Below are positions 1 to 64,000 of a DNA stretch of 64,000 nt, piece after piece (position 1 is the first letter of the stretch; each line of letters opens with the position of its first letter). This DNA comes from Klebsiella electrica (GTDB lineage Bacteria; Pseudomonadota; Gammaproteobacteria; Enterobacterales; Enterobacteriaceae): the NCBI RefSeq assembly GCF_006711645.1, contig NZ_CP041247.1, positions 2,480,001 through 2,544,000 of the forward strand, written 5' to 3'. The notes under the pieces are model-generated. The model saw only the letters and a list, made by a program, of their open reading frames with translations, ran no database searches and was not told the DNA's origin. The position numbers and the translations under genes were made by a program.

Positions 1-2
1 GC

Positions 3-242
3 TCCCTGGCCGTAAATTATGGCCTGGTTGGCTATCAGGCGCTCCCTCCCGGTATTGCTAAGAATTTAGTCCGCGGCAAGCCATTGCCTCCGGGGATTGC
101 GAAGAAAACGCTCCCGGCATCCATGATTCATGATTTGCCCTATTATCCTGGATATGAATGGCGTGCGGTTGGCGATGATTTGGTGCTGGTCGCATTAAGT
201 ACCGCCATTGTCACAGCCATTATTAATGGTGTTTTTGACTAG
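3..242 (+). CDS. CigR/RcnB-family protein, C-terminal part (5' truncated by window)
   Basis: An open frame enters at the window edge and ends at a TAG at 240-242, giving about 79 residues. It contains two copies of an LPPGIAK-type motif (residues about 17-23 and 34-40 of the visible part), then a Y-Y-P-G-Y-E-W-R stretch and a hydrophobic C-terminal segment. This resembles RcnB/YohN and the CigR anti-virulence family, whose members carry such repeats and are exported or membrane associated. The N-terminus and any signal peptide lie outside the window. A strong terminator follows directly. The family call rests on motif recognition only. Confidence 0.6.
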   Translation, partial: SLAVNYGLVGYQALPPGIAKNLVRGKPLPPGIAKKTLPASMIHDLPYYPGYEWRAVGDDLVLVALSTAIVTAIINGVFD

Positions 243-263
243 TAATACAGCGCTTATTCTGAG

Positions 264-287
264 GCCCCGCAAATGCGGGGCTTTTTT
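264..287 (+). terminator. Rho-independent terminator after the CigR-like gene
   Basis: A perfect 7-bp GC-rich stem (GCCCCGC / GCGGGGC) with an AAAT loop is followed by six T residues, 22 bases after the stop codon of the upstream gene. Confidence 0.9.
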
Positions 288-460
288 ATGGCAAAAATGC
301 AGGATCAGGCAGGGCTGAAACGCAGTGATGGAATTTTATAAGGCCCTGGATTCTGCCTCCGGAAGAATAATGTATTCTTTCGCCGCACGGGCAAAATGGA
401 TAATGGTAGATTTCACCTATAATAGTAGTGATGACGGTGATTATATTACGGGGGATGACG

Positions 461-649
461 ATGATTTATTTACGGAATTCTGTCACAGGAAAAGTTATGA
501 CGCAGGAAGAGTGGCAGCAATCCTTAAGCGAGTGGGAGGATGAGGGCGGCTCACCTTCGCCAACAGGCGAGTTCGTTGAGGTTGTGAGAGACAGCAACGG
601 AAACTGGGTGGAGAAAAAAAATGACGGTGATTTGCCCGACAGCAGCTGA
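461..649 (+). CDS. Small hypothetical acidic protein
   Basis: About 62 residues, rich in Glu, Asp, Ser and Trp, beginning M-I-Y-L-R-N-S and containing a T-Q-E-E-W-Q-Q stretch; soluble, with no signal or membrane segment. The run GGGGG at 450-454 fits a ribosome binding site for the ATG at 461; an ATG at 455 is the alternative start. I do not recognise a family. Its neighbours (a terminator on the left, an empty stretch on the right) give no functional hint. Reading frame and composition are protein-like but the evidence is thin. Confidence 0.35.
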   Translation: MIYLRNSVTGKVMTQEEWQQSLSEWEDEGGSPSPTGEFVEVVRDSNGNWVEKKNDGDLPDSS

Positions 650-1011
650 AAACCTCTGTGGCGACTTAACCACGCTTTCCGTCATGCCAGGTGGATAATG
701 GCTGTGGTGGGATGCTTGTTTAAGCATGAAAGTTTGGTTAAATATTTCTTGCTTAAACAAGATGTTATGGTTAAATAATGGGTTTTTATCAACCGGTATG
801 GTTCGCGTATTGCTTCCGGGCGGTTGACTTTCCCGCTACCGGATTCATGGCGATATCCCGGTAACGTCCGCCCTGGCGTAAAACAGCCAGTGTTCAGGGC
901 CAGCGGGTTGGATCCGAGCGAGGAGCGGACATGCATGCTGTCCGCTGGCGGGCCACACTTTATTCTCTTAACCTGGTGTCGTCGTGGTAATTAAACGACG
1001 AACGCGGCAGA
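650..1011. other. Intergenic stretch without a recognisable gene
   Basis: About 360 bases with no convincing frame. It holds an inverted repeat at 924-946 (AGCGGACA, 7-base centre, TGTCCGCT) without a T run, so it is not a classical terminator. Nothing else could be assigned. Confidence 0.5.
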
Positions 1012-1248
1012 TCAGGATTGCCGTGGCGATGAGAATTTTGCCGCAATCATTTCAGATGTGGGTTGTATTCCCCCCAGACTCCACTGCTCAGGTTCATATT
1101 CATCAATCCTCACCCATACCGAGCGGCGAAATTCAGGATCGCCGCGGCCTTCAATTTCCACGATCAGATCGGTCATGCGACGTAACAGCTCATTTTTTTG
1201 CTCCGGACTCATAATTCCTTTAATGGTTTGCACATTGACGAAAGGCAT
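1012..1248 (-). CDS. Tautomerase family protein (4-oxalocrotonate tautomerase-like)
   Basis: A 78-residue protein beginning M-P-F-V-N-V-Q. In this superfamily the initiator Met is removed and Pro1 becomes the catalytic base for keto-enol tautomerisation. I chose the start at 1248 because it puts Pro directly after Met and because GGAG lies six bases upstream; an upstream ATG at 1260 would bury the proline. The W-V-R-I-D-E-Y segment about residue 50 and W-S-L-G-G about residue 60 match the small tautomerase fold. It is transcribed divergently from an HxlR regulator across a 61-bp gap, which suggests local control by that regulator. Substrate unknown. Confidence 0.8.
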   Translation of the reverse strand: MPFVNVQTIKGIMSPEQKNELLRRMTDLIVEIEGRGDPEFRRSVWVRIDEYEPEQWSLGGIQPTSEMIAAKFSSPRQS

Positions 1249-1309
1249 TGTATTCTCCATGAATATCTAGGTCTTAAAATCATACTCAGGTTAAAAGGTA
1301 AAACAAGAG

Positions 1310-1768
1310 ATGTCAAAAGATAATTCACTGCCGTATTTGCTGCCTGAGCTGTGTGGGCTCGCGGCAGCCGCAGAACTGCTTGGCGATCAATGGGTTTTGT
1401 TGATTCTAAGAGAGGCTTTCTATGGTGTTACTCGCTTTGAAACGATACGTTGCCATACGAAGATAACGAAGCAGACCCTGGCGAACCGGTTAAAAAAAAT
1501 GACAGACCTCGGCCTGCTTTGCAAAATCCCTTATCAAGAGGAAGGTACACGGGAACGCTACGAGTACGTTCTCACGCCAAAAGGGCGCAGCCTCGCACCG
1601 ATCCTTTTTTCCCTGATGGCATGGGGGCATAAAAATATACTGCATGATGATCCCCATATTTCTTTAGTTGATAAAGCAAGTGGCGAAGCAGTATACGGAG
1701 CATTTGTCTCGGCCAGTGGCGAGGTTGTTGAGGCTAAAAATATACAGATAGTGGCTTGTAAAAGTTAA
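1310..1768 (+). CDS. HxlR-family winged-helix transcriptional regulator
   Basis: A 152-residue DNA-binding protein. The N-terminal 100 residues show the HxlR pattern: A-A-E-L-L-G-D-Q-W about residue 20, L-I-L-R-E about 31, I-T-K-Q-T-L-A-N-R-L-K as the recognition helix near 52-62, and Y-V-L-T-P-K-G-R near 85 in the wing. HxlR proteins usually sense electrophiles or aldehydes and control adjacent detoxification genes. The divergent tautomerase is the obvious target, and the oxidoreductases further along could belong to the same response (inference). The ribosome binding site is weak (A/G-rich run just before the ATG). Confidence 0.85.
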   Translation: MSKDNSLPYLLPELCGLAAAAELLGDQWVLLILREAFYGVTRFETIRCHTKITKQTLANRLKKMTDLGLLCKIPYQEEGTRERYEYVLTPKGRSLAPILFSLMAWGHKNILHDDPHISLVDKASGEAVYGAFVSASGEVVEAKNIQIVACKS

Positions 1769-1794
1769 TTTCACTAAGAAATAATTGATCAACA

Positions 1795-1929
1795 CGCGCG
1801 TCAAGCGGCATCAGTACATCCTGATGAACGAACGAGTGGATCCGCAGAGTGATTTAATCAGTGCGTCGCATCCATCGGGTGCAGGCTATTTCATCCCGGT
1901 GCAATGCATCGGTAAAAAATCCCCTTGAG
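1795..1929 (+). pseudogene. Possible gene remnant
   Basis: A start-less frame running from about 1795 to the TGA at 1926-1928 reads as a coherent protein tail (N-T-R-V-K-R-H-Q-Y-I-L-M-N-E-R, then S-A-G-Y-F-I-P-V-like residues). No start codon or binding site precedes it. It may be the degraded end of a lost gene. I cannot name the family. Confidence 0.2.
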
Positions 1930-1946
1930 CAGGCACACTCAAGGGG
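1914..1946 (-). terminator. Terminator for the minus-strand cluster
   Basis: A perfect 9-bp stem (CCCCTTGAG / CTCAAGGGG) with an 8-base loop; read on the minus strand it is followed by ATTTTTTA. It lies about 330 bases beyond the last minus-strand gene of the oxidoreductase cluster, with only a doubtful frame in between (1995-2246). A run of A residues on the plus side makes it partly bidirectional. Confidence 0.6.
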
Positions 1947-2271
1947 AAAATACTTCATGACATGATTGCTGTGTGCGACTTTGCACGCTATCCATCATCC
2001 AGGAAAAATCCAGGTGTTTCCAGATGTTTCTGGTCCGAACAGTTCCCTGACGAAGTTGGTGAGTGCGAGGATGGCTTGTCTGTCCCGGCATAAAAGGGAG
2101 GGTGTCCGTTCCCGACGCTGGTGGAGCAAAATAACCCGCCAGGCTGAAAACGCGGGCGAAGATATTGGCTGCGGTCGGTGGCGTGAGAAACGCGGGTGTG
2201 ACGGGGGGCTTTCAGGACGAGAAGCGGTTCTATGCGGGCGGCTCAATATAAGCGACTGAGCCGCAATAAAC

Positions 2272-2565
2272 TCAAAAAATATTTTCCAGTAACGTAGCTT
2301 TCATCGTGGCTTCAAAGGGAATAATTTCCGCTTTAGCAATATTGAATTTTTGGAATGGATCCTGGCTAAGGCGGGCTTCCAGAGATTCAAGGCTGTCACA
2401 TTTGGCGAGAATAACGCCGCCATTACGCGGAATGCGCCTTCCGGAGGTTAAAAATACACCATCGGAATAACCTTTCTTCAGCCACTCGACATGGTCTGGT
2501 AATTGCGAGTCAACGTCTTCTAGCGGTTTTATATAAGTCAGAACAACCACATAAATGATACTCAT
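2272..2565 (-). CDS. YciI-like protein
   Basis: A 97-residue protein with the YciI/YCII fold pattern: an N-terminal strand with V-V-V-L-T-Y, then a D-H-V-E-W-L-K-K-G segment near residue 24 (the conserved His of the family), S-G-R-R near 41, and D-P-F near residue 70. YciI-related proteins are small ferredoxin-like enzymes or ligand binders of mostly unknown substrate. Its ATG overlaps the TGA of the preceding frame by four bases (ATGA), a typical translational coupling, which implies it was co-translated with the now broken SDR gene upstream. It is the last gene of the minus-strand group. Confidence 0.75.
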   Translation of the reverse strand: MSIIYVVVLTYIKPLEDVDSQLPDHVEWLKKGYSDGVFLTSGRRIPRNGGVILAKCDSLESLEARLSQDPFQKFNIAKAEIIPFEATMKATLLENIF

Positions 2566-2888
2566 TTCAAAGTCCTTGTAAAAAGAAAGCCATAGAATGC
2601 TAGCACCAGAGAAGGTAAAGAAGAAGAATAACTTCCCGCCATCATCCGGGAAGCCTCGCTTATGTACACGTCGCTGATGGACAACATCAAGCGGAGCCGG
2701 TGTCGTAAACGCCAGTATTGCAAATTATGCTGCTCAACCGGCGTTGGCGAAGAGGGGATAGGGGATAGCCAGGAAAAAGGGTTGAGCAATCCTGAATTAT
2801 CCCTCCAGACCAGAGCCGCTTCAGTCCGGAGATGACCAAACCCACGAGCGGCCCCTGTGATAAAGCAGGTTTTCGCTGCCATGATCAT
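2562..2888 (-). pseudogene. Broken short-chain dehydrogenase gene
   Basis: The frame opens with a typical SDR N-terminus (M-A-A-K-T-C-F-I-T-G-A-A-R-G-F-G), i.e. the TGxxxGxG nucleotide-binding loop, then loses all similarity to the family. In another frame of the same strand an N-A-G-like piece can be read near 2745. The region is only about 320 bases against roughly 750 for an intact SDR, so large parts are missing. It keeps a four-base stop/start overlap with the downstream YciI-like gene. I read it as a deletion- and frameshift-damaged SDR. A second, intact SDR lies immediately upstream. Confidence 0.6.
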
Positions 2889-2917
2889 GTGTTAAATGTC
2901 ATTCCTCTGTTTACCTG

Positions 2918-3748
2918 TCAGCGGGTCTGACTGAGAATAATGCGGTCGAATATACGGTCGCCCAGCCAGACGCGCATGCGGATAAGCAGCCGGGCAAACT
3001 TACCCGCCGCATACCGCGTACGCGGGTTACGGCTATAAACAGCGCGGGACACCACTTCCGCAATGACCTCCGGTTCGCTGCCTGTACCTTGTCCGTACGT
3101 TTTTTTTATCGACCTGGCCACCATTTTCACCTGGCGACCATAAGGTCCGTTGGCCGAACGTTTGACAATACTGTCGCTGGCAGCATCGCCGAAGCCGGTC
3201 TCTATTATCCCCGGTTCAACAATAACGACCTTGATCCCGAACTCAGCGACTTCCAGCCTGAGGCAGTCTGACCACCCTTCCAGCGCGTGTTTAGTTGCGT
3301 GGTACCAGGCCCCCAGAATGCTGTACATCTTTCCCCCCATGGAGGTGATATTGACAATATGCCCGGAGCGTCTGGCCCTCATTGCCGGGAGCAGCAACTG
3401 CGTGAGCCGCGCGGCACCGAACAGATTAACCTCAAACTGATAGCGCGCTTCGTCAAGACCGATCTCTTCTACGGGGCCATAGAGGCCAAAACCGGCATTG
3501 TTAACCAGTACATCAACACCGCCGGTCTGGGCCAGAATGGTGGCCACGCCGGACACCATCTCCTCATCGACAGAAATATCCATCCGCAGCGACTGTGCGC
3601 CAAGACTGACCAGATCCGTCATTTTTTCGACATGACGGGCGGCAGCGTACACCTGATAGCCATCCTGAATCAGACGACGGGCAATGGCCTTACCCATACC
3701 GGACGAAGCGCCGGTGACCAGCGCGGTTTTCTTTTCCTGAGTAAACAT
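2918..3748 (-). CDS. SDR family NAD(P)-dependent oxidoreductase
   Basis: A 276-residue classical short-chain dehydrogenase. Visible motifs: T-G-A-S-S-G-M-G (cofactor loop, residues about 13-20), N-N-A-G near 85, and the catalytic Tyr-Lys pair in Y-H-A-T-K near 150, preceded by I-T-S-M-G-G carrying the catalytic Ser. P-G-I-I-E-T-G near 183 is the usual post-catalytic loop. The length suits a classical SDR with a short C-terminal extension. I start at 3748 because AGGTG lies four bases before this ATG; the upstream ATG at 3763 lacks a site. It sits between the Rossmann-fold gene and the broken SDR on the same strand. Substrate unknown. Confidence 0.88.
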   Translation of the reverse strand: MFTQEKKTALVTGASSGMGKAIARRLIQDGYQVYAAARHVEKMTDLVSLGAQSLRMDISVDEEMVSGVATILAQTGGVDVLVNNAGFGLYGPVEEIGLDEARYQFEVNLFGAARLTQLLLPAMRARRSGHIVNITSMGGKMYSILGAWYHATKHALEGWSDCLRLEVAEFGIKVVIVEPGIIETGFGDAASDSIVKRSANGPYGRQVKMVARSIKKTYGQGTGSEPEVIAEVVSRAVYSRNPRTRYAAGKFARLLIRMRVWLGDRIFDRIILSQTR

Positions 3749-3943
3749 AGGCACCTCAATCAATGAACGGCGTCCAGTTTGCCTGAACCGATGCCTTATC
3801 TATCTTGTGTTACGCGCCAGAACGCTTGCTAAAGGCGCCACACGTAACAACATGGAAAGTGCTGACATCAGATACCGCGCGCCCATGGCAGTATATCGCC
3901 GGCGATCACCACATCAGCCCCCAGCGCGCTCACGCCGCTATCG

Positions 3944-4618
3944 TCACGCTGACCCACTTCCCGGTTTGATCAACTGGTCAGAAGACAGAACAACAACCCC
4001 CTTACTGACGGGGACCTTTTGCGCCAGCGCCCGGGCAACAGCCAGAGCCCTTACGGGTTTGTAAGCCCCGGGAAGGACGGGAGACAACAGCCGGGCTATT
4101 GGTATGGAAATAATTTCACCGAGGCGAACTGGCTGTCCCAGCCCGGAACGAGAGTCAAGCAACAAAGAGGGGCGTGCAATGACCAGCGTGGTTAACGGCA
4201 AGGCTCTGAGCGCCTCCTCCAGCTCTCCCTTAACCCGGGTATAAAACATTGATGACCTGGCATTCGCTCCGCCAGCGCTGACCAGCCCGATACGGCTGAC
4301 CCCAGCCCGTATCGCTGCCTGCGCAACGGCCAGATTAGCGTCAAAATCCACCGCCCGGAACGCCTCTTTACTGCCTGCAATTTTTATTGTTGTGCCCAGT
4401 ACAAGGTAGGCCTCATCGGCAGGAGGAAGCTGTGGCAGGGATGTAAAATCAACCACATGGACCTGCAATTTGGGATTGCTGACGCTGAGTGGTTTACGGC
4501 TCAGGGCGTGGATGCAGGACACTCCCGGGTCATTCAGCAGAAGCTGCAGCAACTGCCCGCCTACCAGGCCCGAGGCACCTGCAAGTAATACAACGCGATG
4601 TTTTTCAGAGCTTGTCAT
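3944..4618 (-). CDS. NAD(P)H-binding Rossmann-fold oxidoreductase (HTATIP2/YbjT-like)
   Basis: A 224-residue protein of the atypical SDR type. It shows the G-A-S-G-L-V-G-G cofactor loop at about residues 14-21, an A-L-S-R-K-P segment where the adenosine ribose or 2'-phosphate is read, L-G-T-T-I-K near 75, and F-Y-T-R-V-K-G-E-L-E near residue 130, where the Y-x3-K pair sits. This pattern fits the HTATIP2/YbjT group, used in redox or quinone chemistry or as redox sensors. It is 11 bases downstream of the AraC regulator gene and on the same strand, so probably co-transcribed with it. Substrate unknown. Confidence 0.75.
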   Translation of the reverse strand: MTSSEKHRVVLLAGASGLVGGQLLQLLLNDPGVSCIHALSRKPLSVSNPKLQVHVVDFTSLPQLPPADEAYLVLGTTIKIAGSKEAFRAVDFDANLAVAQAAIRAGVSRIGLVSAGGANARSSMFYTRVKGELEEALRALPLTTLVIARPSLLLDSRSGLGQPVRLGEIISIPIARLLSPVLPGAYKPVRALAVARALAQKVPVSKGVVVLSSDQLIKPGSGSA

Positions 4619-4629
4619 GACGTTCTCTT

Positions 4630-5637
4630 TTAACCAGGGTGCCTGACTGCCCGGACCGTTTCAGGGGTCTGGCCTGTCCAGGTCATAAAGGCGCGATAAA
4701 ATGAATTGGGGTCTTCAAAACCAAGTAAGAATGCGATTTCATAACCGGGCAGACGGGTGTTGCACAGATAGTGGCGGGCCAGATTTTCGCGGCAGGTGTT
4801 GATGAGGGCGCGGAAATTCTCCCCCTCATCCTCAAGCCTGCGCTGCAGTGTGCGTTTACTCATCCCCAGGCGCTCTGCGGTTTTTTCAAGGGTGGCTTCG
4901 TTACCCGGCAACAGCTCCAGAAGTACCGCATGCACGCGTTCAGCGGTTGACGCCGTTGCATCCAGCTGGCTGAGACGGCGTCGCAGCTCAGGTTCAAAGA
5001 CCTGCCACATCCCTTCATTTACCGTCAAAAAAGGCCGCAGAGCATCCGTGGCGGCAAAGCGGATAGCCGGCTTTTCGCCGTGCGAGATGGCTGTACCGAA
5101 GAAGTGGGTAAAGTGGCCCGCCTGCGCAGCCATGGGAGGCTGCGGGAGCAGGACGTTTAATGCCCTGACCGGTTCGCGTGTTGCAAGGCGTACCAGTCGC
5201 AGTAAAAACGCCAGTTCTGCGATCTGTAGAGAGACGGGGATGTCCGCGGCGGATAACCAGCGCGGTGAAACCGTCAGAATGCCGTTATGATCAACGGCCG
5301 TTTCCAGCACCATAGGGGCAATGAGCTGCTTATATCGGGCCAACCGCTGGACCGCCTGCATCATATCCGTGCTGCACAGCGCAGCGAAAAGCGGCGGATC
5401 AAACACTTCCGCAGAAACTTTGTCGACAAGGGGAAGGGGGAACGCGGGATGATTCATCCCGGCTTCAAGGGCATGCCACAAACGAATATATTCATCAGTA
5501 TCAAGACCGCGCTCGGTCCTTGAAAACGTATCATCTGGCAAGCCAGCCCTGCGCAGTATGTCTTCAGGCGTCAGCCCGGCGTCTTTGAGCAGCGTTCTCC
5601 AGCCGATATTGAGAGAGAAGGTGCGGTTACGTGCCAT
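4630..5637 (-). CDS. AraC-family transcriptional regulator (arabinose-binding-like N-terminus)
   Basis: A 335-residue protein. Residues 1-190 match the Arabinose_bd domain of OruR/ArgR-like AraC regulators (D-I-L-R-R-A-G-L-P-D and S-A-E-V-F-D-P-P-L-F-A segments). The C-terminal 100 residues are a double helix-turn-helix: T-A-E-R-L-G-M-S-K-R-T-L-Q-R-R-L in the first, and I-A-F-L-L-G-F-E-D-P-N-S-F-Y-R-A-F in the second. Such proteins usually activate neighbouring catabolic or redox genes. The two oxidoreductases directly downstream on the same strand are the likely targets. Confidence 0.88.
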   Translation of the reverse strand: MARNRTFSLNIGWRTLLKDAGLTPEDILRRAGLPDDTFSRTERGLDTDEYIRLWHALEAGMNHPAFPLPLVDKVSAEVFDPPLFAALCSTDMMQAVQRLARYKQLIAPMVLETAVDHNGILTVSPRWLSAADIPVSLQIAELAFLLRLVRLATREPVRALNVLLPQPPMAAQAGHFTHFFGTAISHGEKPAIRFAATDALRPFLTVNEGMWQVFEPELRRRLSQLDATASTAERVHAVLLELLPGNEATLEKTAERLGMSKRTLQRRLEDEGENFRALINTCRENLARHYLCNTRLPGYEIAFLLGFEDPNSFYRAFMTWTGQTPETVRAVRHPG

Positions 5638-6145
5638 ACTCAGGTTCCTGCAGTAAATATTTTACAGCGCTAAAGCTAGCATCATATTCAGTTAAACCGG
5701 AATGCTACAGGCAAAATGCGCCATCATTACGGCCAGTCACGCCACCATCTATATTCGCCCGGGTAGGGCCAGCCATCGTCATGCACAGACACAGGGTCAG
5801 CAGCAGATCGGAAGACTCAGCGACGGCCGTGCGCCATGCCGCCGGGTGCTGCCGCGGTTCCCGCTCTTCTTTGGCAAGCTGCTTTCGCGGACCAACAGGG
5901 CCGACTTTGCCGACCGTAGACTGAAACCACCCGGCGTAGAAACTTCACATACTGTGTCGCCATCGAATCATGGACAGAAGAATTTCCTTGTTCAAAAAAT
6001 AGGCTGCTATAATGATGAACAGTGTCAGCGCAATTAATATTCAATTAATATTTTTGTCATAAAAAAGCAACGAAAACGTTTGCGTAGGACGTCCTTGCGA
6101 TGTCTAATATTTGCAGCCGTATTAATTGTATGGGTGTTAAAAATT
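5638..6145. other. Intergenic stretch without a recognisable gene
   Basis: About 500 bases upstream of the AraC gene. Frames present here are short and compositionally random. It must hold the AraC promoter (minus strand) and that of the small membrane protein at 6146, but I see no clear consensus boxes. Confidence 0.5.
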
Positions 6146-6253
6146 ATGAGTGTCGTTGAATTAGGCCTTGGCCTGCTGTGGATTGGCAGTGTAGTTGCTA
6201 TCACTTTAGTAATGGACTATCGATTCAGACGTAAATATCGCTCGCACCTCTAG
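6146..6253 (+). CDS. 35-residue small membrane protein
   Basis: ATG at 6146, TAG at 6251-6253. One hydrophobic helix spans residues about 5-22 (E-L-G-L-G-L-L-W-I-G-S-V-V-A-I-T-L-V), followed by a strongly basic tail (Y-R-F-R-R-K-Y-R). This is the layout of single-span bacterial inner-membrane micro-proteins with a cytoplasmic C-terminus. A GGGTG sequence about nine bases upstream could serve as binding site. It lies close to mgtS and to two further small membrane frames. I do not recognise a named family. Too short to be picked by length-based gene finding. Confidence 0.5.
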   Translation: MSVVELGLGLLWIGSVVAITLVMDYRFRRKYRSHL

Positions 6254-6586
6254 CCTCCAGTAAAACTTATAAATCAGTATCTTACAACACGTCGTTCAGC
6301 GTCGTTTTTGCTTTCCGTCGATATGACAGGGGTGTTCGCGAGAGGAACCTGCATCAGCACCCCTGTCACATCGTCGTAATACAAATGAAAACAAGAGGCC
6401 TGAGCGCTTTCCCTGGTCAGAGCACTGTTGCGAGCAAGAGTCGAGTCCCGGCGGTGAACCTGTTTACAGCACCTGTGCTGTGGGCTTGTTGTCCGTTTAC
6501 TTTTGGTTAACCAATGTCAGGCGAAGGTTGAAGCAATATTTACCTTTTATCGGGTATTTTACAGAAAACGATAAAGGGGTCGTGTT
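6254..6586. other. Intergenic stretch with a long perfect inverted repeat
   Basis: About 330 bases without a gene. An 11-bp perfect inverted repeat (TGACAGGGGTG at 6324-6334, CACCCCTGTCA at 6358-6368) encloses 23 bases. There is no T run after it, so it is not a standard terminator. It could fold in RNA or bind a protein. Confidence 0.5.
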
Positions 6587-6787
6587 GTGAAAAAAATAGG
6601 CGGCGCATTGTTCTTTGTCGGTTGTCTTGCGGCAAGCTCTGCGATGTATTACTACCTTTACACGCAATTTAAAGCCGTTCACGAGCATCCAGAGCAGCAG
6701 AGAGTCACAGATGAGAACCTGGATAACTGTGCTGGCGTTTTTTATGTGTCTTCTGGCCGGGATAACTCTGTATTACAGCATCCTTAA
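6587..6787 (+). CDS. Small membrane protein, GTG start
   Basis: A 66-residue frame from a GTG at 6587. Residues 1-27 form a basic start and hydrophobic helix (M-K-K-I-G-G-A-L-F-F-V-G-C-L-A-A-S-S-A-M), then a polar tail rich in Glu, Gln and Asn. GGGG at 6576-6579 lies seven bases upstream. The helix could be a membrane anchor; A-x-S-S-A could also be read as an uncertain signal cleavage area. It overlaps, in another frame, a second small membrane frame starting at 6711. Real coding status is uncertain and no family is recognised. Confidence 0.4.
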   Translation: MKKIGGALFFVGCLAASSAMYYYLYTQFKAVHEHPEQQRVTDENLDNCAGVFYVSSGRDNSVLQHP

Positions 6788-6821
6788 GGATTTTCTGACA
6801 GATATTCAATTCGTTGCATAA
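6711..6821 (+). CDS. 36-residue small membrane protein
   Basis: ATG at 6711, TAA at 6819-6821. The protein is almost entirely one hydrophobic helix: M-R-T-W-I-T-V-L-A-F-F-M-C-L-L-A-G-I-T-L followed by Y-Y-S-I-L-K-D-F-L. It overlaps the tail of the 6587 frame in a different phase. A weak A/G-rich sequence (AGAGAG, about ten bases upstream) could serve in initiation, and coupling to the upstream frame is possible. The layout resembles the 31-36 residue membrane peptides of enterobacteria. Confidence 0.45.
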   Translation: MRTWITVLAFFMCLLAGITLYYSILKDFLTDIQFVA

Positions 6822-7009
6822 CATGAATCCTTAAGAGCCTGTTTTGTATCTCCAGATACAGGTGTCGAAAGTTGGCGGAAAAATAAATGTCCGGAGTTAA
6901 ACGATGTGCGGGGTGCATAAGACTGGTCAGCAACGGTTGGTTGCAATCAGGAACGCAGGCTAAACGGCAGAAACCAGGTAACACGATGATCGGGAAGCCA
7001 AAAGCGGAA

Positions 7010-7040
7010 CGCCCCCTGGTGCAGTCAGCAGCAGGGGGCG
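7010..7040 (-). terminator. Probable terminator of mgtS
   Basis: A perfect 9-bp stem (CGCCCCCTG / CAGGGGGCG) with a 13-base loop; on the minus strand it is followed by TTCCGCTTTTGG, a broken T tract. It starts 27 bases after the mgtS stop codon. Confidence 0.55.
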
Positions 7041-7067
7041 GTTACGGGTGGGGATTATCGTCGTTCA

Positions 7068-7163
7068 TCAGTCATCCCATTTGTGGCTTAGATACGCGGC
7101 AAGAAAACCAAAGAACAGAATTGTTCCCAGTACTGCCATGAATACATGCATATTTCCCAGCAT
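7068..7163 (-). CDS. mgtS: MgtS small membrane protein (stabilises Mg2+ transporter MgtA)
   Basis: A 31-residue frame that matches E. coli MgtS (formerly YneM) at nearly every position as I remember that sequence: M-L-G-N-M-H-V-F-M-A-V-L-G-T-I-L-F-F at the start and Y-L-S-H-K-W-D-D at the end. In E. coli MgtS is an inner-membrane peptide made under low Mg2+ by PhoP; it protects MgtA from proteolysis and modulates PitA. GGAGG stands six bases before the ATG. A PhoP box with a well spaced -10 lies about 90 bases upstream. Its E. coli neighbours ydeE and eamA are present here but 25 kb away. Confidence 0.93.
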   Translation of the reverse strand: MLGNMHVFMAVLGTILFFGFLAAYLSHKWDD

Positions 7164-7234
7164 GATTAACCTCCATTATTGATGAGTGTGCGCTAAGCGA
7201 TCCTTATTGAACATAGTGTACGGTTGTTGCATAA

Positions 7235-7269
7235 AGAATAACCTGGTCAACTTAAACAAATAATTAACA
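7235..7269 (-). promoter_or_regulatory. PhoP-dependent promoter of mgtS
   Basis: On the minus strand, two hexamers TGTTAA and TGTTTA are separated by five bases (7253-7269), the direct-repeat layout of a PhoP box. A -10-like TATTCT (7235-7240) follows after 12 bases, the spacing used by PhoP-activated class II promoters where the box replaces the -35. Transcription would start near 7228. Confidence 0.8.
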
Positions 7270-7319
7270 AGAAAAATCTTTTCCGCGTGAAATCAAGCGT
7301 GCGGTGAATGATGAGCCTG

Positions 7320-8333
7320 TTACGATTTTACAACCGCAGCGGCAGAAAACTTCTTCCGGTATGCCGACGGGCTGATAGCGAACTGCTGACGAAAATGGTG
7401 ACGCAGAGTACCGGCATCGGCGAACCCGCTAAGTTCGGCGATTTTATCGATGCTGATGCGGCTATGGGTCAGATGCTGCTGCGCGCGCTGCAACCGCTCA
7501 TCCAGCAGCCAGCGGGCAGGGGTTTTGCCGGTCGCCGCCTGAAAACGGCGTAAAAACGTGCGGGGACTCATTCCCGCCTGCCGGGCCAGCGACGCCACGG
7601 TATGGCTGGCGGCGAGATGCTGATGCAGATAATCAAACACCAGCCCCAGGCGCTGGCTTTCCCGCGCCTGGGCGACGGGGCGGACCACCTGCTGCGCCTG
7701 CGCGCCGTCGCGGTGCGGAGAGACAACCAGCCGCCTGGCCACGGTATTGGCGGCGTCAATGCCGTAATCCTCGCGCACGAGGTGCAGACACAGGTCGATA
7801 CCAGCGGCGCTGCCCGCGGAGGTCATGATGCCGTCAGAACCCACGTACAGCACATCGGCGACCACGTCGATCGACGGGAAGCGCTGGCGCAGGGTTTCCG
7901 TATATCGCCAGTGCGTTGTCGCCCTGCGGCCATTGAGCAACCCGGCCGCCGCGAGGACAAAGACGCCGGAGCAGATTGAGATAATCCGGCAACCGCGGGC
8001 ATGGGCGGCGGCTAAGGCATCGCACAGCGCCGCCGGGACCGGCGCATCGATCCCGCGCCAGCCGGGGACCACGATAGTCTGCGCATCGTGAAGCAAATTC
8101 ATCCCGCCGTCGGTCATCAGACGGATCCCGCCGGTAGCCCGCAGCTCACCGTCATCGATGGCGGCGACCGCGAACTGGTACCAGCGCTCGCCCATCTCCG
8201 GGCGAGGAAGACCAAAGATCTCCACCGCGATCCCAAACTCAAAGGTGCACAGGCCATCATAGGCCAGCACAACCACCCGGTGGCGCGACAAGGTCAGGGG
8301 AGGATTTGTCAGGATTTCAACGTTTTCTGTCAT
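7320..8333 (-). CDS. ftrA: GlxA-type AraC regulator FtrA
   Basis: A 337-residue regulator of the GlxA/FtrA group. The N-terminal 200 residues form a DJ-1/PfpI glutamine-amidotransferase-like domain (V-V-V-L-A-Y-D-G-L near residue 20, I-I-S-I-C-S-G-V-F near 115 with the nucleophile-elbow Cys). The C-terminus is an AraC double helix-turn-helix (L-A-R-Q-A-G-M-S-P-R-T-F-L-R-R-F, then I-A-E-L-S-G-F-A-D-A-G-T-L-R-H-H-F). The start at 8333 matches the family N-terminus; an in-frame ATG at 8366 is the alternative and neither has a clear ribosome binding site. It is divergent from a rhodanese gene, a pairing I know from related species, so it probably controls that gene. Confidence 0.85.
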   Translation of the reverse strand: MTENVEILTNPPLTLSRHRVVVLAYDGLCTFEFGIAVEIFGLPRPEMGERWYQFAVAAIDDGELRATGGIRLMTDGGMNLLHDAQTIVVPGWRGIDAPVPAALCDALAAAHARGCRIISICSGVFVLAAAGLLNGRRATTHWRYTETLRQRFPSIDVVADVLYVGSDGIMTSAGSAAGIDLCLHLVREDYGIDAANTVARRLVVSPHRDGAQAQQVVRPVAQARESQRLGLVFDYLHQHLAASHTVASLARQAGMSPRTFLRRFQAATGKTPARWLLDERLQRAQQHLTHSRISIDKIAELSGFADAGTLRHHFRQQFAISPSAYRKKFSAAAVVKS

Positions 8334-8401
8334 GGTTGCCGGCAGAGGTTCGGTGGGGGGATTCATTAAATTAGTGGTACCACAGACAAGGAGAATACGC
8401 C

Positions 8402-8794
8402 ATGAGTGTTGTAACCGCTTTTCCCCCAGCCACCTCCGCCGACGCTGCCGCCTGGTTCCGGCATAAACTGAGTTTCGAAACCGACTGCGCGGATGTTTAC
8501 AGCGCCATACGCAGCGGGGCGGGCGATTTTGTCCTGCTGCACGTCGTCGGCAGCGCGGAGACCTTTGCCCGGCGGCATCTGCCCGGGGCGCTGCATTTGC
8601 CGCATCGCCTGATCGATAGCGCCCGAATGAGCGCGTGGCCAGCTGAGACGCTGTTCGTCGTCTATTGCGCCGGCCCACACTGCAACGGCGCGGATATTGC
8701 CGCTCTCAAGCTGGCTGAACTCGGGCGTCCGGTCAAAATGATGCTCGGCGGCCTCACCGGCTGGCAGGACGAGGGGCTGCCTTTCGCCGACTGA
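8402..8794 (+). CDS. Rhodanese-like domain protein
   Basis: A 130-residue single-domain rhodanese. It shows the family's first motif (H-L-P-G-A-L-H-L-P-H near residue 60) and the active-site loop Y-C-A-G-P-H-C-N-G-A near 89-98, whose first Cys would carry the persulfide. C-terminal G-G-L-T-G-W-Q-D-E-G-L-P is the usual ending of sulfurtransferases. Single-domain rhodaneses move sulfane sulfur or reduce related oxyanions. The divergent FtrA regulator 68 bases away is the probable controller. No signal peptide, so cytoplasmic. Confidence 0.88.
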   Translation: MSVVTAFPPATSADAAAWFRHKLSFETDCADVYSAIRSGAGDFVLLHVVGSAETFARRHLPGALHLPHRLIDSARMSAWPAETLFVVYCAGPHCNGADIAALKLAELGRPVKMMLGGLTGWQDEGLPFAD

Positions 8795-8833
8795 CTTTCG
8801 CGGCCGGTTTCCTGCCGGCAGCCGGCTGCAAAA

Positions 8834-8846
8834 TGAATTTATTTCA
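8834..8846 (+). promoter_or_regulatory. MetR-type binding site upstream of the methionine synthase-like gene
   Basis: TGAATTTATTTCA fits the MetR consensus TGAA-N5-TTCA exactly. It lies about 140 bases before the start of the gene. A second partial copy (TGAAATTTTC) follows at about 8853, and an AGAAGTCT close to the MetJ met-box AGACGTCT lies near 8914. MetR control, with homocysteine as co-effector, would suit the product. Confidence 0.6.
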
Positions 8847-8984
8847 TGTCCGATGAAATTTTCTCGTTTGCCGCTGACGGCAGTGCATGACAGTATCTGG
8901 ACATATAGCCATCCAGAAGTCTAAAATTCAAATAATGAACTATCACGGCAGGCAACTAATTGTGCTTACCGCTAAGGAGACACC

Positions 8985-10088
8985 ATGCAACGTCAACAGG
9001 CCCCGTTCCGCGCAGATATCGTCGGCAGTTTTTTACGTCCGGATGCAATAAAAGTCGCGCGTCAGCAGCTTGCCGAAGGCGCCATAGATGCGCAGCAATT
9101 GCGCCAGATTGAAAATGATGCCATTCGCCAGTTGGTTCAGCAGCAGTGCGATTGCGGGCTGCACGTGGTGACCGACGGCGAATTTCGCCGCGCATGGTGG
9201 CACTTCGATTTCTTCGATGGGTTAGAAGGCGTTGAACGCTACGATGCCGACAAAGGGATCCAGTTCAACGGCGTGCAGACCAAAGCCCACGGCGTTCGGG
9301 TCATCGGCAAACTGGCGTTTGGCGATCATCCGATGCTGGAAGATTTTCGTTATCTGAAAAGCGTCAGCGGTGAAGCGCAGCCGAAGATGACCATTCCAAG
9401 CCCAAGCGTGCTCCATTTCCGCGGCGGGCGTAAAGATATCGACGCCACGGTTTACCCGGACCTCGCCGACTACTTCGACGATCTGGCGACCACCTGGCGC
9501 GATGCCATCCGCGCCTTCTATGATGCCGGCTGCCGCTATCTGCAGCTTGACGATACCGTCTGGGCCTATCTGTGCTCCGATGAACAGCGTCAGCAGGTAC
9601 GCGATCGCGGCGAGGACCCGGATGAACTGGCGCGTATTTATGCCCGCGTTCTGAACCAGGCTCTGGAAGGCAAACCGGACGATTTGACCATCGGCCTGCA
9701 CGTATGTCGCGGTAACTTCCGTTCCACCTGGATTTCCGAAGGCGGCTATGAGCCGGTCGCTGAGGTGCTGTTTGGCGGCGTCAACGTCGATGCGTTCTTC
9801 CTTGAGTACGATAATGACCGCTCCGGCGATTTCGCCCCGCTGCGCTTTATCCGTCCGGGCAAGCAGCAGGTGGTACTGGGATTAATCACCACCAAAAACG
9901 GCGAGCTGGAAAACCCGCAAGGAGTAAAAGCCCGTCTGCAGGAGGCTGCGCAGTATGTCGCGCTGCAGCAGATTTGCCTCAGCCCGCAGTGTGGCTTCGC
10001 CTCAACCGAAGAGGGGAACGCGCTGACGGAAGCTCAGCAGTGGGATAAAGTCCGCCTGGTCACCGGGATCGCCGCTCAGGTCTGGTAA
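8985..10088 (+). CDS. Cobalamin-independent methionine synthase-like protein (MetE C-terminal type)
   Basis: A 367-residue protein of the short MetE/YxjG type, half the length of full MetE and corresponding to its catalytic C-terminal barrel. Zn-binding residues are visible in G-L-H-V-C-R-G-N (His-x-Cys, near residue 232) and in S-P-Q-C-G-F-A-S (second Cys near 337). The N-terminus has the family R-A-D-I-V-G-S-F-L-R-P and V-T-D-G-E-F-R-R-A-W-W. The enzyme would move a methyl group to homocysteine from a folate or other donor; such short forms may use alternative methyl donors (known of the group, not shown here). AAGGAG sits just before the start, and a MetR-type site lies upstream. Confidence 0.87.
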   Translation: MQRQQAPFRADIVGSFLRPDAIKVARQQLAEGAIDAQQLRQIENDAIRQLVQQQCDCGLHVVTDGEFRRAWWHFDFFDGLEGVERYDADKGIQFNGVQTKAHGVRVIGKLAFGDHPMLEDFRYLKSVSGEAQPKMTIPSPSVLHFRGGRKDIDATVYPDLADYFDDLATTWRDAIRAFYDAGCRYLQLDDTVWAYLCSDEQRQQVRDRGEDPDELARIYARVLNQALEGKPDDLTIGLHVCRGNFRSTWISEGGYEPVAEVLFGGVNVDAFFLEYDNDRSGDFAPLRFIRPGKQQVVLGLITTKNGELENPQGVKARLQEAAQYVALQQICLSPQCGFASTEEGNALTEAQQWDKVRLVTGIAAQVW

Positions 10089-10104
10089 CCGCCCTTCATC
10101 GCGC

Positions 10105-10131
10105 AGCGTTGCACCGTTTTGAGGCAACGCT
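10105..10131 (+). promoter_or_regulatory. Inverted repeat between metE-like gene and urtA
   Basis: An 8-bp perfect repeat (AGCGTTGC / GCAACGCT) around 11 bases. It is 17 bases after the upstream stop but lacks a T run. Part of it (TGCACC then GAGGCA) resembles a degenerate NtrC site, and it lies about 60-80 bases before the sigma-54 promoter, a usual place for an activator site. Confidence 0.35.
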
Positions 10132-10187
10132 GCCGGTCCGTTTTACGCCCGCCGCGCCGCCGCGCGCTTTCCCGCCGCCAGATAACC

Positions 10188-10202
10188 TGGCACCGTTTTT
10201 GC
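10188..10202 (+). promoter_or_regulatory. Sigma-54 promoter of the urt operon
   Basis: TGGCAC-CGTTT-TTGC is an exact match to the -24/-12 consensus of RpoN promoters, with the required 5-base spacer. It stands about 60 bases before the urtA start. For a urea importer this implies activation under nitrogen limitation, by NtrC (inference from known nitrogen control). Confidence 0.85.
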
Positions 10203-10262
10203 CTTATCACTTCCGGCTAGTCGTTTATTCATTTTCGTTTTTGCGATTTTCAGGAGTGAATC

Positions 10263-11534
10263 ATGCAGCGTCGAACATTATTAAAAGCTTTTGCACTCTC
10301 CGCCTCTACCGTTCTCATGGGCTACTCTTTCCAGGTTTATGCCGCCGACACGATTAAAGTCGGGATTATGCATTCGCTCTCCGGGACCATGGCGATTTCC
10401 GAAACGCCGTTGAAAGACGTGGCGCTGATGGCGATTGACGACATTAACGCCAAAGGCGGCGTGCTGGGGAAAAAGCTCGAGCCGGTGGTGGTCGATCCCG
10501 CCTCAAACTGGCCGCTGTTCGCGGAAAAAGCCCGCCAGCTGCTGACCCAGGACAAAGTGGCGGCGGTCTTTGGCTGCTGGACATCGGTGTCGCGCAAATC
10601 GGTGCTGCCGGTTTTTGAAGAGCTCAACGGTCTGCTGTTCTATCCGGTGCAGTACGAAGGCGAAGAGATGTCGCCAAACGTCTTCTATACCGGCGCAGCG
10701 CCGAATCAGCAGGCGATCCCGGCGGTGGAATATCTGCTGAGCGAAGATGGCGGCGGGGCGAAACGCTTCTTCCTGCTGGGCACCGATTACGTCTACCCGC
10801 GTACCACCAACAAAATTCTGCGCGCCTTCCTGCATGCAAAAGGGATCCAGGATAAAGACATCGAAGAGGTCTATACCCCGTTCGGTTACAGCGATTACCA
10901 GACTATCGTCGCCAATATCAAGAAATTCTCCGCCGGCGGCAAAACGGCGGTGGTGTCAACCATCAACGGCGACTCCAACGTCCCGTTTTATAAAGAGCTG
11001 GCAAACCAGGGTCTGAAAGCGACCGATGTGCCGGTGGTGGCCTTCTCGGTGGGCGAAGAGGAGCTGCGCGGGATTGATACCAAACCGCTGGTGGGGAACC
11101 TGGCGGCGTGGAACTACTTTGAGTCGCTTGATAACCCGACCAACAAACAGTTTGTGGCGGATTACCGCGCCTATGCCAAAGCCCACAAGCTGCCAAACGC
11201 CGACACCGTGGTGACTAACGATCCGATGGAAGCCACCTGGGTTGGGCTGCACATGTGGGCCCAGGCGGTCACCAAAGCGGGGACCACCAATGTCGATAAG
11301 GTACGGGCAGCGATGGCTGGCCAGACCTTCAACGCGCCATCAGGATTTACTCTGACCATGGATGCGACCAATCACCATCTGCACAAACCGGTGATGATTG
11401 GCGAAATCGAAAGCAACGGTCAGTTCAATGTCGTCTGGCAGACCGATAAGCCGGTACGCGCTCAGCCGTGGAGCCCGTGGATCGCTGGCAACGATAAGAA
11501 ACCCGATCATCCGGTAAAAACCGCCGCGAATTAA
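10263..11534 (+). CDS. urtA: Urea ABC transporter, substrate-binding protein UrtA
   Basis: A 423-residue periplasmic binding protein of the branched-chain amino acid type. The N-terminus has M-Q-R-R-T-L-L-K-A followed by a hydrophobic stretch ending near A-A-D at residue 28: a signal peptide with a Tat-like twin-arginine pair. Family-typical motifs are G-I-M-H-S-L-S-G-T-M-A near residue 33 and F-G-C-W-T-S-V-S-R-K near 100, and Y-P-V-Q-Y-E-G near 125, which in UrtA/FmdD binders forms the amide pocket. It opens a five-gene operon in the standard order and lies behind a sigma-54 promoter. Confidence 0.95.
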   Translation: MQRRTLLKAFALSASTVLMGYSFQVYAADTIKVGIMHSLSGTMAISETPLKDVALMAIDDINAKGGVLGKKLEPVVVDPASNWPLFAEKARQLLTQDKVAAVFGCWTSVSRKSVLPVFEELNGLLFYPVQYEGEEMSPNVFYTGAAPNQQAIPAVEYLLSEDGGGAKRFFLLGTDYVYPRTTNKILRAFLHAKGIQDKDIEEVYTPFGYSDYQTIVANIKKFSAGGKTAVVSTINGDSNVPFYKELANQGLKATDVPVVAFSVGEEELRGIDTKPLVGNLAAWNYFESLDNPTNKQFVADYRAYAKAHKLPNADTVVTNDPMEATWVGLHMWAQAVTKAGTTNVDKVRAAMAGQTFNAPSGFTLTMDATNHHLHKPVMIGEIESNGQFNVVWQTDKPVRAQPWSPWIAGNDKKPDHPVKTAAN

Positions 11535-11671
11535 GCGCCTCTCACGCGGGCGCGAACGCTTTGCCGGGGCGACATCTGTAGCCCCGGTCAGCGCCAGCGC
11601 CGCCGGGGATGTCCCGGACTCCCGTGCTACCCTCGTTAGCGTTAACGGGGAAATGACCCAAGGAGATACTC
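11535..11671 (+). repeat. REP-like GC-rich intergenic element in the urt operon
   Basis: Between urtA and urtB, GTAGCCCCGGTCAGCGC-like sequence is followed by an inverted GCCGGGGAT; a related stretch (GTAGCCCCGCTTAGCGTC) occurs again at about 31297. Such palindromic units are common between Klebsiella genes and can stabilise or limit the upstream message, here favouring more UrtA than permease (inference). Confidence 0.45.
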
Positions 11672-13237
11672 ATGAGCACATGGCGCATAGTGGGGTATTA
11701 CCTCGCGCTACTGGTGATGATCGCGCCGTGGCAGGCGCAGGCAGCGGATGCGGATGATTTTGTGGCGGCCAACCGCACCCAGCAGGCGCGCCTGCTGGAA
11801 CAGTGGGCCGCCGCGCCGGACGCACAGCGGCTGCCGCTGCTGCGGGCGTTGAAAGCGGAAACCCTGGTGGCGGACGAGAGCGGCCACGCCTTCAGCCAGC
11901 AGCAGGCGCTGGGGGCTACGCCCACGCCACAAGGGGCGATAAAACCGGTTCGCCTCACCAATCGCCTGCGTAACCTGGTCGCCGGGGCGCTGGCTACGCA
12001 TCTGCTGGTCAGTGACAGTGTCACGGAAAGGGCCGCTGCCGCCAGAACGTTGCAGCGGGAAGCGACGGCGGAAATGGCCGGGCTGTTACAACAACGGCTG
12101 GCGGTTGAAACTGATGAAGGCGTTAAAGCGCAGCTGGAAATTGCGCTGGCCCGTTTGCAGCTTGCCAGCCCCGACAGCGCCAGTCGGCTGGCCGCCGTTG
12201 AACGGCTCGGCCACTCCGTGGATCCGGATACCCAGGCCCTGCTGATTCCGTATACCGATCTGCAACATGAGCCGGACGCTCGCGTGCGCGATGCGGCGGC
12301 AAACAGCCTGAGCCAGATTAAACAGCGTCTGCTGCTCGGCGATATTCTCGGCCAGGCGTTTATGGGGCTGTCGCTGGGGTCGGTTTTGCTGCTGGCGGCG
12401 CTGGGGCTGGCCATCACCTACGGGCTGCTGGGCGTCATCAATATGGCGCATGGCGAGATGCTGATGATTGGCGCCTACAGTTGCTGGCTGGTGCAGCAGG
12501 CGCTGGCTCAACTGGCGCCGCAGTGGCTGGCTTTTTATCCGCTGATCGCGCTGCCGGTCGCCTTCCTGATAACCGGCGGCATCGGCATGGCGCTGGAACG
12601 TACCATCATTCGTCATCTCTATGGTCGCCCGCTGGAGACGCTGCTGGCCACCTGGGGGATTAGCCTGATGCTGATCCAACTGGTGCGCATGCTGTTCGGC
12701 GCCCAGAACCTGGAAGTGGCCAACCCGGCCTGGCTCTCCGGCGGCTTGCAGGTTCTGCCGAACCTGATCCTGCCGTGGAACCGCCTGGCGGTGCTCGGCT
12801 TTGTGCTGCTGGTGCTGTTCTTCACCTGGTTAATTCTCAATAAAACGCGCTTAGGCATGAACGTGCGGGCGGTGACCCAAAACCGGGCGATGGCCGCCTG
12901 CTGCGGTGTGCCGACCGGGCGAGTGGATATGCTGGCGTTTGGTCTCGGTTCGGGTATCGCCGGACTGGGGGGCGTGGCGCTGTCGCAGCTGGGTAACGTC
13001 GGTCCGGAGCTGGGTCAGGGCTATATCATCGATTCATTCCTGGTGGTGGTGCTTGGCGGCGTCGGCCAGCTGGCGGGAAGCGTGGTGGCGGCTTTTGGCC
13101 TGGGGATCTTCAACAAAATCCTCGAACCGCAGCTCGGGGCGGTGCTGGGTAAGATCCTGATTCTGGTGCTGATCATTCTGTTTATTCAGAAACGTCCGCA
13201 GGGGCTGTTTGCCTTGAAAGGGAGGGTAATTGACTGA
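11672..13237 (+). CDS. urtB: Urea ABC transporter, permease UrtB
   Basis: A 521-residue membrane protein. As in other UrtB proteins there is a signal peptide (ending about A-Q-A-A-D), then a periplasmic helical-repeat domain to residue about 225, then a LivH-like permease core with about eight membrane spans (from G-Q-A-F-M-G-L-S-L-G-S near 228). I-N-M-A-H-G-E-M-L-M-I-G-A-Y near 256 and the conserved G-L-G-G near 435 are permease signatures. AAGGAG precedes the start. The stop overlaps the urtC start (TGATG). A 137-base gap from urtA holds a REP-like GC-rich stretch. Confidence 0.94.
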   Translation: MSTWRIVGYYLALLVMIAPWQAQAADADDFVAANRTQQARLLEQWAAAPDAQRLPLLRALKAETLVADESGHAFSQQQALGATPTPQGAIKPVRLTNRLRNLVAGALATHLLVSDSVTERAAAARTLQREATAEMAGLLQQRLAVETDEGVKAQLEIALARLQLASPDSASRLAAVERLGHSVDPDTQALLIPYTDLQHEPDARVRDAAANSLSQIKQRLLLGDILGQAFMGLSLGSVLLLAALGLAITYGLLGVINMAHGEMLMIGAYSCWLVQQALAQLAPQWLAFYPLIALPVAFLITGGIGMALERTIIRHLYGRPLETLLATWGISLMLIQLVRMLFGAQNLEVANPAWLSGGLQVLPNLILPWNRLAVLGFVLLVLFFTWLILNKTRLGMNVRAVTQNRAMAACCGVPTGRVDMLAFGLGSGIAGLGGVALSQLGNVGPELGQGYIIDSFLVVVLGGVGQLAGSVVAAFGLGIFNKILEPQLGAVLGKILILVLIILFIQKRPQGLFALKGRVID

Positions 13238-14310
13238 TGAGCCAACCTATTACTTTGACGCTGGCGCGCAAAGCGCCGCGACCGCTGCAGTGGCTCGGCG
13301 GATTGCTGGTGCTCGGGCTACTGAGCATGCCCTTTTTAGCGCTGCTGCCGCAGTCGCATCCGCTGGCGGTCTCCACCTGGCTGCTGACCCTGACCGGTAA
13401 AATCCTCTGTTACGCCATTGTCGCCGTGGCGCTGGATCTGGTCTGGGGCTACGCCGGTATGCTGTCGCTGGGCCACGGCATCTTTTTCGCCCTCGGCGGC
13501 TATGCGATGGGCATGTATCTGATGCGTCAGGCGGCGGGCGACGGTCTGCCGGCGTTCATGTCTTTTCTGTCATGGAGCGAGCTGCCGTGGTTCTGGTGGG
13601 GCACTCAGCATTTTGCCTGGGCGATGCTGCTGGTGGTGCTGGTTCCGGGCCTGCTGGCGCTGGTCTTCGGCTGGTTTGCTTTCCGCTCTAAAATCAAAGG
13701 TGTCTACTTCTCAATCATGACCCAGGCGTTGACCTACGCCGGCATGCTGCTCTTTTTCCGCAACGAGACCGGTTTTGGCGGCAACAACGGTTTTACCGGA
13801 TTCACCACGCTGCTGGGTTATTCCGTGACCGCGACCAGCACGCGGGCCGCGCTGTTTATGGTCACGGTTTTACTGCTGCTGCTGACCTTAGGAATCGGCT
13901 ATCTGCTGGCGCAGAGCAAATTCGGCCGGATCCTGACGGCGGTGCGTGATGCGGAAAACCGGCTGATGTTCTGCGGATACGATCCGCGCGGATTTAAGCT
14001 GCTGGTATGGACGCTCTCGGCGGTGCTGTGTGGCCTGGCGGGCGCGCTGTACGTGCCTCAGGTGGGGATTATTAACCCCAGCGAAATGTCACCGACCAAC
14101 TCTATTGAAGCGGCTATTTGGGTCGCGCTTGGCGGGCGCGGCACCTTAATTGGCCCGGTGCTTGGCGCCGGGCTGGTGAACGGCGCGAAAAGCCTGTTCA
14201 CCGTCACTATGCCGGAATACTGGCAACTGTTTCTTGGCCTGATATTTATCATCGTGACCCTGTTTTTACCTCGCGGGGTGATTGGCCTGCTACGTAAAGG
14301 AGACCGCTGA
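13237..14310 (+). CDS. urtC: Urea ABC transporter, permease UrtC
   Basis: A 357-residue LivM-like permease with about nine hydrophobic spans. Typical motifs are D-L-V-W-G-Y-A-G-M-L-S-L-G-H-G near residue 66 and G-L-A-G-A-L-Y-V-P-Q near 265, followed by E-A-A-I-W-V-A-L-G-G-R-G-T-L near 289 where the coupling helix contacts the ATPases. It pairs with UrtB to form the membrane channel. Start and stop overlap the neighbouring genes, so all are translated from one message. Confidence 0.94.
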   Translation: MSQPITLTLARKAPRPLQWLGGLLVLGLLSMPFLALLPQSHPLAVSTWLLTLTGKILCYAIVAVALDLVWGYAGMLSLGHGIFFALGGYAMGMYLMRQAAGDGLPAFMSFLSWSELPWFWWGTQHFAWAMLLVVLVPGLLALVFGWFAFRSKIKGVYFSIMTQALTYAGMLLFFRNETGFGGNNGFTGFTTLLGYSVTATSTRAALFMVTVLLLLLTLGIGYLLAQSKFGRILTAVRDAENRLMFCGYDPRGFKLLVWTLSAVLCGLAGALYVPQVGIINPSEMSPTNSIEAAIWVALGGRGTLIGPVLGAGLVNGAKSLFTVTMPEYWQLFLGLIFIIVTLFLPRGVIGLLRKGDR

Positions 14311-15107
14311 TGCAACCGGATGAAGGCCTTTTTACCCGCCAGCAGCCCACGGACCGCTTTCGCGAGCAGACCGACCCGGTGCTTGAGCTGGAGAACATCA
14401 ACGTCAATTTTGATGGTTTTCAGGCGCTGACGGATCTCTCGTTGCAGATTGGCGTGGGCGAACTGCGCTGCATTATCGGGCCGAACGGCGCCGGAAAAAC
14501 GACGCTGATGGATGTGATTACCGGCAAAACCCGGCCACAGAGCGGCAGGGCGCGGTATGACCAGTCGATCGACCTGCTCGGACTTGACCCTATCGCTATC
14601 GCCCGCCAGGGGATCGGCCGTAAGTTTCAGAAACCGACGGTGTTTGAGGCGCTGACCGTCGCCGAAAACCTTGAGCTGGCGCTGAAAGGCGATAAGTCGG
14701 TCTGGGCCAGCCTGCGGGCGCGGCTGAACGGCGAGCAGGAGGACCGCATCAGCGACATTCTGCGCCTGCTGCGTCTTGATGGCGAACGCGCGCGTCCGGC
14801 AGGGCTGCTTTCGCACGGACAAAAACAGTTTCTCGAGATTGGCATGCTGCTGGTCCAGGAGCCGCATCTGTTGCTGCTGGATGAGCCCGCCGCCGGGATG
14901 ACCGATGCTGAAACCGAGTACACCGCCGAGCTGTTTCGTACCCTCGCCGGGCAACATTCCCTGATGGTGGTGGAGCACGATATGGGGTTTGTCGAAACTA
15001 TCGCTGACCGGGTCACGGTGTTGCATCAGGGCCAGGTGCTGGCGGAGGGCTCGCTGCGCGAGGTGCAGGCGAATGAGCAGGTGATTGAAGTGTATCTCGG
15101 TCGTTAA
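14310..15107 (+). CDS. urtD: Urea ABC transporter, ATPase UrtD
   Basis: A 265-residue ABC ATPase. Walker A I-G-P-N-G-A-G-K-T-T near residues 56-65, the signature L-S-H-G-Q-K-Q near 168, and Walker B L-L-L-L-D-E-P near 187 followed by the switch His in V-V-E-H-D. The signature has His in place of the usual second Gly, as is common in UrtD/LivG-type proteins. An N-terminal extension of about 24 polar residues precedes the domain. It overlaps the urtC stop by one base. Confidence 0.94.
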   Translation: MQPDEGLFTRQQPTDRFREQTDPVLELENINVNFDGFQALTDLSLQIGVGELRCIIGPNGAGKTTLMDVITGKTRPQSGRARYDQSIDLLGLDPIAIARQGIGRKFQKPTVFEALTVAENLELALKGDKSVWASLRARLNGEQEDRISDILRLLRLDGERARPAGLLSHGQKQFLEIGMLLVQEPHLLLLDEPAAGMTDAETEYTAELFRTLAGQHSLMVVEHDMGFVETIADRVTVLHQGQVLAEGSLREVQANEQVIEVYLGR

Positions 15108-15116
15108 GGAGAGCGA

Positions 15117-15815
15117 ATGCTACAGGTTAACCAGTTACATCAATATTATGGCGGCAGCCACATTCTGCGCGGGGTCGACTTTGCGGCCCGGCAAGGCGAG
15201 GTTACCTGTCTGCTGGGGCGCAATGGCGTGGGTAAAACCACCTTACTGAAGTGTCTGATGGGGCTTATCCCGGCGCGCAGCGGCGAAGTCATCTGGCAGG
15301 ACAAACCGATTACCCAGCGTAAACCGCACCAGCGGGTGCAGGCTGGCATCGCCTATGTGCCGCAGGGACGTGAAATCTTTCCTCGCCTGACGGTGGAAGA
15401 GAACCTGCTGATGGGGCTGTCGCGATTCCCGGCCAGGGACGCCGGGCAGGTACCGGAGGAGATTTATCAGCTGTTTCCGGTGCTGAAAACCATGAAACAG
15501 CGGCGCGGCGGCGATCTCTCCGGCGGTCAGCAGCAGCAGCTGGCGATTGGTCGCGCGCTGGCCAGTCGGCCGCAACTGCTGATCCTCGACGAGCCGACGG
15601 AAGGTATCCAGCCATCGGTCATCAAAGAGATTGGCGAAGTGATCCGCCAGCTGGCGAACCGTGGCGATATGGCTATTCTGCTGGTCGAGCAGTTCTATGA
15701 CTTTGCCGCGGCGCTGGCCGATCGCTATCTGGTGATGTCGCGGGGAACGATTATTCAGCAGGGTAACGGGGCGGAGATGGAAGCCGAAGGGGTACGCGGC
15801 ATGGTGACAATTTAA
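15117..15815 (+). CDS. urtE: Urea ABC transporter, ATPase UrtE
   Basis: A 232-residue LivF-type ATPase: Walker A L-L-G-R-N-G-V-G-K-T-T near residues 32-42, A-Y-V-P-Q-G-R-E-I-F in the Q-loop region near 80, signature L-S-G-G-Q-Q-Q-Q near 134, Walker B L-L-I-L-D-E-P near 154. It forms the ATPase pair with UrtD. It begins nine bases after the urtD stop with AAGGAG upstream and is the last gene of the operon. Confidence 0.94.
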   Translation: MLQVNQLHQYYGGSHILRGVDFAARQGEVTCLLGRNGVGKTTLLKCLMGLIPARSGEVIWQDKPITQRKPHQRVQAGIAYVPQGREIFPRLTVEENLLMGLSRFPARDAGQVPEEIYQLFPVLKTMKQRRGGDLSGGQQQQLAIGRALASRPQLLILDEPTEGIQPSVIKEIGEVIRQLANRGDMAILLVEQFYDFAAALADRYLVMSRGTIIQQGNGAEMEAEGVRGMVTI

Positions 15816-16607
15816 CGCGCTGCGTTTCTCAGGGCTTTGCCGTCTTGCGGCAAGGCCCGAGCGCCAGTGACTGGCTTCGTCCCATAATGAACAGACCTCT
15901 GTTCGTCTTTTATTCTGCAACAAGAATAAAATCCAGCATATTTCATTGTCAGTTGTTCAGTCTGCTTATCTATCTGCTATTTATCAGCCGACGCCGCTAA
16001 TGACGGCGCTGTTATTGCGCCGTGTTTGGGGTTAATTGCAGCGATCTGGATGCTAATTCCCTGGTGTAAATTTAGGAGTTTTCCTTATTTTAATTATTTG
16101 TTATTTATATGTGTGGCCGGCATCGATATCCGCCATATATTGTAAGCGATAAAACACTTCTTCATTGGCTCAAAGGCAGTTTAAGCTGCAAATTTAATGG
16201 CGAAACTAGCGCTAAATACTAAATGTTGATTTTTATCGAATGTAATGGTTGTTGAGTTGTTTTTTTATTATGAAATAGCCCGCTAAAAATAAACCCTGTC
16301 TGCTGCCGCGTCAGGGTAATAAATACCGTCAAATAATGCCTGATTTATAAGCAATTAGTCCGCTTTTTTGAGGCTGTTTTTTCTTCAAATGATCGGTCAA
16401 AACGATCGTTATATGTTAAGTGATAGCTTTGAGCTATTAACCAGAATGAAATCGATCGATTATAAATATTAGCTGGCCGCAGAATTATCAGGCTATTCTG
16501 CTGCTGCCCGGGAAATATCAGCACCGAAGGATGGATTCTTTTTGTGAATATATTCCGGGAGATCTATAAATTTAAATATTGAATGATGGTTAATAAGGGA
16601 ACTAATA
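15816..16607. other. Long AT-rich leader region before the Tad pilus operon
   Basis: Nearly 800 bases with no gene. At 15832-15858 a GC-rich hairpin (GGGCTTTGCCG / CGGCAAGGCCC) follows urtE and may end that operon, although no T run follows. A perfect inverted repeat GAACAGACCTCTGTTC lies at 15889-15904. From about 16080 the sequence is strongly AT-rich and holds GATC-rich palindromes (AACGATCGTT near 16398, ATCGATCGAT near 16451) and a small hairpin ATAGCT-TTG-AGCTAT near 16425. This is the likely control region of the pilus operon; I cannot assign individual promoters. Confidence 0.6.
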
Positions 16608-16865
16608 ATGCTAAACCGTGTTTATGATAAATATCTGGCTGCCTATAGCTGTGTTGCTGGATGCATTTATGATTTCAAAAACAATGAAAAAGGCGTCACC
16701 GCCGTTGAGTACGCGATTGTCATCGCAGGCGTGGCCGCCGTTGTTGCCGTTGTTTTCGGTTCGGGCGGAACCGTAGAGAATATGTTGACCGGGATTTTTG
16801 ACAATATCAAAACTAAGGTTGATACCTCTATGCAACTTGGCGGTGGCGGTACCCCTGCGCCATAA
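16608..16865 (+). CDS. flp: Flp/Fap pilin
   Basis: An 85-residue type IVb prepilin. The leader of 29 residues ends in N-E-K-G, cleavage would follow Gly29, and the mature protein begins V-T-A-V-E-Y-A-I-V with Glu at +5 and the adjacent Tyr, the Flp signature. A hydrophobic helix of about 20 residues follows, then a short polar tail ending in Gly- and Pro-rich residues. It is the major subunit of the pilus and would be processed by the prepilin peptidase encoded at 27285. AAGGGA precedes the ATG. It opens the operon. Confidence 0.94.
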   Translation: MLNRVYDKYLAAYSCVAGCIYDFKNNEKGVTAVEYAIVIAGVAAVVAVVFGSGGTVENMLTGIFDNIKTKVDTSMQLGGGGTPAP

Positions 16866-16970
16866 GCCTTTTCACGTTCATTAGTGGTTTTAATACGGGC
16901 ATAGCAGGACGCAATGCTCGTATTTGTCAATTTCAGATACATGGATACTGTCAACGCAAAGTGGAAAACA

Positions 16971-17843
16971 ATGAATATGAAAAGAGGCGGTCTGCTGGTT
17001 TATGTGGTGATGATCGTTGTCGGTATTCTGGGGCTGTTTTTCTATTTTAATCAATCCCGCACGGCTGCCCCTTTGCAGGCCAGCCAGCCAGAAAAAAAAC
17101 CGCAGCAGACGATAAGCGTGGTGGTAGCCACCCGTGATTTAGACGCCAGAACGATACTACGGGCCGGGGACTTTCAGATTAAAACCGTTACGGTTGATGT
17201 CGGCAGTACCGATGCGCAGTTTAATCTCGTCGGTAAAAACCTGGATAACTGGGCGTTAAAAAGCGCGGTGCCGGCGAATTCATGGATTTTGCCGGGTTTA
17301 ATGGTGGCGCCGGGCAGCGATGAATACCTGACCCTGTTTTTACGGCCGGGGAATATTCTCTATACCTTTGAGCTAAACAAGTCAGACAACTATTTATTAA
17401 ATAACATCAAAGCCGGGCAGGGCGTGGATATTTATCTCTCCTATCGTCGGATATACCCCAAACATGAAGATACGCTGGAAGTCGGCGCCGAACAGTCCCG
17501 TGAGAAAAATCAGCTTTATAACCGCCTGAAACCGCTGATGGGCAATAAGCGGGTACTGGCGATTCGCCCGGCAAAAACGGTGGTCAATAACGGCGTCAAC
17601 GTGGTGGAAAAGGGTAGCCAGCTGGTGGTGGAGCTGCAGGATCGCGAGGTCAAAATGCTGAAGGGGCTGGGCGGCGAGCTGGCGAATATTCTCCTGTTTC
17701 CGGCCACCACCTCTCCGGAAGGGAAATCGACCATTGCGCTGCCTTCGGCTGAGGCGGCATGGCCGGTCAGCGACGACGTGATTTTTAATCTACCTCCCGT
17801 TCCAGCAAAGCTCGCCTCAGAAATTAACGAGCTTCGAGGCTAA
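16971..17843 (+). CDS. cpaB: Flp pilus assembly protein CpaB/RcpC
   Basis: A 290-residue protein with an N-terminal membrane span (residues about 8-25, G-L-L-V-Y-V-V-M-I-V-V-G-I-L-G) and a periplasmic part. Residues about 55-120 read as an SAF domain (V-V-V-A-T-R-D-L-D-A-R-T-I-L-R near 52), as in CpaB/RcpC, followed by the RcpC domain. The family acts in the periplasm, possibly stabilising the secretin or binding peptidoglycan. I chose the ATG at 16971, with TGGA seven bases upstream, over an upstream ATG at 16914 that would add 19 residues before the membrane helix. Confidence 0.88.
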   Translation: MNMKRGGLLVYVVMIVVGILGLFFYFNQSRTAAPLQASQPEKKPQQTISVVVATRDLDARTILRAGDFQIKTVTVDVGSTDAQFNLVGKNLDNWALKSAVPANSWILPGLMVAPGSDEYLTLFLRPGNILYTFELNKSDNYLLNNIKAGQGVDIYLSYRRIYPKHEDTLEVGAEQSREKNQLYNRLKPLMGNKRVLAIRPAKTVVNNGVNVVEKGSQLVVELQDREVKMLKGLGGELANILLFPATTSPEGKSTIALPSAEAAWPVSDDVIFNLPPVPAKLASEINELRG

Positions 17844-17908
17844 ATCGCCGCCTGACCTCAGGTGGCTTATAACACCATGGAACCCCGGATACAGGGATAT
17901 TTTAAAAG

Positions 17909-19309
17909 ATGACTCAACGTTTGTTCTGCATTAAAAGGCTGTTTGTGCTGCTGGTGCTTTGCGTGTTTTCTCTGGGGGCCAGGGCGGAGGTCGTTAATCT
18001 CAAACCCGGGCAATCGAAAACGCTGCGCTTCGCTAGCGCCGTTAATACGGTGTTTGTGTCAGACCCGGCCGTTGCCGATTACAAAATCGTCAACGATAAA
18101 AATATCGTGCTGTATGCCCGCAAGCTGGGTAGCACTGAGCTGGTGGTCTATGGCCCGCAGGCGAAAATCCTGATGAATCTCAGCGTGGATGTCGACCCTT
18201 TTCTGAGCGACATTCGCCAGCGCGTGGCGCGTGAATACCCCGGCAGTACGGTGGAGGTGAAACGCTTCCAGAATGCCGATAAAGCCACGTGGATCCTGAG
18301 CGGCACGGTGCCCGATGAAGAGAGCCGTGACGGGGTCTATCAGCTGGTCGGCAGTCTGGTGGGCTCCGGCGATGGCGGCAGTAAAAGTAACGGCAGCAAC
18401 ACCAGCAGTGAAAACACCCGTTTTGCGATCGCCAAAGTCTATGACAACGTCATTAACCGCTTACAGCTCCCGTCCTCGAACCAGGTCAACGTTAAACTGA
18501 CCGTGGTGGAGGTAAGCAAAGAGTTTACCGACAACCTGGGCATTGAGTGGAGCAGCCTGACGCTGGATAGCATTATCAACGGCGGCAGCAGCGTGAACAG
18601 CCCCGGCATGTTTAATTTACTCGGTTTTCGCCGTGGGTTTGATGCCGGAAATATCAGCACCCTGATTAACGCCATCAAAAATGACTCGATTGCCCGGGTG
18701 CTGGCCCAGCCTAATCTCACCGTACTTTCCGGAGAGTCCGCCAGTTTCCTGGTAGGCGGCGAAATTCCGATTATGGTGAAAGACCAGGACTCGGTCACCG
18801 TGCAGTATAAAGAGTACGGTATTCGCCTGAATATCACCGCCAAGGTGGAAAAACGCCAGAAGATACGCCTGTTTGTCTCCAATGAATTAAGCAGCGTCAC
18901 CGGTTCGTATGCCTATAACGACTACCAGATCCCGACCATGCGTACCCGGCGCTCCAGCTCAACCATCGAGCTGGCGGATGGCGACAGCTTTGTTATCGGC
19001 GGATTATTAAGCGAGGCCGATAAGGAGTCGCTCACCAAAGTGCCGTTTATTGGCGATATTCCGGTGCTGGGGGCATTGGCCCGTAGCTCGATGACCGAAA
19101 GAAGCAAAAGCGAACTGGTGGTATTCGCCACGGTGAATCTGGTGAAACCGCAGGCCGAAGCGGCGGCCCGCAAGATGTCGCTTCCATCCTTTCGCCGCAG
19201 CTCGGTTGAGAAGCTGTTCTTTAACGTCGGCGTTGACCAGAAAATGCGCGAAGAGCGTTTAAATAGTGATGCCGGACGCTTTCTTGAACAGGGCGGCTTT
19301 GCCCGCTAA
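17909..19309 (+). CDS. rcpA: Tad secretin CpaC/RcpA
   Basis: A 466-residue outer-membrane secretin with a signal peptide (basic start, hydrophobic core, cleavage about residue 26 after A-R-A). Residues 28-100 are the T2SS/T3SS pilus N domain (N-L-K-P-G-Q-S-K-T-L, V-S-D-P-A-V-A-D-Y). A BON-like part follows. The secretin core runs from about residue 190, with the conserved V-G-G-E-I-P near 285 and T-R-R-S-S-S-T-I-E-L-A-D-G near 349. It would form the gated channel for the Flp fibre. A Ser/Gly/Asn-rich low-complexity stretch lies near residues 150-170. Confidence 0.93.
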   Translation: MTQRLFCIKRLFVLLVLCVFSLGARAEVVNLKPGQSKTLRFASAVNTVFVSDPAVADYKIVNDKNIVLYARKLGSTELVVYGPQAKILMNLSVDVDPFLSDIRQRVAREYPGSTVEVKRFQNADKATWILSGTVPDEESRDGVYQLVGSLVGSGDGGSKSNGSNTSSENTRFAIAKVYDNVINRLQLPSSNQVNVKLTVVEVSKEFTDNLGIEWSSLTLDSIINGGSSVNSPGMFNLLGFRRGFDAGNISTLINAIKNDSIARVLAQPNLTVLSGESASFLVGGEIPIMVKDQDSVTVQYKEYGIRLNITAKVEKRQKIRLFVSNELSSVTGSYAYNDYQIPTMRTRRSSSTIELADGDSFVIGGLLSEADKESLTKVPFIGDIPVLGALARSSMTERSKSELVVFATVNLVKPQAEAAARKMSLPSFRRSSVEKLFFNVGVDQKMREERLNSDAGRFLEQGGFAR

Positions 19310-19345
19310 CGACCTCGCATCATTGACATATTTCTGGAGTGAAAG

Positions 19346-20485
19346 ATGAAGTTGTTTTCGGATTCTAAAAAGAAAAGCGAGCCGGAAGTCGCGCAGAAGG
19401 CGAAAAAGGGGGGCGCGCAGTCGATAATTATTATCTCCCCTGATAAAGAGATACTTTCTGACATTAGCAGTTTGTTATTAATTAATAACTTTAATAACGT
19501 TATTGGTCACCCGCTTGATTTTTTTGCCTTGCAGGATGACAGCATTTTGCGCGGCGCCGCGACGGTAATTATTGATATCGGCAACTGTAATGATGTCACC
19601 TTAATCTGTGAAACGGCCACATTGCTGATTCCCGCCAGCGCGCGTCAGGTCTTTCTCGGTCGCAATGACTCAATAGCTTTCGCCCAGGCGCTGATGAGCG
19701 CCGGCGTCTGCTATCTGCATATTCAGTCCCAGCTGGCGCAGCTGGCCGGGCAGCTCCAGCAGCCTGACAGCGCCCTGGCGACGCGCAGCATGATGAAAAT
19801 CAGTCTGCTGGGCTGCAAAGGCGGCGTGGGTACCACAACCGTGGCCTGGCAGCTGTTTCAGGCCATCGGTATGCAGACCTCGATCCCCTCGCTGCTGGTG
19901 CAGGGCGCCAGCGGCAGCCGGGATCTTGATTTAATGACCTCCCGTACTCTGCCCAGAGACGGGGCGATTACGCCGATGGGGCCTCAGCAGTCCGCGCGCA
20001 TAGAGCCCCTGGATGCGGCCTGGACCTATGACGATAGCCACTTCAATGCGTTCAATCTGGTGATGTTCGATCACGGCGTCTATGCCCAACCCTACGAGCA
20101 TCTTGAGACCGTCTTTACGCAATCCAGCACCTTGATTCTGGTGATTAACCGCGATCTGAGCGCCCTGCGGGTGGCTAAGTATTTGCTGGATGAGAAGCAG
20201 CGCGTTGACCTGTCGCGCGGCGGCAAAGAGCTGCGGGTCTTCATCTGCCTCAATGAGAATCACCCTGCGCACGGCGATGAGCTGCGCAATGACGATATTG
20301 AGGAGTACCTGGGTTACCCGCTGGCGGTGATTAACCCGTGGAACGTTAAGCAAAACCAACCGTTGTCGGCAACACCGCTGTGGCGTTTTGCCGCCCAAAG
20401 CCTGCTGGGTAAATCTGAGCAGGAGACGGCAAAGAGAAGATTATTTCCATCGTTTTTCTCATTACGCCCCGACCGTAAGTCGTAG
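19346..20485 (+). CDS. tadZ: Tad pilus localisation ATPase TadZ/CpaE
   Basis: A 379-residue MinD/ParA-superfamily protein. The N-terminal 130 residues resemble an atypical receiver domain (I-I-I-S-P-D-K-E-I near 29). The C-terminal part has a deviant Walker A, G-C-K-G-G-V-G-T-T-T-V near residues 155-165: the ParA signature Lys is present but the usual Lys before Thr is replaced by Thr, as in many TadZ proteins, so ATP hydrolysis may be weak. L-V-M-F-D-H-G near 240 is the Walker B region. TadZ marks the pole or site where the pilus machine assembles. This matters here because a GTPase module follows in the same operon. Confidence 0.9.
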   Translation: MKLFSDSKKKSEPEVAQKAKKGGAQSIIIISPDKEILSDISSLLLINNFNNVIGHPLDFFALQDDSILRGAATVIIDIGNCNDVTLICETATLLIPASARQVFLGRNDSIAFAQALMSAGVCYLHIQSQLAQLAGQLQQPDSALATRSMMKISLLGCKGGVGTTTVAWQLFQAIGMQTSIPSLLVQGASGSRDLDLMTSRTLPRDGAITPMGPQQSARIEPLDAAWTYDDSHFNAFNLVMFDHGVYAQPYEHLETVFTQSSTLILVINRDLSALRVAKYLLDEKQRVDLSRGGKELRVFICLNENHPAHGDELRNDDIEEYLGYPLAVINPWNVKQNQPLSATPLWRFAAQSLLGKSEQETAKRRLFPSFFSLRPDRKS

Positions 20486-20522
20486 CGGATTTCGTCACGC
20501 GGCGGGAACATAACTTTTAAGG

Positions 20523-21825
20523 ATGACGACAGCGATGGATACGGAGAGCTTTGAATCCCTGCTCTATTTTCGTGAGCTGGTGCTGAAGAGCGTTGATTTA
20601 GAACGGGTTGATGCGTTGCGTCACGATCGCGATGCGCTGTTTCGGGAAATCAGCGAGGTGATCACGCGGCAGGTGAACAGCAGCGGCAGATATTTATCCT
20701 CCCGCGCCAGTCACGATCTGTGCGAGCTGGTTACCGATGAGATAACCGGCTACGGCCCGCTACGGGAATTAATGGAAGACGACACCATCAGCGATATTTT
20801 GGTGAACGGCCCGGATCGCATTTTTGTTGAGCGTTTCGGCAAACTTGAACAGGTCGATAAACGCTTCCTCAACGACGTTCAGCTCACCGATATCGCCAGA
20901 CGGCTGGTTTCGCGAGTGGGGCGCCGGGTCGATGATTCCCAGCCGCTGGTGGACGCAAGGATGCCGGACGGCAGCCGCCTCAACGTGGTGATTTCACCGG
21001 TGGCGCTGGATGGCGCGTCGATCTCCATCCGTAAGTTTGGCAAGGGTAAGAAATCACTGGCCGACCTGGTGGAGTACGGCAGCATGAATGAAATGATGGC
21101 CAATTTTCTGGTCATCGCCAGCCGCTGTCGGGTCAACATTATTGTCTCCGGGGGGGACGGGCTCGGGGAAAACCACGCTGCTTAACGCGATGTCGCAATA
21201 CATCAATGAAGATGAGCGGGTACTTACCCTGGAAGATGCCGCCGAACTGCGGTTACAGCGGCCGCACGTGGTTCGCCTGGAGACGCGAATGGCCGGGTCG
21301 GAAAACCAGGGAGTGGTGAATATGCGCCATCTGGTGGTCAACGCGCTGCGTATGCGTCCCGACAGGATAATCGTCGGCGAGTGTCGTGGCGAGGAGGCTT
21401 TTGAGATGCTGCAGGCCATGAACACCGGCCATGATGGTTCAATGTCGACGCTGCATGCCAACTCGCCGCGCGACGCGCTGGCGCGTCTGGAGAGCATGAT
21501 CATGATGTCCAGCGCGTCGCTGCCGTTGGCGGCCATACGCCGCAACATCGCCTCGGCGGTCAACATCATCGTGCAGGTGTCGCGCCTGCCGGACGGCTCG
21601 CGCAAGGTGATCAACATCGCCGAAGTGATGGGCATGGAAGGAGACAACATTATTCTGCAGGACATCTTTAGCTTCGGCGCCGAAGCGGATCGCAATGAGT
21701 ACGGCAAGATTCAGGGGACGTTTACCTGTTTTGGGCTGCTCCAGCGTTCGGCGGTGTACCGCCAGGCGCTGGTGCACGGCCTGCTTGAACCTTTAAAACA
21801 ACTGTTCGGGAACCGGATGCCATGA
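20523..21825 (+). pseudogene. tadA: Tad pilus ATPase TadA/CpaF, interrupted by a 1-base frameshift in the Walker A motif
   Basis: Two frames together give a full-length CpaF-type secretion ATPase of about 430 residues. The first runs to a stop at 21185 and carries the N-terminal part (Y-G-P-L-R-E-L-M near residue 80, V-D-A-R-M-P-D-G-S-R near 143). The second carries G-G-T-G-S-G-K-T-T, the Asp box and [14 protein letters not shown] (Walker B), to 21825. The switch falls in a run of seven G at 21150-21156; with six G the reading is [11 protein letters not shown] without a break. So one base is extra. It may be a real mutation, a phase-variable tract, slippage or a base-calling error. The start may be 20535 rather than 20523, where AAGG abuts the ATG. 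Confidence 0.92.
21150..21156 (+). repeat. G7 homopolymer within tadA
   Basis: Seven consecutive G residues encode the first glycines of the Walker A loop. A length of six restores the TadA frame. Such G tracts are prone to slippage in replication and in base calling. Confidence 0.85.
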
Positions 21826-22727
21826 TGATGATCATTTTTAGCTTTCTGCTGCTGGCAGGCTGCATTCAGTTGGGGCTGTGGTATCGCCAGCAGAAGCGCA
21901 TGCGGCGTTTACAGCAGGCGGAAGCCGCCCGTAACCGGGTGGAGCTGACAAGGCGACTGCTGCGTAATCCGCTGGGCGGGTGGTTATCACGCTTGATGGA
22001 CACTATGCGTCTTCATTTACTGGGCAAGCAGCGCGCTACCGTCTTGCGCCACGGGCTGATCCTGCTGCTGGTCCAGGCCGCAAGCTTCTACGTAAACCAG
22101 AATTACCTGAACCTGAGTCCGCTGATTATCCATCCCGCATGCTTTGTGCTGACCCTCTACGGCCTGTATCTCAACAGTAAGAAAAAGATGCGTCTGGAAT
22201 TTGATGCTCAGTTTTCGGAAGCGCTGAATATTATTAACAGCTCGATCCGCGCCGGTAACTCGGTTATTCAGGGGATTGAGCAGTGCGGGCAAAAGATTGA
22301 CGGTGTGCTGGGCGATGAATTCAGACAGATATCGCAGCGCCTGGAAATCGGTGAAGATGCGGAAAGCGTATTTTTGGCCTCGTGGCGACGCCTGCCGTTT
22401 AGTGAATACTACTTTTTCATCATTACCGTACAGCTCAACATGAAAGGCGGGGGGCAGGTCAAAGAGGTGATGTCGCGTCTGGGAACGCTTATCTCCAACG
22501 CCCGGGTACTGGAGAAGAAAAAATACGCCATGACATCGGAAGTCCGCATGTCGATTAAGATACTGACGGCTATCCCCATTTTTTTCTTCTTCTTTCTGAA
22601 ATTTCAGTCACCGGCCAATTTTGACATTTTGCTGCACCATCCGACGGGCCAGATGATGCTCTATTACGCTATTTGCAGCATTCTGCTGGGGCTGCTGATT
22701 GTCTGGATGATGATGAATAAAATATAG
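21822..22727 (+). CDS. tadB: Tad inner-membrane platform protein TadB
   Basis: A 301-residue protein with an N-terminal span (residues 1-18), a pair of spans near 80-115, and a C-terminal pair (near 250-298). The central part is a T2SSF domain ([14 protein letters not shown] near 136, L-N-M-K-G-G-G-Q-V near 205). TadB and TadC form the platform on which TadA acts. The gene overlaps the tadA end by four bases (ATGATG), so it is translationally coupled and could suffer polar effects from the frameshift. Confidence 0.92.
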
Positions 22728-22734
22728 GTGGCAT

Positions 22735-23580
22735 ATGTTTTATATTCTTGCGCTAATCCTGCTGGTCTCCGGCGCCGGGGGATTAACCCGGATCTGGTTA
22801 TTGAAGCGACGTCGGCAGCGTATTTATCACCTGCTGGAGCAGAGTAGCAAGCAGTACGCTTTTATCCCACAGGATAATACAACGCCGGTTGAGCGAATCA
22901 TGAGGAAAACCAGTCGACTGGTCTCGTGGACCGCGATGCTGGATAAAAACATTGTCGCTAAAACGTTAACCGTCGTTATCGCGACGCTACTGCTGGTATT
23001 CGTGGATGCGGCCGGGATTTATACATTTTCCCGTGAGATGTTATTTCTTTGCGTACTGGCCTGCGTGGTGGTGGTTATTCTGTTACCGAATCTGGTAAAG
23101 GAAATGACCATAAAAAAACACATGAAAAGGATTTCTGACGACCTGCCATTCGTTATCGATATGCTGGCAGTCTGCGTGCAATCCGGGATGACCATTGAAA
23201 AAGCGTTGCGTTATATCGCCGACAATACCTATGCCATTAATCCCAATATCGCCACGCTGTTCGACAGGGCGATGCTCAAAACAGAGGTGAACGGGATTAA
23301 CGCCGCGCTGGAACAACTCTATGAAGAGGTTCCGGGGACAGAAGTCAGAATGCTGTGTTCGACCTTGCAGCAAAGTATTAAATATGGCTCGTCAATATAT
23401 CAGGTGTTGATCGACCTTTCTAAAGAGATGCGCGAACTGCAGCTGCTGAATACCGAAGAGAAGGTGGCCAGCCTGTCAGCAAAAATGACGTTGCCGATGA
23501 TCGCTTTCATTATGTTTCCGCTGTTGGTCATCGTCGCGGGGCCGGGTTTTATAGGGATGGTGTCAATGTGGTCAAAATAA
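22735..23580 (+). CDS. tadC: Tad inner-membrane platform protein TadC
   Basis: A 281-residue T2SSF-domain protein with an N-terminal span, two spans near residues 80-120 and a C-terminal span near 255-275. D-D-L-P-F-V-I-D-M-L-A-V-C-V-Q-S-G near 135 is the family's conserved cytoplasmic helix. It begins eight bases after tadB. Its end overlaps the next gene by 13 bases. Confidence 0.92.
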   Translation: MFYILALILLVSGAGGLTRIWLLKRRRQRIYHLLEQSSKQYAFIPQDNTTPVERIMRKTSRLVSWTAMLDKNIVAKTLTVVIATLLLVFVDAAGIYTFSREMLFLCVLACVVVVILLPNLVKEMTIKKHMKRISDDLPFVIDMLAVCVQSGMTIEKALRYIADNTYAINPNIATLFDRAMLKTEVNGINAALEQLYEEVPGTEVRMLCSTLQQSIKYGSSIYQVLIDLSKEMRELQLLNTEEKVASLSAKMTLPMIAFIMFPLLVIVAGPGFIGMVSMWSK

Positions 23581-24869
23581 TCTCTCTTACGGCGTTTCTC
23601 GCGCTGCTGGCGTTGGGCGGCTGCCAGAGCCAAACCGGCGGCGGTGAACTCAATGATAGTCAGCGTGAATATATTCTCAGTAAGGTCAATAACTATAACG
23701 GCTTGATCAAGCTCTACCGTGAAAAGCTCAGCCGTAAAGAGGATAAGGATACCCGCTACCAGCTGGCGGAATACTACTATCTGGCGGAGGATTTCGACTC
23801 TTCCCGCCAGTATCTGCAGCCGCTCATCGCCAACAATCCCGATGAACGGGCATTATTACTGGCAAGTAAAAACCTGATGGAGCTCGGCAATTATAGCGAA
23901 GCGCAGGCGATGGTTGCCGGCGTGCTCAGGCAGAACCCCCAAAGCGGCGAGGCCTGGAATATGCAGGGGATCCTGCTGGCGCAAGATGGCGATTTTACCG
24001 GGGCGGCCCGCGCGTTTAATAGCGCGAGGCAGCGCTTTGTCGATGACGATATCGTGATTAATAACCTGGCGATGCTGGCCATTATGCAAAACGATTACGC
24101 CACCGCCAGAGACTATCTTTTTTCTCTCTACGGCAGGGGGCATGCGAGCCAGAAAGTGCTGCATAACCTCGTCTACGTGCTGGTCAAGCTCCAGGACTTT
24201 AACGGTGCGGAAAGCATCCTGCAGCAGGAAAAGATGGCCGACCGTAGCGACGGGTTGATGGAAGCGCTGGCGAAAGTGAATCCGCGCCCGCGCGTGCGGT
24301 CGGCAGCGTTGTCGGCCCCGGCTCCGGTGTCGATAGCGAAAAGCGCGGCGCCAGCGGTGAAATCGGGGGCCCAGACCGGCATCGCACCGCCACCGCTCAA
24401 AACGGCGGCCGCTGAACGCACATCGACCTCCACTCAGGATGAAATAACCCGGCTCCTGGATAATCAGCCGACGGCGAAGCCGGCAGGGCTGGTGGAAAAA
24501 GCGTCTTTGTCGTTAACCAGCGGTCTGAAAGACGTTTCTGCGGTTCGCTCCGGACGCCACCCCGGATATTTCCGCATGACGCTGGAGTCGCAGCATGCGA
24601 TTAATTTCCGCGAACTTCCCAGCGCGGATAAAAATAAGCGTATTTTTGAATTACAGAATGTCAGACTAGGGCAGGCGTTGCTGCGTGCGGCTGACGATAT
24701 TCCCAGAGAATACCCCAATATCAATAAATTGACGTTTTATCAGAATCAAACGGATGCTGTTTTAATTGAGTTTGAATTTACCCACTCACTGGCAAAAACG
24801 AAGGTATTCCGCCTCGCTGCGGGTAAGGTTCCAGGGGAACGACTGGTGTTTGATATTTATTACGGCTGA
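23568..24869 (+). CDS. tadD: TadD-like TPR lipoprotein with an extra C-terminal domain
   Basis: A 433-residue lipoprotein starting at GTG 23568 inside the tadC end. The signal has a lipobox, L-G-G-C at residues 16-19, so Cys19 would be lipidated. Residues about 45-220 are TPR repeats (Y-Q-L-A-E-Y-Y-Y-L-A-E-D-F, A-W-N-M-Q-G-I-L-L-A-Q-D-G, and similar). Residues 225-320 are an Ala/Pro/Ser/Thr linker. The last 110 residues are a separate domain with L-E-S-Q-H-A-I-N-F-R-E-L and E-R-L-V-F-D-I-Y-Y at the end, which looks like an AMIN-type or related beta domain. TadD helps secretin assembly and is usually only the TPR part, so the extra domain is unusual. It might bind peptidoglycan, as AMIN domains can. 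Confidence 0.85.
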   Translation: MVKIISLTAFLALLALGGCQSQTGGGELNDSQREYILSKVNNYNGLIKLYREKLSRKEDKDTRYQLAEYYYLAEDFDSSRQYLQPLIANNPDERALLLASKNLMELGNYSEAQAMVAGVLRQNPQSGEAWNMQGILLAQDGDFTGAARAFNSARQRFVDDDIVINNLAMLAIMQNDYATARDYLFSLYGRGHASQKVLHNLVYVLVKLQDFNGAESILQQEKMADRSDGLMEALAKVNPRPRVRSAALSAPAPVSIAKSAAPAVKSGAQTGIAPPPLKTAAAERTSTSTQDEITRLLDNQPTAKPAGLVEKASLSLTSGLKDVSAVRSGRHPGYFRMTLESQHAINFRELPSADKNKRIFELQNVRLGQALLRAADDIPREYPNINKLTFYQNQTDAVLIEFEFTHSLAKTKVFRLAAGKVPGERLVFDIYYG

Positions 24870-24904
24870 ACCGCCGGGTCTGTTTTTATACGGAAATAAA
24901 CATT

Positions 24905-25366
24905 ATGAAAATTTATGAATACAACGATCTGCTGGTGCAGGTGCCGGCGGGCGTCACGCATCTGATGATCGGCGCAGATGGCGTATTACGCGGCTATCGC
25001 AACAGGCCGGATATGTCATTGCCCCGGCCCTGGGAAACGACGGAAAGTATTATTCCTGGCGTGCTGAACTGGGAAAAATCACACGCTGAGATTGCCGCGC
25101 TGCGGGAATATTCGCCCATTATTATTCACGAGTTTGCGGTGCCGGGAACCGAACGTTTCCGCGTCGGCGATAAATACACGCTGCATGCGACCATCAATGA
25201 AGAACTCTGTTTGACCTCCGAGGTTCATGCGGTCGTCAGCTGCTATACGCCGGGCATGAAGCCCTGGTGCCAGATATTAAAACTGAAGGTCGAAGGACTC
25301 TCTATCGATAATATTCTGCTGGCAAATGTTAAAGAAGTTCTTCATGACTTAAAAGTCACTGATTAA
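24905..25366 (+). CDS. Hypothetical protein at the start of the roadblock/GTPase cassette
   Basis: A 153-residue soluble protein, no signal or membrane segment. It begins M-K-I-Y-E-Y-N-D and has alternating strand-like segments (Y-S-P-I-I-I-H-E-F near 77, L-H-A-T-I-N-E-E near 97, H-A-V-V-S-C-Y near 113), suggesting a mainly beta fold, then an amphipathic helix at the end. Two Cys and a W-C pair lie near 118-126. I do not recognise a family. It lies between tadD and the roadblock gene, same strand, 35-base gap, so it is part of the pilus operon and a likely partner of the GTPase module. Confidence 0.75.
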   Translation: MKIYEYNDLLVQVPAGVTHLMIGADGVLRGYRNRPDMSLPRPWETTESIIPGVLNWEKSHAEIAALREYSPIIIHEFAVPGTERFRVGDKYTLHATINEELCLTSEVHAVVSCYTPGMKPWCQILKLKVEGLSIDNILLANVKEVLHDLKVTD

Positions 25367-25397
25367 TCACAACAGAATGAATTTACAGGAGAAAATA

Positions 25398-25763
25398 ATG
25401 GCTGAAATGGAAAAGTTACTGGATGGACTGGTTAACCTTGATGGCGCGCTGGGGGCGGCGCTGGTCGATGCCCGTAATGGCATGCTGTTACACGGCGTGG
25501 GCTCTGCCGGTCTGGATATTGAAATTGCCGCCGCGGCCATTACTGACGTTCTGCGCGCCAATATCAAGATGCTGAAATTAATGGCGACCGGAGATGAAGT
25601 GGAAGACATCCTGATTACGCTGGGCAAACAGTACCACATACTCCGACCGGTGAGGGCTGTGGATGGGGTATTCGTGTATACCATTCTCGATCGCCGCAAT
25701 GGAAATCTGGCGCTGGCCAGACGCAAAGTGACGGACGTTGAAGAGGCCATCGTCATTTTATAA
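25398..25763 (+). CDS. Roadblock/LC7-domain protein (MglB/CvnB-like)
   Basis: A 121-residue protein whose whole length fits the roadblock/LC7 fold: L-D-G-L-V-N-L-D-G-A-L-G-A-A-L-V-D at the start (first helix and strand), a central helix about residues 40-60 with L-K-L-M-A-T-G, I-L-I-T-L-G-K-Q-Y-H-I-L-R-P as paired strands, and V-Y-T-I-L-D-R-R-N-G-N-L-A-L-A before the last helix. Roadblock proteins dimerise and bind small GTPases, as MglB does for MglA. AGGAG lies six bases before the ATG at 25398; an ATG at 25377 has no site. It is followed by the GTPase gene, which supports a functional pair. Confidence 0.8.
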   Translation: MAEMEKLLDGLVNLDGALGAALVDARNGMLLHGVGSAGLDIEIAAAAITDVLRANIKMLKLMATGDEVEDILITLGKQYHILRPVRAVDGVFVYTILDRRNGNLALARRKVTDVEEAIVIL

Positions 25764-25770
25764 GTAACCC

Positions 25771-25789
25771 CGCCCGCGTAGCGCGGGCG
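25771..25789 (+). promoter_or_regulatory. Stable hairpin between roadblock and GTPase genes
   Basis: An 8-bp all-GC stem (CGCCCGCG / CGCGGGCG) closing a 3-base loop, eight bases after the roadblock stop and 18 bases before the GTPase start. No T run follows. It could be an RNA processing or protection element setting the ratio of the two products. Confidence 0.5.
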
Positions 25790-25807
25790 GAGGACATAAG
25801 GTTCGGG

Positions 25808-26368
25808 ATGATGAAAGACTATAAGGTGATCCTGGTAGGACGCAGCGGCTCGGGTAAGACCACGGCTATCCGTAGCGTCAGTGAAATCAACGTCGTGTCA
25901 ACGGACGTGCTGGCATCGGACCGCGGCGACGCAGAGAAAGACACCACCACCGTCGGTTTTGACTACGGCGAGCTGACTATTCCTGGCGGGCAAAACCGGA
26001 TGCGGCTTTACGGCACTCCGGGGCAGGAGCGCTTCACGTTTATGCGCGATATCCTGGAACGCGGCAGCGTCGGTATTCTGCTGCTGGCCGATAATCACCG
26101 GCCAGATCCGCTGGCAGAGACTCGCAGTTGGCTGCGGGCGCTGAAAACCGGCCCGTTGGCGGGAAATGCGATCGTGCTGCTGGGCATCGTTAAGTGCGAT
26201 TTGTCCCCCTTACCTGATCTTGAACAATACCAGCGCTTGCTGCGGGAGGAGGGGCTAACTCTTCCCGTCGCGACGCTGGATGCACGCAGCCCGGAAAGGG
26301 TCTTATTTCTGCTGAAGGTGCTGTTTTGCCAGCTTGAGCGTGCCAGAAATGAAGAGGTTTATTCCTGA
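25808..26368 (+). CDS. Ras-like small GTPase (CvnD/MglA-related)
   Basis: A 186-residue single-domain P-loop GTPase. G1 is G-R-S-G-S-G-K-T (residues 11-18). G2 lies in T-T-T-V-G-F-D-Y-G (46-54). G3 reads Y-G-T-P-G-Q-E-R-F (68-76), where the usual Asp of DxxG is Gly, exactly as I know it from conservon CvnD proteins. The G4 position reads V-K-C-D (128-131) instead of N-K-x-D, so nucleotide specificity may be relaxed. The Gln after PG, equivalent to Ras Gln61, is kept. AAGG lies six bases upstream. It sits between two roadblock genes inside the Tad operon and overlaps the second by one base. Pilus switching or polarity control is inferred. Confidence 0.85.
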   Translation: MMKDYKVILVGRSGSGKTTAIRSVSEINVVSTDVLASDRGDAEKDTTTVGFDYGELTIPGGQNRMRLYGTPGQERFTFMRDILERGSVGILLLADNHRPDPLAETRSWLRALKTGPLAGNAIVLLGIVKCDLSPLPDLEQYQRLLREEGLTLPVATLDARSPERVLFLLKVLFCQLERARNEEVYS

Positions 26369-26841
26369 TGACAAGCATACTTCCGTTTGCGATTGAAGAT
26401 GCCGGTACCCTGTCGACTGAACTCAGTCAGCAGATTCAGCAACTGCTGCTGGAGTTTGCCCAGAATTATCCCGTGATGGGGGAGCTGCTGGTGGCGACCG
26501 CCGATGGTTATGAGGTCGCGGCCGTTCTCAAAGAAGAGGACCCCGGGCGGTTACATAAAATCGCGGCGATGACCAGCTCTCTGCTGGGGGTTGGCGCCGC
26601 GATGCTAAATGAAATCGCGGCCGGAGAGCAGAAAGCCATCACCGTCGAGGGCGAGAGGGACAATATCCTGCTCTGGCAGGTCGCTACGCAGCGTTTTCCG
26701 CTATGTCTGACCGTCGTGGCCTCCGCACAGGAGCCCCTCGGGCAACTGTTCTGGCTGCTGCGCCAGTTGGCGGCGGCCATTGCTGAGATTTGTCATGCGC
26801 AGCCCGATCTGCCGCCGCCACAGGAATATTATTATGAATGA
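26368..26841 (+). CDS. Second roadblock/LC7-like protein
   Basis: A 157-residue protein with roadblock-like layout: an N-terminal helix (E-L-S-Q-Q-I-Q-Q-L-L-L-E-F), a strand pair around G-E-L-L-V-A-T-A-D-G-Y-E-V-A-A-V near 38-53, a helix L-H-K-I-A-A-M-T-S-S-L-L-G-V-G near 63-78, then E-G-E-R-D-N-I-L-L-W-Q-V and F-P-L-C-L-T-V-V-A-S. This is close to the CvnB and MglB pattern, but the N-terminus and C-terminal tail (Pro-Pro-Pro, Tyr-rich) differ from the first roadblock protein. Its start overlaps the GTPase stop by one base (TGATG), so the pair is translationally coupled. It probably contacts the GTPase. The fold call is from pattern only. Confidence 0.72.
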   Translation: MTSILPFAIEDAGTLSTELSQQIQQLLLEFAQNYPVMGELLVATADGYEVAAVLKEEDPGRLHKIAAMTSSLLGVGAAMLNEIAAGEQKAITVEGERDNILLWQVATQRFPLCLTVVASAQEPLGQLFWLLRQLAAAIAEICHAQPDLPPPQEYYYE

Positions 26842-27229
26842 TCCGTTAACGATGTCCTTTGCCGTCAGATTATGCTCGGCAGACATGAGCTGTGGTTTTA
26901 TTTCCGTGTCGCCGGTCCTGGATAACCGGGCAGAATTAATTCAGCAGCGTCTGAACTGGTATCACCAGTGGCTACATTCGCTGTGTAGCCATTTGCAGAA
27001 AGAGACGCCGATCCCGCAAGATATTTTCTCGCTTCTGCTGCTGCAGGCGGTTGAATTAACGGCTGCCGATATGCTTAGCGATGCCATTGCGCTGGCTCCG
27101 GTGCTTTACGATCGCGACAGCAGAATCATCGAGAGCGTGACCAGCTATTTTTCCTGGCTCCAGGCATGTACGCTGCCGGACCCTGAAAATAATGAACTGA
27201 CGCAGCCAGAGAATCTCTCGCCTGAATAA
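26834..27229 (+). CDS. Hypothetical helical protein at the end of the GTPase cassette
   Basis: A 131-residue, mainly helical protein without signal or membrane segment. Visible features: a Trp/His-rich helix (R-L-N-W-Y-H-Q-W-L-H-S-L near 40), a second helix F-S-L-L-L-L-Q-A-V-E-L-T-A-A-D near 63, and an acidic C-terminus. The start at 26834 overlaps the end of the second roadblock gene by eight bases, so translation is likely coupled. I do not recognise a family. By position it is a partner of the roadblock/GTPase set or a pilus accessory protein. Confidence 0.65.
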   Translation: MNDPLTMSFAVRLCSADMSCGFISVSPVLDNRAELIQQRLNWYHQWLHSLCSHLQKETPIPQDIFSLLLLQAVELTAADMLSDAIALAPVLYDRDSRIIESVTSYFSWLQACTLPDPENNELTQPENLSPE

Positions 27230-27284
27230 ACACGGTTCTTTTTAACACCGCATTTTTATGATGCGTGGAGAATAAGGGATTATT

Positions 27285-27710
27285 GTGAATATCGCATGGC
27301 TATTGACTGCCGGTATCAGCGGAGTGCTTATCTATATTTGCTATATGGATATCCGCTGGCGGCGGATACCTAACCGCGCCACGCTGCTGATACTGCTGCT
27401 CTCCAGTCTCGCAGGATTTACGCATATGCCTTATCCGGCGTTCATTCTCCCCGGCATACTGCTGGCGCTGGGTTTTATCGCCGTGATGGCGAAGCTGATG
27501 GGCGCCGGGGATATTAAGCTGGTGTGCGCGCTGGCGGTGGCGTTGTCAGTACCGGAGACCGGCAATTTTTTGCTGCTGACGGCCATCGCGGGTATTCCCG
27601 TCGCCATTGTCAGCCTGCTCTGTTTTTATTTCTTCGCCCGCGAGGAACGCGCGACGGTGCCATATGCGCTGGCCATCAGCTGCGGGTACTGGCTACAGCT
27701 GTGGATATAA
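27285..27710 (+). CDS. tadV: Prepilin peptidase TadV/CpaA
   Basis: A 141-residue A24-family aspartic membrane peptidase with about five spans. The two catalytic aspartates are visible: Asp22 in Y-M-D-I-R-W-R-R-I-P-N and Asp76 in G-A-G-D-I-K. There is no N-terminal methylase domain, as usual for TadV/CpaA. It would cut the leaders of Flp, TadE and TadF after Gly. It follows the GTPase cassette after 55 bases and stays on the same strand. The start could be earlier or later by a few codons; GTG at 27285 is used. Confidence 0.92.
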   Translation: MNIAWLLTAGISGVLIYICYMDIRWRRIPNRATLLILLLSSLAGFTHMPYPAFILPGILLALGFIAVMAKLMGAGDIKLVCALAVALSVPETGNFLLLTAIAGIPVAIVSLLCFYFFAREERATVPYALAISCGYWLQLWI

Positions 27711-27724
27711 CCATTGGTGAATGT

Positions 27725-28225
27725 ATGTTTAAAAAGATAAAAAACGGTCTGCGGCATTATTTATACGCTGAACATGGTGTTGCTGCTATGGAATTTTCCA
27801 TGGTGTTTATTCCTTTTATTATTTCGATACTTTTTATTGCCGAGATGTGCCGGGTGGTCTTTATTTCCTCGGCGCTCGATCTGATTATCGCCGAGTCGGG
27901 CCATATAGCGGCGATCACCAGAGTGCCAGACAATTATCAGCAATATTTTAATGCCGAAATCAATAAGCGCATGGCCGACTGGCCGCTCATTTCCCGTGAA
28001 GTACATGTCCAGATTTCGGTTAGCTGGTGTGACAGTATTTCCGCGGTGATTAACCACACTTGCACCACCACGGATGCGCATAATAAGCCGCTGGCATTTT
28101 ATAAAGTGACCACTGATTATCAGCCGCTGTTTTTCTTCTTTCCTTCGCAAAGCGTCATCCAGGAACTAAGCCGCAGGATTTTACTGGTACAGGAATTTCA
28201 GCGTGAGGCAGAAAATAATGAATAA
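27725..28225 (+). CDS. tadE: TadE-like pseudopilin
   Basis: A 166-residue prepilin-like protein. The leader ends A-E-H-G and the mature part begins V-A-A-M-E-F-S-M-V with Glu at +5, followed by a 20-residue hydrophobic helix. The rest is a periplasmic domain with two Cys near residues 100 and 113 that may form a disulfide. GGTGAA precedes the ATG at 27725; longer frames reaching back into tadV are not plausible. TadE and TadF are minor pseudopilins needed for Flp assembly. Confidence 0.88.
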   Translation: MFKKIKNGLRHYLYAEHGVAAMEFSMVFIPFIISILFIAEMCRVVFISSALDLIIAESGHIAAITRVPDNYQQYFNAEINKRMADWPLISREVHVQISVSWCDSISAVINHTCTTTDAHNKPLAFYKVTTDYQPLFFFFPSQSVIQELSRRILLVQEFQREAENNE

Positions 28226-28808
28226 CACGATGGGCAAGATAAAACGCGCGCTACGCGACGATCGAGGGTCAGTCGCGATTGAGGCCGGTCTGTACTTCGT
28301 CGTCTTTTTTGTGCTGTGCGCGCTGCTGGTGGATTTCAGCGCCGTCTTTCTGAATAAAAGTTACCTCGAGCGGGTCACCCATTCGCTGGCCAGCGTGGTA
28401 CGCGAAAGGTCTGTCTTCTATGGCGAAAGAGAGGAGCTAAGTCAGCAGGAGGTCAGCGATCTCTACGATCTGGCCGGTGTTCTGCTGGAGGAGAGCCGTC
28501 TGGCAGGCAGCCGCTATCAACTGGTGGTGGAAGCCGCCTTCTTTCAATCCAGCGGCAGCAAAGCGCAAAAAAACCTGTTGAATACTCAGTCCTTCTCCCG
28601 GGGGACCGGGATCTGCCGCAGCCGGGTTGCGATAACCAGCGCGCAGATTGCGGCGCTGTCGCCGTGGGATACGAAAGGGCGCTGGCTGCCGGTTTATCAG
28701 GTGACGATGTGTCTGCCGGGCGGCGAGAGTTTATTTAAACGCGCGTTGAATAGCGCCGGAATACAGATCGGCGATATTGCCATCAGCAATGCGGTGATCC
28801 CGCGTTAA
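28218..28808 (+). CDS. tadF: TadF-like pseudopilin
   Basis: A 196-residue prepilin-like protein overlapping the tadE end by eight bases. The leader ends R-G and the mature sequence starts S-V-A-I-E-A-G-L-Y with Glu at +5, then a hydrophobic helix to about residue 42. The periplasmic part carries two Cys (near 134 and 171). GAGG lies about 10 bases before the ATG at 28218; an ATG-less extension to 28203 is less likely. Confidence 0.85.
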   Translation: MNNTMGKIKRALRDDRGSVAIEAGLYFVVFFVLCALLVDFSAVFLNKSYLERVTHSLASVVRERSVFYGEREELSQQEVSDLYDLAGVLLEESRLAGSRYQLVVEAAFFQSSGSKAQKNLLNTQSFSRGTGICRSRVAITSAQIAALSPWDTKGRWLPVYQVTMCLPGGESLFKRALNSAGIQIGDIAISNAVIPR

Positions 28809-28837
28809 TACCGTTCCTTATGGGCGAGGTGAAAATT

Positions 28838-30601
28838 ATGCGAAGCCGGTTTTTACGGTTTATCGTGCGTCTTTTGCGTCAGGAGTACGGCGCGATAACC
28901 GTGATGTTTGCCATTATGTTTCCGCTGATAATGATGTTTTATTCGGTGGCCTATGATGGCGCTAATTTACAAAGCAGTCGCGCCAGGCTGGCAGATGGCC
29001 TTAATCAAGGCGTGCTGGCGGTGGCGATTCTCGACAACCGCAACACCACCGCCGCGGATAAGGCGGAGAATATTACGCTGGTGCATAACTACCTTTCCTA
29101 CTATGTGCCGGATGCGACGATCGCCAAAAACGATCTGGCCGTAGCGGTAGAGGTGAACTACAGCACCACGGAAACCGGCAAACTTGACTCCGTGGACTAT
29201 ACCGCCAGCGGTAAAGCCAGCATGCGGCCAATAATCGGCGCGCAGCAAGAGGTCGGTTTTGACTCCGCGGTGGATATTCGTGCCGACAGCGGCGCGGGAG
29301 TGGTCAGAAAAACGTTTGAAGTCGTCAGATTCCCGACTGATTACGCTCTGGTACTGGATTTTTCGGGTTCAATGCAAGAGCTCTCATCAGAGCCGGGGAT
29401 GACAAGAATTACCTTGCTCCGTAAGGTTGTGACGGATTTCATCAGTGATATATTAAATGATGATTCGGTGAGTAATACGGTAAGCATTATTCCATTCAGT
29501 ATTGGTGTGCCAGTTATCCTGCCGGGCGAAAATATTGCGGGTGGGGTAAGCGTGGGTTGCTCTTTTGTAGGAAAGTTAAAGCCACAGTATCAAAAAGTCG
29601 ATCTTGATTTCTGGTATAATAAATTCCACATCAATAATTCTAATACTCCTGCTGAGAAGGCTCAGTCTTATAGTTATGACCGTTCATTATATAGCTATTA
29701 TCAAGATGTGATTGGTCCGGCTACCGGTAATAGTATGGATAATATGGTTACGAAAGGATGGTGCGTAAAAAATGCGAGTTATGGCAGCAGCGTGGGTAGA
29801 GATGTGTACAGCTGTGATGCCGATCCGCGTTCAAGGTTGTTTGATAACTATGATGAGTTTCTTGAATCGCGTGTAGCGGCTCATGATTTAATGCTGAGGG
29901 ACGGCGCGAATTATGCAATCACGAATAATGAAACCCTGGATTATGAGGGGATGTTTGCCGATGGATATATGTTTTCAGAACAGGCGGTTATCACCTTTAA
30001 ACATATGATTGGATCGCGGTCGATGCGGCCTTTTGATCTGGATTGTTATTCTGCATTTGACGCAATGGATTTTAGTTTCGAGATGGTCAATCTCCTGAAG
30101 GATAAGACAGCAAAACCTAAGTCCTATCTTATAGAGCTAACAAACGATATTAGTGTTATTGATGAGTTTAATAACATGAGGATTGTTAATGGCTCACCCA
30201 CTCATGTGACCTCTGGCCTGCTACGATCCCTACCGGTAGTTGCCAAAGGCACCAATCCCAGAAAAGCAATTATCGTGATATCCGATGGTATTGATTCCGG
30301 CAGCACGACCAGTGGACCCTATGCGATGACCGAGCGGCTATTTAAAACGTACGATCTTTGCCGGCGAGTCAGGGAGGGACTACTCCGTTACCCGCAGGGA
30401 ACCCCGACTCAGGTGGCCGATATCTTTTTTATTTTTACGGTTAATAATTCGGAAACTACCAATGCCCTTAATTTGTGGCGCAATTATTGTGCCGGTGACA
30501 ACGTGTTCCTTGCCACCAACTATCAGGACATTATTAACGTCCTGACGGGGATTGCTAAAAAATCCTCGGTGAAATTTATCAATAAAAATGAGCCGGAATA
30601 A
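28838..30601 (+). CDS. tadG: TadG-like protein with von Willebrand factor A domain
   Basis: A 587-residue protein. The N-terminus resembles a pseudopilin (Y-G-A-I-T-V-M-F-A-I-M-F-P) but has Met, not Glu, at +5; a single membrane helix follows. Residues about 155-560 are a vWA domain with the MIDAS start D-F-S-G-S near residue 164 and V-I-S-D-G-I-D near 484. TadG anchors or caps the machine. AGGTG lies six bases before the ATG at 28838. The segment from about 29400 to 30250 is clearly more AT-rich than the rest of the operon, suggesting the central part was replaced by recombination. Confidence 0.88.
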   Translation: MRSRFLRFIVRLLRQEYGAITVMFAIMFPLIMMFYSVAYDGANLQSSRARLADGLNQGVLAVAILDNRNTTAADKAENITLVHNYLSYYVPDATIAKNDLAVAVEVNYSTTETGKLDSVDYTASGKASMRPIIGAQQEVGFDSAVDIRADSGAGVVRKTFEVVRFPTDYALVLDFSGSMQELSSEPGMTRITLLRKVVTDFISDILNDDSVSNTVSIIPFSIGVPVILPGENIAGGVSVGCSFVGKLKPQYQKVDLDFWYNKFHINNSNTPAEKAQSYSYDRSLYSYYQDVIGPATGNSMDNMVTKGWCVKNASYGSSVGRDVYSCDADPRSRLFDNYDEFLESRVAAHDLMLRDGANYAITNNETLDYEGMFADGYMFSEQAVITFKHMIGSRSMRPFDLDCYSAFDAMDFSFEMVNLLKDKTAKPKSYLIELTNDISVIDEFNNMRIVNGSPTHVTSGLLRSLPVVAKGTNPRKAIIVISDGIDSGSTTSGPYAMTERLFKTYDLCRRVREGLLRYPQGTPTQVADIFFIFTVNNSETTNALNLWRNYCAGDNVFLATNYQDIINVLTGIAKKSSVKFINKNEPE

Positions 30602-30624
30602 CCCCCGCGAGACAGGAGGTCAGA

Positions 30625-31260
30625 GTGTTGGATTTGGCTGTTTTGGCTAATCAGTGCGCGCCAGACGTCGCTCCCCAGGTGTTGGAACGTTTAATGAAAG
30701 TGGAATCGTCGTTTAATCCTTATGCCATTGGCGTGGTGGGCGGGCGGCTGGCGCGTCAGCCGCGCCATAAGGAAGAAGCTGTCGCTACCGCGCAGTATCT
30801 GGCACAGGCAGGCTGGAATTTTTCGCTAGGGCTGGGTCAGGTGAACCGGCACAATCTCGACAAATACGGACTGGATTATGAAACCGTCTTCGATCCTTGT
30901 CATAACGCCCGCGCCGCTGCCGGTATTTTTAATGAATGCCTGCGCCGCGCGTCGGTCAAGTTTTCCCCGCAACAGGCGCAGCTGGCGGCGTTTTCCTGCT
31001 ACTACAGCGGCAACTTCCGCCGCGGCTTTCTCCCTGAAGGCCAGGCGCAGACCAGCTACGTTGAGCGGATCATGGCGGTAAAGCCGACGCTTACGGCAGG
31101 CGGCGCGGTCCCTATTGCGGTGATTCCCGACGGTCAATCTCGCCCAACGGCAAAAGTCCCCAGCGCAAAAGAAAACCGGCCAACGTCGCCCGGCGCGAAG
31201 CTATCTCAGATAGCCGGCGCATCATCGCCCCGAGGCGTGAAAGCTCTGCGGGGTGACTAG
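30625..31260 (+). CDS. VirB1-like lytic transglycosylase
   Basis: A 211-residue peptidoglycan-cleaving enzyme with GTG start and AGGAGG five bases upstream. The SLT/VirB1 domain covers residues 1-150: catalytic Glu27 in M-K-V-E-S-S-F-N-P-Y-A-I, then S-L-G-L-G-Q-V-N near 67-74, and F-S-C-Y-Y-S-G-N-F near 122. This motif set is closer to the VirB1 enzymes of type IV secretion than to Slt70. It has no obvious signal peptide, so how it reaches the periplasm is unclear. The C-terminal 55 residues are a basic Pro/Ser/Lys-rich tail. As last gene of the Tad operon it would open the wall for the fibre. Confidence 0.85.
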   Translation: MLDLAVLANQCAPDVAPQVLERLMKVESSFNPYAIGVVGGRLARQPRHKEEAVATAQYLAQAGWNFSLGLGQVNRHNLDKYGLDYETVFDPCHNARAAAGIFNECLRRASVKFSPQQAQLAAFSCYYSGNFRRGFLPEGQAQTSYVERIMAVKPTLTAGGAVPIAVIPDGQSRPTAKVPSAKENRPTSPGAKLSQIAGASSPRGVKALRGD

Positions 31261-31347
31261 CCGGGGTCTGCCTGCGTAGCCATCCGTAGCCATTCGTAGC
31301 CCCGCTTAGCGTCAGCGCAAGCGGGGGGACGACAGCGGGGGGCAAAT
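31261..31347. repeat. REP-like intergenic element after the Tad operon
   Basis: Short tandem CGTAGCCAT-type units (near 31275-31298) lead into GTAGCCCCGCTT ... AAGCGGGG, a palindromic unit similar to the one between urtA and urtB. It lies between convergent genes and may act as terminator for both. Confidence 0.45.
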
Positions 31348-31821
31348 CTATTTGCGCAGCAGCCGCTGCAACCGCGTCTGACGCCAGTTGCGGATCCATT
31401 CGCCGAAAACAAACAAGCGCAAGCCTCTCACCAGCAGCAATGCCCCCCAGATCCCGGCGACCCACGCAGACCAGTAGTGGCCCGGAGAGGTAAACCGGTT
31501 GAGTAAAACCAGCAACACGCACACCACCACGGCGGTCGACAAGGAGCGGAAAAAGCGACTCTCCTGATGCACGCGCGCTTTTGCCTCTTCGATACGTAAA
31601 TCGAGAGACTGCTCGTGGCCTGCCGGGGCGTCACCGGTTATTTCGCCCACGTTCACTTCAAAAACTGCGGCAAGGGCGCTCAGGGTTTCCAGCCCCGGGC
31701 GATCGCCGTTCTCAATGCGCTGAATGGTCCGCACGCTGAGGCCGGCAAGTTCGGCCAACTGCTCCTGGGACCAGGCGCGCTGCAGACGTAATTGTTTAAC
31801 CTGATTACAGCTGTTCATCAT
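31348..31821 (-). CDS. XRE-family regulator with two membrane segments
   Basis: A 157-residue protein. Residues 5-62 are an XRE helix-turn-helix (V-K-Q-L-R-L-Q-R-A-W-S-Q-E-Q-L-A-E-L-A-G, then S-V-R-T-I-Q-R-I-E-N-G). Residues about 92-135 hold two hydrophobic helices separated by S-P-G-H-Y-W, the 2TM domain often fused to such regulators. The C-terminus is basic. A membrane-tethered repressor is implied. GGAG lies six bases before the ATG. It is convergent with the transglycosylase and does not obviously control the pilus operon. Confidence 0.8.
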   Translation of the reverse strand: MMNSCNQVKQLRLQRAWSQEQLAELAGLSVRTIQRIENGDRPGLETLSALAAVFEVNVGEITGDAPAGHEQSLDLRIEEAKARVHQESRFFRSLSTAVVVCVLLVLLNRFTSPGHYWSAWVAGIWGALLLVRGLRLFVFGEWIRNWRQTRLQRLLRK

Positions 31822-31935
31822 ATTTATCTCCGGGTGAAAACCTGAGATGGAGTGTGGTTCCGGGCACTGTCGGGCACCACGATCCGCAGCCGACAGTTAC
31901 ACGACATTAACCCGACAGCCGCATGACGCCTGGGT

Positions 31936-33132
31936 TCAGGCGCTGACGATCGAACAGCCATTGCGCCACGGGCGAACTTTCATTCCGCGCAAGATCATCA
32001 GCCAGGCAACGATAATCGCGAGCATCAGCACCACAAACAGCGACCAGTGCGGCATATGGGTCAGGATAGATCCGCTAATCATCGGGTTGAAGGCGGCGCC
32101 CAGCCAGCCCAGCGACTGGGCGGAAAAGTAGCTCGCCTTCATGCCGGCGGGGGCGATGTTATCAATCAGCATATACTCGCCCGGCGCGTAGATAACCTCG
32201 CCAAGGGTAAACACGGCGGCAGATATCCCCCATAGCAGCAGGCTGTTGCCGGAAAGAATAAATCCCCCCAGCCCGAGGACGAAACAGACCGTCCCAAAAG
32301 TCATCAGCGGACGAATATTGCTGGCGCTCAACCGACGGCCGACAGCGTACTGTAGCGCCACCACCACGGCGGCGTTAACCGGGAGCACCACCGCCACCAC
32401 CTTTTCGGCGAAATCGCTATCGCCGACCACCAGCACATACTGCGCAATACAGGAGGCGAATGAACCGCCGACGAACGAGGCCAGCAGGGCGGAAAGCGTA
32501 AACCACATCAGCGCCCGGTCACGCAGCAGCACTGAAGGCGACCAGCGGGTGGCGTTCTCCTGGGCAACCGCCGCAGGGGAACGCTGAACGAAGAGCTGAA
32601 TAGCCACCAGCGGCAGCGCGGCGCAGGCCGCCGCCAGCCAGAAAGGCAGGTTGATGCTGTGCATCACCAGCAGTGTGCCGATGGGCGGGCCGACGGTCCA
32701 GCCGATATTCAGAAAGGTATAGTTGAGGGAGAAGATCCGCGCCTTCTTTTCCGGCGCCAGAACCTCGGCAAACCAGGCTTTCAGCACGGTAGAGAAGACG
32801 GAATAGGCGCAGTTGATCAGGGCAAAGAACACCACCACCAGCGTCACGCTATTGACCAGCGGAATGGCGATGAAGCCGCAGATAAAGGCCAGCACGGCGA
32901 TAATCATATAGCGTTTTTTATCAAACTTATCGGCCAGAATGCCAAACCCCATGCTAAAGACGACGCCGACGGTGAGGGCGATGGAGAGCGCATAGCCAAT
33001 GTTATCCACCTCAAGCTGGTACTGACGGGTGAGGAAGATTGTCATAAAGGGCAGCGTTGCGCCACGGCCGATAGTCAACAGCAGCGAGGACGCCAGCAAC
33101 GCGATGGTCGAGCGTCTGATGGTCGGTGTCAT
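31936..33132 (-). CDS. ydeE: MFS transporter YdeE
   Basis: A 398-residue twelve-span major facilitator. It matches E. coli YdeE over its full length as I recall it (R-R-S-T at the start, L-L-L-T-I-G-R-G-A-T-L-P-F-M-T-I, G-I-L-A-D-K-F-D-K-K-R-Y-M as motif A between spans 2 and 3, A-P-G-E-Y-M-L-I-D near 310). YdeE exports dipeptides and some drugs in E. coli. It is divergent from eamA as in E. coli. The neighbour mgtS of E. coli is displaced by the urt and Tad block. Confidence 0.93.
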   Translation of the reverse strand: MTPTIRRSTIALLASSLLLTIGRGATLPFMTIFLTRQYQLEVDNIGYALSIALTVGVVFSMGFGILADKFDKKRYMIIAVLAFICGFIAIPLVNSVTLVVVFFALINCAYSVFSTVLKAWFAEVLAPEKKARIFSLNYTFLNIGWTVGPPIGTLLVMHSINLPFWLAAACAALPLVAIQLFVQRSPAAVAQENATRWSPSVLLRDRALMWFTLSALLASFVGGSFASCIAQYVLVVGDSDFAEKVVAVVLPVNAAVVVALQYAVGRRLSASNIRPLMTFGTVCFVLGLGGFILSGNSLLLWGISAAVFTLGEVIYAPGEYMLIDNIAPAGMKASYFSAQSLGWLGAAFNPMISGSILTHMPHWSLFVVLMLAIIVAWLMILRGMKVRPWRNGCSIVSA

Positions 33133-33323
33133 ATTCTTTGCCTGATGAAATGTTTTTTAGCGTGTTCTGCTCAGAAATATCATTCTATCAGGAGCTTGTA
33201 TAGCGCAACCCCGTGCTATCGCGTGCTTTCACACCCTGCCAAAAATAATGATCTATCCGCCGGGCGCTTTTTTGGGTACTTTGATTTTGTTCACAAAAAT
33301 TCTTATAACAACAGAGGCAGGGT

Positions 33324-34223
33324 ATGACACGTAAAGACGGGCTGCTGGCGCTGCTGGTGGTGGTAGTGTGGGGACTGAATTTTGTGGTGATTAAGGTCGG
33401 GCTTCACAATATGCCGCCGCTGATGCTGGCGGGGCTGCGCTTCTTACTGGTGGCTTTCCCGGCGCTGCTGTTTGTTGCCCGTCCTGAAATCCCGCTGCGT
33501 CTGCTGCTCGGCTATGGCCTGACCATCAGCTTTGGTCAGTTTGCCTTTTTATTCTGCGCAATTAATCTTGGGATGCCCGCCGGCCTGGCCTCTTTGGTGC
33601 TTCAGGCTCAGGCGTTCTTCACCATTATTCTTGGCGCCTTTGCCTTCGGTGAACGCCTGCAGGGAAAACAGCTGGCCGGGATTGCGCTGGCTATTTTTGG
33701 CATTCTGGTGCTGGTGGAAGCCAGCCTCGGCGGCCAGCATGTCCCGGTGGTCGGATTTATGCTGACCCTGGCGGCGGCGCTGAGCTGGGCCTGCGGGAAT
33801 ATCTTTAATAAGAAGATCATGTCCCGCGCCGAGAAGCCGCAGATTATGTCGCTGGTGGTGTGGAGCGCGTTGATTCCCGTGCTGCCGTTTATGCTGGCGT
33901 CATGGGCTATCGATGGCCCGCAGGCGATGGCGGCGAGCCTGATTCATATTGATATGCTGACCGTATTTTCGCTGCTGTATCTGGCGTTCGTTGCCACGAT
34001 TGTCGGCTATGGCATCTGGGGATCGCTGCTCGGGCGCTATGAAACCTGGCGAGTGGCGCCGCTGTCGTTGCTGGTGCCGGTCGTTGGCATGGCCAGCGCC
34101 GCGCTGTTGCTCGGCGAAACGCTGAACGGCCTGCAGTTGCTGGGCGCCGTGCTGATTATGGCCGGGCTGTATATCAACGTTTTCGGCCTGCGGGTGTGGC
34201 GCACGGGCGCGGTACCGAGATAA
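33324..34223 (+). CDS. eamA: O-acetylserine/cysteine exporter EamA
   Basis: A 299-residue ten-span drug/metabolite transporter with two EamA repeats. It matches E. coli EamA (YdeD) closely, including R-K-D-G-L-L-A-L-L-V-V-V-V-W-G-L-N-F at the start and Y-E-T-W-R-V-A-P-L-S-L-L-V-P-V in the second repeat. The protein exports O-acetylserine and cysteine-pathway metabolites. GAGGCAGGGT lies upstream of the ATG. In E. coli it sits next to marB; here about 24 kb of other genes separate them. Confidence 0.95.
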   Translation: MTRKDGLLALLVVVVWGLNFVVIKVGLHNMPPLMLAGLRFLLVAFPALLFVARPEIPLRLLLGYGLTISFGQFAFLFCAINLGMPAGLASLVLQAQAFFTIILGAFAFGERLQGKQLAGIALAIFGILVLVEASLGGQHVPVVGFMLTLAAALSWACGNIFNKKIMSRAEKPQIMSLVVWSALIPVLPFMLASWAIDGPQAMAASLIHIDMLTVFSLLYLAFVATIVGYGIWGSLLGRYETWRVAPLSLLVPVVGMASAALLLGETLNGLQLLGAVLIMAGLYINVFGLRVWRTGAVPR

Positions 34224-34333
34224 GCAAAGCCCTTAGCGGCCTGTTTTTTTGCCGCCGGGCGCGATGTTTGCCGGCCTGGCCTTCAGCGCTTGGCTCTCTG
34301 GCTCAACGTCTATGAGTGACCAAAGGAATGTAA

Positions 34334-35227
34334 ATGATTGATGACATCCGCTACCTGATTGTGTTCGCAAAAATTGTCGAGGCGGGCTCAATCTCCGGTG
34401 GCGCAGACGCTTTAGGGCTGACGACCGCCACGGCGAGCAGCCATCTGGCGAAACTGGAAAAAAATCTGGGTAGCGCTCTGCTATATAGAAATACGCGAAA
34501 ACTCTCTCTGACTCACGATGGCGTCGGTTTGCTGGAGACGGCCAAATCTATGCTGGAACTTTATGAGAAGGGGGTGATTGAATTTAAGCAGCGTTCTATA
34601 TCTACGGCTAATAAGCTGCATATTTCTGTCCCCGCCGTTTTTATTAATAGCGCCTTTACGCGCCACCTCGCGGTTTTCATACAACAATATCCGGATGTGC
34701 GCCTGAACATTTCTTATAGCGACACGCGTAAAGATATTATTGGCGAGAGTATTGATGTCGCATTTCGGATTGGGGAACTGCCGGATAGTTCTCTCAAAGC
34801 CCGGCATCTGTTTGTCCTGCCCCGGCAACTGGTCGCATCAAAGGGTTTGCTCAGTCATTATAAGCCCATCAACCATCCTGATGACTTATCACATCTGCCC
34901 TGGATTGGCCTGACGATGAGGCAGAATAGCCGGGAGTTCAGGCATAAAAATGGCGAGGTGGTGCTAGTCAAGTATACGCCAGCGGTGTGGGTTGATAATG
35001 TTGAAGCCGCCTATGCGCTTGCGAAGCAACAAGCTGGACTGGCGGCTCCCCCTCGCTATCTCAGTGAGGGGGATGTCAGGCGTGGAGAAATGCAGGAAGT
35101 GCTCCCCGACTGGTCATTAGAACCGCTGAAGGTATATGCAATATGGCCTGCGAATATATCGACCAGCAGCATTGCCTATAAATTGATTAATGACATTTAT
35201 AATGCTTTTGCGTCTCATCAATTATGA
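34334..35227 (+). CDS. LysR-family transcriptional regulator
   Basis: A 297-residue regulator. The N-terminal winged helix-turn-helix has F-A-K-I-V-E-A-G-S-I-S-G-G-A-D-A-L-G-L near residues 10-28, followed by the K-L-E-K-N-L-G-S-A-L-L-Y-R-N-T-R wing and linker. The rest is a LysR substrate-binding domain of the type with short C-terminal helices. It is convergent with, and overlaps by six bases, the LysE-type exporter gene, which is therefore a possible target. Confidence 0.9.
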   Translation: MIDDIRYLIVFAKIVEAGSISGGADALGLTTATASSHLAKLEKNLGSALLYRNTRKLSLTHDGVGLLETAKSMLELYEKGVIEFKQRSISTANKLHISVPAVFINSAFTRHLAVFIQQYPDVRLNISYSDTRKDIIGESIDVAFRIGELPDSSLKARHLFVLPRQLVASKGLLSHYKPINHPDDLSHLPWIGLTMRQNSREFRHKNGEVVLVKYTPAVWVDNVEAAYALAKQQAGLAAPPRYLSEGDVRRGEMQEVLPDWSLEPLKVYAIWPANISTSSIAYKLINDIYNAFASHQL

Positions 35228-35824
35228 ATGATTGAGAAGTGGCAAACAGAGCAGGTAGCCCGCCGTAACGATCAGCGATCCGCCCATCAACAGGTTAAAA
35301 GTACGGATGCGTTGTCTGCTTCTGAGCAGTATTGAAACTTTGTCGCCGATAACCGCCCATGAAGCCAGTGAGAGATAGCAGACGACAAAATAAATCATGA
35401 TAAAGACGGCGACCGTCGTGTTGGTGGTCGGGTCGGAAAATAACGCCGCGCCTGATGCGCAGGCCGTCCAGGCCTTCGGGTTAAACCATTGCATTAAAAA
35501 TCCCTGAATAAAACCCGGCGTTTCGGTTTTTTGCAATGCTAAATCAGGTTGAGATGACGCTATCTTATACCCCAGATACAGTATAAACAGTGCGCCGGCA
35601 GCGTTGAGATATTTGAAGAACAGAGGATATTGTTCAATTGCGGCGTACAAGCCAAAACAAACGACGATCAGCAATAAAGTAAAACCGGTGGTCGCGCCTG
35701 AGATCAACGGCAATGTTTTTCTGAATCCATGAATCGCCCCCGACGATATAATCAGCATATTTACCGGGCCTGGGGAAAATGACAGGGTGAGGGAAAATAT
35801 AAACATCGTAAAAATTAAAATCAT
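35222..35824 (-). CDS. LysE/RhtB-family amino acid exporter
   Basis: A 200-residue protein with six hydrophobic spans. The N-terminal F-S-P-G-P-V-N-M-L-I (residues about 16-25) is the LysE/RhtB signature, and F-L-M-Q-W-F-N-P-K-A-W near 110 is the conserved loop after span 3. It would export an amino acid or related metabolite. It is convergent with the LysR gene, with a six-base overlap of stop regions. Confidence 0.88.
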   Translation of the reverse strand: MILIFTMFIFSLTLSFSPGPVNMLIISSGAIHGFRKTLPLISGATTGFTLLLIVVCFGLYAAIEQYPLFFKYLNAAGALFILYLGYKIASSQPDLALQKTETPGFIQGFLMQWFNPKAWTACASGAALFSDPTTNTTVAVFIMIYFVVCYLSLASWAVIGDKVSILLRSRQRIRTFNLLMGGSLIVTAGYLLCLPLLNHS

Positions 35825-35976
35825 TCTTTCTCCGCGACTGTTAAACGTGTAATACGCATGGGCACTCTTTTTTATTGCGCAATTTTTTATTACACAATAG
35901 CGTTTCTGCTATGCCTACAGGCTACATATAAATATTGATGGGAGTAAGTGGCTTTTCTCTAAAGGTGTATTTGATT

Positions 35977-36057
35977 AATTCGGTCGCCGTGCGCTATAAC
36001 GCCGCACGCGATGAAATCTACGTGACCCATCGCAACGATCGCTCGCCATCTGTTTGA
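35977..36057 (+). pseudogene. Short remnant of a YncE-like beta-propeller gene
   Basis: A start-less piece of 26 codons reads V-R-Y-N-A-A-R-D-E-I-Y-V-T-H-R-N and stops at 36055-36057. This matches a repeat blade of YncE-type beta-propeller proteins (V-T-H-R and D-E-x-Y-V). Nothing else of the gene is left. It is next to, and overlaps, a remnant of another gene. Confidence 0.4.
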
Positions 36058-36145
36058 TGTTAATCCGCTTTACACCACCGCTTACAGGCAGAAGGCGATG
36101 CTGGAAGGACGACGCTATCATTTCGGCGGACACGTGGAGTTCTGA
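36047..36145 (+). pseudogene. Remnant of a TonB-dependent receptor C-terminus
   Basis: A 32-codon start-less frame reads L-F-D-V-N-P-L-Y-T-T-A-Y, then E-G-R-R-Y-H-F-G-G-H-V-E-F and stop. This is the end of a TonB-dependent outer-membrane receptor: N-L-F-D-like motif near the last strands, terminal aromatic Phe needed for barrel assembly. In E. coli the receptor yncD (pqqU) and yncE are neighbours, so the two remnants may come from a deleted pair (inference). Confidence 0.45.
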
Positions 36146-36195
36146 AATCATACAGGGGCCGAATGGCCCCTGCGATAGCCGGCAGAAAAGACCGG

Positions 36196-36624
36196 TTATA
36201 GTTTGAAGTCGATAACGGCATTGCTGAATGTCTGATAGGTTTTTTCATCCGGCGCTGGCGGGATTTTGGCTCCTTTCAGCGCGGACACTATCTGTGCACA
36301 CAACGCCGGGTCGCCGTTCTCGACGGTGGCGTTATCCACCGTCCCGTCACGCTGTAGCGCTAAGCGTACGGAGCATCGTTGTCCCTGATACGACTGCGGC
36401 TGGTCTATTTTAGCGGAGATAGCCTTCTGAACCTGCGTCAGATAGCGTGCGACGTTGGCCTGCGGTGAAGTATCTGAACCCATCGGATAATCGCGAAACA
36501 TCTTATCCACTTCTGCCGATAATTTAGCGTTTTCAGCGCTATCCGGCGCAGAAGGGGGGGCCGAGCAGGCGGAAAGGAGTAAAGAGAGGAGACAAACGCG
36601 TACGGGGCTGAGTCTTAAGGGCAT
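36196..36624 (-). CDS. TolA C-terminal-domain lipoprotein
   Basis: A 142-residue lipoprotein. The signal ends in L-L-S-A-C near residue 18, so Cys is lipidated. The rest resembles the third domain of TolA: A-R-Y-L-T-Q-V-Q-K-A-I-S-A-K-I near 68-82, C-S-V-R-L-A-L-Q-R-D-G-T-V near 92, and P-A-L-C-A-Q-I-V near 114 (the two Cys probably bonded), K-I-P-P-A-P near 130. Full TolA is longer and has a helical stalk, absent here. GGAGG lies seven bases before the ATG at 36624. It may bind colicins or TolA partners; the function is not known. Confidence 0.78.
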   Translation of the reverse strand: MPLRLSPVRVCLLSLLLSACSAPPSAPDSAENAKLSAEVDKMFRDYPMGSDTSPQANVARYLTQVQKAISAKIDQPQSYQGQRCSVRLALQRDGTVDNATVENGDPALCAQIVSALKGAKIPPAPDEKTYQTFSNAVIDFKL

Positions 36625-36794
36625 AGTCATGCCTCCTTGCTGGTGAGGGTACATTCCGGGTGCGAGGCCGTTATCCTCTGATCTTTCGCGATTATATTCA
36701 AACGCTAATCGCTGACAACCCCGCAGAGCTTTGGCCGCAGGGCGTCAGCTATAAGTGACGTTGTCACTATTTCTTCGCATTCTCAGCAGGTCAT

Positions 36795-37907
36795 TTACGC
36801 CATCCAGTCGCGGATAAGGTCTCCGTATAGCTGTTCAGCCTCCTGCAGTCGGCTGAGCAGGCAGTATTCGTCGGTTTGATGAGCCATAGAGGGCTCGCCG
36901 GGGCCGAGAATAATACAGGGCGGATTACCCAGCGCCGGTAGCAGCAGCGAGGCATCGGTAAAGTAGGGCACCACGCGCGGTTCGAGCGGCCGATCGTGCA
37001 GCGGCTGGCAGCGCTGATAAACCTGCTTTATCCATGCGTGATCCGCTTCGCTCAATACCGCGGGCAGATCGACCAGCGTCGATATCGTGACGTTCTCGCC
37101 AAGCAGCGTGGTCAGGCGCTGGCGGATGGTGGCGTGCTGTAAATTGGGCGCGCTACGGATATCGACATCAAAACGCGTGCGGTCCGGCACGGAATTAATA
37201 TTTAACCCGCCTTCGATCCGACCGACGTTAAGGGTGGGCTGCTTCATCAGCGGATGCGGCGCGCCCGGTGAAAAATGTTGAATCTTACCCAGCGCATCCG
37301 CCGCCAGATAGATAGCATTTATCCCCAGTTCAGGCATCGCGCCATGGGCGGTTTTCCCGCGGGTTTCGCAGCGTAACCACAGCGCGCCTTTATGGCCGAT
37401 AACCGGGTAATTGGCGGTAGGCTCGCCGACGATCAGCGCGCCCGTTTCCGGCAGGGAAGCGGATTCAATCAACGCCCGTGCGCCGTCGCAGCCGGTCTCT
37501 TCCCCGCCGGTAATCAGCAATACCGCGCCGCGCCCGGCCATAATGGCTTCCCGGTGCTCAACGCAGGCAACGGCAAATGCCGCCACCGCCGCTTTCATAT
37601 CGCTGGATCCGCGGCCGTAAAGACGCCCGTCCTCTATCTGCGAGCCGAAAGGATCGTATTGCCACTGCGCATTACCGAGCGGCACGGTATCCAGATGGCC
37701 GGTAAAGACCAGCGGTTTACCGGCCGTCGCCCCGCGCAGCCTGGCTATCAGATTACTGCGCCCCTCGCCGAACGAGGACAGCGAAACCTCAAAGCCGCTA
37801 TCTGCAAGCCAGCCGGCAAAGAAGCGCATGCAGTCTGCTTCGCTACCCGGCGGATTGATGGTGTTAAAGCCCAGCAGTTGCCGGGCCAGTTCAAGGGTGG
37901 TGGTCAT
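36795..37907 (-). CDS. M20 family metallopeptidase (ArgE/DapE type)
   Basis: A 370-residue deacylase. Metal ligands are visible: His in V-F-T-G-H-L-D-T-V near residue 72, Asp in G-R-G-S-S-D-M-K near 102, Glu pair in G-G-E-E-T-G near 134. The dimerisation domain is in the middle (R-G-K-T-A-H-G-A near 185). The family removes acyl groups from amino acids, peptides or amino sugars. It is the last gene of a minus-strand operon with an ABC importer. Its start overlaps the preceding stop by one base, so co-translated. The substrate is probably the imported compound or an intermediate (inference). Confidence 0.85.
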   Translation of the reverse strand: MTTTLELARQLLGFNTINPPGSEADCMRFFAGWLADSGFEVSLSSFGEGRSNLIARLRGATAGKPLVFTGHLDTVPLGNAQWQYDPFGSQIEDGRLYGRGSSDMKAAVAAFAVACVEHREAIMAGRGAVLLITGGEETGCDGARALIESASLPETGALIVGEPTANYPVIGHKGALWLRCETRGKTAHGAMPELGINAIYLAADALGKIQHFSPGAPHPLMKQPTLNVGRIEGGLNINSVPDRTRFDVDIRSAPNLQHATIRQRLTTLLGENVTISTLVDLPAVLSEADHAWIKQVYQRCQPLHDRPLEPRVVPYFTDASLLLPALGNPPCIILGPGEPSMAHQTDEYCLLSRLQEAEQLYGDLIRDWMA

Positions 37908-38662
37908 CAGCGACGTTCCGTCAGCCAGTCAAGGCAGTTAATCCACAGCTGGCGATAGCCGGGCCAGTTGCTAAACTCTTCCGGCAGCCAGTGCGCCGAC
38001 ATATCGCTGGTCCATACCAGCGAGCGCCCCTGTTGATATTCGCGAACGGCCAGCAGCGGATGGCCGGTACCGGCGATCGTCGCCAGCAGTTTGCCTTGCG
38101 GATGCATTTCCACTTCGTTGTAGCCCAGCAGCCACGGCCATTCGCCGGGAATGTCGTTAAACAGGGCGTGAGATTCCGTCACTTCGGCATAGCAACCCTC
38201 CGGGGTTTCAATACGATCGTCCCATGCCAGGCAGCGGACCGGCAGAACCTTCTCGACGGCGGTATGGCGATAGCGCGCGCCGCCGTTAATTCCCTGGAAG
38301 CTGTAATAGCCGCCAATCATCATCAGCGCGCCGCCAGCGGCAACGTAGTCATGGATAAGCGTCAGACGGTTGGCGGTACGACGGCTTTTCAGCCAGGTAT
38401 CCGGATGCAGCAGCAGCGTATTGGCGCCGATATCCGAGAGAATAATTGCGTCCCACTGCCGCAGCGCGTCCTGGGTCAGCGGGAAGTCCGTCGCCGCCGC
38501 GTGGGCGGGCATGTAGGTAATGGCGTACTGACTGTCCGCAAGCGCGGCGAGGAAATCCGTTGCGCCGGTGTGCCAGGTGGCGGTGGCAAACTGATCGAAG
38601 CCTTTAACATGTGTTGATGTGCTGGTCCAGGATTCACCGACCAGTAAGATTTTTTTCTGCAT
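37907..38662 (-). CDS. Glutamine amidotransferase-like protein (ThuA/GATase1-like)
   Basis: A 251-residue protein with a class-I glutamine amidotransferase-like fold: I-L-L-V-G-E-S-W near residue 5, A-I-I-L-S-D-I-G-A-N near 73, and A-A-G-G-A-L-M-M-I-G-G-Y-Y-S-F-Q-G near 108-124. No nucleophilic Cys sits in the elbow position (G-G-Y), so amidotransferase activity is unlikely. V-W-T-S-D-M-S-A-H-W near 216 is typical of this subfamily. Related ThuA-type proteins act on sugars. It lies between the phosphotriesterase-like and M20 genes. Confidence 0.75.
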   Translation of the reverse strand: MQKKILLVGESWTSTSTHVKGFDQFATATWHTGATDFLAALADSQYAITYMPAHAAATDFPLTQDALRQWDAIILSDIGANTLLLHPDTWLKSRRTANRLTLIHDYVAAGGALMMIGGYYSFQGINGGARYRHTAVEKVLPVRCLAWDDRIETPEGCYAEVTESHALFNDIPGEWPWLLGYNEVEMHPQGKLLATIAGTGHPLLAVREYQQGRSLVWTSDMSAHWLPEEFSNWPGYRQLWINCLDWLTERR

Positions 38663-38676
38663 GATATCTTTCCTTT

Positions 38677-39756
38677 TTATCCGCCAAAGACCCGTTGGGG
38701 ATTGCCAATCATCAAGGTTTCAAGCTGTTCTCCGCTGACGCCGTGGCGCCGCAGACGAGGAACAAAATGCTTGAGTATGTAGCCGTAACCGTGGCCGCCG
38801 TAGCGGGTGAGCATGGTTTTCAGGAAGATGTCCTGCGACAGCAAAATCTGCTGGATATAGCCGTCGTCAATCAGCTCGCGAATGGCGCGGGCGTTCTCCT
38901 CGTCGGAGGGCGACTGCGCCGATTCGTCGGCGTAGTAATAGCTCATGCCGATCATGTCGTATTCGAGAAATGCCCCGCGCTGCGCCAGTTCACGCTGGTA
39001 GCGCTTATCGGCAAAGCTGGGATTCATATGGCACAGCACGGTATGGCGTAGATCGGCGCCTTCCTGTTCGAGAATATCCAGCACCCGGTGACCGAGCCGC
39101 TCCCAGCCCGGCAGATGGACCTCGATCGGCACGCCGGTCGCGGCGCTGGCCCGCCCGGCGGCGCGCAGAGACTTCTCTTCATCCGGCGTAAAGCGGCTTG
39201 AGATACCAATTTCGCCGATAAGCCCGGCGAGCACTTCCGGTTTCTCCTCCGCGCCGCCCAGATCGTAAATCAGCCGTTCGGCCAGCTGTTCGACGCTGCT
39301 GGTTTTTACCCACTCGGGGTGCGACGGTTCCAGATACAGACCGGTACCCATAATAATGTTCAGGCCGGTCAGACGCGCGATGCGTGCCAGCGCTTTGGGA
39401 TCGCGGCCAATGCCGATATTGGTCGGATCGACCACCGTCTCCCCGCCAAGGGCGCGATATTTGGTCAGCTCTTCAATCGCTACGTCGACGTCAAACAGCT
39501 GGCAGTTATCGCGGCTCATCAGTGGGTTCAGCGACAGTTCGCCGAGGTTTTCCATCGTCACCGGCATTTCGGCAAGATGACGATCGCTACAGCAGCAGGG
39601 CGGCACCCATTTGCCGGAGGCATCCAGCAGAATATGCTCGTGCATCAGGGTCACGCCCATTTCGCTAACCGGCAGCGGGCCAAGCACCGTCATGACATAA
39701 CCGCTGCTGACGCCAAGCGGCAGCGGGGTAGGATGGCGAAAAATTGATCCGTTCAT
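38677..39756 (-). CDS. Phosphotriesterase-family metallohydrolase
   Basis: A 359-residue TIM-barrel hydrolase. Metal ligands: H-E-H near residue 39-41 (His-x-His), Glu in I-G-E-I-G near 182 at the place of the carboxylated Lys of true phosphotriesterase, His in V-L-C-H-M near 243, and Asp in L-L-S-Q-D-I near 304. A Glu in place of Lys is typical of the PHP/lactonase branch. True phosphotriesters are unlikely substrates; a lactone, ester or sugar derivative is more probable. It follows the permease gene after seven bases, so in one operon with the importer. Confidence 0.87.
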   Translation of the reverse strand: MNGSIFRHPTPLPLGVSSGYVMTVLGPLPVSEMGVTLMHEHILLDASGKWVPPCCCSDRHLAEMPVTMENLGELSLNPLMSRDNCQLFDVDVAIEELTKYRALGGETVVDPTNIGIGRDPKALARIARLTGLNIIMGTGLYLEPSHPEWVKTSSVEQLAERLIYDLGGAEEKPEVLAGLIGEIGISSRFTPDEEKSLRAAGRASAATGVPIEVHLPGWERLGHRVLDILEQEGADLRHTVLCHMNPSFADKRYQRELAQRGAFLEYDMIGMSYYYADESAQSPSDEENARAIRELIDDGYIQQILLSQDIFLKTMLTRYGGHGYGYILKHFVPRLRRHGVSGEQLETLMIGNPQRVFGG

Positions 39757-39763
39757 CAGCTAT

Positions 39764-40774
39764 CTATCCTTTTGCCGCCGCGCGCGCGGGGTTGAGAATG
39801 CGGGTGTTCAGCCAGATAGCCAGCAGGATAATGGTGCCGGTGGCTATCTGGGTGTAGAACGGCGAAATATGCGACAGGATCAGCCCGTTCTGAATCACCG
39901 CAATCGACAGCGCGCCGAGCAGTGTGCCGATAATAGTACCGAAACCGCCAAACAGGCTGGTACTGCCGAGCACAACCGCGGCGATAACCTGTAGCTCAAA
40001 GCCTTCGCCCTGGTTAGAGGAACCGCTGCCGAGGCGCGCGGTGATGATCATACCGGCCAGGGCGGCGGCCATTCCGCTGATGATATAGACCTTCATGGTG
40101 ACCGCTTTGGTGTTGATCCCGCTGCGTCGCGCGCCTTCGGCATTCGCCCCGATAGCCGTCACGTAGCGGCCAAAGCGCATATGGTTGAGAACGATATGCC
40201 CGATAACCAGAATCATCACGCCGATCAGCGCGGGCATGGGGATACCGACAACCCAGGCGCGGCCGATAAAGGTAAACAGGCTGTCAGCCGGAACCGGAAT
40301 CGAGTAGCCCTGGGTGACCAGCAGCGCGATACCGCGAACAACGGCCAGGGTGGCGAGGGTAACGATAAACGCCGGTATGCCTTCATAGGCAATGAAGAAG
40401 CCGTTGATGGCGCCCACCAATCCGCCGAGCAGCAGCCCCCCGAGCAGGACCACCGGCCACGACAGCCCCCAGTTGTTCAGGGCGATAGCGGACAACGCGC
40501 CGACCAGCGCGAGGGTCGAGCCCACCGACAGATCGATGCCGCCGGTGGTAATCACCAGAGTCATGGCGGTCGCGACGATCAGCAGCGGGGCGCTCTGACG
40601 GATGATATTCAGCCAGTTGGTACCGGTGAGAAAATTGCTGGTGATCAGTGAAAATACCACGCAGCAGAAGACAAAAAACAGCGCGATGCTCACCACGCCC
40701 GAGTGGTTATGCAGCAGGCGGCGGGGCAGCGAATGCTGGATCATGCGGGAGCTACTTAAGTTCATGATACTCAT
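39764..40774 (-). CDS. Ribose-type ABC transporter permease
   Basis: A 336-residue RbsC-like permease with about nine spans. Typical motifs: T-G-G-I-D-L-S-V-G-S near residue 75, A-Y-E-G-I-P-A-F-I-V-T-L near 120, and G-A-N-A-E-G-A-R-R-S-G-I near 212 (EAA-like coupling loop). It pairs with the ATPase immediately upstream and with the binding protein encoded at 43279. The second gene of the minus-strand operon. Confidence 0.92.
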   Translation of the reverse strand: MSIMNLSSSRMIQHSLPRRLLHNHSGVVSIALFFVFCCVVFSLITSNFLTGTNWLNIIRQSAPLLIVATAMTLVITTGGIDLSVGSTLALVGALSAIALNNWGLSWPVVLLGGLLLGGLVGAINGFFIAYEGIPAFIVTLATLAVVRGIALLVTQGYSIPVPADSLFTFIGRAWVVGIPMPALIGVMILVIGHIVLNHMRFGRYVTAIGANAEGARRSGINTKAVTMKVYIISGMAAALAGMIITARLGSGSSNQGEGFELQVIAAVVLGSTSLFGGFGTIIGTLLGALSIAVIQNGLILSHISPFYTQIATGTIILLAIWLNTRILNPARAAAKG

Positions 40775-40783
40775 CCTGTTACC

Positions 40784-41566
40784 TCAGTGTGCAGCCGCAG
40801 AGCGGGCGGTGAATTTTTCGCCCACAATCAGGTTAACGATATCGCTCAGGCTGGTGTCGGCCACCCGCCGGTCGGCGACGTTGGTACCTTCATACATCAC
40901 CATGATCCGGTCACAGACCAGGAACAGGTCCTGCAGGCGGTGGGTAATCAGAATCACGCTCACGCCGCGTGCGGAAACGCGACGAATCAGTTCCAGAACC
41001 GCTTCGACTTCCGCAACGGCCAGCGCGGCGGTGGGCTCGTCCATGATCAGCACTTTCGGGTCAAAAGCCGCCGCGCGGGCGATGGCAATGGCCTGGCGCT
41101 GACCGCCGGAAAGATTTCGCACCAGCAGGCGGGTATCGGGAATGGAAATTCCCAGCCCTTTTAGCATCTCCCGGGCATCGGCGTGCATTCTGGCCTCATC
41201 GAGAAAGGGGATACCAAGGACCGATTTCATTGGCTCGCGGCCCATAAACAGATTGCCGGCGACGTCAACCGTGTCGCACAGCGACAGATCCTGATACACC
41301 ATCTCGATATGACAGCGGCGCGAATCGGCCGGATTAGCAAACTGCTGCTGTTCACCATCGATACGAATCGTGCCGCTGGAGGGGATCACCGCGCCGGAGA
41401 GCACTTTGGTCAGGGTTGATTTCCCCGCGCCGTTATCGCCGACCAGGCCCAGCACTTCGCCCGGGGCCAGCTCCAGGTTGACTCCGCGCAATGAACGTAT
41501 CGACCCGTAGGTCTTGGTGATATTGATCATCTCCACCCTTGGCGGGGGGGTTTGTGGCTGCTGCAT
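40784..41566 (-). CDS. Ribose-type ABC transporter ATPase, single domain
   Basis: A 260-residue ATPase with one nucleotide-binding domain, unlike RbsA, which has two fused. Walker A G-D-N-G-A-G-K-S-T near residue 39-47, signature L-S-G-G-Q-R-Q near 149, Walker B L-I-M-D-E-P-T near 169, switch His in L-I-T-H-R near 203. Single-domain forms (as FrcA) work as homodimers. GGGAG lies eight bases before the start. First gene of the operon, which begins at the two LacI operators. Confidence 0.93.
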   Translation of the reverse strand: MQQPQTPPPRVEMINITKTYGSIRSLRGVNLELAPGEVLGLVGDNGAGKSTLTKVLSGAVIPSSGTIRIDGEQQQFANPADSRRCHIEMVYQDLSLCDTVDVAGNLFMGREPMKSVLGIPFLDEARMHADAREMLKGLGISIPDTRLLVRNLSGGQRQAIAIARAAAFDPKVLIMDEPTAALAVAEVEAVLELIRRVSARGVSVILITHRLQDLFLVCDRIMVMYEGTNVADRRVADTSLSDIVNLIVGEKFTARSAAAH

Positions 41567-41646
41567 CTGATAACTCCCATCGCTATTGCCGGGAAAATGT
41601 TCGTCATCCTGCGGGAGATACTCCCTCCGACACGGTTCACATTCTA

Positions 41647-41660
41647 GTAAACCGGTTTAC
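41647..41660. promoter_or_regulatory. LacI-type operator O1 before the ABC operon
   Basis: GTAAACCGGTTTAC, a perfect 14-bp palindrome with the central CG expected for LacI/GalR regulators. It lies about 80 bases before the ATPase start; a -10-like TAGAAT abuts it on the minus strand. Confidence 0.85.
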
Positions 41661-41819
41661 CTGCGGAGCGGAGCACTCACCAATCCAGTCTGACCAAACG
41701 CTACGTAAGATATTTGTTCGCCAGTAAGAACATTGCAGCATCCGTGCCAGGGCAGGAGTCACATCGCTGCCCTGTTACTTAACCTTATGGAATAAATAAC
41801 GTTTCTTGATCCCATCCCG

Positions 41820-41833
41820 GTAAACCGGTTTAC
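41820..41833. promoter_or_regulatory. LacI-type operator O2 with promoter
   Basis: A second identical GTAAACCGGTTTAC, 173 bases from the first. On the minus strand a perfect -10 TATAAT (41836-41841) lies two bases before it, so bound repressor would cover the start point. The two copies can allow looping. Confidence 0.85.
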
Positions 41834-41875
41834 TGATTATAGTGAAGCGCTGGCAAGTCGAACGTTTTTTGCGCC

Positions 41876-41896
41876 AAAAACGGGCGCTTTTGCGCC
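41876..41896 (-). terminator. Terminator of the LacI-family gene
   Basis: On the minus strand GGCGC-AAAA-GCGCC is followed by CGTTTTT, 14 bases after the stop of the regulator gene. It separates the regulator from the ABC operon promoter. Confidence 0.75.
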
Positions 41897-41910
41897 ATTT
41901 TGGGACGTGC

Positions 41911-42933
41911 TTAACAAATCTTGATCGAGTCGCGGCCAATCCATTCGACCGGCAGACGGGTTTCTGCCGGGATATCTTTGTCGTTGTTCAGCAGGCGCAT
42001 CATGATGTTTACCGCGGTGCGGCCCAGTTCCCGGGCGGGCTGGCGGATAGTGGAAATCCGCGGTTGGGTGAAATCGGCATAGTTGGCGTCATCAAATCCG
42101 ACTAACGACAGCGCCTCCGGCGCCTGTAGTCCGCGGGCGCGCAGTCCGTCAAGCAGGCCAAGTACCAGATAGTCGCTGGCGGCAAAGACGGCGGTAGGGC
42201 GCTGCGACTGGCTAAACAGGTACTGCAGCGCCTGTTGACCGAACTCGCGCTGATAGTCGCCGTACATCACCCATTCAGGGGGCCAGATCAGACCGGCCTG
42301 CTCCATGGCGGTGCAGAAGCCCTGGTAGCGTTCGCGGACGCTCATCAGCTTGTCCGGCCCGCCGACGAAAGCGATATGGCGATGTCCGGCGGCGATCAGT
42401 TTTTCGGTGGCGATGCGTCCACCCTGGACGTTATCGGCAAACACTTTAGGCACCTTGCTGCCGGGAATATCCTCATCCAGCAGCACAATACGCTCGTGAC
42501 GCTGGATCTCTTTGCGCAGCAGGCCGTTATCGGGGCGGTTAGTCGTGAACAACAGCCCATCGACCTGGCAGGTATCCAGCCAGCGAATAAACTGACACTC
42601 TTTTTCCGGGTTATTGCGGGTAATACACAGAACGAGGCTGTAGCCGTTGGCCGAGGCGGCCTCTTCGGCGGCATCGGCCAGTTCGGCGAAGAAGGGGTTG
42701 GTGATATCGGGTAGCACCAGGCCAAGGGTTTCGCTGCCGCCTTTGCTCAGACGGCGTGCGAGGCTATTACCGCGATAGTCCAGTTCGTGGATCGCCGTTT
42801 CGATGCGGTCGATGGTGTCCTGCGGCAGCACGATACTGTTGTTCATATAGCGCGACAGGGTAGCCTTCGACAGGCCCGCCAGCTTTGCCACGTCGGATAG
42901 TAATACGCGTTTTATACTCATTTCCTGCGCCAT
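41911..42933 (-). CDS. LacI-family transcriptional regulator
   Basis: A 340-residue repressor. The helix-turn-helix lies at residues about 9-32 (V-L-L-S-D-V-A-K-L-A-G-L-S-K-A-T-L-S-R-Y), with M-N-N-S-I-V-L-P as the hinge helix region instead of the more usual V-N-x-x-x-x-V. The rest is a periplasmic-binding-protein-like sensor. Two identical operators lie directly downstream, before the ABC operon, so it probably represses that operon and perhaps the divergent binding protein gene. A start at 42921 (M-S-I-K-R) is possible. Confidence 0.92.
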   Translation of the reverse strand: MAQEMSIKRVLLSDVAKLAGLSKATLSRYMNNSIVLPQDTIDRIETAIHELDYRGNSLARRLSKGGSETLGLVLPDITNPFFAELADAAEEAASANGYSLVLCITRNNPEKECQFIRWLDTCQVDGLLFTTNRPDNGLLRKEIQRHERIVLLDEDIPGSKVPKVFADNVQGGRIATEKLIAAGHRHIAFVGGPDKLMSVRERYQGFCTAMEQAGLIWPPEWVMYGDYQREFGQQALQYLFSQSQRPTAVFAASDYLVLGLLDGLRARGLQAPEALSLVGFDDANYADFTQPRISTIRQPARELGRTAVNIMMRLLNNDKDIPAETRLPVEWIGRDSIKIC

Positions 42934-43278
42934 TTCTGCCAGAATTGGCTATCTGTAACATAGTTAAGCGCGGTGGATACAGCAATTTCTCTGCACACAG
43001 AGGCCCGAAATAAATGCTTGACAAATTTTAAATGGCGGAGAATTGTATAGGCAGTTTACCGCATCATCCGGGAAGTCATTCCCAACCCCGTTTAACTCAT
43101 TCCAGTCGCGCACCGACACGGACCGGTTGCCGGAATGAAATTAAGCAGGTATCCGCCGAACGGTCGATGATTGTTCTGGCCATATAGACGATATTTGCCC
43201 GCCAAAAAAATAATCCTTCTGCGTTCGCATGCGGCGCGGAACTCTGCTGGCTATCAACGATTCCCGACGAGGATAATG
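42934..43278. other. Control region between the LacI gene and the binding protein gene
   Basis: About 345 bases without a gene. A TTGACA at 43018-43023 followed by TTGTATA-like sequence near 43043-43049 is a possible promoter for the binding protein gene. A half operator (GTTTAC) lies near 43055; no full palindrome like O1 or O2 is seen. Confidence 0.5.
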
Positions 43279-44232
43279 ATGATGTTATTTAACACCGGAA
43301 AACTGCGTTTTATTGCTGTCGCAACAACAATGCTGGCATCTGTGAGCTTTATTTCTGCCGCCAGCGCTGCAGCTCCAACCTATGCGCTGGTACAAATCAA
43401 TCAGCAGGCGCTGTTTTTTAATCTGATGAATAAAGGCGCGCAGGATGCCGCAAAAGCCAGTGGTAAGGATTTAGTGATTTTTAACTCTAACGATAATCCC
43501 GTTGCACAAAACGACGCGATTGAAAACTATATTCAGCAAGGTGTTAAAGGCATTCTGGTTGCCGCTATTGACGTTAACGGAATTATGCCGGCGGTAAAAG
43601 AAGCCGCCGCCGCTCACATTCCCGTGATTGCGATTGATGCCGTATTACCGGCCGGGCCTCAGGCGGCTCAGGTTGGCGTGGATAATATCGAGGGCGGCAG
43701 AATTATTGGAAAATACTTTGTTGATTACGTGCAGAAAGAGATGGGCGGCCAGGCGCGACTGGGGATTGTCGGCGCGCTGAACTCGGCCATTCAGAACCAG
43801 CGGCAGAAAGGGTTTGAAGAGACGCTGAAAAGCAATCCGAAAATTACCATCGCCAATGTCGTCGACGGGCAGAACGTACAGGATAAAGCAATGACCGCGG
43901 CGGAGAACCTGATTACCGGCAACCCCGATCTGACAGCGATCTATGCCACTGGCGAACCCGCTCTGCTGGGCGCTATCGCCGCCGTGGAAAACCAGGGGCG
44001 GCAGAAAGATATTAAAGTCTTTGGCTGGGATCTGACGGCGAAGGCGATTTCCGGTATTGACGGCGGCTACGTCACCGCCGTTCTGCAGCAGGACCCGGAA
44101 AAGATGGGGGCCGAAGCCCTGAAGGCGCTGAACAGCATCACCTCCGGCAAAACCGTACCGAAAACCATTCTGGTTCCGGCTACGGTGGTGACCAAAGCGA
44201 ACGTGGATAGCTACCGTTCGCTGTTCAAGTAG
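43279..44232 (+). CDS. Sugar ABC transporter substrate-binding protein (RbsB-like)
   Basis: A 317-residue periplasmic binding protein. The signal peptide covers residues 1 to about 29 (ending A-S-A-A-A). The mature part begins Y-A-L-V-Q-I-N-Q-Q-A-L-F-F and shows family motifs N-S-N-D-N-P near 64, D-N-I-E-G-G near 131 and Y-A-T-G-E-P near 215. Two to three ATG codons in a row leave the exact start open; 43279 has GAGG six bases upstream. It is encoded apart from the permease and ATPase, on the other side of the LacI gene, and would feed them. Its stop is one base from that of the convergent kinase gene. Confidence 0.9.
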   Translation: MMLFNTGKLRFIAVATTMLASVSFISAASAAAPTYALVQINQQALFFNLMNKGAQDAAKASGKDLVIFNSNDNPVAQNDAIENYIQQGVKGILVAAIDVNGIMPAVKEAAAAHIPVIAIDAVLPAGPQAAQVGVDNIEGGRIIGKYFVDYVQKEMGGQARLGIVGALNSAIQNQRQKGFEETLKSNPKITIANVVDGQNVQDKAMTAAENLITGNPDLTAIYATGEPALLGAIAAVENQGRQKDIKVFGWDLTAKAISGIDGGYVTAVLQQDPEKMGAEALKALNSITSGKTVPKTILVPATVVTKANVDSYRSLFK

Positions 44233-44233
44233 G

Positions 44234-45106
44234 TCAGTGGGCGCCGCCCGTGGCTAACAGGGCGGCGAGTTCCTGGGCGTCGGGAAACGCGCTGAGCGTA
44301 CCCCGGCGGCTAACGGTAATGGCGGCCGCCCGGCTGGCATGCGTCAACGCCAGACCATCCGGCGCCACGCCGCGCAGGATAGCGGATGCCAGCATCACGG
44401 CGAGGAACGTGTCGCCCGCGCCGGTGGTATCCAGCGCTGCGGCGGGGACGGCGGGGCAAAACTGGCGCTGCCCCTCGCGGATAAGCCAGGCGCCTGCCGC
44501 GCCCTCGGTAATGACTAAGGTTTTGACGCCGTAAGGTTGCAGCAGCTCGGCCTCTGATTCATTGACTACCGCGATATCGATAAGCGGCCACAGATGGCAA
44601 AAGTCAGGATTAACGGGTGAGGGATTGAAGACCGTTGTCATACCGCGAGTTTTGCCGTACTGGAATAGCGCCCGCGTTTTCTCCAGGGAGAAATTGCCCT
44701 GCTGTAGCAGAATATCGCCTGCGGCGGCCTTCGCCAGGTGCGGCATAATATCATCAAGGCCGAATGTATCGGCAGCGGCGGTGGTGGTAATGATGGCATT
44801 GTCGCCATCGGCACTATTTAAAATAATCGAGGTATCGCTATGTTGGTTAAAATGGCTGTCGGGTAGTAGCGTCAGCGCTTCATTTTTTATCCGTTGGCGA
44901 ATCCAGGTTCCGTTGCTGTCATTTCCCGTGGCGGCAATTAAATGCGTTTCTATTCCACAGCGAGATAATATAATCGCCTGATTCGCGCCTTTACCGCCGA
45001 TATCCTGCGAAACTTTAACGCCGTGAATTGACGAGCCTTTTTTCGGTATATCCGGAATGGACCAGGTTTCATCTACGGTAATATTACCGGTAACGTAAAC
45101 ACGCAT
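44234..45106 (-). CDS. PfkB/ribokinase-family sugar kinase
   Basis: A 290-residue kinase. N-terminal G-G-K-G-A-N-Q-A near residue 37 is the ribokinase substrate and lid motif, and C-terminal D-T-T-G-A-G-D-T-F near 226 holds the catalytic Asp and the anion hole. It would phosphorylate the sugar or nucleoside brought in by the adjacent ABC importer. It lies on the minus strand, convergent with the binding-protein gene and divergent from the BtpA-like gene (17-base gap). Confidence 0.9.
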   Translation of the reverse strand: MRVYVTGNITVDETWSIPDIPKKGSSIHGVKVSQDIGGKGANQAIILSRCGIETHLIAATGNDSNGTWIRQRIKNEALTLLPDSHFNQHSDTSIILNSADGDNAIITTTAAADTFGLDDIMPHLAKAAAGDILLQQGNFSLEKTRALFQYGKTRGMTTVFNPSPVNPDFCHLWPLIDIAVVNESEAELLQPYGVKTLVITEGAAGAWLIREGQRQFCPAVPAAALDTTGAGDTFLAVMLASAILRGVAPDGLALTHASRAAAITVSRRGTLSAFPDAQELAALLATGGAH

Positions 45107-45123
45107 AGTGTTCCCTTAACAGG

Positions 45124-45978
45124 ATGGATAAGATGGTTGCTATCTCAGCAGAAAAAACGAATGCAATACAAGCTATTTTTTCACGTAGTAAAGCCGTTAT
45201 CGGTGTTATTCATTGCGATCCGTTTCCCGGCGCGCCTAAATACCGAGGGAAATCAGTTTCTGATATTGTTGAACGTGCGCTTCGCGATGCGGATAATTAT
45301 GTTTCTGGCGGCGTTCACGGTCTGATTATTGAAAACCACGGCGATATTCCCTTTTCCAAACCTGAAGATATCGGTCATGAAACCTCAGCGCTGATGGCGG
45401 TGATTACCGAGAAAGTCCGCGAGCGTTTTGGTGTACCGCTGGGGATTAACGTCCTGGCTAACGCTGCGATTCCGGCGATGGCTATCGCCCTGGCGGGCGG
45501 GGCCGATTTCGTCCGCGTCAATCAGTGGGCCAATGCTTATATCGCCAACGAAGGATTTATTGAAGGGGCGGCGGCTAAGGCGCTGCGCTATCGCAGTATG
45601 CTGCGTGCTGAACATATTCGCGTCTTCGCCGATAGCCACGTTAAGCACGGTAGTCATGCCATCGTTGCCGATCGTTCGATTCAGGAACTGACTCGCGACG
45701 TGGACTTTTTCGAGGCCGACGCGGTGATTGCCACCGGCCAGCGCACCGGCGATAGCGCCACGATGGCGGAAATTGATGAGATTCGCGCGGCGACAGCGTT
45801 ACCGTTGCTGGTGGGCTCGGGGGTGACGCCGGCCAACGTCCGCCAGATCCTCGGACGGACTCAGGGGGTCATTGTGGCCAGCACCATGAAGGTTGACGGC
45901 GTCTGGTGGAACGATGTTGAACTGGCCCGAGTACAGCATTTTATGTCGGTCGCTCAGGCTGCGCTGGAGGAGGCATAA
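45124..45978 (+). CDS. BtpA/SgcQ-family protein
   Basis: A 284-residue TIM-barrel protein of the BtpA family. Visible motifs: I-G-V-I-H-C-D-P-F-P-G-A-P near residue 21-33, G-G-V-H-G-L-I-I-E-N-H-G-D near 56-68, V-N-V-L-A-N-A near 105, F-A-D-S-H-V-K-H near 167, and G-S-G-V-T-P-A-N near 232 (phosphate loop). E. coli SgcQ, of unknown activity, belongs here. The phosphate loop suggests a phosphorylated substrate, which would suit the kinase next door. Its stop overlaps the start of the TenA-like gene. Confidence 0.87.
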   Translation: MDKMVAISAEKTNAIQAIFSRSKAVIGVIHCDPFPGAPKYRGKSVSDIVERALRDADNYVSGGVHGLIIENHGDIPFSKPEDIGHETSALMAVITEKVRERFGVPLGINVLANAAIPAMAIALAGGADFVRVNQWANAYIANEGFIEGAAAKALRYRSMLRAEHIRVFADSHVKHGSHAIVADRSIQELTRDVDFFEADAVIATGQRTGDSATMAEIDEIRAATALPLLVGSGVTPANVRQILGRTQGVIVASTMKVDGVWWNDVELARVQHFMSVAQAALEEA

Positions 45979-46622
45979 TGGAAGCGTTTAGCGATCGCCT
46001 GCTGCGCGAACATCAGCAGGTCTGGCAGGTGATGCAGCGGCACCGTTTTGTGGTGGATATTGAACAGGATCGTCTGCCGACAACCGTATTCGACCGCTAT
46101 CTGGTGTTTGAGGGCAACTTTGTCGCCACGGCCATCGCCATTTTTGCCCTCGGGGTCAGCAAGGCGCCGCATATTCAGCAGCAGCGCTGGCTAATCGGCG
46201 TACTGAATGCCCTGGTCGACACGCAGATGGCATGGTTTGAACAGGTGTTGACAGCACGGCAGATCAATCCTGCGGATTATCCCGACGATTTGCCCGGCGT
46301 GCAGCGCTTTCGCGACGGCATGCTGCGGATGGCCCGACAGGGCAGCTATGAGCAGATAATGACTATGATGTTCGCGGCGGAATGGATGTACTACTGCTGG
46401 TGCCGACGGGCGAGCGAACAGCGCCAGAGCGATGCTGATATTCGCCGCTGGGTGGAAATGCATGCTGAAGAGGCGTTTTTCCAGCAGGCGAGTTGGCTGA
46501 AGGGTGAACTGGATCGGTGCGCCAGCGTAATGAGTGACAGTGAGAAGCAGGCGCTGTCGGCGCTTTACGGCGAGGTGCTGCAGTGGGAAATTGACTTCCA
46601 TAGCGCAGCTTATGAGGATTAG
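45978..46622 (+). CDS. TenA-family protein (thiaminase II-like)
   Basis: A 214-residue all-helical protein. The TenA pattern is seen in the Y-L-V-F-E-G-N-F near residue 40, M-A-W-F-E near 82, and the A-A-E-W-M-Y-Y-C-W-C near 130-139, where a Cys would be the nucleophile. TenA enzymes hydrolyse thiamine breakdown products such as aminopyrimidines; relatives have other substrates. It starts within the stop of the BtpA-like gene (ATAATGG), so they are translated together. Its position in a sugar-uptake island is unusual. Confidence 0.83.
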   Translation: MEAFSDRLLREHQQVWQVMQRHRFVVDIEQDRLPTTVFDRYLVFEGNFVATAIAIFALGVSKAPHIQQQRWLIGVLNALVDTQMAWFEQVLTARQINPADYPDDLPGVQRFRDGMLRMARQGSYEQIMTMMFAAEWMYYCWCRRASEQRQSDADIRRWVEMHAEEAFFQQASWLKGELDRCASVMSDSEKQALSALYGEVLQWEIDFHSAAYED

Positions 46623-46984
46623 CCACAGGATAAACAAGGGGGGCCTGAAACGGCGCCCCTGTATGCGCTCAACATTATCGCCAGCGTGGATACGGGTAAT
46701 CTCCATTCTTCAGGCGACGGATGAAATATCAGGAGCCATTGCAGAGCGTGTTGTTAAACGACACGATAATAATGGCAGATGTCTGCCTGGCGCGGTGAGT
46801 TCACCGAGGGAGATAACGCGCAGATTCTCAGGTTGATCAACAATAACGACAGCATAAGTCAGGACGGGGTAAAAAAGGGGGAACGTGTTGAATCGTTAAA
46901 AGATTTCTCTGCCTGATGATGCTTTTTACGCCTTTTTATGGCACAACATTCCCCTGAGATAAATGCTTTGCGTACAGGTATTCC
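46623..46984. other. Intergenic stretch with a doubtful 45-codon frame
   Basis: About 360 bases between TenA and the AraC-type gene. A frame from ATG 46779 to TGA 46916 encodes 45 residues (M-S-A-W-R-G-E-F at the start), without a clear binding site or known relative. It may be a gene fragment or chance. Otherwise nothing is seen. Confidence 0.4.
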
Positions 46985-48007
46985 ATGCCGGCCATTCCCT
47001 TTCCCTGGTACACCCTGTCTATTTTGCTTATTTTACTGTTGAAGGTTTGCCGGCAGCGTCCCGCAGGCTATCGCAACAGCGCGATTTTTATTGCGGGCTG
47101 TTCGCTGCTGGTCTTGATGTCAGCCTTGCGCTGGCAGTTTGACCTTATTCAACTGCGCCAGTTGCAGTCTGTCATGGCGATCACTCTGCCACCGTTGGCC
47201 TGGCACTGCTTTGCCTGCTTTACAGAACAGCGCTTGCAGCAAAAAATTGCCGCTTTTGTGGGACCGCCGACGCTGGCTCTGGCGCTGAACCTTATTGCTC
47301 CGCAAACCACGGATGTGGTGCTGATGCTGCTCTATATCGGCTACGGTTGTGCCCTGATTCGAACGGCACTGCGGGGGAGCGATACGTTTATTTTCAGGCG
47401 ACTTAGCGATAGTGCTGCAACGTCATCGCTCGCTTTTATCGCGGGGGGCTTCCTCTGTTTTTCCGGACTGACCGATCTGGCCATCGCGCTCAATTTCCAT
47501 TTTTATCAGGGCCGGCAGGCGCCGCAACTGGTCGCAATCTCGCAGGCTATTCTGCTGCCATTTGTCTGTTTTGCCATTGTCGGTAGTAGCCGTCCGTCGC
47601 TCCCGGCCGCGGAGCCGGTTTTGCCCGCCGAAGCGAGTACAGAGAACAATAGTGACGCGTTTCTCGCGACTTATCAGCAGGTCAACACGTTGATAAGCGA
47701 GCAGAATTTGTATCTGAATCCCGACCTGACGCTGAATGTGCTGGCGAGAAAAACCGGGGTCCCCGCGCGCCAGATTTCAAAAGCGGTGAACCTGACGCGC
47801 GGCTGCAATGTCTCACAATGGATCAACGGCTTGCGCATCGACTATGCGCAGCAGCTTCTACGCAACACCACCCTGCCGGTAACGGAAGTGATGCTGGAGG
47901 CGGGTTTTGCCACCAAATCAAACTTTCATCGCGAGTTTCTTCGTATCAGCGGTATGACCCCGACGGATTACCGCCGGACAGCGGTTGAAAGTCGAGGGCC
48001 TGATTGA
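46985..48007 (+). CDS. AraC-family regulator with N-terminal membrane domain
   Basis: A 340-residue protein. Residues 1-200 hold about six hydrophobic spans, a sensor-like membrane domain. The C-terminal 100 residues are a double helix-turn-helix: L-N-V-L-A-R-K-T-G-V-P-A-R-Q-I-S-K-A-V near 250, and V-T-E-V-M-L-E-A-G-F-A-T-K-S-N-F-H-R-E-F near 300, followed by G-M-T-P-T-D-Y-R. Membrane-bound AraC proteins usually sense an outside signal. The end overlaps the end of the convergent hydrolase gene by about 60 bases, an unusually long tail overlap; the hydrolase may be its target. Confidence 0.88.
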   Translation: MPAIPFPWYTLSILLILLLKVCRQRPAGYRNSAIFIAGCSLLVLMSALRWQFDLIQLRQLQSVMAITLPPLAWHCFACFTEQRLQQKIAAFVGPPTLALALNLIAPQTTDVVLMLLYIGYGCALIRTALRGSDTFIFRRLSDSAATSSLAFIAGGFLCFSGLTDLAIALNFHFYQGRQAPQLVAISQAILLPFVCFAIVGSSRPSLPAAEPVLPAEASTENNSDAFLATYQQVNTLISEQNLYLNPDLTLNVLARKTGVPARQISKAVNLTRGCNVSQWINGLRIDYAQQLLRNTTLPVTEVMLEAGFATKSNFHREFLRISGMTPTDYRRTAVESRGPD

Positions 48008-49004
48008 GGAAGGCGCTGATATCCCGGGCGAGCTGACGGTGAATCGCGGCGCGGCTCCGGATGCCGCCATCCTGGCAGACAATCTCTTCGCCCGGCTCTT
48101 TTTCCGCGATTAATGCCATCGCACCCGGTTTGCACTGCTGCATAAAACTAAAGTGTGTGGCCCCTTCGACATTCACTACCCGCCTTACCGCGGCAGGGAG
48201 ATATTCCGCCAGGTAGCCCGACTCCAGCCTGGCGGGTAGCTCATCGCTGTCCGCCTGAGCCGCCATAATCAGCACCGGCACTGCAATCTGAGAAAGTGAT
48301 TCTGGCGTGAATCCGCGGGCCAGGCCCAGATCGAGTGAGACAACGGCTTTGATTGCCGGATCGCCTTCGTTTGCTGCCAGTCGCCCGCCAGCGTCATCAA
48401 TACCCAGCGTCTGAATTAACTTGCAGGCGGACAGCCTGGCATGTGTCCGGCAATCATGCTGAAAGCGAGCGGCGTCAAAGCGCGCCCCCGCCAGTTCAAG
48501 TACCGTCCAGCCGCCGAGAGAGTGTCCGGCTGCGGCTATGCGCTGCGTATCGACTTTTCCGGCAAGGTAGGGGGTAGTGATAATTTTCATCATTGCCCGT
48601 TGGAGATCCTGCGGGCGGCGCCAGAGTTCCTTCGCATCCTGCGGCCGCTTGTTAAATGTTGTCGTGCCGGGATGATCGACCGCCGCCACAATATAGCCCT
48701 GAGCCGCCATTTTCGTCGCCAGCCAGTTCAGGTTGCGCCAGTTGCCGCCATAGCCGTGAGAAAGCAGAAGCAGCGGATGCTCGCCCGCTTCCGGCGCCGC
48801 ATCGCGCAGCGCAGAGGTGCCGTAAAAGGCAATATTGTCACCCACCTTTTCCGGCGAGCCGGTTGCCGAGGTGGGATACCAGATAGCGATATTGAGAGGG
48901 CGGGAGCTAGCCTCGTGGATATTCAACTGGCGAAAAGCCGTGTTGGCATACGATGCGACGCTAAAGAGAAGAGAAAAAAGAAAGCAACAAAGGGGCCGTA
49001 ACAT
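47946..49004 (-). CDS. Secreted alpha/beta hydrolase (PAF acetylhydrolase/dienelactone hydrolase-like)
   Basis: A 352-residue protein with a signal peptide (residues 1-20, ending A-S-Y-A-N). The catalytic Ser is in G-H-S-L-G-G near residue 162, the oxyanion region in L-L-L-S-H-G-Y-G-G near 80-88, an Asp in M-A-A-Q-A-D near 252, and the His in A-T-H-F-S-F near 284. The family includes lipases and PAF acetylhydrolases. It would act in the periplasm. Convergent with the AraC-type gene, with overlapping ends. Confidence 0.82.
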   Translation of the reverse strand: MLRPLCCFLFSLLFSVASYANTAFRQLNIHEASSRPLNIAIWYPTSATGSPEKVGDNIAFYGTSALRDAAPEAGEHPLLLLSHGYGGNWRNLNWLATKMAAQGYIVAAVDHPGTTTFNKRPQDAKELWRRPQDLQRAMMKIITTPYLAGKVDTQRIAAAGHSLGGWTVLELAGARFDAARFQHDCRTHARLSACKLIQTLGIDDAGGRLAANEGDPAIKAVVSLDLGLARGFTPESLSQIAVPVLIMAAQADSDELPARLESGYLAEYLPAAVRRVVNVEGATHFSFMQQCKPGAMALIAEKEPGEEIVCQDGGIRSRAAIHRQLARDISAFLNQALDFQPLSGGNPSGSYR

Positions 49005-49452
49005 AACGATCTCCGGTAAGTAAACAGAGACGCATTGTGGTCACAAACGCCCGGTTGATGCGTCCTGAAACGCGATCGAGGACCTTTTTTGCGGTGTTTG
49101 CGGCAGGGGGCGACTGGCAAATGTGCTAAGGGCGTGGCACCGCATACATCTCTGGGCGCGTTATCAGAAGCCAGCGGCAAAGCGCAGGCACGATAAGATC
49201 AGTCTGGATATCGCAAGGCTGCCACTCACCATGGTTCGTAGATTTGCCACAGACGTAGTTTAGGCCCTTCATTCGGTCCCCGGAATGCCGCTAATAACTC
49301 TTTGAACCACGATACCGACCCGTTGTTCAGTAATAACTGTTCGGTATTTTTATCTGCTCTCGCTCAAAACTGCCTGTCTGCCGGGCAAACAGGCATAACG
49401 TATGATATTTCCCGTTTCGCGGCGAACCCCATAGGCTCCACACATTAAAATA
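49005..49452. other. Intergenic stretch containing a gene remnant
   Basis: About 450 bases. It holds the promoter of the hydrolase gene and, at 49226-49360 on the minus strand, the remnant described separately. No further gene is seen. Confidence 0.5.
49226..49360 (-). pseudogene. C-terminal remnant of an unknown gene
   Basis: A start-less frame of about 44 codons on the minus strand, ending in TGA at 49226-49228, reads like real protein: L-L-L-N-N-G-S-V-S-W-F-K-E-L-L, then G-P-K-L-R-L-W-Q-I-Y-E-P-W. A stop precedes it in frame. I cannot name the parent gene. Confidence 0.3.
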
Positions 49453-50367
49453 TTAACTTAATTCCGTGTTGGCTCTGGGGAGTCGCCACATCTCACCCAG
49501 GATAGTATCCCACTGAGCAGGATTAATAATCAGTTTCCCCCTGCGTGGACTAAGCGTAATTTCGCTAAAATAAATGGTATCGCGCAGCAGCATGAGATCT
49601 ACCCGACAGTAATCAATATCGTTTGCCAGCTCCTGCGCGGAGGCTATTGCCTGATGTAACGCCTGGGGTTCGGGGACCTCATAGGGTGTACTTGGGTACT
49701 CCATTTGGAAAGGCAGCAACTGCCAGTAACGATCAAAAACATTAATATACTCTTTGCCATCAGCGTCCATGAAGTCAGCTTCAATAAAACCAACGGAACC
49801 ATGGAAGCAATGTAATCTTAGCATCTCCGGGGTTATCTCTCTTTTTCCGTGCGAAAATAAATCAATGTAGCTTTCGCAGAGTATCACCGGGGGAATGTGC
49901 TTGTACTGCCACTCCCTGGTGCGGTAATACATATTTTTCTTCAGCGCAGAATTTAACTGGCGCAAGGCTCTGGGGACGTTAAATGTATATTTATCCAGAC
50001 AGATGATAGTACTACCGCTGTCATGGTTGCATTTCAGAACGAATTTGTCTGGTAATTGACTGAAGTCTATTTCATTCACGTTTCTGTAAATACCAAGCAG
50101 CGGAACGGTTTTTATATGTTGGCTACGAGCATCAATGTACTCGCGAACCGCTAATTTATCCGCTAACAGGGTATAAAGTGGGTTGTGGTCGTAAATCATA
50201 CGGTGACATATTTTTTCATTCAGAGTAACCGGATGCTTCAAGTCGGGACGGGATCCGTAAATTCTCTGAAGTCGTCCGGCATGAAAACGCCTGTCGCTTA
50301 TAATATAAGAGCGTAATTTTTTAATCTGATACTCAGAGTATTTTAAGAGTGCATTAAACTTGTTCAT
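49453..50367 (-). CDS. TupA-like ATP-grasp family protein
   Basis: A 304-residue protein matching the TupA-like ATP-grasp family: R-H-A-like start, L-N-E-K-I-C-H near residue 49, D-K-L-A-V-R-E-Y near 69 (the lid region), F-V-L-K-C-N-H-D-S-G near 108 (nucleotide loop), and Y-C-R-V-D-L-M near 258 with F-S-E-I-T-L near 272 carrying acidic metal ligands. Family members sit in polysaccharide clusters and may ligate amino acids to teichuronic or surface polymers. Here it stands alone next to a two-component system on the other strand. GGAGG is seven bases before the ATG. Confidence 0.85.
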   Translation of the reverse strand: MNKFNALLKYSEYQIKKLRSYIISDRRFHAGRLQRIYGSRPDLKHPVTLNEKICHRMIYDHNPLYTLLADKLAVREYIDARSQHIKTVPLLGIYRNVNEIDFSQLPDKFVLKCNHDSGSTIICLDKYTFNVPRALRQLNSALKKNMYYRTREWQYKHIPPVILCESYIDLFSHGKREITPEMLRLHCFHGSVGFIEADFMDADGKEYINVFDRYWQLLPFQMEYPSTPYEVPEPQALHQAIASAQELANDIDYCRVDLMLLRDTIYFSEITLSPRRGKLIINPAQWDTILGEMWRLPRANTELS

Positions 50368-50603
50368 TATTCCTCCATTAAGTTATGAACACTTGCGGTA
50401 AAATTGACGCTCACGGCGGCAGGCGCAACGTCAGGAACAAACAACGTCAACAGCAGAGGAAGGGACAGGTGCGAGGTGAGCGCTACCCGATGTGCTATGT
50501 GTGTGGTTTTGGCGGAACCCAGGGCCGCAGCCGAGGTCCGGTGTCGTGGCTTGAGCTGCACAAATGACGAATAGTTAAACATGCGCAATTCCTGATGAAT
50601 CAA
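50367..50603 (-). CDS. Possible short leader protein coupled to the TupA-like gene
   Basis: A 78-residue frame whose stop overlaps the ATG of the TupA-like gene (TAATG), with the downstream gene's Shine-Dalgarno in its last codons. The C-terminal half has a hydrophobic segment (S-L-P-L-L-L-T-L-F-V) near residue 47. It may be translated and coupled to the next gene; a chance frame is equally possible. No family recognised. Confidence 0.25.
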   Translation of the reverse strand: MIHQELRMFNYSSFVQLKPRHRTSAAALGSAKTTHIAHRVALTSHLSLPLLLTLFVPDVAPAAVSVNFTASVHNLMEE

Positions 50604-50680
50604 AACGAGCGCAGTATCTAAAAAACTATGTCAGGATGTTGTTAAGTTTGTCGGTCTATTTTTCAAGGTACTCATCGTTT

Positions 50681-51376
50681 ATGACACGCCTCCTCATCAT
50701 TGAAGACAATCCTGATTTAGTCGCCAACCTGTATGCCTTTTTTGAGCCGCAAGGTTATGTGCTGGATGATGCACGTGATGGTGCTACAGGCCTGAAAATG
50801 GCCACGCAGAATGATTATGATGCGATTTTACTGGACCTGATGTTGCCCCGTCTGGACGGAATGACGTTGTGCAGTCGACTGCGCACGGAGTTTCAGAACC
50901 CTGTACCGGTGCTGATGCTGACCGCCCGCGATCCCGTTGACGATCGTGTTGCAGGGCTGGCGATGGGCGCCGATGATTATCTGGTCAAACCTTTTTCATT
51001 AAAGGAGCTGGATGCGCGGATCCAGGCGCTGGTTCGCCGCGCCCAGGGGCGGCAGGTCCTGGGAACGCTGGCCTGGGAAGATCTGCTTGTCGATACCAGG
51101 ACACCGCAGGCGTGGCGTCAGGGGCAGACAATCAATCTGACGCCAACGACCCATAAATTGCTGTTGTGTCTGATGCGAGCGGCCCCTGAAGTCGTCAAAA
51201 AAAGAGAGATGGAGTATCTCCTGTGGGGGGAGGATCCCCCTGAAAGTGGGGCTTTGCGCACACATATTCACGATTTGCGGCAGAGAATTGACAAAAACTT
51301 CACATCTGTACTGATAGAAACGGTGCATGGCGTAGGTTTGCGCCTGCATAAGCCCGGAGGGGCCGCCCCGGAATAA
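50681..51376 (+). CDS. OmpR-family response regulator
   Basis: A 231-residue regulator. Receiver domain: acidic pocket E8-D9, phosphorylation site D52 (L-L-D-L-M-L-P), Thr in M-L-T-A-R near 80, Lys103 in L-V-K-P-F. The C-terminal winged helix is OmpR-like (L-T-P-T-T-H-K-L-L-L-C-L-M near 160, E-Y-L-L-W near 183, T-H-I-H-D-L-R-Q-R-I near 196). It is followed after 22 bases by its sensor kinase gene. The start at 50681 matches the family; an upstream ATG at 50636 would add 15 residues. The target genes are not evident; the divergent TupA-like gene is a candidate. Confidence 0.92.
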   Translation: MTRLLIIEDNPDLVANLYAFFEPQGYVLDDARDGATGLKMATQNDYDAILLDLMLPRLDGMTLCSRLRTEFQNPVPVLMLTARDPVDDRVAGLAMGADDYLVKPFSLKELDARIQALVRRAQGRQVLGTLAWEDLLVDTRTPQAWRQGQTINLTPTTHKLLLCLMRAAPEVVKKREMEYLLWGEDPPESGALRTHIHDLRQRIDKNFTSVLIETVHGVGLRLHKPGGAAPE

Positions 51377-51398
51377 TCGTACGCAGAGTGGAACCATC

Positions 51399-52649
51399 AT
51401 GAAATCCCTTTACCAGCAAATGACCCTCAAGACGCGAATCACTATTTCATTCGTGTTGCTGATGGTCGCGATCATGGCTTTTGTTGTCGTGGCAGAGCAG
51501 CTTGATTACGACGATCTTCGCGCATATGTCGTATCACAAAGTATGCAGGATGAGGCGTCCAGACTGGAAGGGGAGATGGCGAGAGGGTTTCCTCCGGTCG
51601 TCCCGAAGGGAAGCCAGCTCTATGATGCGCGCAATGTGCCTGAAAAATTGCGCCAGCTTGCGCCGGGCTACCATCGCCTGGCAAAACCTGAAGACCGGTA
51701 CTTGTTCGTATTTGAGGTTAACAATCAGCGCTACTACTTGCTGCAAGAGAGCCAGAAATACGGGTATCTTGAGCTGGTGATTGATGGCTTCGCGCCGCTG
51801 GTTATTATGCTGTGTATTCTGTGCGCATACTGGATCGGTCGACTGACATCAGCGAGAGTGACCATCCCCATCACGCGATTGGCGGAAGTTGTGCAACGCA
51901 AGCAAAAACCCTTACCCTACCAGGACGCAAATGATGAAATCGGCATTTTAGCGCGCGCATTCGCCCAACATAGCGACGAACTGGAACGTTTTCTGCAGCG
52001 TGAGCGCTGCTTTGTCGGCGATGCCAGTCACGAATTACGCACGCCGTTGGCTATCATTGCCGGCGCAGCAGAAACTATCGCCCACCAGTTGCCCGCGGAT
52101 AGCCATCTGGTACAAAGCGCGGAACGCATCGTCCACACCACCCAGGAAATGCAGCGTCAGCTAAGTTGTCTTTTATTGCTCTCGCGCGATCCGCAAACGC
52201 TGCCGCAGTCCGACGTACCTTTGCGCCCGATATTTGAGGAGTGCGTCGCCCGATGCCAGCCCTGGCTGGCAAAAAAAGAGGTCAACTTAATCCTTGACTT
52301 ACCATCCTCTCCCCACGCATGTACCAATGCCGAGTTAGCGCGCAGCGTCATCTGGAATCTTCTGCGCAATGCCTGTCAGTACACCGAAATGGGGGAGGTT
52401 CGTCTGGCGATGCATGGTACGACGATCGTCATATGCGATAGCGGACCGGGGCTACCATCCAGTATCGATCCCCAGCAGTTTCGCCGCTTTCAGCGCGGCG
52501 CCCGGCTCAGTGGCGAAGGGCTTGGTTTATCCATTGTGCAACGCATTGTGGAGCATTTAGGCTGGGGCATGACGGTCGAAAGTTCTGAGAAGGGATGCCG
52601 TTTTACACTAGAGTTACGCGATACGGTACAGCGGACAACAGCAAAGTGA
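51399..52649 (+). CDS. Two-component sensor histidine kinase
   Basis: A 416-residue membrane kinase. Spans at residues about 15-31 and 132-148 enclose a roughly 100-residue periplasmic sensor. HAMP-like region 149-190, then HisKA with His211 in D-A-S-H-E-L-R-T-P. ATPase domain: N box L-R-N-A-C-Q near 315, D-S-G-P-G-L near 350, and G-E-G-L-G-L near 373. It phosphorylates the regulator encoded just upstream. The signal is unknown. Confidence 0.92.
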   Translation: MKSLYQQMTLKTRITISFVLLMVAIMAFVVVAEQLDYDDLRAYVVSQSMQDEASRLEGEMARGFPPVVPKGSQLYDARNVPEKLRQLAPGYHRLAKPEDRYLFVFEVNNQRYYLLQESQKYGYLELVIDGFAPLVIMLCILCAYWIGRLTSARVTIPITRLAEVVQRKQKPLPYQDANDEIGILARAFAQHSDELERFLQRERCFVGDASHELRTPLAIIAGAAETIAHQLPADSHLVQSAERIVHTTQEMQRQLSCLLLLSRDPQTLPQSDVPLRPIFEECVARCQPWLAKKEVNLILDLPSSPHACTNAELARSVIWNLLRNACQYTEMGEVRLAMHGTTIVICDSGPGLPSSIDPQQFRRFQRGARLSGEGLGLSIVQRIVEHLGWGMTVESSEKGCRFTLELRDTVQRTTAK

Positions 52650-52804
52650 TTTTCACGCCCCAGGGCTGGTGAGTTCCACCCCGGATATCATTCCCGAAAA
52701 CGCATAAACGACGGTATCCTGCGATATTCCGCAGCAAGGCCCTAACAATTTCCTGACACTCCTTCCGCCATAATGTGAAAAGGATGACTTATCAGGAGAT
52801 ACGC

Positions 52805-52939
52805 ATGCCACCCCCCGTGATGACGAAAACCGGTGAAGGCCCGAATAACATGACCGGCTTTAATACCTTTATATATTCGCGCAATGGTTTTATCGCTGCG
52901 GCGGAAGGTGAAAGCGAATTTCGTCAACGGTTATCCTGA
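52805..52939 (+). CDS. 44-residue small protein or gene fragment
   Basis: ATG at 52805 with AGGAG seven bases before it, stop TGA at 52937-52939. The sequence is M-P-P-P-V-M-T-K-T-G-E-G near the start and R-N-G-F-I-A-A-A-E near the end. In a shifted frame (52884-53018) another protein-like stretch, F-V-N-G-Y-P-D-S-Q-T-A-D, continues to a TAA that lies within the target duplication of the insertion element. This may be one small gene with a frameshift. No family recognised. Confidence 0.35.
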   Translation: MPPPVMTKTGEGPNNMTGFNTFIYSRNGFIAAAEGESEFRQRLS

Positions 52940-53018
52940 CAGCCAGACAGCGGATAATCCGATGCTGGATGAAGGCACCGTCGATTCCATTTATTATCTT
53001 ATCCAGTATTCATACTAA

Positions 53019-54214
<1,196 letters not shown>

Positions 54215-54226
54215 CTAAGGAAAGGT

Positions 54227-55318
54227 ATGTTACCAGGCAATAAAACTATTCTGGCAAGAGTCATAGCTTCAGTGACAATTTTTGTGGTGATTGTCCTTTC
54301 GGGGATTTATCTACAGGCAGGATTTAGTTCACCATCGAGAAATATAACCGGTGATGCACAGCTGGTACGATTTATGACGCCGTTTCTCCGCGGTGCTCGC
54401 GGCCATGTAGCGGTCGCGCTCATTAAACCGGGAGGGGTCCAGTATGGTCTCTGGGGAGGGGATTTTAGTCAGGAATTTGAGGTCGGTAGTCTGAGCAAAA
54501 CGATGACGGCGGCATTGTTGGCTGATGCCGAGAATCGTGGGGAGGTCAAACCCGAAACCACCGTTGGCGAACTCCTCCCCGGCCTACCCGTAGCGATGGC
54601 ATCTGTCCGGCTCTCAGAACTGGCTTCTCACCATTCGGGGCTTCCTGACATATCGACAACGCCGTTGCAGAGCGCCTTGATGTTATTAGCCATCGCCACT
54701 CATAAGAACCCGTGGCGTTTCTCAGAGAATGACATCATTGCGATGCTGCGTAGAACAGAAAAAGAGGAAAATAATTATTTCAGGTATTCCAGTATGGGTT
54801 ACGCAGTTCTCGGTCTTACGCTGGAAAAAATGACTCATATGTCCTATAGCGAGTTGCTGAATAAACGACTCCTGGCCCCTACAGGAATGAAAAATACCTT
54901 TGTCGCGACACCAGACGATGGCGCAAAAAACGACGTCAGTCGCGGTTGGTCAGCCGCAGGATATCGTGAGGCCCCTTGGTACATGTTCTCGTTTGCCCCT
55001 GCCGGTGGCGTGAGGTCCACCATCACCGATATGGTTAAATATACGCAGGCCTTGCTCCGCGGCAAATTACCGGGAAGTGTTGCGATGGATCCGAAACGGT
55101 CAACGGATGAACGTGACACAAGGATCGGTTATGGCTGGTTTACAACAAAATTCAGAGGACGTGAGATAACCTGGCATAATGGCGAAACTGCTGGCTATGC
55201 CTCGGTCATTGCCATCGACAGGGCCAGCAAGACAGGCGTCGTCATCCTTTCTGATACCGCATGGCCTGTGATAACACCTGCAATACGCTTATTAATATCT
55301 CAGCCTGTAGATAACTAA
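54227..55318 (+). CDS. Beta-lactamase-fold serine hydrolase
   Basis: A 363-residue membrane-anchored or exported protein. The N-terminal hydrophobic segment is at residues about 8-28. Class C beta-lactamase/esterase motifs: S-L-S-K at 88-91 (nucleophile Ser and Lys), Y-S-S near 187 in place of Y-x-N, and H-N-G near 320 in place of K-T-G. The pattern suits esterases or D-aminopeptidase-like enzymes more than a true lactamase. AAGGAAAGG precedes the ATG at 54227. An insertion sequence ends 12 bases upstream, leaving the ribosome site but separating the gene from its native promoter. Confidence 0.83.
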   Translation: MLPGNKTILARVIASVTIFVVIVLSGIYLQAGFSSPSRNITGDAQLVRFMTPFLRGARGHVAVALIKPGGVQYGLWGGDFSQEFEVGSLSKTMTAALLADAENRGEVKPETTVGELLPGLPVAMASVRLSELASHHSGLPDISTTPLQSALMLLAIATHKNPWRFSENDIIAMLRRTEKEENNYFRYSSMGYAVLGLTLEKMTHMSYSELLNKRLLAPTGMKNTFVATPDDGAKNDVSRGWSAAGYREAPWYMFSFAPAGGVRSTITDMVKYTQALLRGKLPGSVAMDPKRSTDERDTRIGYGWFTTKFRGREITWHNGETAGYASVIAIDRASKTGVVILSDTAWPVITPAIRLLISQPVDN

Positions 55319-55338
55319 ATTTTTTCTGGAATGAAAAT

Positions 55339-55695
55339 ATGAACTGGATTGATATTATCTGGGCCTTGCTGACACTTTTCTCGGCGGGCGCATTTCACAT
55401 GAGAAAATGGCTAATCAATCATAAGATGAGATTGCTGAATTATAGTCTGTTTAGCATTCTTATTATTTCTGTTGCAGAGTCGCTGCAAACTATTTCGCGT
55501 CTGTCGCCAATAGGTTCTGCTCTGCACATGTTGACATATGTTCTACAGGCCTCGCTGGTGTCCTATGGCGTGTACCATACCTGGGAGAAGCAGTGGTTCA
55601 GCATTCATCAGGGCTCAGGTTCGTCGAGAAATCCGCTAGAGAGCGGTATTTTCATCAAACTGACTTCAGGCTTAATACTCCTGTTCTTCGCGTGA
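55339..55695 (+). CDS. Hypothetical membrane protein
   Basis: A 118-residue protein with three to four hydrophobic segments (residues about 5-17, 37-50, 63-80 and 105-117). It begins M-N-W-I-D-I-I-W-A-L-L. It follows the serine hydrolase after 20 bases on the same strand, so it probably belongs to that transcript and may be a partner in the membrane. No family recognised. Confidence 0.6.
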   Translation: MNWIDIIWALLTLFSAGAFHMRKWLINHKMRLLNYSLFSILIISVAESLQTISRLSPIGSALHMLTYVLQASLVSYGVYHTWEKQWFSIHQGSGSSRNPLESGIFIKLTSGLILLFFA

Positions 55696-55700
55696 TGCTG

Positions 55701-55720
55701 TTACTCCGAGGGGGGAGTAA
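55701..55720 (+). terminator. Hairpin after the membrane protein gene
   Basis: A 7-bp stem (TTACTCC / GGAGTAA) begins six bases after the stop. Only a weak T run follows (GCTTTGATT). Confidence 0.4.
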
Positions 55721-55824
55721 GCTTTGATTGACTGGTATCAGCCCTGTCAGGGATCGCTGAAACTGAATGGTTTGTTTGAGCGGGGGACTTGCCGTTTGCT
55801 CCCGCCCAAATGCAGCAAAGACCA

Positions 55825-55848
55825 GAGTAGGGGGCAAAACCCCTACTC
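55825..55848. terminator. Hairpin at the 3' end of the MFS gene
   Basis: A perfect 9-bp stem (GAGTAGGGG / CCCCTACTC) with a 6-base loop; it lies 14 bases beyond the stop of the minus-strand MFS gene. On the minus strand it is not followed by a clear T tract, so its strength is uncertain. Confidence 0.45.
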
Positions 55849-55861
55849 CCGAAAGCGAGAC

Positions 55862-57085
55862 TTATCTTGCTCTGCTGGTTTGGCTCAACCAGAGCAAAAC
55901 GCCGACAGTTCCCAGACTAAACAACGAAACACTATAAAGCGCGCTAAAAGCGCCAAAGTACTGCGCTAGCACGCTGGTTATCCCGGTGGAAACGGCGGCA
56001 GTCAGCACCTGTCCACGCCATGACATCGCACTGGCTTTCGCAACCTGTGTTGGTGGGAAGTTTCTCAGAATACCGAACGTCCCCAAAGCAAAGACAATAT
56101 TCGATGCCATATGTGCACTGAAGATCAGCGCGAGCCCAGCACCAGGATATCCCGCGGATAACGGTAATATGAAATAGCTGCCGATAAATGCTACGAGGCA
56201 GACAAATAACATTCCGTTGTTAGCGCTATAGCGCTGCAATTTACTGGCATCAAGCATTAATGGCCCGCAGAGCTGGCCAAGGCTACGGGCAAAAAGTAGA
56301 GGTAATGCCAGCCCGGTTGAATCTTCAGGCCTGATTTCTTGCGCCAGCGCAGGCAAAAGCGCCATCGCTGGCGATCCCACCGCGGCAAGTGCGGGTAACA
56401 GCATAATGCTTCTTTTTTGCAAAGGAGATATGGCGCGCCATAATGGTTCCTGTTTGCCTGACGCAACCTCCACAGGTTGCCGTTCTGTACCGCGAAAAGC
56501 AGCGACGGATATTACCAGCAGAGTCGCAGAAGCTAAAAAACTCAGGGCATCAAGGGCAAGCAGATAGATGGGCGCAATCACGTCAAACAGTACAACCCCC
56601 AGGCCAGTGCCTAACAAAACCTGTGAGGCAAAAATGATGGTTTCCATGGCCGTTGCCGCAGGGAGTTCCTCATGGCGTAACCCGCGCTTGAACAACAAAG
56701 TCAGCGCCGGGTAGCTTATGCCGCTGAACAGTGCTTCCGCGCACTGCACAACCAGCAAAGCCGGAATGCTATGATGCAGCAAACCATACCATGGAAAAAC
56801 AAGCGCAAGCAGACCAAGTATTTCGGTAAAAATCAGGATCTGCAGTGGAGAGGTTTTCTGACACAACCTCTCTCCCCAGATGCTGCCAATAAAGCCGGGC
56901 AACATCGACAGCATATACACTATGGTCAGCGTCGCGGGAGAGGCCTGCCAGTGTAAAAGTTGGCCGAAAATAATGACCTGAGTAAGCCCATTGCCCAGCG
57001 ATGACAGGGTACAGGCAAAACCAAGGAGGCGCAGCCAGCGATGGCGACGCAGCGCGCTAATGAGCGCAAACAGTAGCGTGTTCAT
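55862..57085 (-). CDS. MFS transporter
   Basis: A 407-residue protein with about twelve hydrophobic spans. It shows the MFS layout with two six-span halves and a central polar loop (residues about 195-215, R-G-T-E-R-Q-P-V-E-V). The G-E-R-L-C-Q-K-T segment between spans 2 and 3 is in the motif A position. The type resembles macrolide-efflux-like or enterobactin-exporter-like MFS proteins; no substrate can be assigned. It stands alone. Confidence 0.8.
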   Translation of the reverse strand: MNTLLFALISALRRHRWLRLLGFACTLSSLGNGLTQVIIFGQLLHWQASPATLTIVYMLSMLPGFIGSIWGERLCQKTSPLQILIFTEILGLLALVFPWYGLLHHSIPALLVVQCAEALFSGISYPALTLLFKRGLRHEELPAATAMETIIFASQVLLGTGLGVVLFDVIAPIYLLALDALSFLASATLLVISVAAFRGTERQPVEVASGKQEPLWRAISPLQKRSIMLLPALAAVGSPAMALLPALAQEIRPEDSTGLALPLLFARSLGQLCGPLMLDASKLQRYSANNGMLFVCLVAFIGSYFILPLSAGYPGAGLALIFSAHMASNIVFALGTFGILRNFPPTQVAKASAMSWRGQVLTAAVSTGITSVLAQYFGAFSALYSVSLFSLGTVGVLLWLSQTSRAR

Positions 57086-57384
57086 GTGGAAAGATTCTCA
57101 TCTTAAATAACAGAAGCCCACGCAGCCCACAGGCAACGCGGAAGATAAGCACTGTTAAAAAAGAAAATCGTTACATCGGAAACGGCACGCTACTGGCAAC
57201 GGATATCGCACTTTAGCACAGAAAAAACAGATAGCACTCTTGAAGTTTAATGCCCGCATCTCGCTCCTGGCGGACGTGATGAATCCATCCCGGTCTGCGC
57301 TCAAAGGAGAGGGACTGGAGGTTTTTATTATCACCTCCTTAATGTGCTCCCGCTAAAGCCAGGTCGTCTAAGACGTCGTGAGTT
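57086..57384. other. Intergenic stretch with an orphan strong Shine-Dalgarno-like sequence
   Basis: About 300 bases. ATCACCTCCTTA (57330-57341) equals the 3' end of 16S rRNA; on the minus strand it is the perfect binding site TAAGGAGGTGAT, but no start codon with a frame follows. GGAGG at 57317-57321 with CCTCC can form a small hairpin. No gene is seen. Confidence 0.4.
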
Positions 57385-57954
57385 TCATATACAGGGCCCA
57401 GTGGCGCATCCGTACATCATGACCAGCGGAAACAAGGGGGCTAAAGGGATCAGGGCGATGGTTCCTGCCGTGCTCAGAGTTTGGGTCTTATCATTAATTG
57501 AGACCACTACCGGGTGTTCCAGCTGATACGGGGCTGCCAGTTCTGGTGCGTGCGATGCAGACCAAAATCCTGTCGCTTTAAACAAAACACCGAGGCGATT
57601 GTTATCCATCTGCACCGCCTGATACTCATTGGTCAGCAGCGTAAGCTGCCCGGCATCCAGTTTGCGTTTATCCATCACCACCAGGTACTCTGCCGCCACT
57701 TCATGTTGCTCTACCACAAAGTTAACCCGCACACCGGAGGCCTGTTGATGAAAGCGGTCATAAAATGTTTTATAACGCTGATATTCTTGCGGCACGCCGT
57801 TACGAAAGAAACGGTAACTGTATTTAGCTGAGCTGGCGATAATGCCGGACTCAATAGGTTTCACCGCCACGATGGTATCGGTAGGCGGCAAGTTTGGCGC
57901 GCTTGCGCACCCTGACAGAATCACTGCGACCAGCAGCGATAAATATTTCATCAT
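57385..57954 (-). CDS. Hypothetical lipoprotein
   Basis: A 189-residue lipoprotein. The signal ends L-S-G-C-A-S near residue 16, so Cys is lipidated, and the next residues (A-S) suggest outer-membrane sorting. The domain has Y-R-F-F-R-N-G-V-P near 44, F-Y-D-R-F-H near 62 and V-V-M-D-K-R-K-L near 91. The C-terminus is hydrophobic (I-A-L-I-P-L-A-P-L-F-P-L) and ends with two Cys. The start at 57954 has AGGAA nine bases upstream; longer starts do not give a better signal. No family recognised. Confidence 0.7.
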   Translation of the reverse strand: MMKYLSLLVAVILSGCASAPNLPPTDTIVAVKPIESGIIASSAKYSYRFFRNGVPQEYQRYKTFYDRFHQQASGVRVNFVVEQHEVAAEYLVVMDKRKLDAGQLTLLTNEYQAVQMDNNRLGVLFKATGFWSASHAPELAAPYQLEHPVVVSINDKTQTLSTAGTIALIPLAPLFPLVMMYGCATGPCI

Positions 57955-58333
57955 TTCAACCATTCCTGTTTGCTGTTTCCTCTGGGATAACCGATGAATA
58001 TCTTTAAGACGCGACTTACCAATATCCATTGCTGTTTATCATAGCTTCCGAACCTGCTTCAATCATTCGATTTAGCATGGGGCTACCCCGCATCTTGCTC
58101 AACGCACAACGCTTATCGGACTGCAGCAGTCTCTTGATGTTAGTGGCCTGCAGGCCATGCATCAGCTGATACATGTTAAGTGCCACGGTGCGTTTGCCCT
58201 CGCGAATGCGGACTTGCCACGCTATCATGAACGGGGTCTGCCCGCCATGCCCACGTTCCACGCGCTATGTTTATACCCCAACGCACTGTGTGCAATGTCG
58301 ATGTTGAACGGCTTTTGCCCTGAGGATCCCGCT

Positions 58334-58816
58334 ATGACTCCCTTTTATGAACTTACTGCCACCAGTCTGCGGGGCCAGCCCATCGCCATGGCCGACTACG
58401 CGGGCAAGCTGGTTCTGGTGGTGAATACCGCCAGCCACTGTGGCTTCACGCCACAATACGCAGGCCTTGAAGCGCTCTACAAGAAGTACGCCGACCAGGG
58501 CCTGGTGATACTGGGTTTCCCCTGCAACCAGTTCGGGAAGCAGGAACCCGGCGATGCCGACGAAATCGCGCAGACCTGTCATATCAACTACGGTGTGAGC
58601 TTCCCGATGTTTGAGAAGGTGGCGGTGAACGGGGCCGCAACGCACCCGGTGTTTCGTTACCTGAAAGGCGAATTGCCCGGTGTGCTGGGAGGGTGGATCA
58701 AGTGGAACTTTACTAAGTTCCTGATCGGTCGCGACGGCAAACCGCTCCGGCGTTTTGCGCCGATCGCCACCCCGGAGAAAATGGAAGCCGCAATCGTTGC
58801 TGCGCTTAAACGCTAA
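58334..58816 (+). CDS. Glutathione peroxidase
   Basis: A 160-residue thiol peroxidase. Catalytic Cys36 is in N-T-A-S-H-C-G-F-T (Cys in place of selenocysteine), with Gln in F-P-C-N-Q-F-G near 71 and the Trp-Asn pair in W-I-K-W-N-F near 123. Such bacterial enzymes reduce hydroperoxides, usually with thioredoxin. GAGG lies before the ATG at 58334; upstream ATGs would add residues without homology. It is convergent with the mar operon. Confidence 0.92.
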   Translation: MTPFYELTATSLRGQPIAMADYAGKLVLVVNTASHCGFTPQYAGLEALYKKYADQGLVILGFPCNQFGKQEPGDADEIAQTCHINYGVSFPMFEKVAVNGAATHPVFRYLKGELPGVLGGWIKWNFTKFLIGRDGKPLRRFAPIATPEKMEAAIVAALKR

Positions 58817-58953
58817 GCGTTTTTGTCAAACAAACCCGTCATTTTTAGAGCACCGCCGGTAAACCGCAGGGCATCAAAAAGGGAGCAAGCAAGGGGACAG
58901 GCGTCTGGCAGCATACCGACGCGCCACAGGCTGCGGGTTGGCGTCAGATGCGC

Positions 58954-58977
58954 AAAAAAAAGCCCCGTAAACGGGGC
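58954..58977 (-). terminator. Rho-independent terminator of marRAB
   Basis: On the minus strand GCCCCG-TTTA-CGGGGC is followed by eight T residues. It lies about 20 bases after marB. Confidence 0.93.
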
Positions 58978-58997
58978 AAAATGCTCGGGTAGTGCAG

Positions 58998-59204
58998 TTA
59001 ATTGTAATACGGTACGCCCAGCTCATCCGATTTGTCGCTACCGGCGGCCATATGATTGAAATCAAATGGCGAGTCGTTATGTTCGGAAGGCATAATCATC
59101 GCATCGCGCTGAGTGTGGCGAACCGGGGTAGTGGTTTGCTCCGCATAGCTCTGGCTGGAGACCAGGGCGCCCAGGACAATGGCAGCGGCAGCGAATAGTT
59201 TCAT
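58998..59204 (-). CDS. marB: MarB, periplasmic small protein of the mar operon
   Basis: A 68-residue protein with a signal peptide ending about S-Y-A-E (residue 22). The C-terminus P-F-D-F-N-H-M-A-A-G-S-D-K-S-D-E-L-G matches E. coli MarB closely. MarB mildly lowers marA expression from the periplasm in E. coli; how is unknown. It follows marA after 30 bases as last gene of the operon. Confidence 0.92.
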   Translation of the reverse strand: MKLFAAAAIVLGALVSSQSYAEQTTTPVRHTQRDAMIMPSEHNDSPFDFNHMAAGSDKSDELGVPYYN

Positions 59205-59234
59205 GATTTCCTCAATACGTCTTGTTGCAGGCGC

Positions 59235-59615
59235 TTAACAGCAGTTGTTTAGTGGCATCAGATAGCGGGATTCACCCGGCATATTATTCATGCGATATTT
59301 GTGCGGCGGAACGTCGAAGTAGTTTTTAAAGGTTCTCGTCAGCGTCTGTTGCGATTCGAAACCGTATCGCTCTGCCAGGTATAAAATCGGCTCGTTGCTC
59401 TGCTTGAGTTTTTGCGCGATTTCCGTCAGCTTGCGGCTGCGGATGTACTGGCCTAAGGAGTGGCCGGTCTCTTTTTTAAACATTCTTTGCAGGTGCCATT
59501 TGGAGTAACCAGAACGCTCGGACACTTTTTCCAGCGACAGGGGCGATTCCAGGTTATCTTCAATCCACGACAAAATACTATGGATAGTGATGGCGTCATT
59601 ATTGCGTCTGGACAT
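59235..59615 (-). CDS. marA: MarA, AraC-type multiple antibiotic resistance activator
   Basis: A 126-residue activator nearly identical to E. coli MarA: two helix-turn-helices, [20 protein letters not shown] near 28-47 and [14 protein letters not shown] near 80-93. It activates marbox promoters (efflux, porin control, redox defence). The start is the Met before S-R-R-N; an extra Met precedes it. It follows marR after 17 bases. The C-terminus ends in C-C and differs a little from E. coli. Confidence 0.96.
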
Positions 59616-59632
59616 CATCTTACCTCTTCTTA

Positions 59633-60067
59633 TTACGGCAGGACTTTTTTGAGTAAATGCTCAAGGTTGACCACTTCATCCGCCGACAGATTTTTTGTTA
59701 ATTCCTGGTGCAATTTCTGACCCACAACCTGATGACACTGCTCACAAAGGGCCGCTCCGTCTGGCGTTAACTGCACCAGTACGCCGCGTTTGTCATTGGG
59801 GTTGGGTAACCGTTCAATCCAGCCTTTACAGACCAGACGGTCGAGCATGCGCGTCATTGCGCCTGGGTCGACCGACAGCACGGTTTTCAGCTCAACGGGG
59901 GTAATACATACTTCGCAACGAATGGAACAAAGCACCCGAAACTGGGTGGCAGTAATATCCATCGGTGAGAGATATTCGTTGAGCAGACGATCTTTTTTCT
60001 GGTTAACCATCTGGATCAAGCGCCCGAGGGGGATCATTTCGTTAAACAGATCGCTTGTGTTTTTCAC
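59633..60067 (-). CDS. marR: MarR, repressor of the mar operon
   Basis: A 144-residue winged-helix repressor that matches E. coli MarR over its length ([16 protein letters not shown] at the start, [12 protein letters not shown] as the recognition helix near 67-78, and Cys80 in V-C-K-G-W, the copper-sensing cysteine). It binds two operators in its own promoter and is released by phenolics or oxidation. First gene of marRAB, divergent from marC. Confidence 0.96.
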
Positions 60068-60072
60068 AATGG

Positions 60073-60119
60073 TTGCCCAGGCAAGTAGTTAATTGCTGCT
60101 GATATTATTGCCCAGGCAA
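60073..60119 (-). promoter_or_regulatory. marO: two MarR operator copies
   Basis: TTGCCCAGGCAA occurs twice, at 60073-60084 and 60108-60119, matching the MarR sites I and II of E. coli. Site I sits in the spacer between -35 and -10; site II lies next to the marR start. Confidence 0.92.
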
Positions 60120-60164
60120 TAATATGTCAACCTGATGAATTAGCTGATGACACGATTTGCTAAA
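60102..60164 (-). promoter_or_regulatory. marRAB promoter and marbox
   Basis: On the minus strand -35 TTGACA (60125-60130) and -10 TAATAT (60102-60107) are 17 bases apart. Upstream, TTTAGCAAATCGTGTCAT (60147-60164) corresponds to the E. coli marbox, where MarA, SoxS and Rob activate. Confidence 0.88.
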
Positions 60165-60294
60165 GCGGGTTTCTGACCCGGGCTGAAGCGGCCCGGAGTC
60201 CGGACGATAAGGGCTGGAATGGTATTGACGACAAAAGTTATACTTGCGCGGCGAGACTTTAAATAGTGAACGATTAACGGGGCCTTAATTAATT

Positions 60295-60963
60295 ATGATT
60301 GAACTCTTTCAGGCGATAGGTCTGGGGCTGGTGGTCATTTTACCGCTGGCGAACCCACTGACGACCGTTGCGTTGTTCCTTGGGCTGGCTGGCAATATGA
60401 ACAACGAGGAGCGCAATAAACAATCGTTGATGGCCTCGCTGTACGTATTCATTATCCTGATGGTTGCATGGTATGCCGGTCAGGTGGTGATGAGTACCTT
60501 CGGTATCTCGATTCCCGGCCTGCGGATTGCCGGTGGCTTGATTGTTGCCTTCATCGGGTTCCGGATGCTCTTCCCGCAGCAGAAATCGCATGACTCGATG
60601 GAAGCGAAGATAAAATCCGAAGAGCTGGTCGATGAACCGTCGGCCAATATCGCGTTTGTGCCGCTGGCCATGCCGAGCACCGCCGGGCCAGGGACCATCG
60701 CTATGCTTATCAGCACCGCATCGACGGTGAAACATGGCGTCGATTTTTCGCACTGGGTGGTAATGGTCGCGCCGCCGATTATCTTTGCGCTGGTCGGCAT
60801 TATCCTCTGGGCCTGCCTGCGCAGTTCAGGGGCTATCATGCGGCTGGTCGGGAAAGGGGGAATCGAAGCGATTTCGCGCCTGATGGGCTTTCTGCTGGTC
60901 TGCATGGGCGTACAGTTTATTATCAACGGCGTGCTGGAAATTATTACGACCTATCACGCCTGA
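60295..60963 (+). CDS. marC: MarC inner-membrane protein (UPF0056)
   Basis: A 222-residue protein with six hydrophobic spans, matching E. coli Mar[10 protein letters not shown] near residue 17, G-L-R-I-A-G-G-L near 75, and M-P-S-T-A-G-P-G-T near 126 (the two pseudo-repeats). Despite its name it is not needed for multidrug resistance; its function is unknown. Divergent from marRAB as in E. coli. Confidence 0.95.
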
Positions 60964-61002
60964 TAACGTCGCCGTCGCGGCGTTTCGGCCCGCGAACAAA
61001 AA

Positions 61003-61035
61003 AGCCTGCCGGTTGTTGCATCGGCAGGCTTTTTT
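61003..61035. terminator. Bidirectional terminator between marC and sotB
   Basis: AGCCTGCCG / CGGCAGGCT, a perfect 9-bp stem, has five T residues on the right and six A residues on the left, so it serves both convergent genes. Confidence 0.93.
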
Positions 61036-61050
61036 ATCGCTTCACCCCGT

Positions 61051-62250
61051 TCAGGAGTGGTGAGGCTGATGATCGTCCAGCGACACCGGCCAGCGGCGGA
61101 ATATCATGATTGACCACACCAGCGCCACCAGCGCCGGAATCGCCCCGATGTAGCCGATAGAGTCCATTGAAAGATGGGTACTGACCTGACTACCAACCAG
61201 CGCCCCCGCGCCGATACCGATATTAAAGATCCCCGAAAACAGCGACATCGCCACATCGGTGGCATCCGGCGCCAGCGCCAGAACCTTGACCTGCATCCCC
61301 AGACCAATAATCATGATTGCGATGCCCCAGAAGAGGCTCAATATGATCAGGTGGTGGGCGTTTTGCGCTGCCGGCAACAGCAGCAGCAGACTGATCAGCA
61401 GCAGGCCAATGGCGCTGCTAATCAGCCCGGAAGCATGCTTGTTGCCCAGTTTGCCAAACAGCACGCTGCCGACGATCCCCGCGCCGCCAAGGATCAGCAG
61501 CAGCACGGTGGCAAAATTACCGCTCATACCGGCTACCGTTTGTACAAACGGTTCAATATAGCTGTAGGCGGTGTAATGTGCGGTCACCACAATGACGGTC
61601 AGCAGATAGATGCTCAGCAGCGCCGGGCGACGGAACAATACCGGCAGGCTTTTCAGCGAACCGGAATGCTCGCTGGGCAGTCCTGGCAACAGCTTAAACA
61701 GGCATACCAGCGTCGCCAGCGCGCCCAGGCCGATCGCCAGGAAGGTCATCCGCCAGCCAAAATACTGCCCGATAATACGGCCGACAGGAATGCCGAATAC
61801 CATCGCCAGAGCGGTGCCGGTTGCAATCAGACTCAGCGCCTGGGCACGTTTGCCCGGCGGCGCCAGACGGATTGCCAATGCCGAGGTTATCGACCAGAAG
61901 ACCGCGTGCGCAAAGGCGATACCGATGCGGCTGATCACCAGAACGTTAAAGCTCCAGGCAAAGAACGACAGCACATGGCTGGCAATAAACAGAATGAACA
62001 GGCCGATCAGCAGACGGCGACGCTCCATCTGGCTGGTCAACAGCATAAACGGCAGCGACATTAACGCGACCACCCACGCATAGATGGTCAGCATCATGCC
62101 CACCTGCGCGGTTTCCATGCCGAAGCTGTCGGCAATATCGGACAGCAGACCGACCGGAGCGAATTCAGTCGTATTAAAGATGAAAGCGGCGATCGCAAGC
62201 GTGACTACCCGAAGCCACGCGACTCTGCGTGAAACCGTGTTTGTAATCAT
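61051..62250 (-). CDS. sotB: Sugar efflux transporter SotB
   Basis: A 399-residue twelve-span MFS exporter that matches E. coli SotB (YdeA) closely from M-I-T-N-T-V-S-R through [15 protein letters not shown] to the C-terminal I-F-R-R-W-P-V. It exports arabinose and related sugars. I start at 62250 because this Met gives the known N-terminus; the frame continues 31 codons further upstream without homology. It is convergent with marC as in E. coli. Confidence 0.94.
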
Positions 62251-62454
62251 AGATTCTGCGCTGGTTACTAAAGAGGAAGAAGAGGGCGCGATCTTAAAAC
62301 GATTGCTGGTGAAAATACAATCGTTTTGTGATCTGGATCTCATTATGTCGCCGGTGGCAGCGAAAAGCTAACGGATTCATTTTTATATAGATCGTGTACA
62401 TGCTCCGCTTTTATGTCATGTTGAAGAAAAGTAAAAAACAGGAACAGTTGTATG

Positions 62455-63246
62455 ATGCAGGAAATTGATTTTTACCTGGTAGACGCTTTCAGCGATCGCA
62501 ATTTTGGCGGCAACGCCGCCGCGGTGTGTCCACTCACCGAATGGCTACCGGACGAAACGCTGCTGAGCATGGCGCAGCAGCACAACCAGTCTGAGACCGC
62601 CTTTTTTGTGCGCACCGATGAGGGTTATGAGCTGCGCTGGTTCACCACGCAGCATGAGATTAACCTCTGCGGCCACGCCACGCTGGCCTCGGCGCATATT
62701 ATCTTTGAATATCTCGACCATCCTTACGCCACTATCGTGTTCAGTACCCGTTTTGTCGGGGAGCTGCGGGTGACGCGCAACGGCGACTGGCTGACGTTAG
62801 ACTTCCCGGCGTGGCAAACCACTCCGGTTAGCGCGCCGCCGCCGGAGCTGCTTGCCGGGCTGGGGCTGGACACCGCGGTAGAGATTCGCGAGGGGCGGGA
62901 CTATCTGGTGGTCCTCGAAAATCGCCAGCAGGTTGAGGCCGTGCGGCCGAATATGTCGTTGCTTGCGCAGACGGGCAAAATGATCTGCGTCAGCGCCGCC
63001 GATGAGCAATATGATTTTGTGAGCCGCTTTTTCTGCCCGGGCGAGGGTGTTTTCGAAGACCCGGTGACCGGCTCGGCGCACAGTATGCTGATCCCCTACT
63101 GGGGGGAGAAACTGGCTAAGACGACCATGCAGGCGCGGCAGGTTTCCGCACGCGGCGGCGATCTGCGCTGCCAGTGGCAGGGCGATCGGGTGTTGATTGG
63201 CGGGCAGGCGATAACGTACATGACGGGCACCATCACGCTACGTTAA
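62455..63246 (+). CDS. PhzF-family isomerase-like protein (first copy)
   Basis: A 263-residue protein of the PhzF/YddE fold. Start region D-A-F-S-D-R-N-F-G-G-N-A-A-A-V-C, then Q-S-E-T-A-F near residue 44 with the catalytic-type Glu, C-G-H-A-T-L-A-S-A-H near 70, and E-D-P-V-T-G-S-A-H near 204. These motifs define diaminopimelate-epimerase-like PhzF proteins, mostly of unknown substrate. There are two neighbouring start ATGs; M-Q-E-I-D-F is used. A second, similar gene follows after 9 bases. Confidence 0.9.
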   Translation: MQEIDFYLVDAFSDRNFGGNAAAVCPLTEWLPDETLLSMAQQHNQSETAFFVRTDEGYELRWFTTQHEINLCGHATLASAHIIFEYLDHPYATIVFSTRFVGELRVTRNGDWLTLDFPAWQTTPVSAPPPELLAGLGLDTAVEIREGRDYLVVLENRQQVEAVRPNMSLLAQTGKMICVSAADEQYDFVSRFFCPGEGVFEDPVTGSAHSMLIPYWGEKLAKTTMQARQVSARGGDLRCQWQGDRVLIGGQAITYMTGTITLR

Positions 63247-63255
63247 GGAGATACC

Positions 63256-64000
63256 GTGAAAGAGATCCCCGTGTATCTGGTTTCTGCGTTCAGTGAACGG
63301 CCCTTTTCCGGTAACCCGGCGGCGGTCTGTCTGCTGGACGCATGGCTGGCGGATGATGTGTTGCTGAAGATGGCGCAGGAGCATAATCAGTCTGAAACCG
63401 CTTTCGTGGTGCGCGAGGGGGAGTCGTTTTCTCTGCGTTGGTTCACGACCCGCAATGAAGTCAATCTGTGCGGTCACGCGACGCTCGCCAGCGCACACGT
63501 TATTTTTCATCATCTTGACTTCCCACACGCGGTGATTCATTTCGCGACTGCGTCCGGTCGCCTGACCGTGAGCCGGGAAGGGGACTGGCTGACCCTCGAT
63601 TTCCCGGCGGGCGCCACGCAAGAAACGACTCCGCCTGCGGCCCTGCTGGCCGGATTAGGCGTTGAGCGGTACGTCAGCGCCCGCCGTGGCCGGGCATGGC
63701 TTATCGAGCTGGCCAGCCGCGAAGAGGTTGCCGCCGTGCGTCCGACTATCGAGACCATGATGTCCGGAGAACATAAGGTGACGATTACCGCTCCCGGCGA
63801 TGGCGAGTATGACTTCGTCAGCCGCTTTTTCTCTCCGGGAGAAGCCGTATGGGAAGATCCGGTCACCGGTTCGGCGCATACCATGCTGATCCCGTTCTGG
63901 AGCGCGAAGCTGGGGAAAAGCAAAATGCTGGCCCGCCAGATATCGGCACGCGGCGGCGATATTCGCTGTGAACTGAAGGGCGACCGCGTGCTGATGGCCG
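63256..64000 (+). CDS. PhzF-family isomerase-like protein (second copy, 3' cut by window)
   Basis: GTG start with AAGGAG five bases upstream; 248 codons are visible before the window ends. The motifs repeat those of the first copy: S-A-F-S-E-R-P-F-S-G-N-P-A-A-V near residue 10-24, Q-S-E-T-A-F near 47, C-G-H-A-T-L near 73, and E-D-P-V-T-G-S-A-H near 205. So it is a tandem paralogue. The two may form a heterodimer or act on related compounds (inference). Confidence 0.88.
   Translation, partial: MKEIPVYLVSAFSERPFSGNPAAVCLLDAWLADDVLLKMAQEHNQSETAFVVREGESFSLRWFTTRNEVNLCGHATLASAHVIFHHLDFPHAVIHFATASGRLTVSREGDWLTLDFPAGATQETTPPAALLAGLGVERYVSARRGRAWLIELASREEVAAVRPTIETMMSGEHKVTITAPGDGEYDFVSRFFSPGEAVWEDPVTGSAHTMLIPFWSAKLGKSKMLARQISARGGDIRCELKGDRVLMA

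Follow-up and report, generated by a model that had tools for sequence, protein, structure and literature searches.

A roadblock/MglA-type GTPase cassette conserved within one subclade of enterobacterial Tad pilus loci

The DNA analysed here, called the window, is a stretch of 64,000 nucleotides from Klebsiella electrica that contains a Raoultella Tad locus, with all genes described below on the + strand. The locus starts with the flp pilin gene (16608..16865), which has homologues at the equivalent position in relatives. It is followed by rcpC/cpaB (16914..17843), whose match to NCBIfam CpaB TIGR03177 (E 3.8e-12) lies below the cut-off of that family, by the rcpA secretin gene (17909..19309), named by gene order and from relatives, and by tadZ (19346..20485), whose ParA/MinD-like product was recognised by alignment and from weak NCBIfam matches to CpaE/ParA-type families. 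The tadA gene (20523..21825) is uninterrupted in relatives, L022 and L023 among them; in the window it is frameshifted near the Walker A region and split between two frames (ORFs 20523-21185 and 21142-21825). Next are tadB (21822..22727), tadC (22735..23580) and tadD (23568..24869), the latter encoding a protein with TPR matches. Further downstream lie the prepilin peptidase gene tadV (27285..27710; Peptidase_A24, E 2.3e-14), tadE (27731..28225, with an approximate start, the mechanical ORF opening further upstream), tadF (28218..28808) and tadG (28820..30601), matched by Tad PF13400 just under its cut-off (E 4e-4) and by VWA. A putative lytic-transglycosylase-like gene (30625..31260) ends the locus and is conserved in relatives, with a profile match in 10 of the 12 loci L022-L033 and none in L032 and L033. 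The window's flp, rcpC, rcpA, tadZ, tadA-D (tadA with its interrupted frame), tadV and tadE-G lie together and make up a Tad/Flp block.

Five ORFs, here named g1 to g5, are flanked by tadD and tadV. g1 (24905..25366) encodes a 153-residue protein not assigned to any family, g2 (25398..25763) a roadblock-like protein, g3 (25808..26368) an MglA-type small GTPase, g4 (26368..26841) a roadblock/LC7 protein, and g5 (26834..27229) a helical protein with an internal tandem duplication. For g2 and g5 the later ATGs were taken as starts, the same choice as in the original prediction. A GC-rich hairpin (25768..25792, +) occupies part of the g2-g3 interval. From tadD through g1 to g5 and on to tadV, the successive intergenic distances are 35, 31, 44, -1, -8 and 55 bases, an operon-like packing of the five genes. 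The ORF coordinates confirm that there are five extra genes between tadD and the prepilin peptidase gene, and the predicted common strand and overlaps of 1 and 8 bases (g3/g4 and g4/g5) are correct.

The g3 protein matches the Pfam families Ras (PF00071, E 1.4e-9, above cut-off) and ATP_bind_1. Its G1 motif, GRSGSGKT, has the form GxxxxGK[ST], and the Lys and following Thr are invariant in the 13 aligned rows. G3 reads GTPGQ, as in MglA Groups 2-5, with G-x-PGQ invariant in the same rows, and G5 reads DAR, as in MglA Groups 2 and 3, with Asp and Arg likewise invariant. With the Ras match, these motifs bear out the proposed Ras-like GTPase identity of g3. G4 is VKCD and not the canonical [NT]KxD; it retains the Lys that is often lost in MglA Groups 2 and 3, and two relatives (L024 and L091) have SKYS and SKFE, which lack the Asp. 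According to the sections of Wuichet & Søgaard-Andersen (PMC4316618) on these motifs, GTPGQ replaces DxxGQ in G3 of MglA Groups 2-5, DAR in G5 together with a deviating G4 is a mark of Groups 2 and 3, and the Group 2 protein CvnD9 has GTPase activity despite its unusual G4. By motifs and neighbours, g3 looks most like the Group 3 MglA systems of beta/gamma-proteobacteria, which would be its nearest described relatives. In the GTPase tree, which omits GTPase pieces shorter than 130 residues and was built without named reference sequences of Groups 1-5, g3 clusters with gammaproteobacterial relatives. The Tad GTPases then known all fall on one side of one branch (support 95/72, 92% of 200 bootstrap trees), the SH-aLRT of 72 for a single Tad-GTPase clade being under the usual 80.

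Both small proteins flanking g3 had been predicted to be roadblock proteins. This holds for g4, which scores 25.4 bits against a Robl_LC7 cut-off of 23 and finds a roadblock chain in the PDB (E 1.4e-10); Robl_LC7 also matches 12/12 aligned g4 proteins, an alignment without L029, where the g4 start was not found. The assignment is more weakly supported for g2, whose best family is Robl_LC7 at 19.2 bits (E 0.0012), below the cut-off. Eight of the 13 aligned g2 proteins, including that of the window, match Robl_LC7 at E<=0.1 (best 2e-4), and neither a profile comparison of g2 with g4 nor a PDB search with g2 gave a match. Roadblock-CZB fusions are found in four loci, which suggests that the switch can take its input from zinc or an oxidant. 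The hairpin after g2 is present within the cassette in most loci. In four relatives a coding tail continues beyond a TGA, a candidate readthrough; an Rfam search with the UGA hairpin gave one chance-like match only (a snoRNA family, E 0.055).

Among the genes compared, g2 has the lowest dN/dS (0.015-0.048) and is far more conserved than g3. This fits a reading in which g3 is degenerate, with poor or no nucleotide binding, and the cassette is a scaffold made of a roadblock platform and g5 for the Tad base; the non-canonical G4, further lost in L024 and L091, points the same way. However, the 13 rows show no variation at the G1 Lys and Thr, at the PGQ of G3 or at Asp and Arg in G5, and CvnD9 is an active GTPase with an unusual G4 in the account cited above (PMC4316618), so we regard such a scaffold as decidedly unlikely and favour a working GTP switch.

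The two outer proteins, g1 and g5, have no match in Pfam. g1 is present in 9 of the 17 other cassette loci and has 26 database homologues, all named ones being from Enterobacterales; its structural model is mostly beta and of low confidence (pLDDT 61.9). The description of g5 as a helical protein of no recognised family proved accurate, the model being predicted all-helical with a mean pLDDT of 83.6. It is a tandem-duplicated protein with invariant paired loops. In the family sample it was found in 13/154 genera, the window's own included, and all 15 places where it was met there are cassette loci.

We then considered how firmly the cassette is tied to tad, with L014-L016 (named copies of L022, L023 and L027) excluded from all counts. 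The association is beyond chance, since 12/12 places with g3 from the genus and family searches, the own locus apart, and 5/5 additional places found via g5 are inside Tad loci. The possibility that the cassette is rarely linked to tad genes, which would have spoken against the original prediction, is thus answered for the family by 17/17 linked places. The order tadD-(g1)-g2-g3-g4-g5-tadV is kept in 15 of these 17, and g4-g5-tadV is preserved in all 17, even where g3 has been relocated. This last constancy, together with the lack of a polarity protein in the cassette, would suit a module for adjusting the dynamics or the release of the pilus, for example at the TadA or prepilin peptidase step, with no positional role. 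Gene order is a weak argument, however, and the Myxococcus example affects place as well as activity in the results given in PMC7519303; we consider this reading unlikely and keep to a switch that acts on assembly.

The GTPase is patchily distributed, occurring in 10/295 family genomes with the own one included, and the 40 GTPase loci examined outside the family showed no tad block. Within the family, one subclade of Tad loci carries the cassette as a conserved component. The RcpA secretin tree requires two changes of cassette label, and one gain in a Tad subclade with one loss in Serratia-type loci would fit. In the closely related Tad loci L074-L076, tadD and tadV have no cassette gene between them, and one genome (G040) has both L027 with the cassette and L075 without it. 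The cassette is therefore dispensable for Tad as such, close cassette-free Tad loci existing even in the same genome. A profile search of L074-L076, L077-L085, L087 and L088 found neither a GTPase nor a roadblock protein, and likewise no g1 and no g5. All five genes are under purifying selection (dN/dS 0.015-0.285). Distances of cassette and tad genes correlate with r 0.72-0.97, compared with 0.83-0.98 among tad genes (L029 left out), values that shared descent alone could explain. Patchy spread is what would be expected of chance cargo riding a mobile Tad island, but the 17/17 linkage, the order fixed in 15, the clustering on the trees and the constraint on all five genes make this reading very improbable, and we disfavour it. 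A plasmid origin was also considered and rejected, all 107 matched records of the plasmid collection having less than 60% identity, as was anti-phage defence, for which a PADLOC search (E<=0.01) with the five proteins gave no match. Searches of the window's genome detected one g3, one g2 and one Robl_LC7 match (g4), all at the Tad locus; Robl_LC7 misses g2, so further divergent roadblock genes in this genome could escape it too. The L029 cassette found no match in E. coli DNA, a search that copies below about 65-70% identity would escape.

According to the parts of PMC4316618 and PMC11112851 that describe them, Group 3 systems (e.g. in Neisseria, Xanthomonas and Snodgrassella) have one MglA, one or two MglB and one receiver-like protein. 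The cassette has two candidates for MglB, g4 above and g2 below the roadblock cut-off, and no adjacent receiver-like protein. Outside the family, a receiver-like partner gene is upstream of 35/44 GTPases. A profile of this partner, built without L072 and L057, detected 3/3 control genomes (2 of them not used in model building) and had no match in L022-L033; in 13 enterobacterial genomes it gave only two weak matches (E 0.006, within 1174-aa ORFs), judged to be chance. The Tad version thus appears to be one in which the receiver-like partner is absent and g5 has been gained. Wuichet & Søgaard-Andersen (PMC4316618) predicted receiver-like and winged-helix domains in the partner, and for this reason their text suggests a role of Group 3 systems in transcription. 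The cassette switch could by analogy govern expression of the tad operon, through transcription or mRNA, and not assembly of the machine, and the hairpin of most loci would be compatible with it. The missing partner gene argues against this, as does the finding that none of the five proteins matches a DNA-binding family above cut-off, and we find such control of expression quite unlikely compared with control of the machine. The idea that TadZ replaces the missing receiver-like partner gained no support from a profile comparison of the two (probability 2.3), a result that carries no weight either way, as the positive control (g2 versus g4) failed too, also with hhalign. The idea of a GTPase-docking tail on TadZ was dropped because basic, partly amphipathic-looking tails are also present on most cassette-free TadZ proteins and are not specific to cassette loci.

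Tad pili are widespread machines of adhesion, and to our knowledge little has been established about how a cell chooses the time and place for building them. We consider it somewhat better than an even chance that an MglA/MglB-type GTP switch was captured by an enterobacterial Tad subclade and now serves its pilus. What the sequences show is a GTPase of the MglA family whose G1 and GTPGQ motifs are intact, two roadblock-type partners, co-inheritance with tad and a single detected copy. g2 and g4, jointly or in turn, would bind g3 and determine whether it carries GTP or GDP, like MglB for MglA. g3-GTP, probably via the Tad-specific adaptor g5, would act on the cytoplasmic TadZ/TadA/TadB/TadC complex, and this would decide when or where Tad assembly is licensed. 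The role of g5 could be the one that SgmX has between MglA-GTP and PilB in Myxococcus. We infer that the cassette may control pilus position. A fuller version, rather improbable as a whole, is that the Tad subclade is run by its own G-protein circuit, in which at least two roadblock regulators would have differing inputs (one class being CZB-fused, as a zinc/oxidant sensor) and g3-GTP would act through the duplicated adaptor g5 on the assembly ATPase or TadZ. In some species, part of g2 would be lengthened by programmed UGA readthrough, and the basic amphipathic end of the tail could tether it to the membrane beside the pilus base. In these enterobacteria a Ras-like switch is built into a Tad operon, and sister loci that lack the cassette offer natural controls. 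Should control of the pilus hold true, a defined client would be available for Group 3 MglA systems, whose output was seen only indirectly in the literature consulted, and G-protein control would no longer be confined to type IVa pili but extend to a second class of pilus.

Among the matches listed from the open-access literature, none describes a Tad locus with a roadblock/GTPase cassette; the Bdellovibrio Flp study PMC5430801, where the accessible text has MglA in its references only, is unrelated, and so is a listed paper on the Nanoarchaeum proteome. The parallel drawn earlier with Myxococcus MglA/MglB and the Streptomyces conservons stands for the kind of system, a roadblock/GTPase pair, and not for the closest group, which would be Group 3 and not Groups 1 or 2. 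Group 3 MglA and the cassette share GTPGQ in G3 and DAR in G5, whereas the cassette lacks the receiver-like partner, has g5 (and g1) in addition and is located inside a Tad locus. Outside the family, 15 of the 40 examined loci resemble it in having one GTPase and two roadblock genes of two types. The outside loci closest in the tree mostly have the order g3-g4-g2 instead of g2-g3-g4. In Snodgrassella, which has Group 3 mgl genes, mutation of an orphan mglB alters type IV pilus-dependent motility, as summarised in PMC11112851. The Streptomyces conservons CvnA-D and mycobacterial mfp (Group 2) are likewise GTPase and roadblock operons with GTPGQ and DAR in the description of PMC4316618; the conservon histidine kinase CvnA and CvnC are absent from the five genes of the cassette, and no link of Group 2 to Tad was found in the literature examined. 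Cassette-free Enterobacteriaceae Tad/Flp loci have the Tad machine in common with the window, and L074-L076 also the same tadD-tadV order. Myxococcus xanthus MglA/MglB (Group 1, with RomY and SgmX) differs in having TVPGQ instead of GTPGQ (motif section of PMC4316618) and in controlling type IVa pili, not Tad. It is alike in combining a Ras-like GTPase with a roadblock GAP in pilus control; in the portions of PMC9481161 and PMC7519303 concerned, MglA-GTP with SgmX stimulates type IV pili (PMC7519303) and the GAP is made of two parts (PMC9481161), a parallel for the two roadblock proteins of the cassette.

In the window (G000:C1:2480001-2544000, from a genome of 5.79 Mb), gene order, relatives and family matches delimit a Tad/Flp pilus block of the usual composition that starts with flp (16608) and reaches as far as tadG (30601), and an extra gene (30625-31260) lies beyond tadG at the end of the block. 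Just upstream of the block (11672-15815), genes resembling those of a urea-type branched-chain ABC transporter can be read from the sequence. The space between tadD and the prepilin peptidase gene tadV is filled by five ORFs (g1 to g5), as originally predicted; the gaps from tadD to tadV measure 35, 31, 44, -1, -8 and 55 bases, including the overlaps of 1 and 8 bases described for the last three genes. Pfam identifies the g3 protein as a GTPase of the Ras type (Ras, E 1.4e-9). Its nearest named relatives, at 94% and 89% identity, come from Raoultella planticola ATCC 33531 and Raoultella sp. BIGb0138 respectively, which makes a Raoultella the very likely source of the window. The g4 product is a roadblock protein above the Pfam cut-off, g2 is roadblock-like and below it, and g1 and g5 matched no family in the Pfam scan. 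The predicted roadblock-GTPase-roadblock trio is confirmed for g3 and g4, and for g2 in a weaker form, with Robl_LC7 as the leading but weak match in 8 of the 13 aligned g2 proteins. We keep the roadblock label for g2 because of this weak leading match and because, in 15 of the 40 loci compared outside the family Enterobacteriaceae, the GTPase has both a g2-type and a g4-type gene as neighbours. The g2 profile matched neither the g4 profile nor any solved structure. The frame of the window's tadA (20523-21825) is broken near the Walker A region, leaving two ORFs that are out of frame with each other, unlike the single open frame of its relatives. The break is either an assembly error or a real loss; in the latter case this strain would probably be without such a pilus, though its cassette is intact.

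All genome samples used here are non-exhaustive selections made by the tool. At E ≤ 1e-10 and with the own genome counted, g3 was found in 4 of 20 genomes of the genus sample and in 10 of 295 of the family sample. The surroundings of all 12 non-own places contain tad genes together with g2, g3, g4 and g5. A search with g5, matching 14 of 392 family genomes (own included), added five places, all of them Tad loci with the same four genes. Therefore, 17 of 17 non-own places in the family lie in Tad loci, and the linkage to tad on which the original prediction depended is the rule. The order tadD-(g1)-g2-g3-g4-g5-tadV recurs in 15 of these other Tad loci, two of which (L031 and L092) include an additional roadblock-like gene. 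In L024/L086 (from a single genome) and in L091, the locus closes with g3 and a g2, downstream of its last conserved gene, and another g2-like gene remains between tadD and g4. The stretch g4-g5-tadV is retained throughout (17/17). Since g2 to g5 occur in all 17 loci and g1 in 9 (L022, L023, L025-L029, L090 and L092), the set is a four-gene core with an optional g1.

Tad loci without the cassette also exist. Searching the family with RcpA yielded 12 non-own places with identities of at least 59%, nine with the cassette and three without (L074-L076), where tadD is directly followed by tadV; these three are from one genus, which also includes the genome of the cassette-bearing locus L027. No cassette gene was detected by profile search at 11 more distant RcpA places (L077-L085, L087 and L088). 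One relative's genome (G040) carries both kinds of Tad locus. In a 32-row tree of RcpA, one strongly supported clade (100/100) unites L074-L076 with all 18 cassette-bearing rows, and the cassette label requires two changes. This would fit one gain and one loss; two gains are possible, the base of the clade being unresolved. In a GTPase tree of 61 rows, a single branch (support 95/72) sets apart the 13 Tad GTPases known by then; it was present in 92% of 200 bootstrap trees, the bootstrap being not fully settled; L024 is a long branch in this tree. Cassette sequence distances track tad-gene distances over 11 rows (7 for g1), a pattern that shows descent as a unit, not contact. As judged by sequence comparison, a small GTPase with two roadblock-type neighbours has been inherited with one Tad subclade.

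In the window's genome, g3 (E ≤ 0.001) and g2 are each present in one copy, and the one match to Robl_LC7 is g4; divergent roadblock genes may escape this profile. Among 15 genomes searched with g2, the 13 positive ones have all 16 g2-like places inside fetched Tad loci, and the two negative ones have only cassette-free loci among those fetched. All five genes are under constraint: pairing the window with L022, L023 and L025 gave dN/dS values of 0.015-0.048 for g2, 0.112-0.197 for g3, 0.068-0.150 for g4, 0.056-0.134 for g1 and 0.246-0.285 for g5, with 0.037-0.413 for the tad genes in the same comparison.

Thirteen g5 rows keep D17, I23, P27 and R32 and, exactly 62 residues on, D79, I85, P89 and R94. 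In a column-profile test the offset of 62 scored 54.4, a value reached by none of 2000 shuffles (mean of the shuffled maxima -16.3, sd 4.0). The AlphaFold2 model (mean pLDDT 83.6) has four helices, which we read as two predicted hairpins, with the paired conserved loops between helices 1/2 and 3/4; it had no clear match to a known fold. The named entries among 68 database homologues are from Raoultella, Klebsiella, Citrobacter, Enterobacter, Kluyvera and an unclassified enterobacterium, and all 15 g5 places of the family search are in cassette loci. The two alike loops and this cassette-only occurrence make g5 a candidate adaptor, possibly between the switch and the Tad machine. MglB is the GAP of MglA. 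In Myxococcus, MglA-GTP and SgmX are reported to promote type IV pilus formation and the polar placing of the extension ATPase (PMC7519303), and the GAP can be completed by a second protein, RomY (PMC9481161). In Snodgrassella, which has Group 3 mgl genes, mutation of an orphan mglB is described to alter type IV pilus-dependent motility (PMC11112851). By analogy, the MglA/MglB logic would apply to the Tad pilus, with g5 taking the place of SgmX and with the place, time, number or activity of pili as possible outputs.

A strong GC-rich hairpin (25768-25792) is located between g2 and g3. Over 13 loci, the median folding energy of the 45 bases past the g2 stop is -18.4 kcal/mol, with medians of -3.8 to -7.6 kcal/mol at the 15 remaining gene ends; the z-score is below -2 at the g2 end in 6 of the 13 loci, followed by g5 with 4. 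Among 18 loci, the window being one of them, 12 have a hairpin of -12 kcal/mol or lower past g2, its sequence varying between loci, and the other six (L024, L027, L032, L033, L093 and L094) lack one of this strength. All 8 pairs hold in four close loci, one of them as C-G, G-C, U-A and U-G, a count that is weak by itself because it comes from four rows and 79 of 500 shuffles reach the score. At L091, where g2 ends the locus, a T run follows the hairpin, which may be a plain terminator. No T run follows the window's hairpin on the coding strand. By protecting the mRNA end or by terminating part of the transcripts, the hairpin could possibly raise the amount of g2 product above that of g3.

In four loci the g2 adjoining g3 ends in TGA, followed by 100-105 open codons in frame (L028:10283-10599, L029:10241-10548, L090:8566-8876 and L092:11284-11585); the second g2 copy of L092, which precedes the first, ends in TGA too. 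In the remaining 14 of the 18 loci, the window included, g2 ends in TAA, and 12 of these genes (all but L024 and L091) have no room for a tail because g3 starts within 108 bases. Two genus searches (2 of 4 and 1 of 7 genomes) revealed no tails beyond those known. The tail appears to be constrained, with dN/dS of 0.29-0.44 in six pairs, and of 0.28-0.67 for its first 24 columns. The simplest reading is that the tail is expressed by programmed UGA readthrough, for which these four loci are candidates. It is also possible that translation starts inside the tail, where the first possible in-frame start (ATG, GTG or TTG) is 18-20 codons in, and that a hairpin accounts for the conservation in front. 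Such a hairpin, of 9 pairs, begins 22 bases past the TGA in each of the four loci; all pairs hold in 4/4 and one has changed on both sides, and 126 of 500 shuffles reach the score.

In four other loci a fusion of a g2-like roadblock part with a CZB domain is encoded downstream of tadG (L032:4470-5309, L033:4377-5252, L093:13800-14615 and L094:13683-14498). The g2 profile recognises the first part (E 1e-22 to 1e-25), with no Robl_LC7 match of these proteins in Pfam, and the second is the CZB zinc-binding domain (PF13682, E 1e-11 to 4e-11, above cut-off). One genome has two separate cassette-bearing Tad loci on the same contig (L093 and L094, G1117:C3), each with a roadblock-CZB gene. CZB proteins of other bacteria have been tied to zinc and hypochlorous acid sensing (PMC8262984, PMC6715182). 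With this domain fused to a g2-like protein, the switch of these four loci may, by analogy, read an oxidant or zinc signal. Besides them, seven cassette loci have third roadblock-like genes, detected by profile matches in three different operon places (L028:7830-8198, L029:7785-8153, L090:10928-11296, L024:3987-4343, L091:8927-9319, L031:10316-10795 and L092:11997-12356). Among the six scanned in Pfam, only that of L090 passed the Robl_LC7 cut-off.

Searches at E ≤ 1e-15, own genome counted, matched g3 in 12 of 394 genomes of the order sample and 62 of 369 of the class sample. Outside the family, 40 loci were compared. They comprise every non-own place of the order sample (12) and 28 loci from the class sample; the latter cover 32 of its 87 non-own places, for the most part those with the best scores. 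None of the 40 contains a tad block; stray tad-profile matches were two in L059, a weak tadV-like one and one to a large ATPase gene that we read as type IVa pilus PilB, and one to a TPR-type gene in L062. A roadblock gene is present in 38 of the 40 (both types in 15), the exceptions being L036, at a contig end, and L046. Of 44 GTPases, 35 are directly preceded by a gene from a single similarity group (260-465 residues, bar one of 865); eight have no such ORF of at least 200 residues and one has an unlike gene, and the profile then detected short or fused members in L042-L045 too. Wuichet & Søgaard-Andersen 2014 (PMC4316618) describe Group 3 MglA systems as almost exclusively beta/gamma-proteobacterial and as including a receiver-like protein besides one or two MglB, and the outside loci share this layout of GTPase, roadblock gene(s) and conserved upstream partner. 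Profile searches found no match for the receiver-like partner in L022-L033, nor in 13 enterobacterial genomes save two matches (E 0.006) inside ORFs of 1174 residues, taken as chance; the model matched 3/3 control genomes, two of them outside model building. The g3 motifs GTPGQ (G3) and DAR (G5) fit MglA Groups 2 and 3. Because one defining neighbour, the receiver-like protein, is absent, g3 is likened to Group 3 by layout and motifs and formal membership is not claimed. The layout thus marks the cassette as a Group 3-like module that, compared with Group 3 systems, does without the usual receiver-like partner, has g2 placed first and has g5 added.
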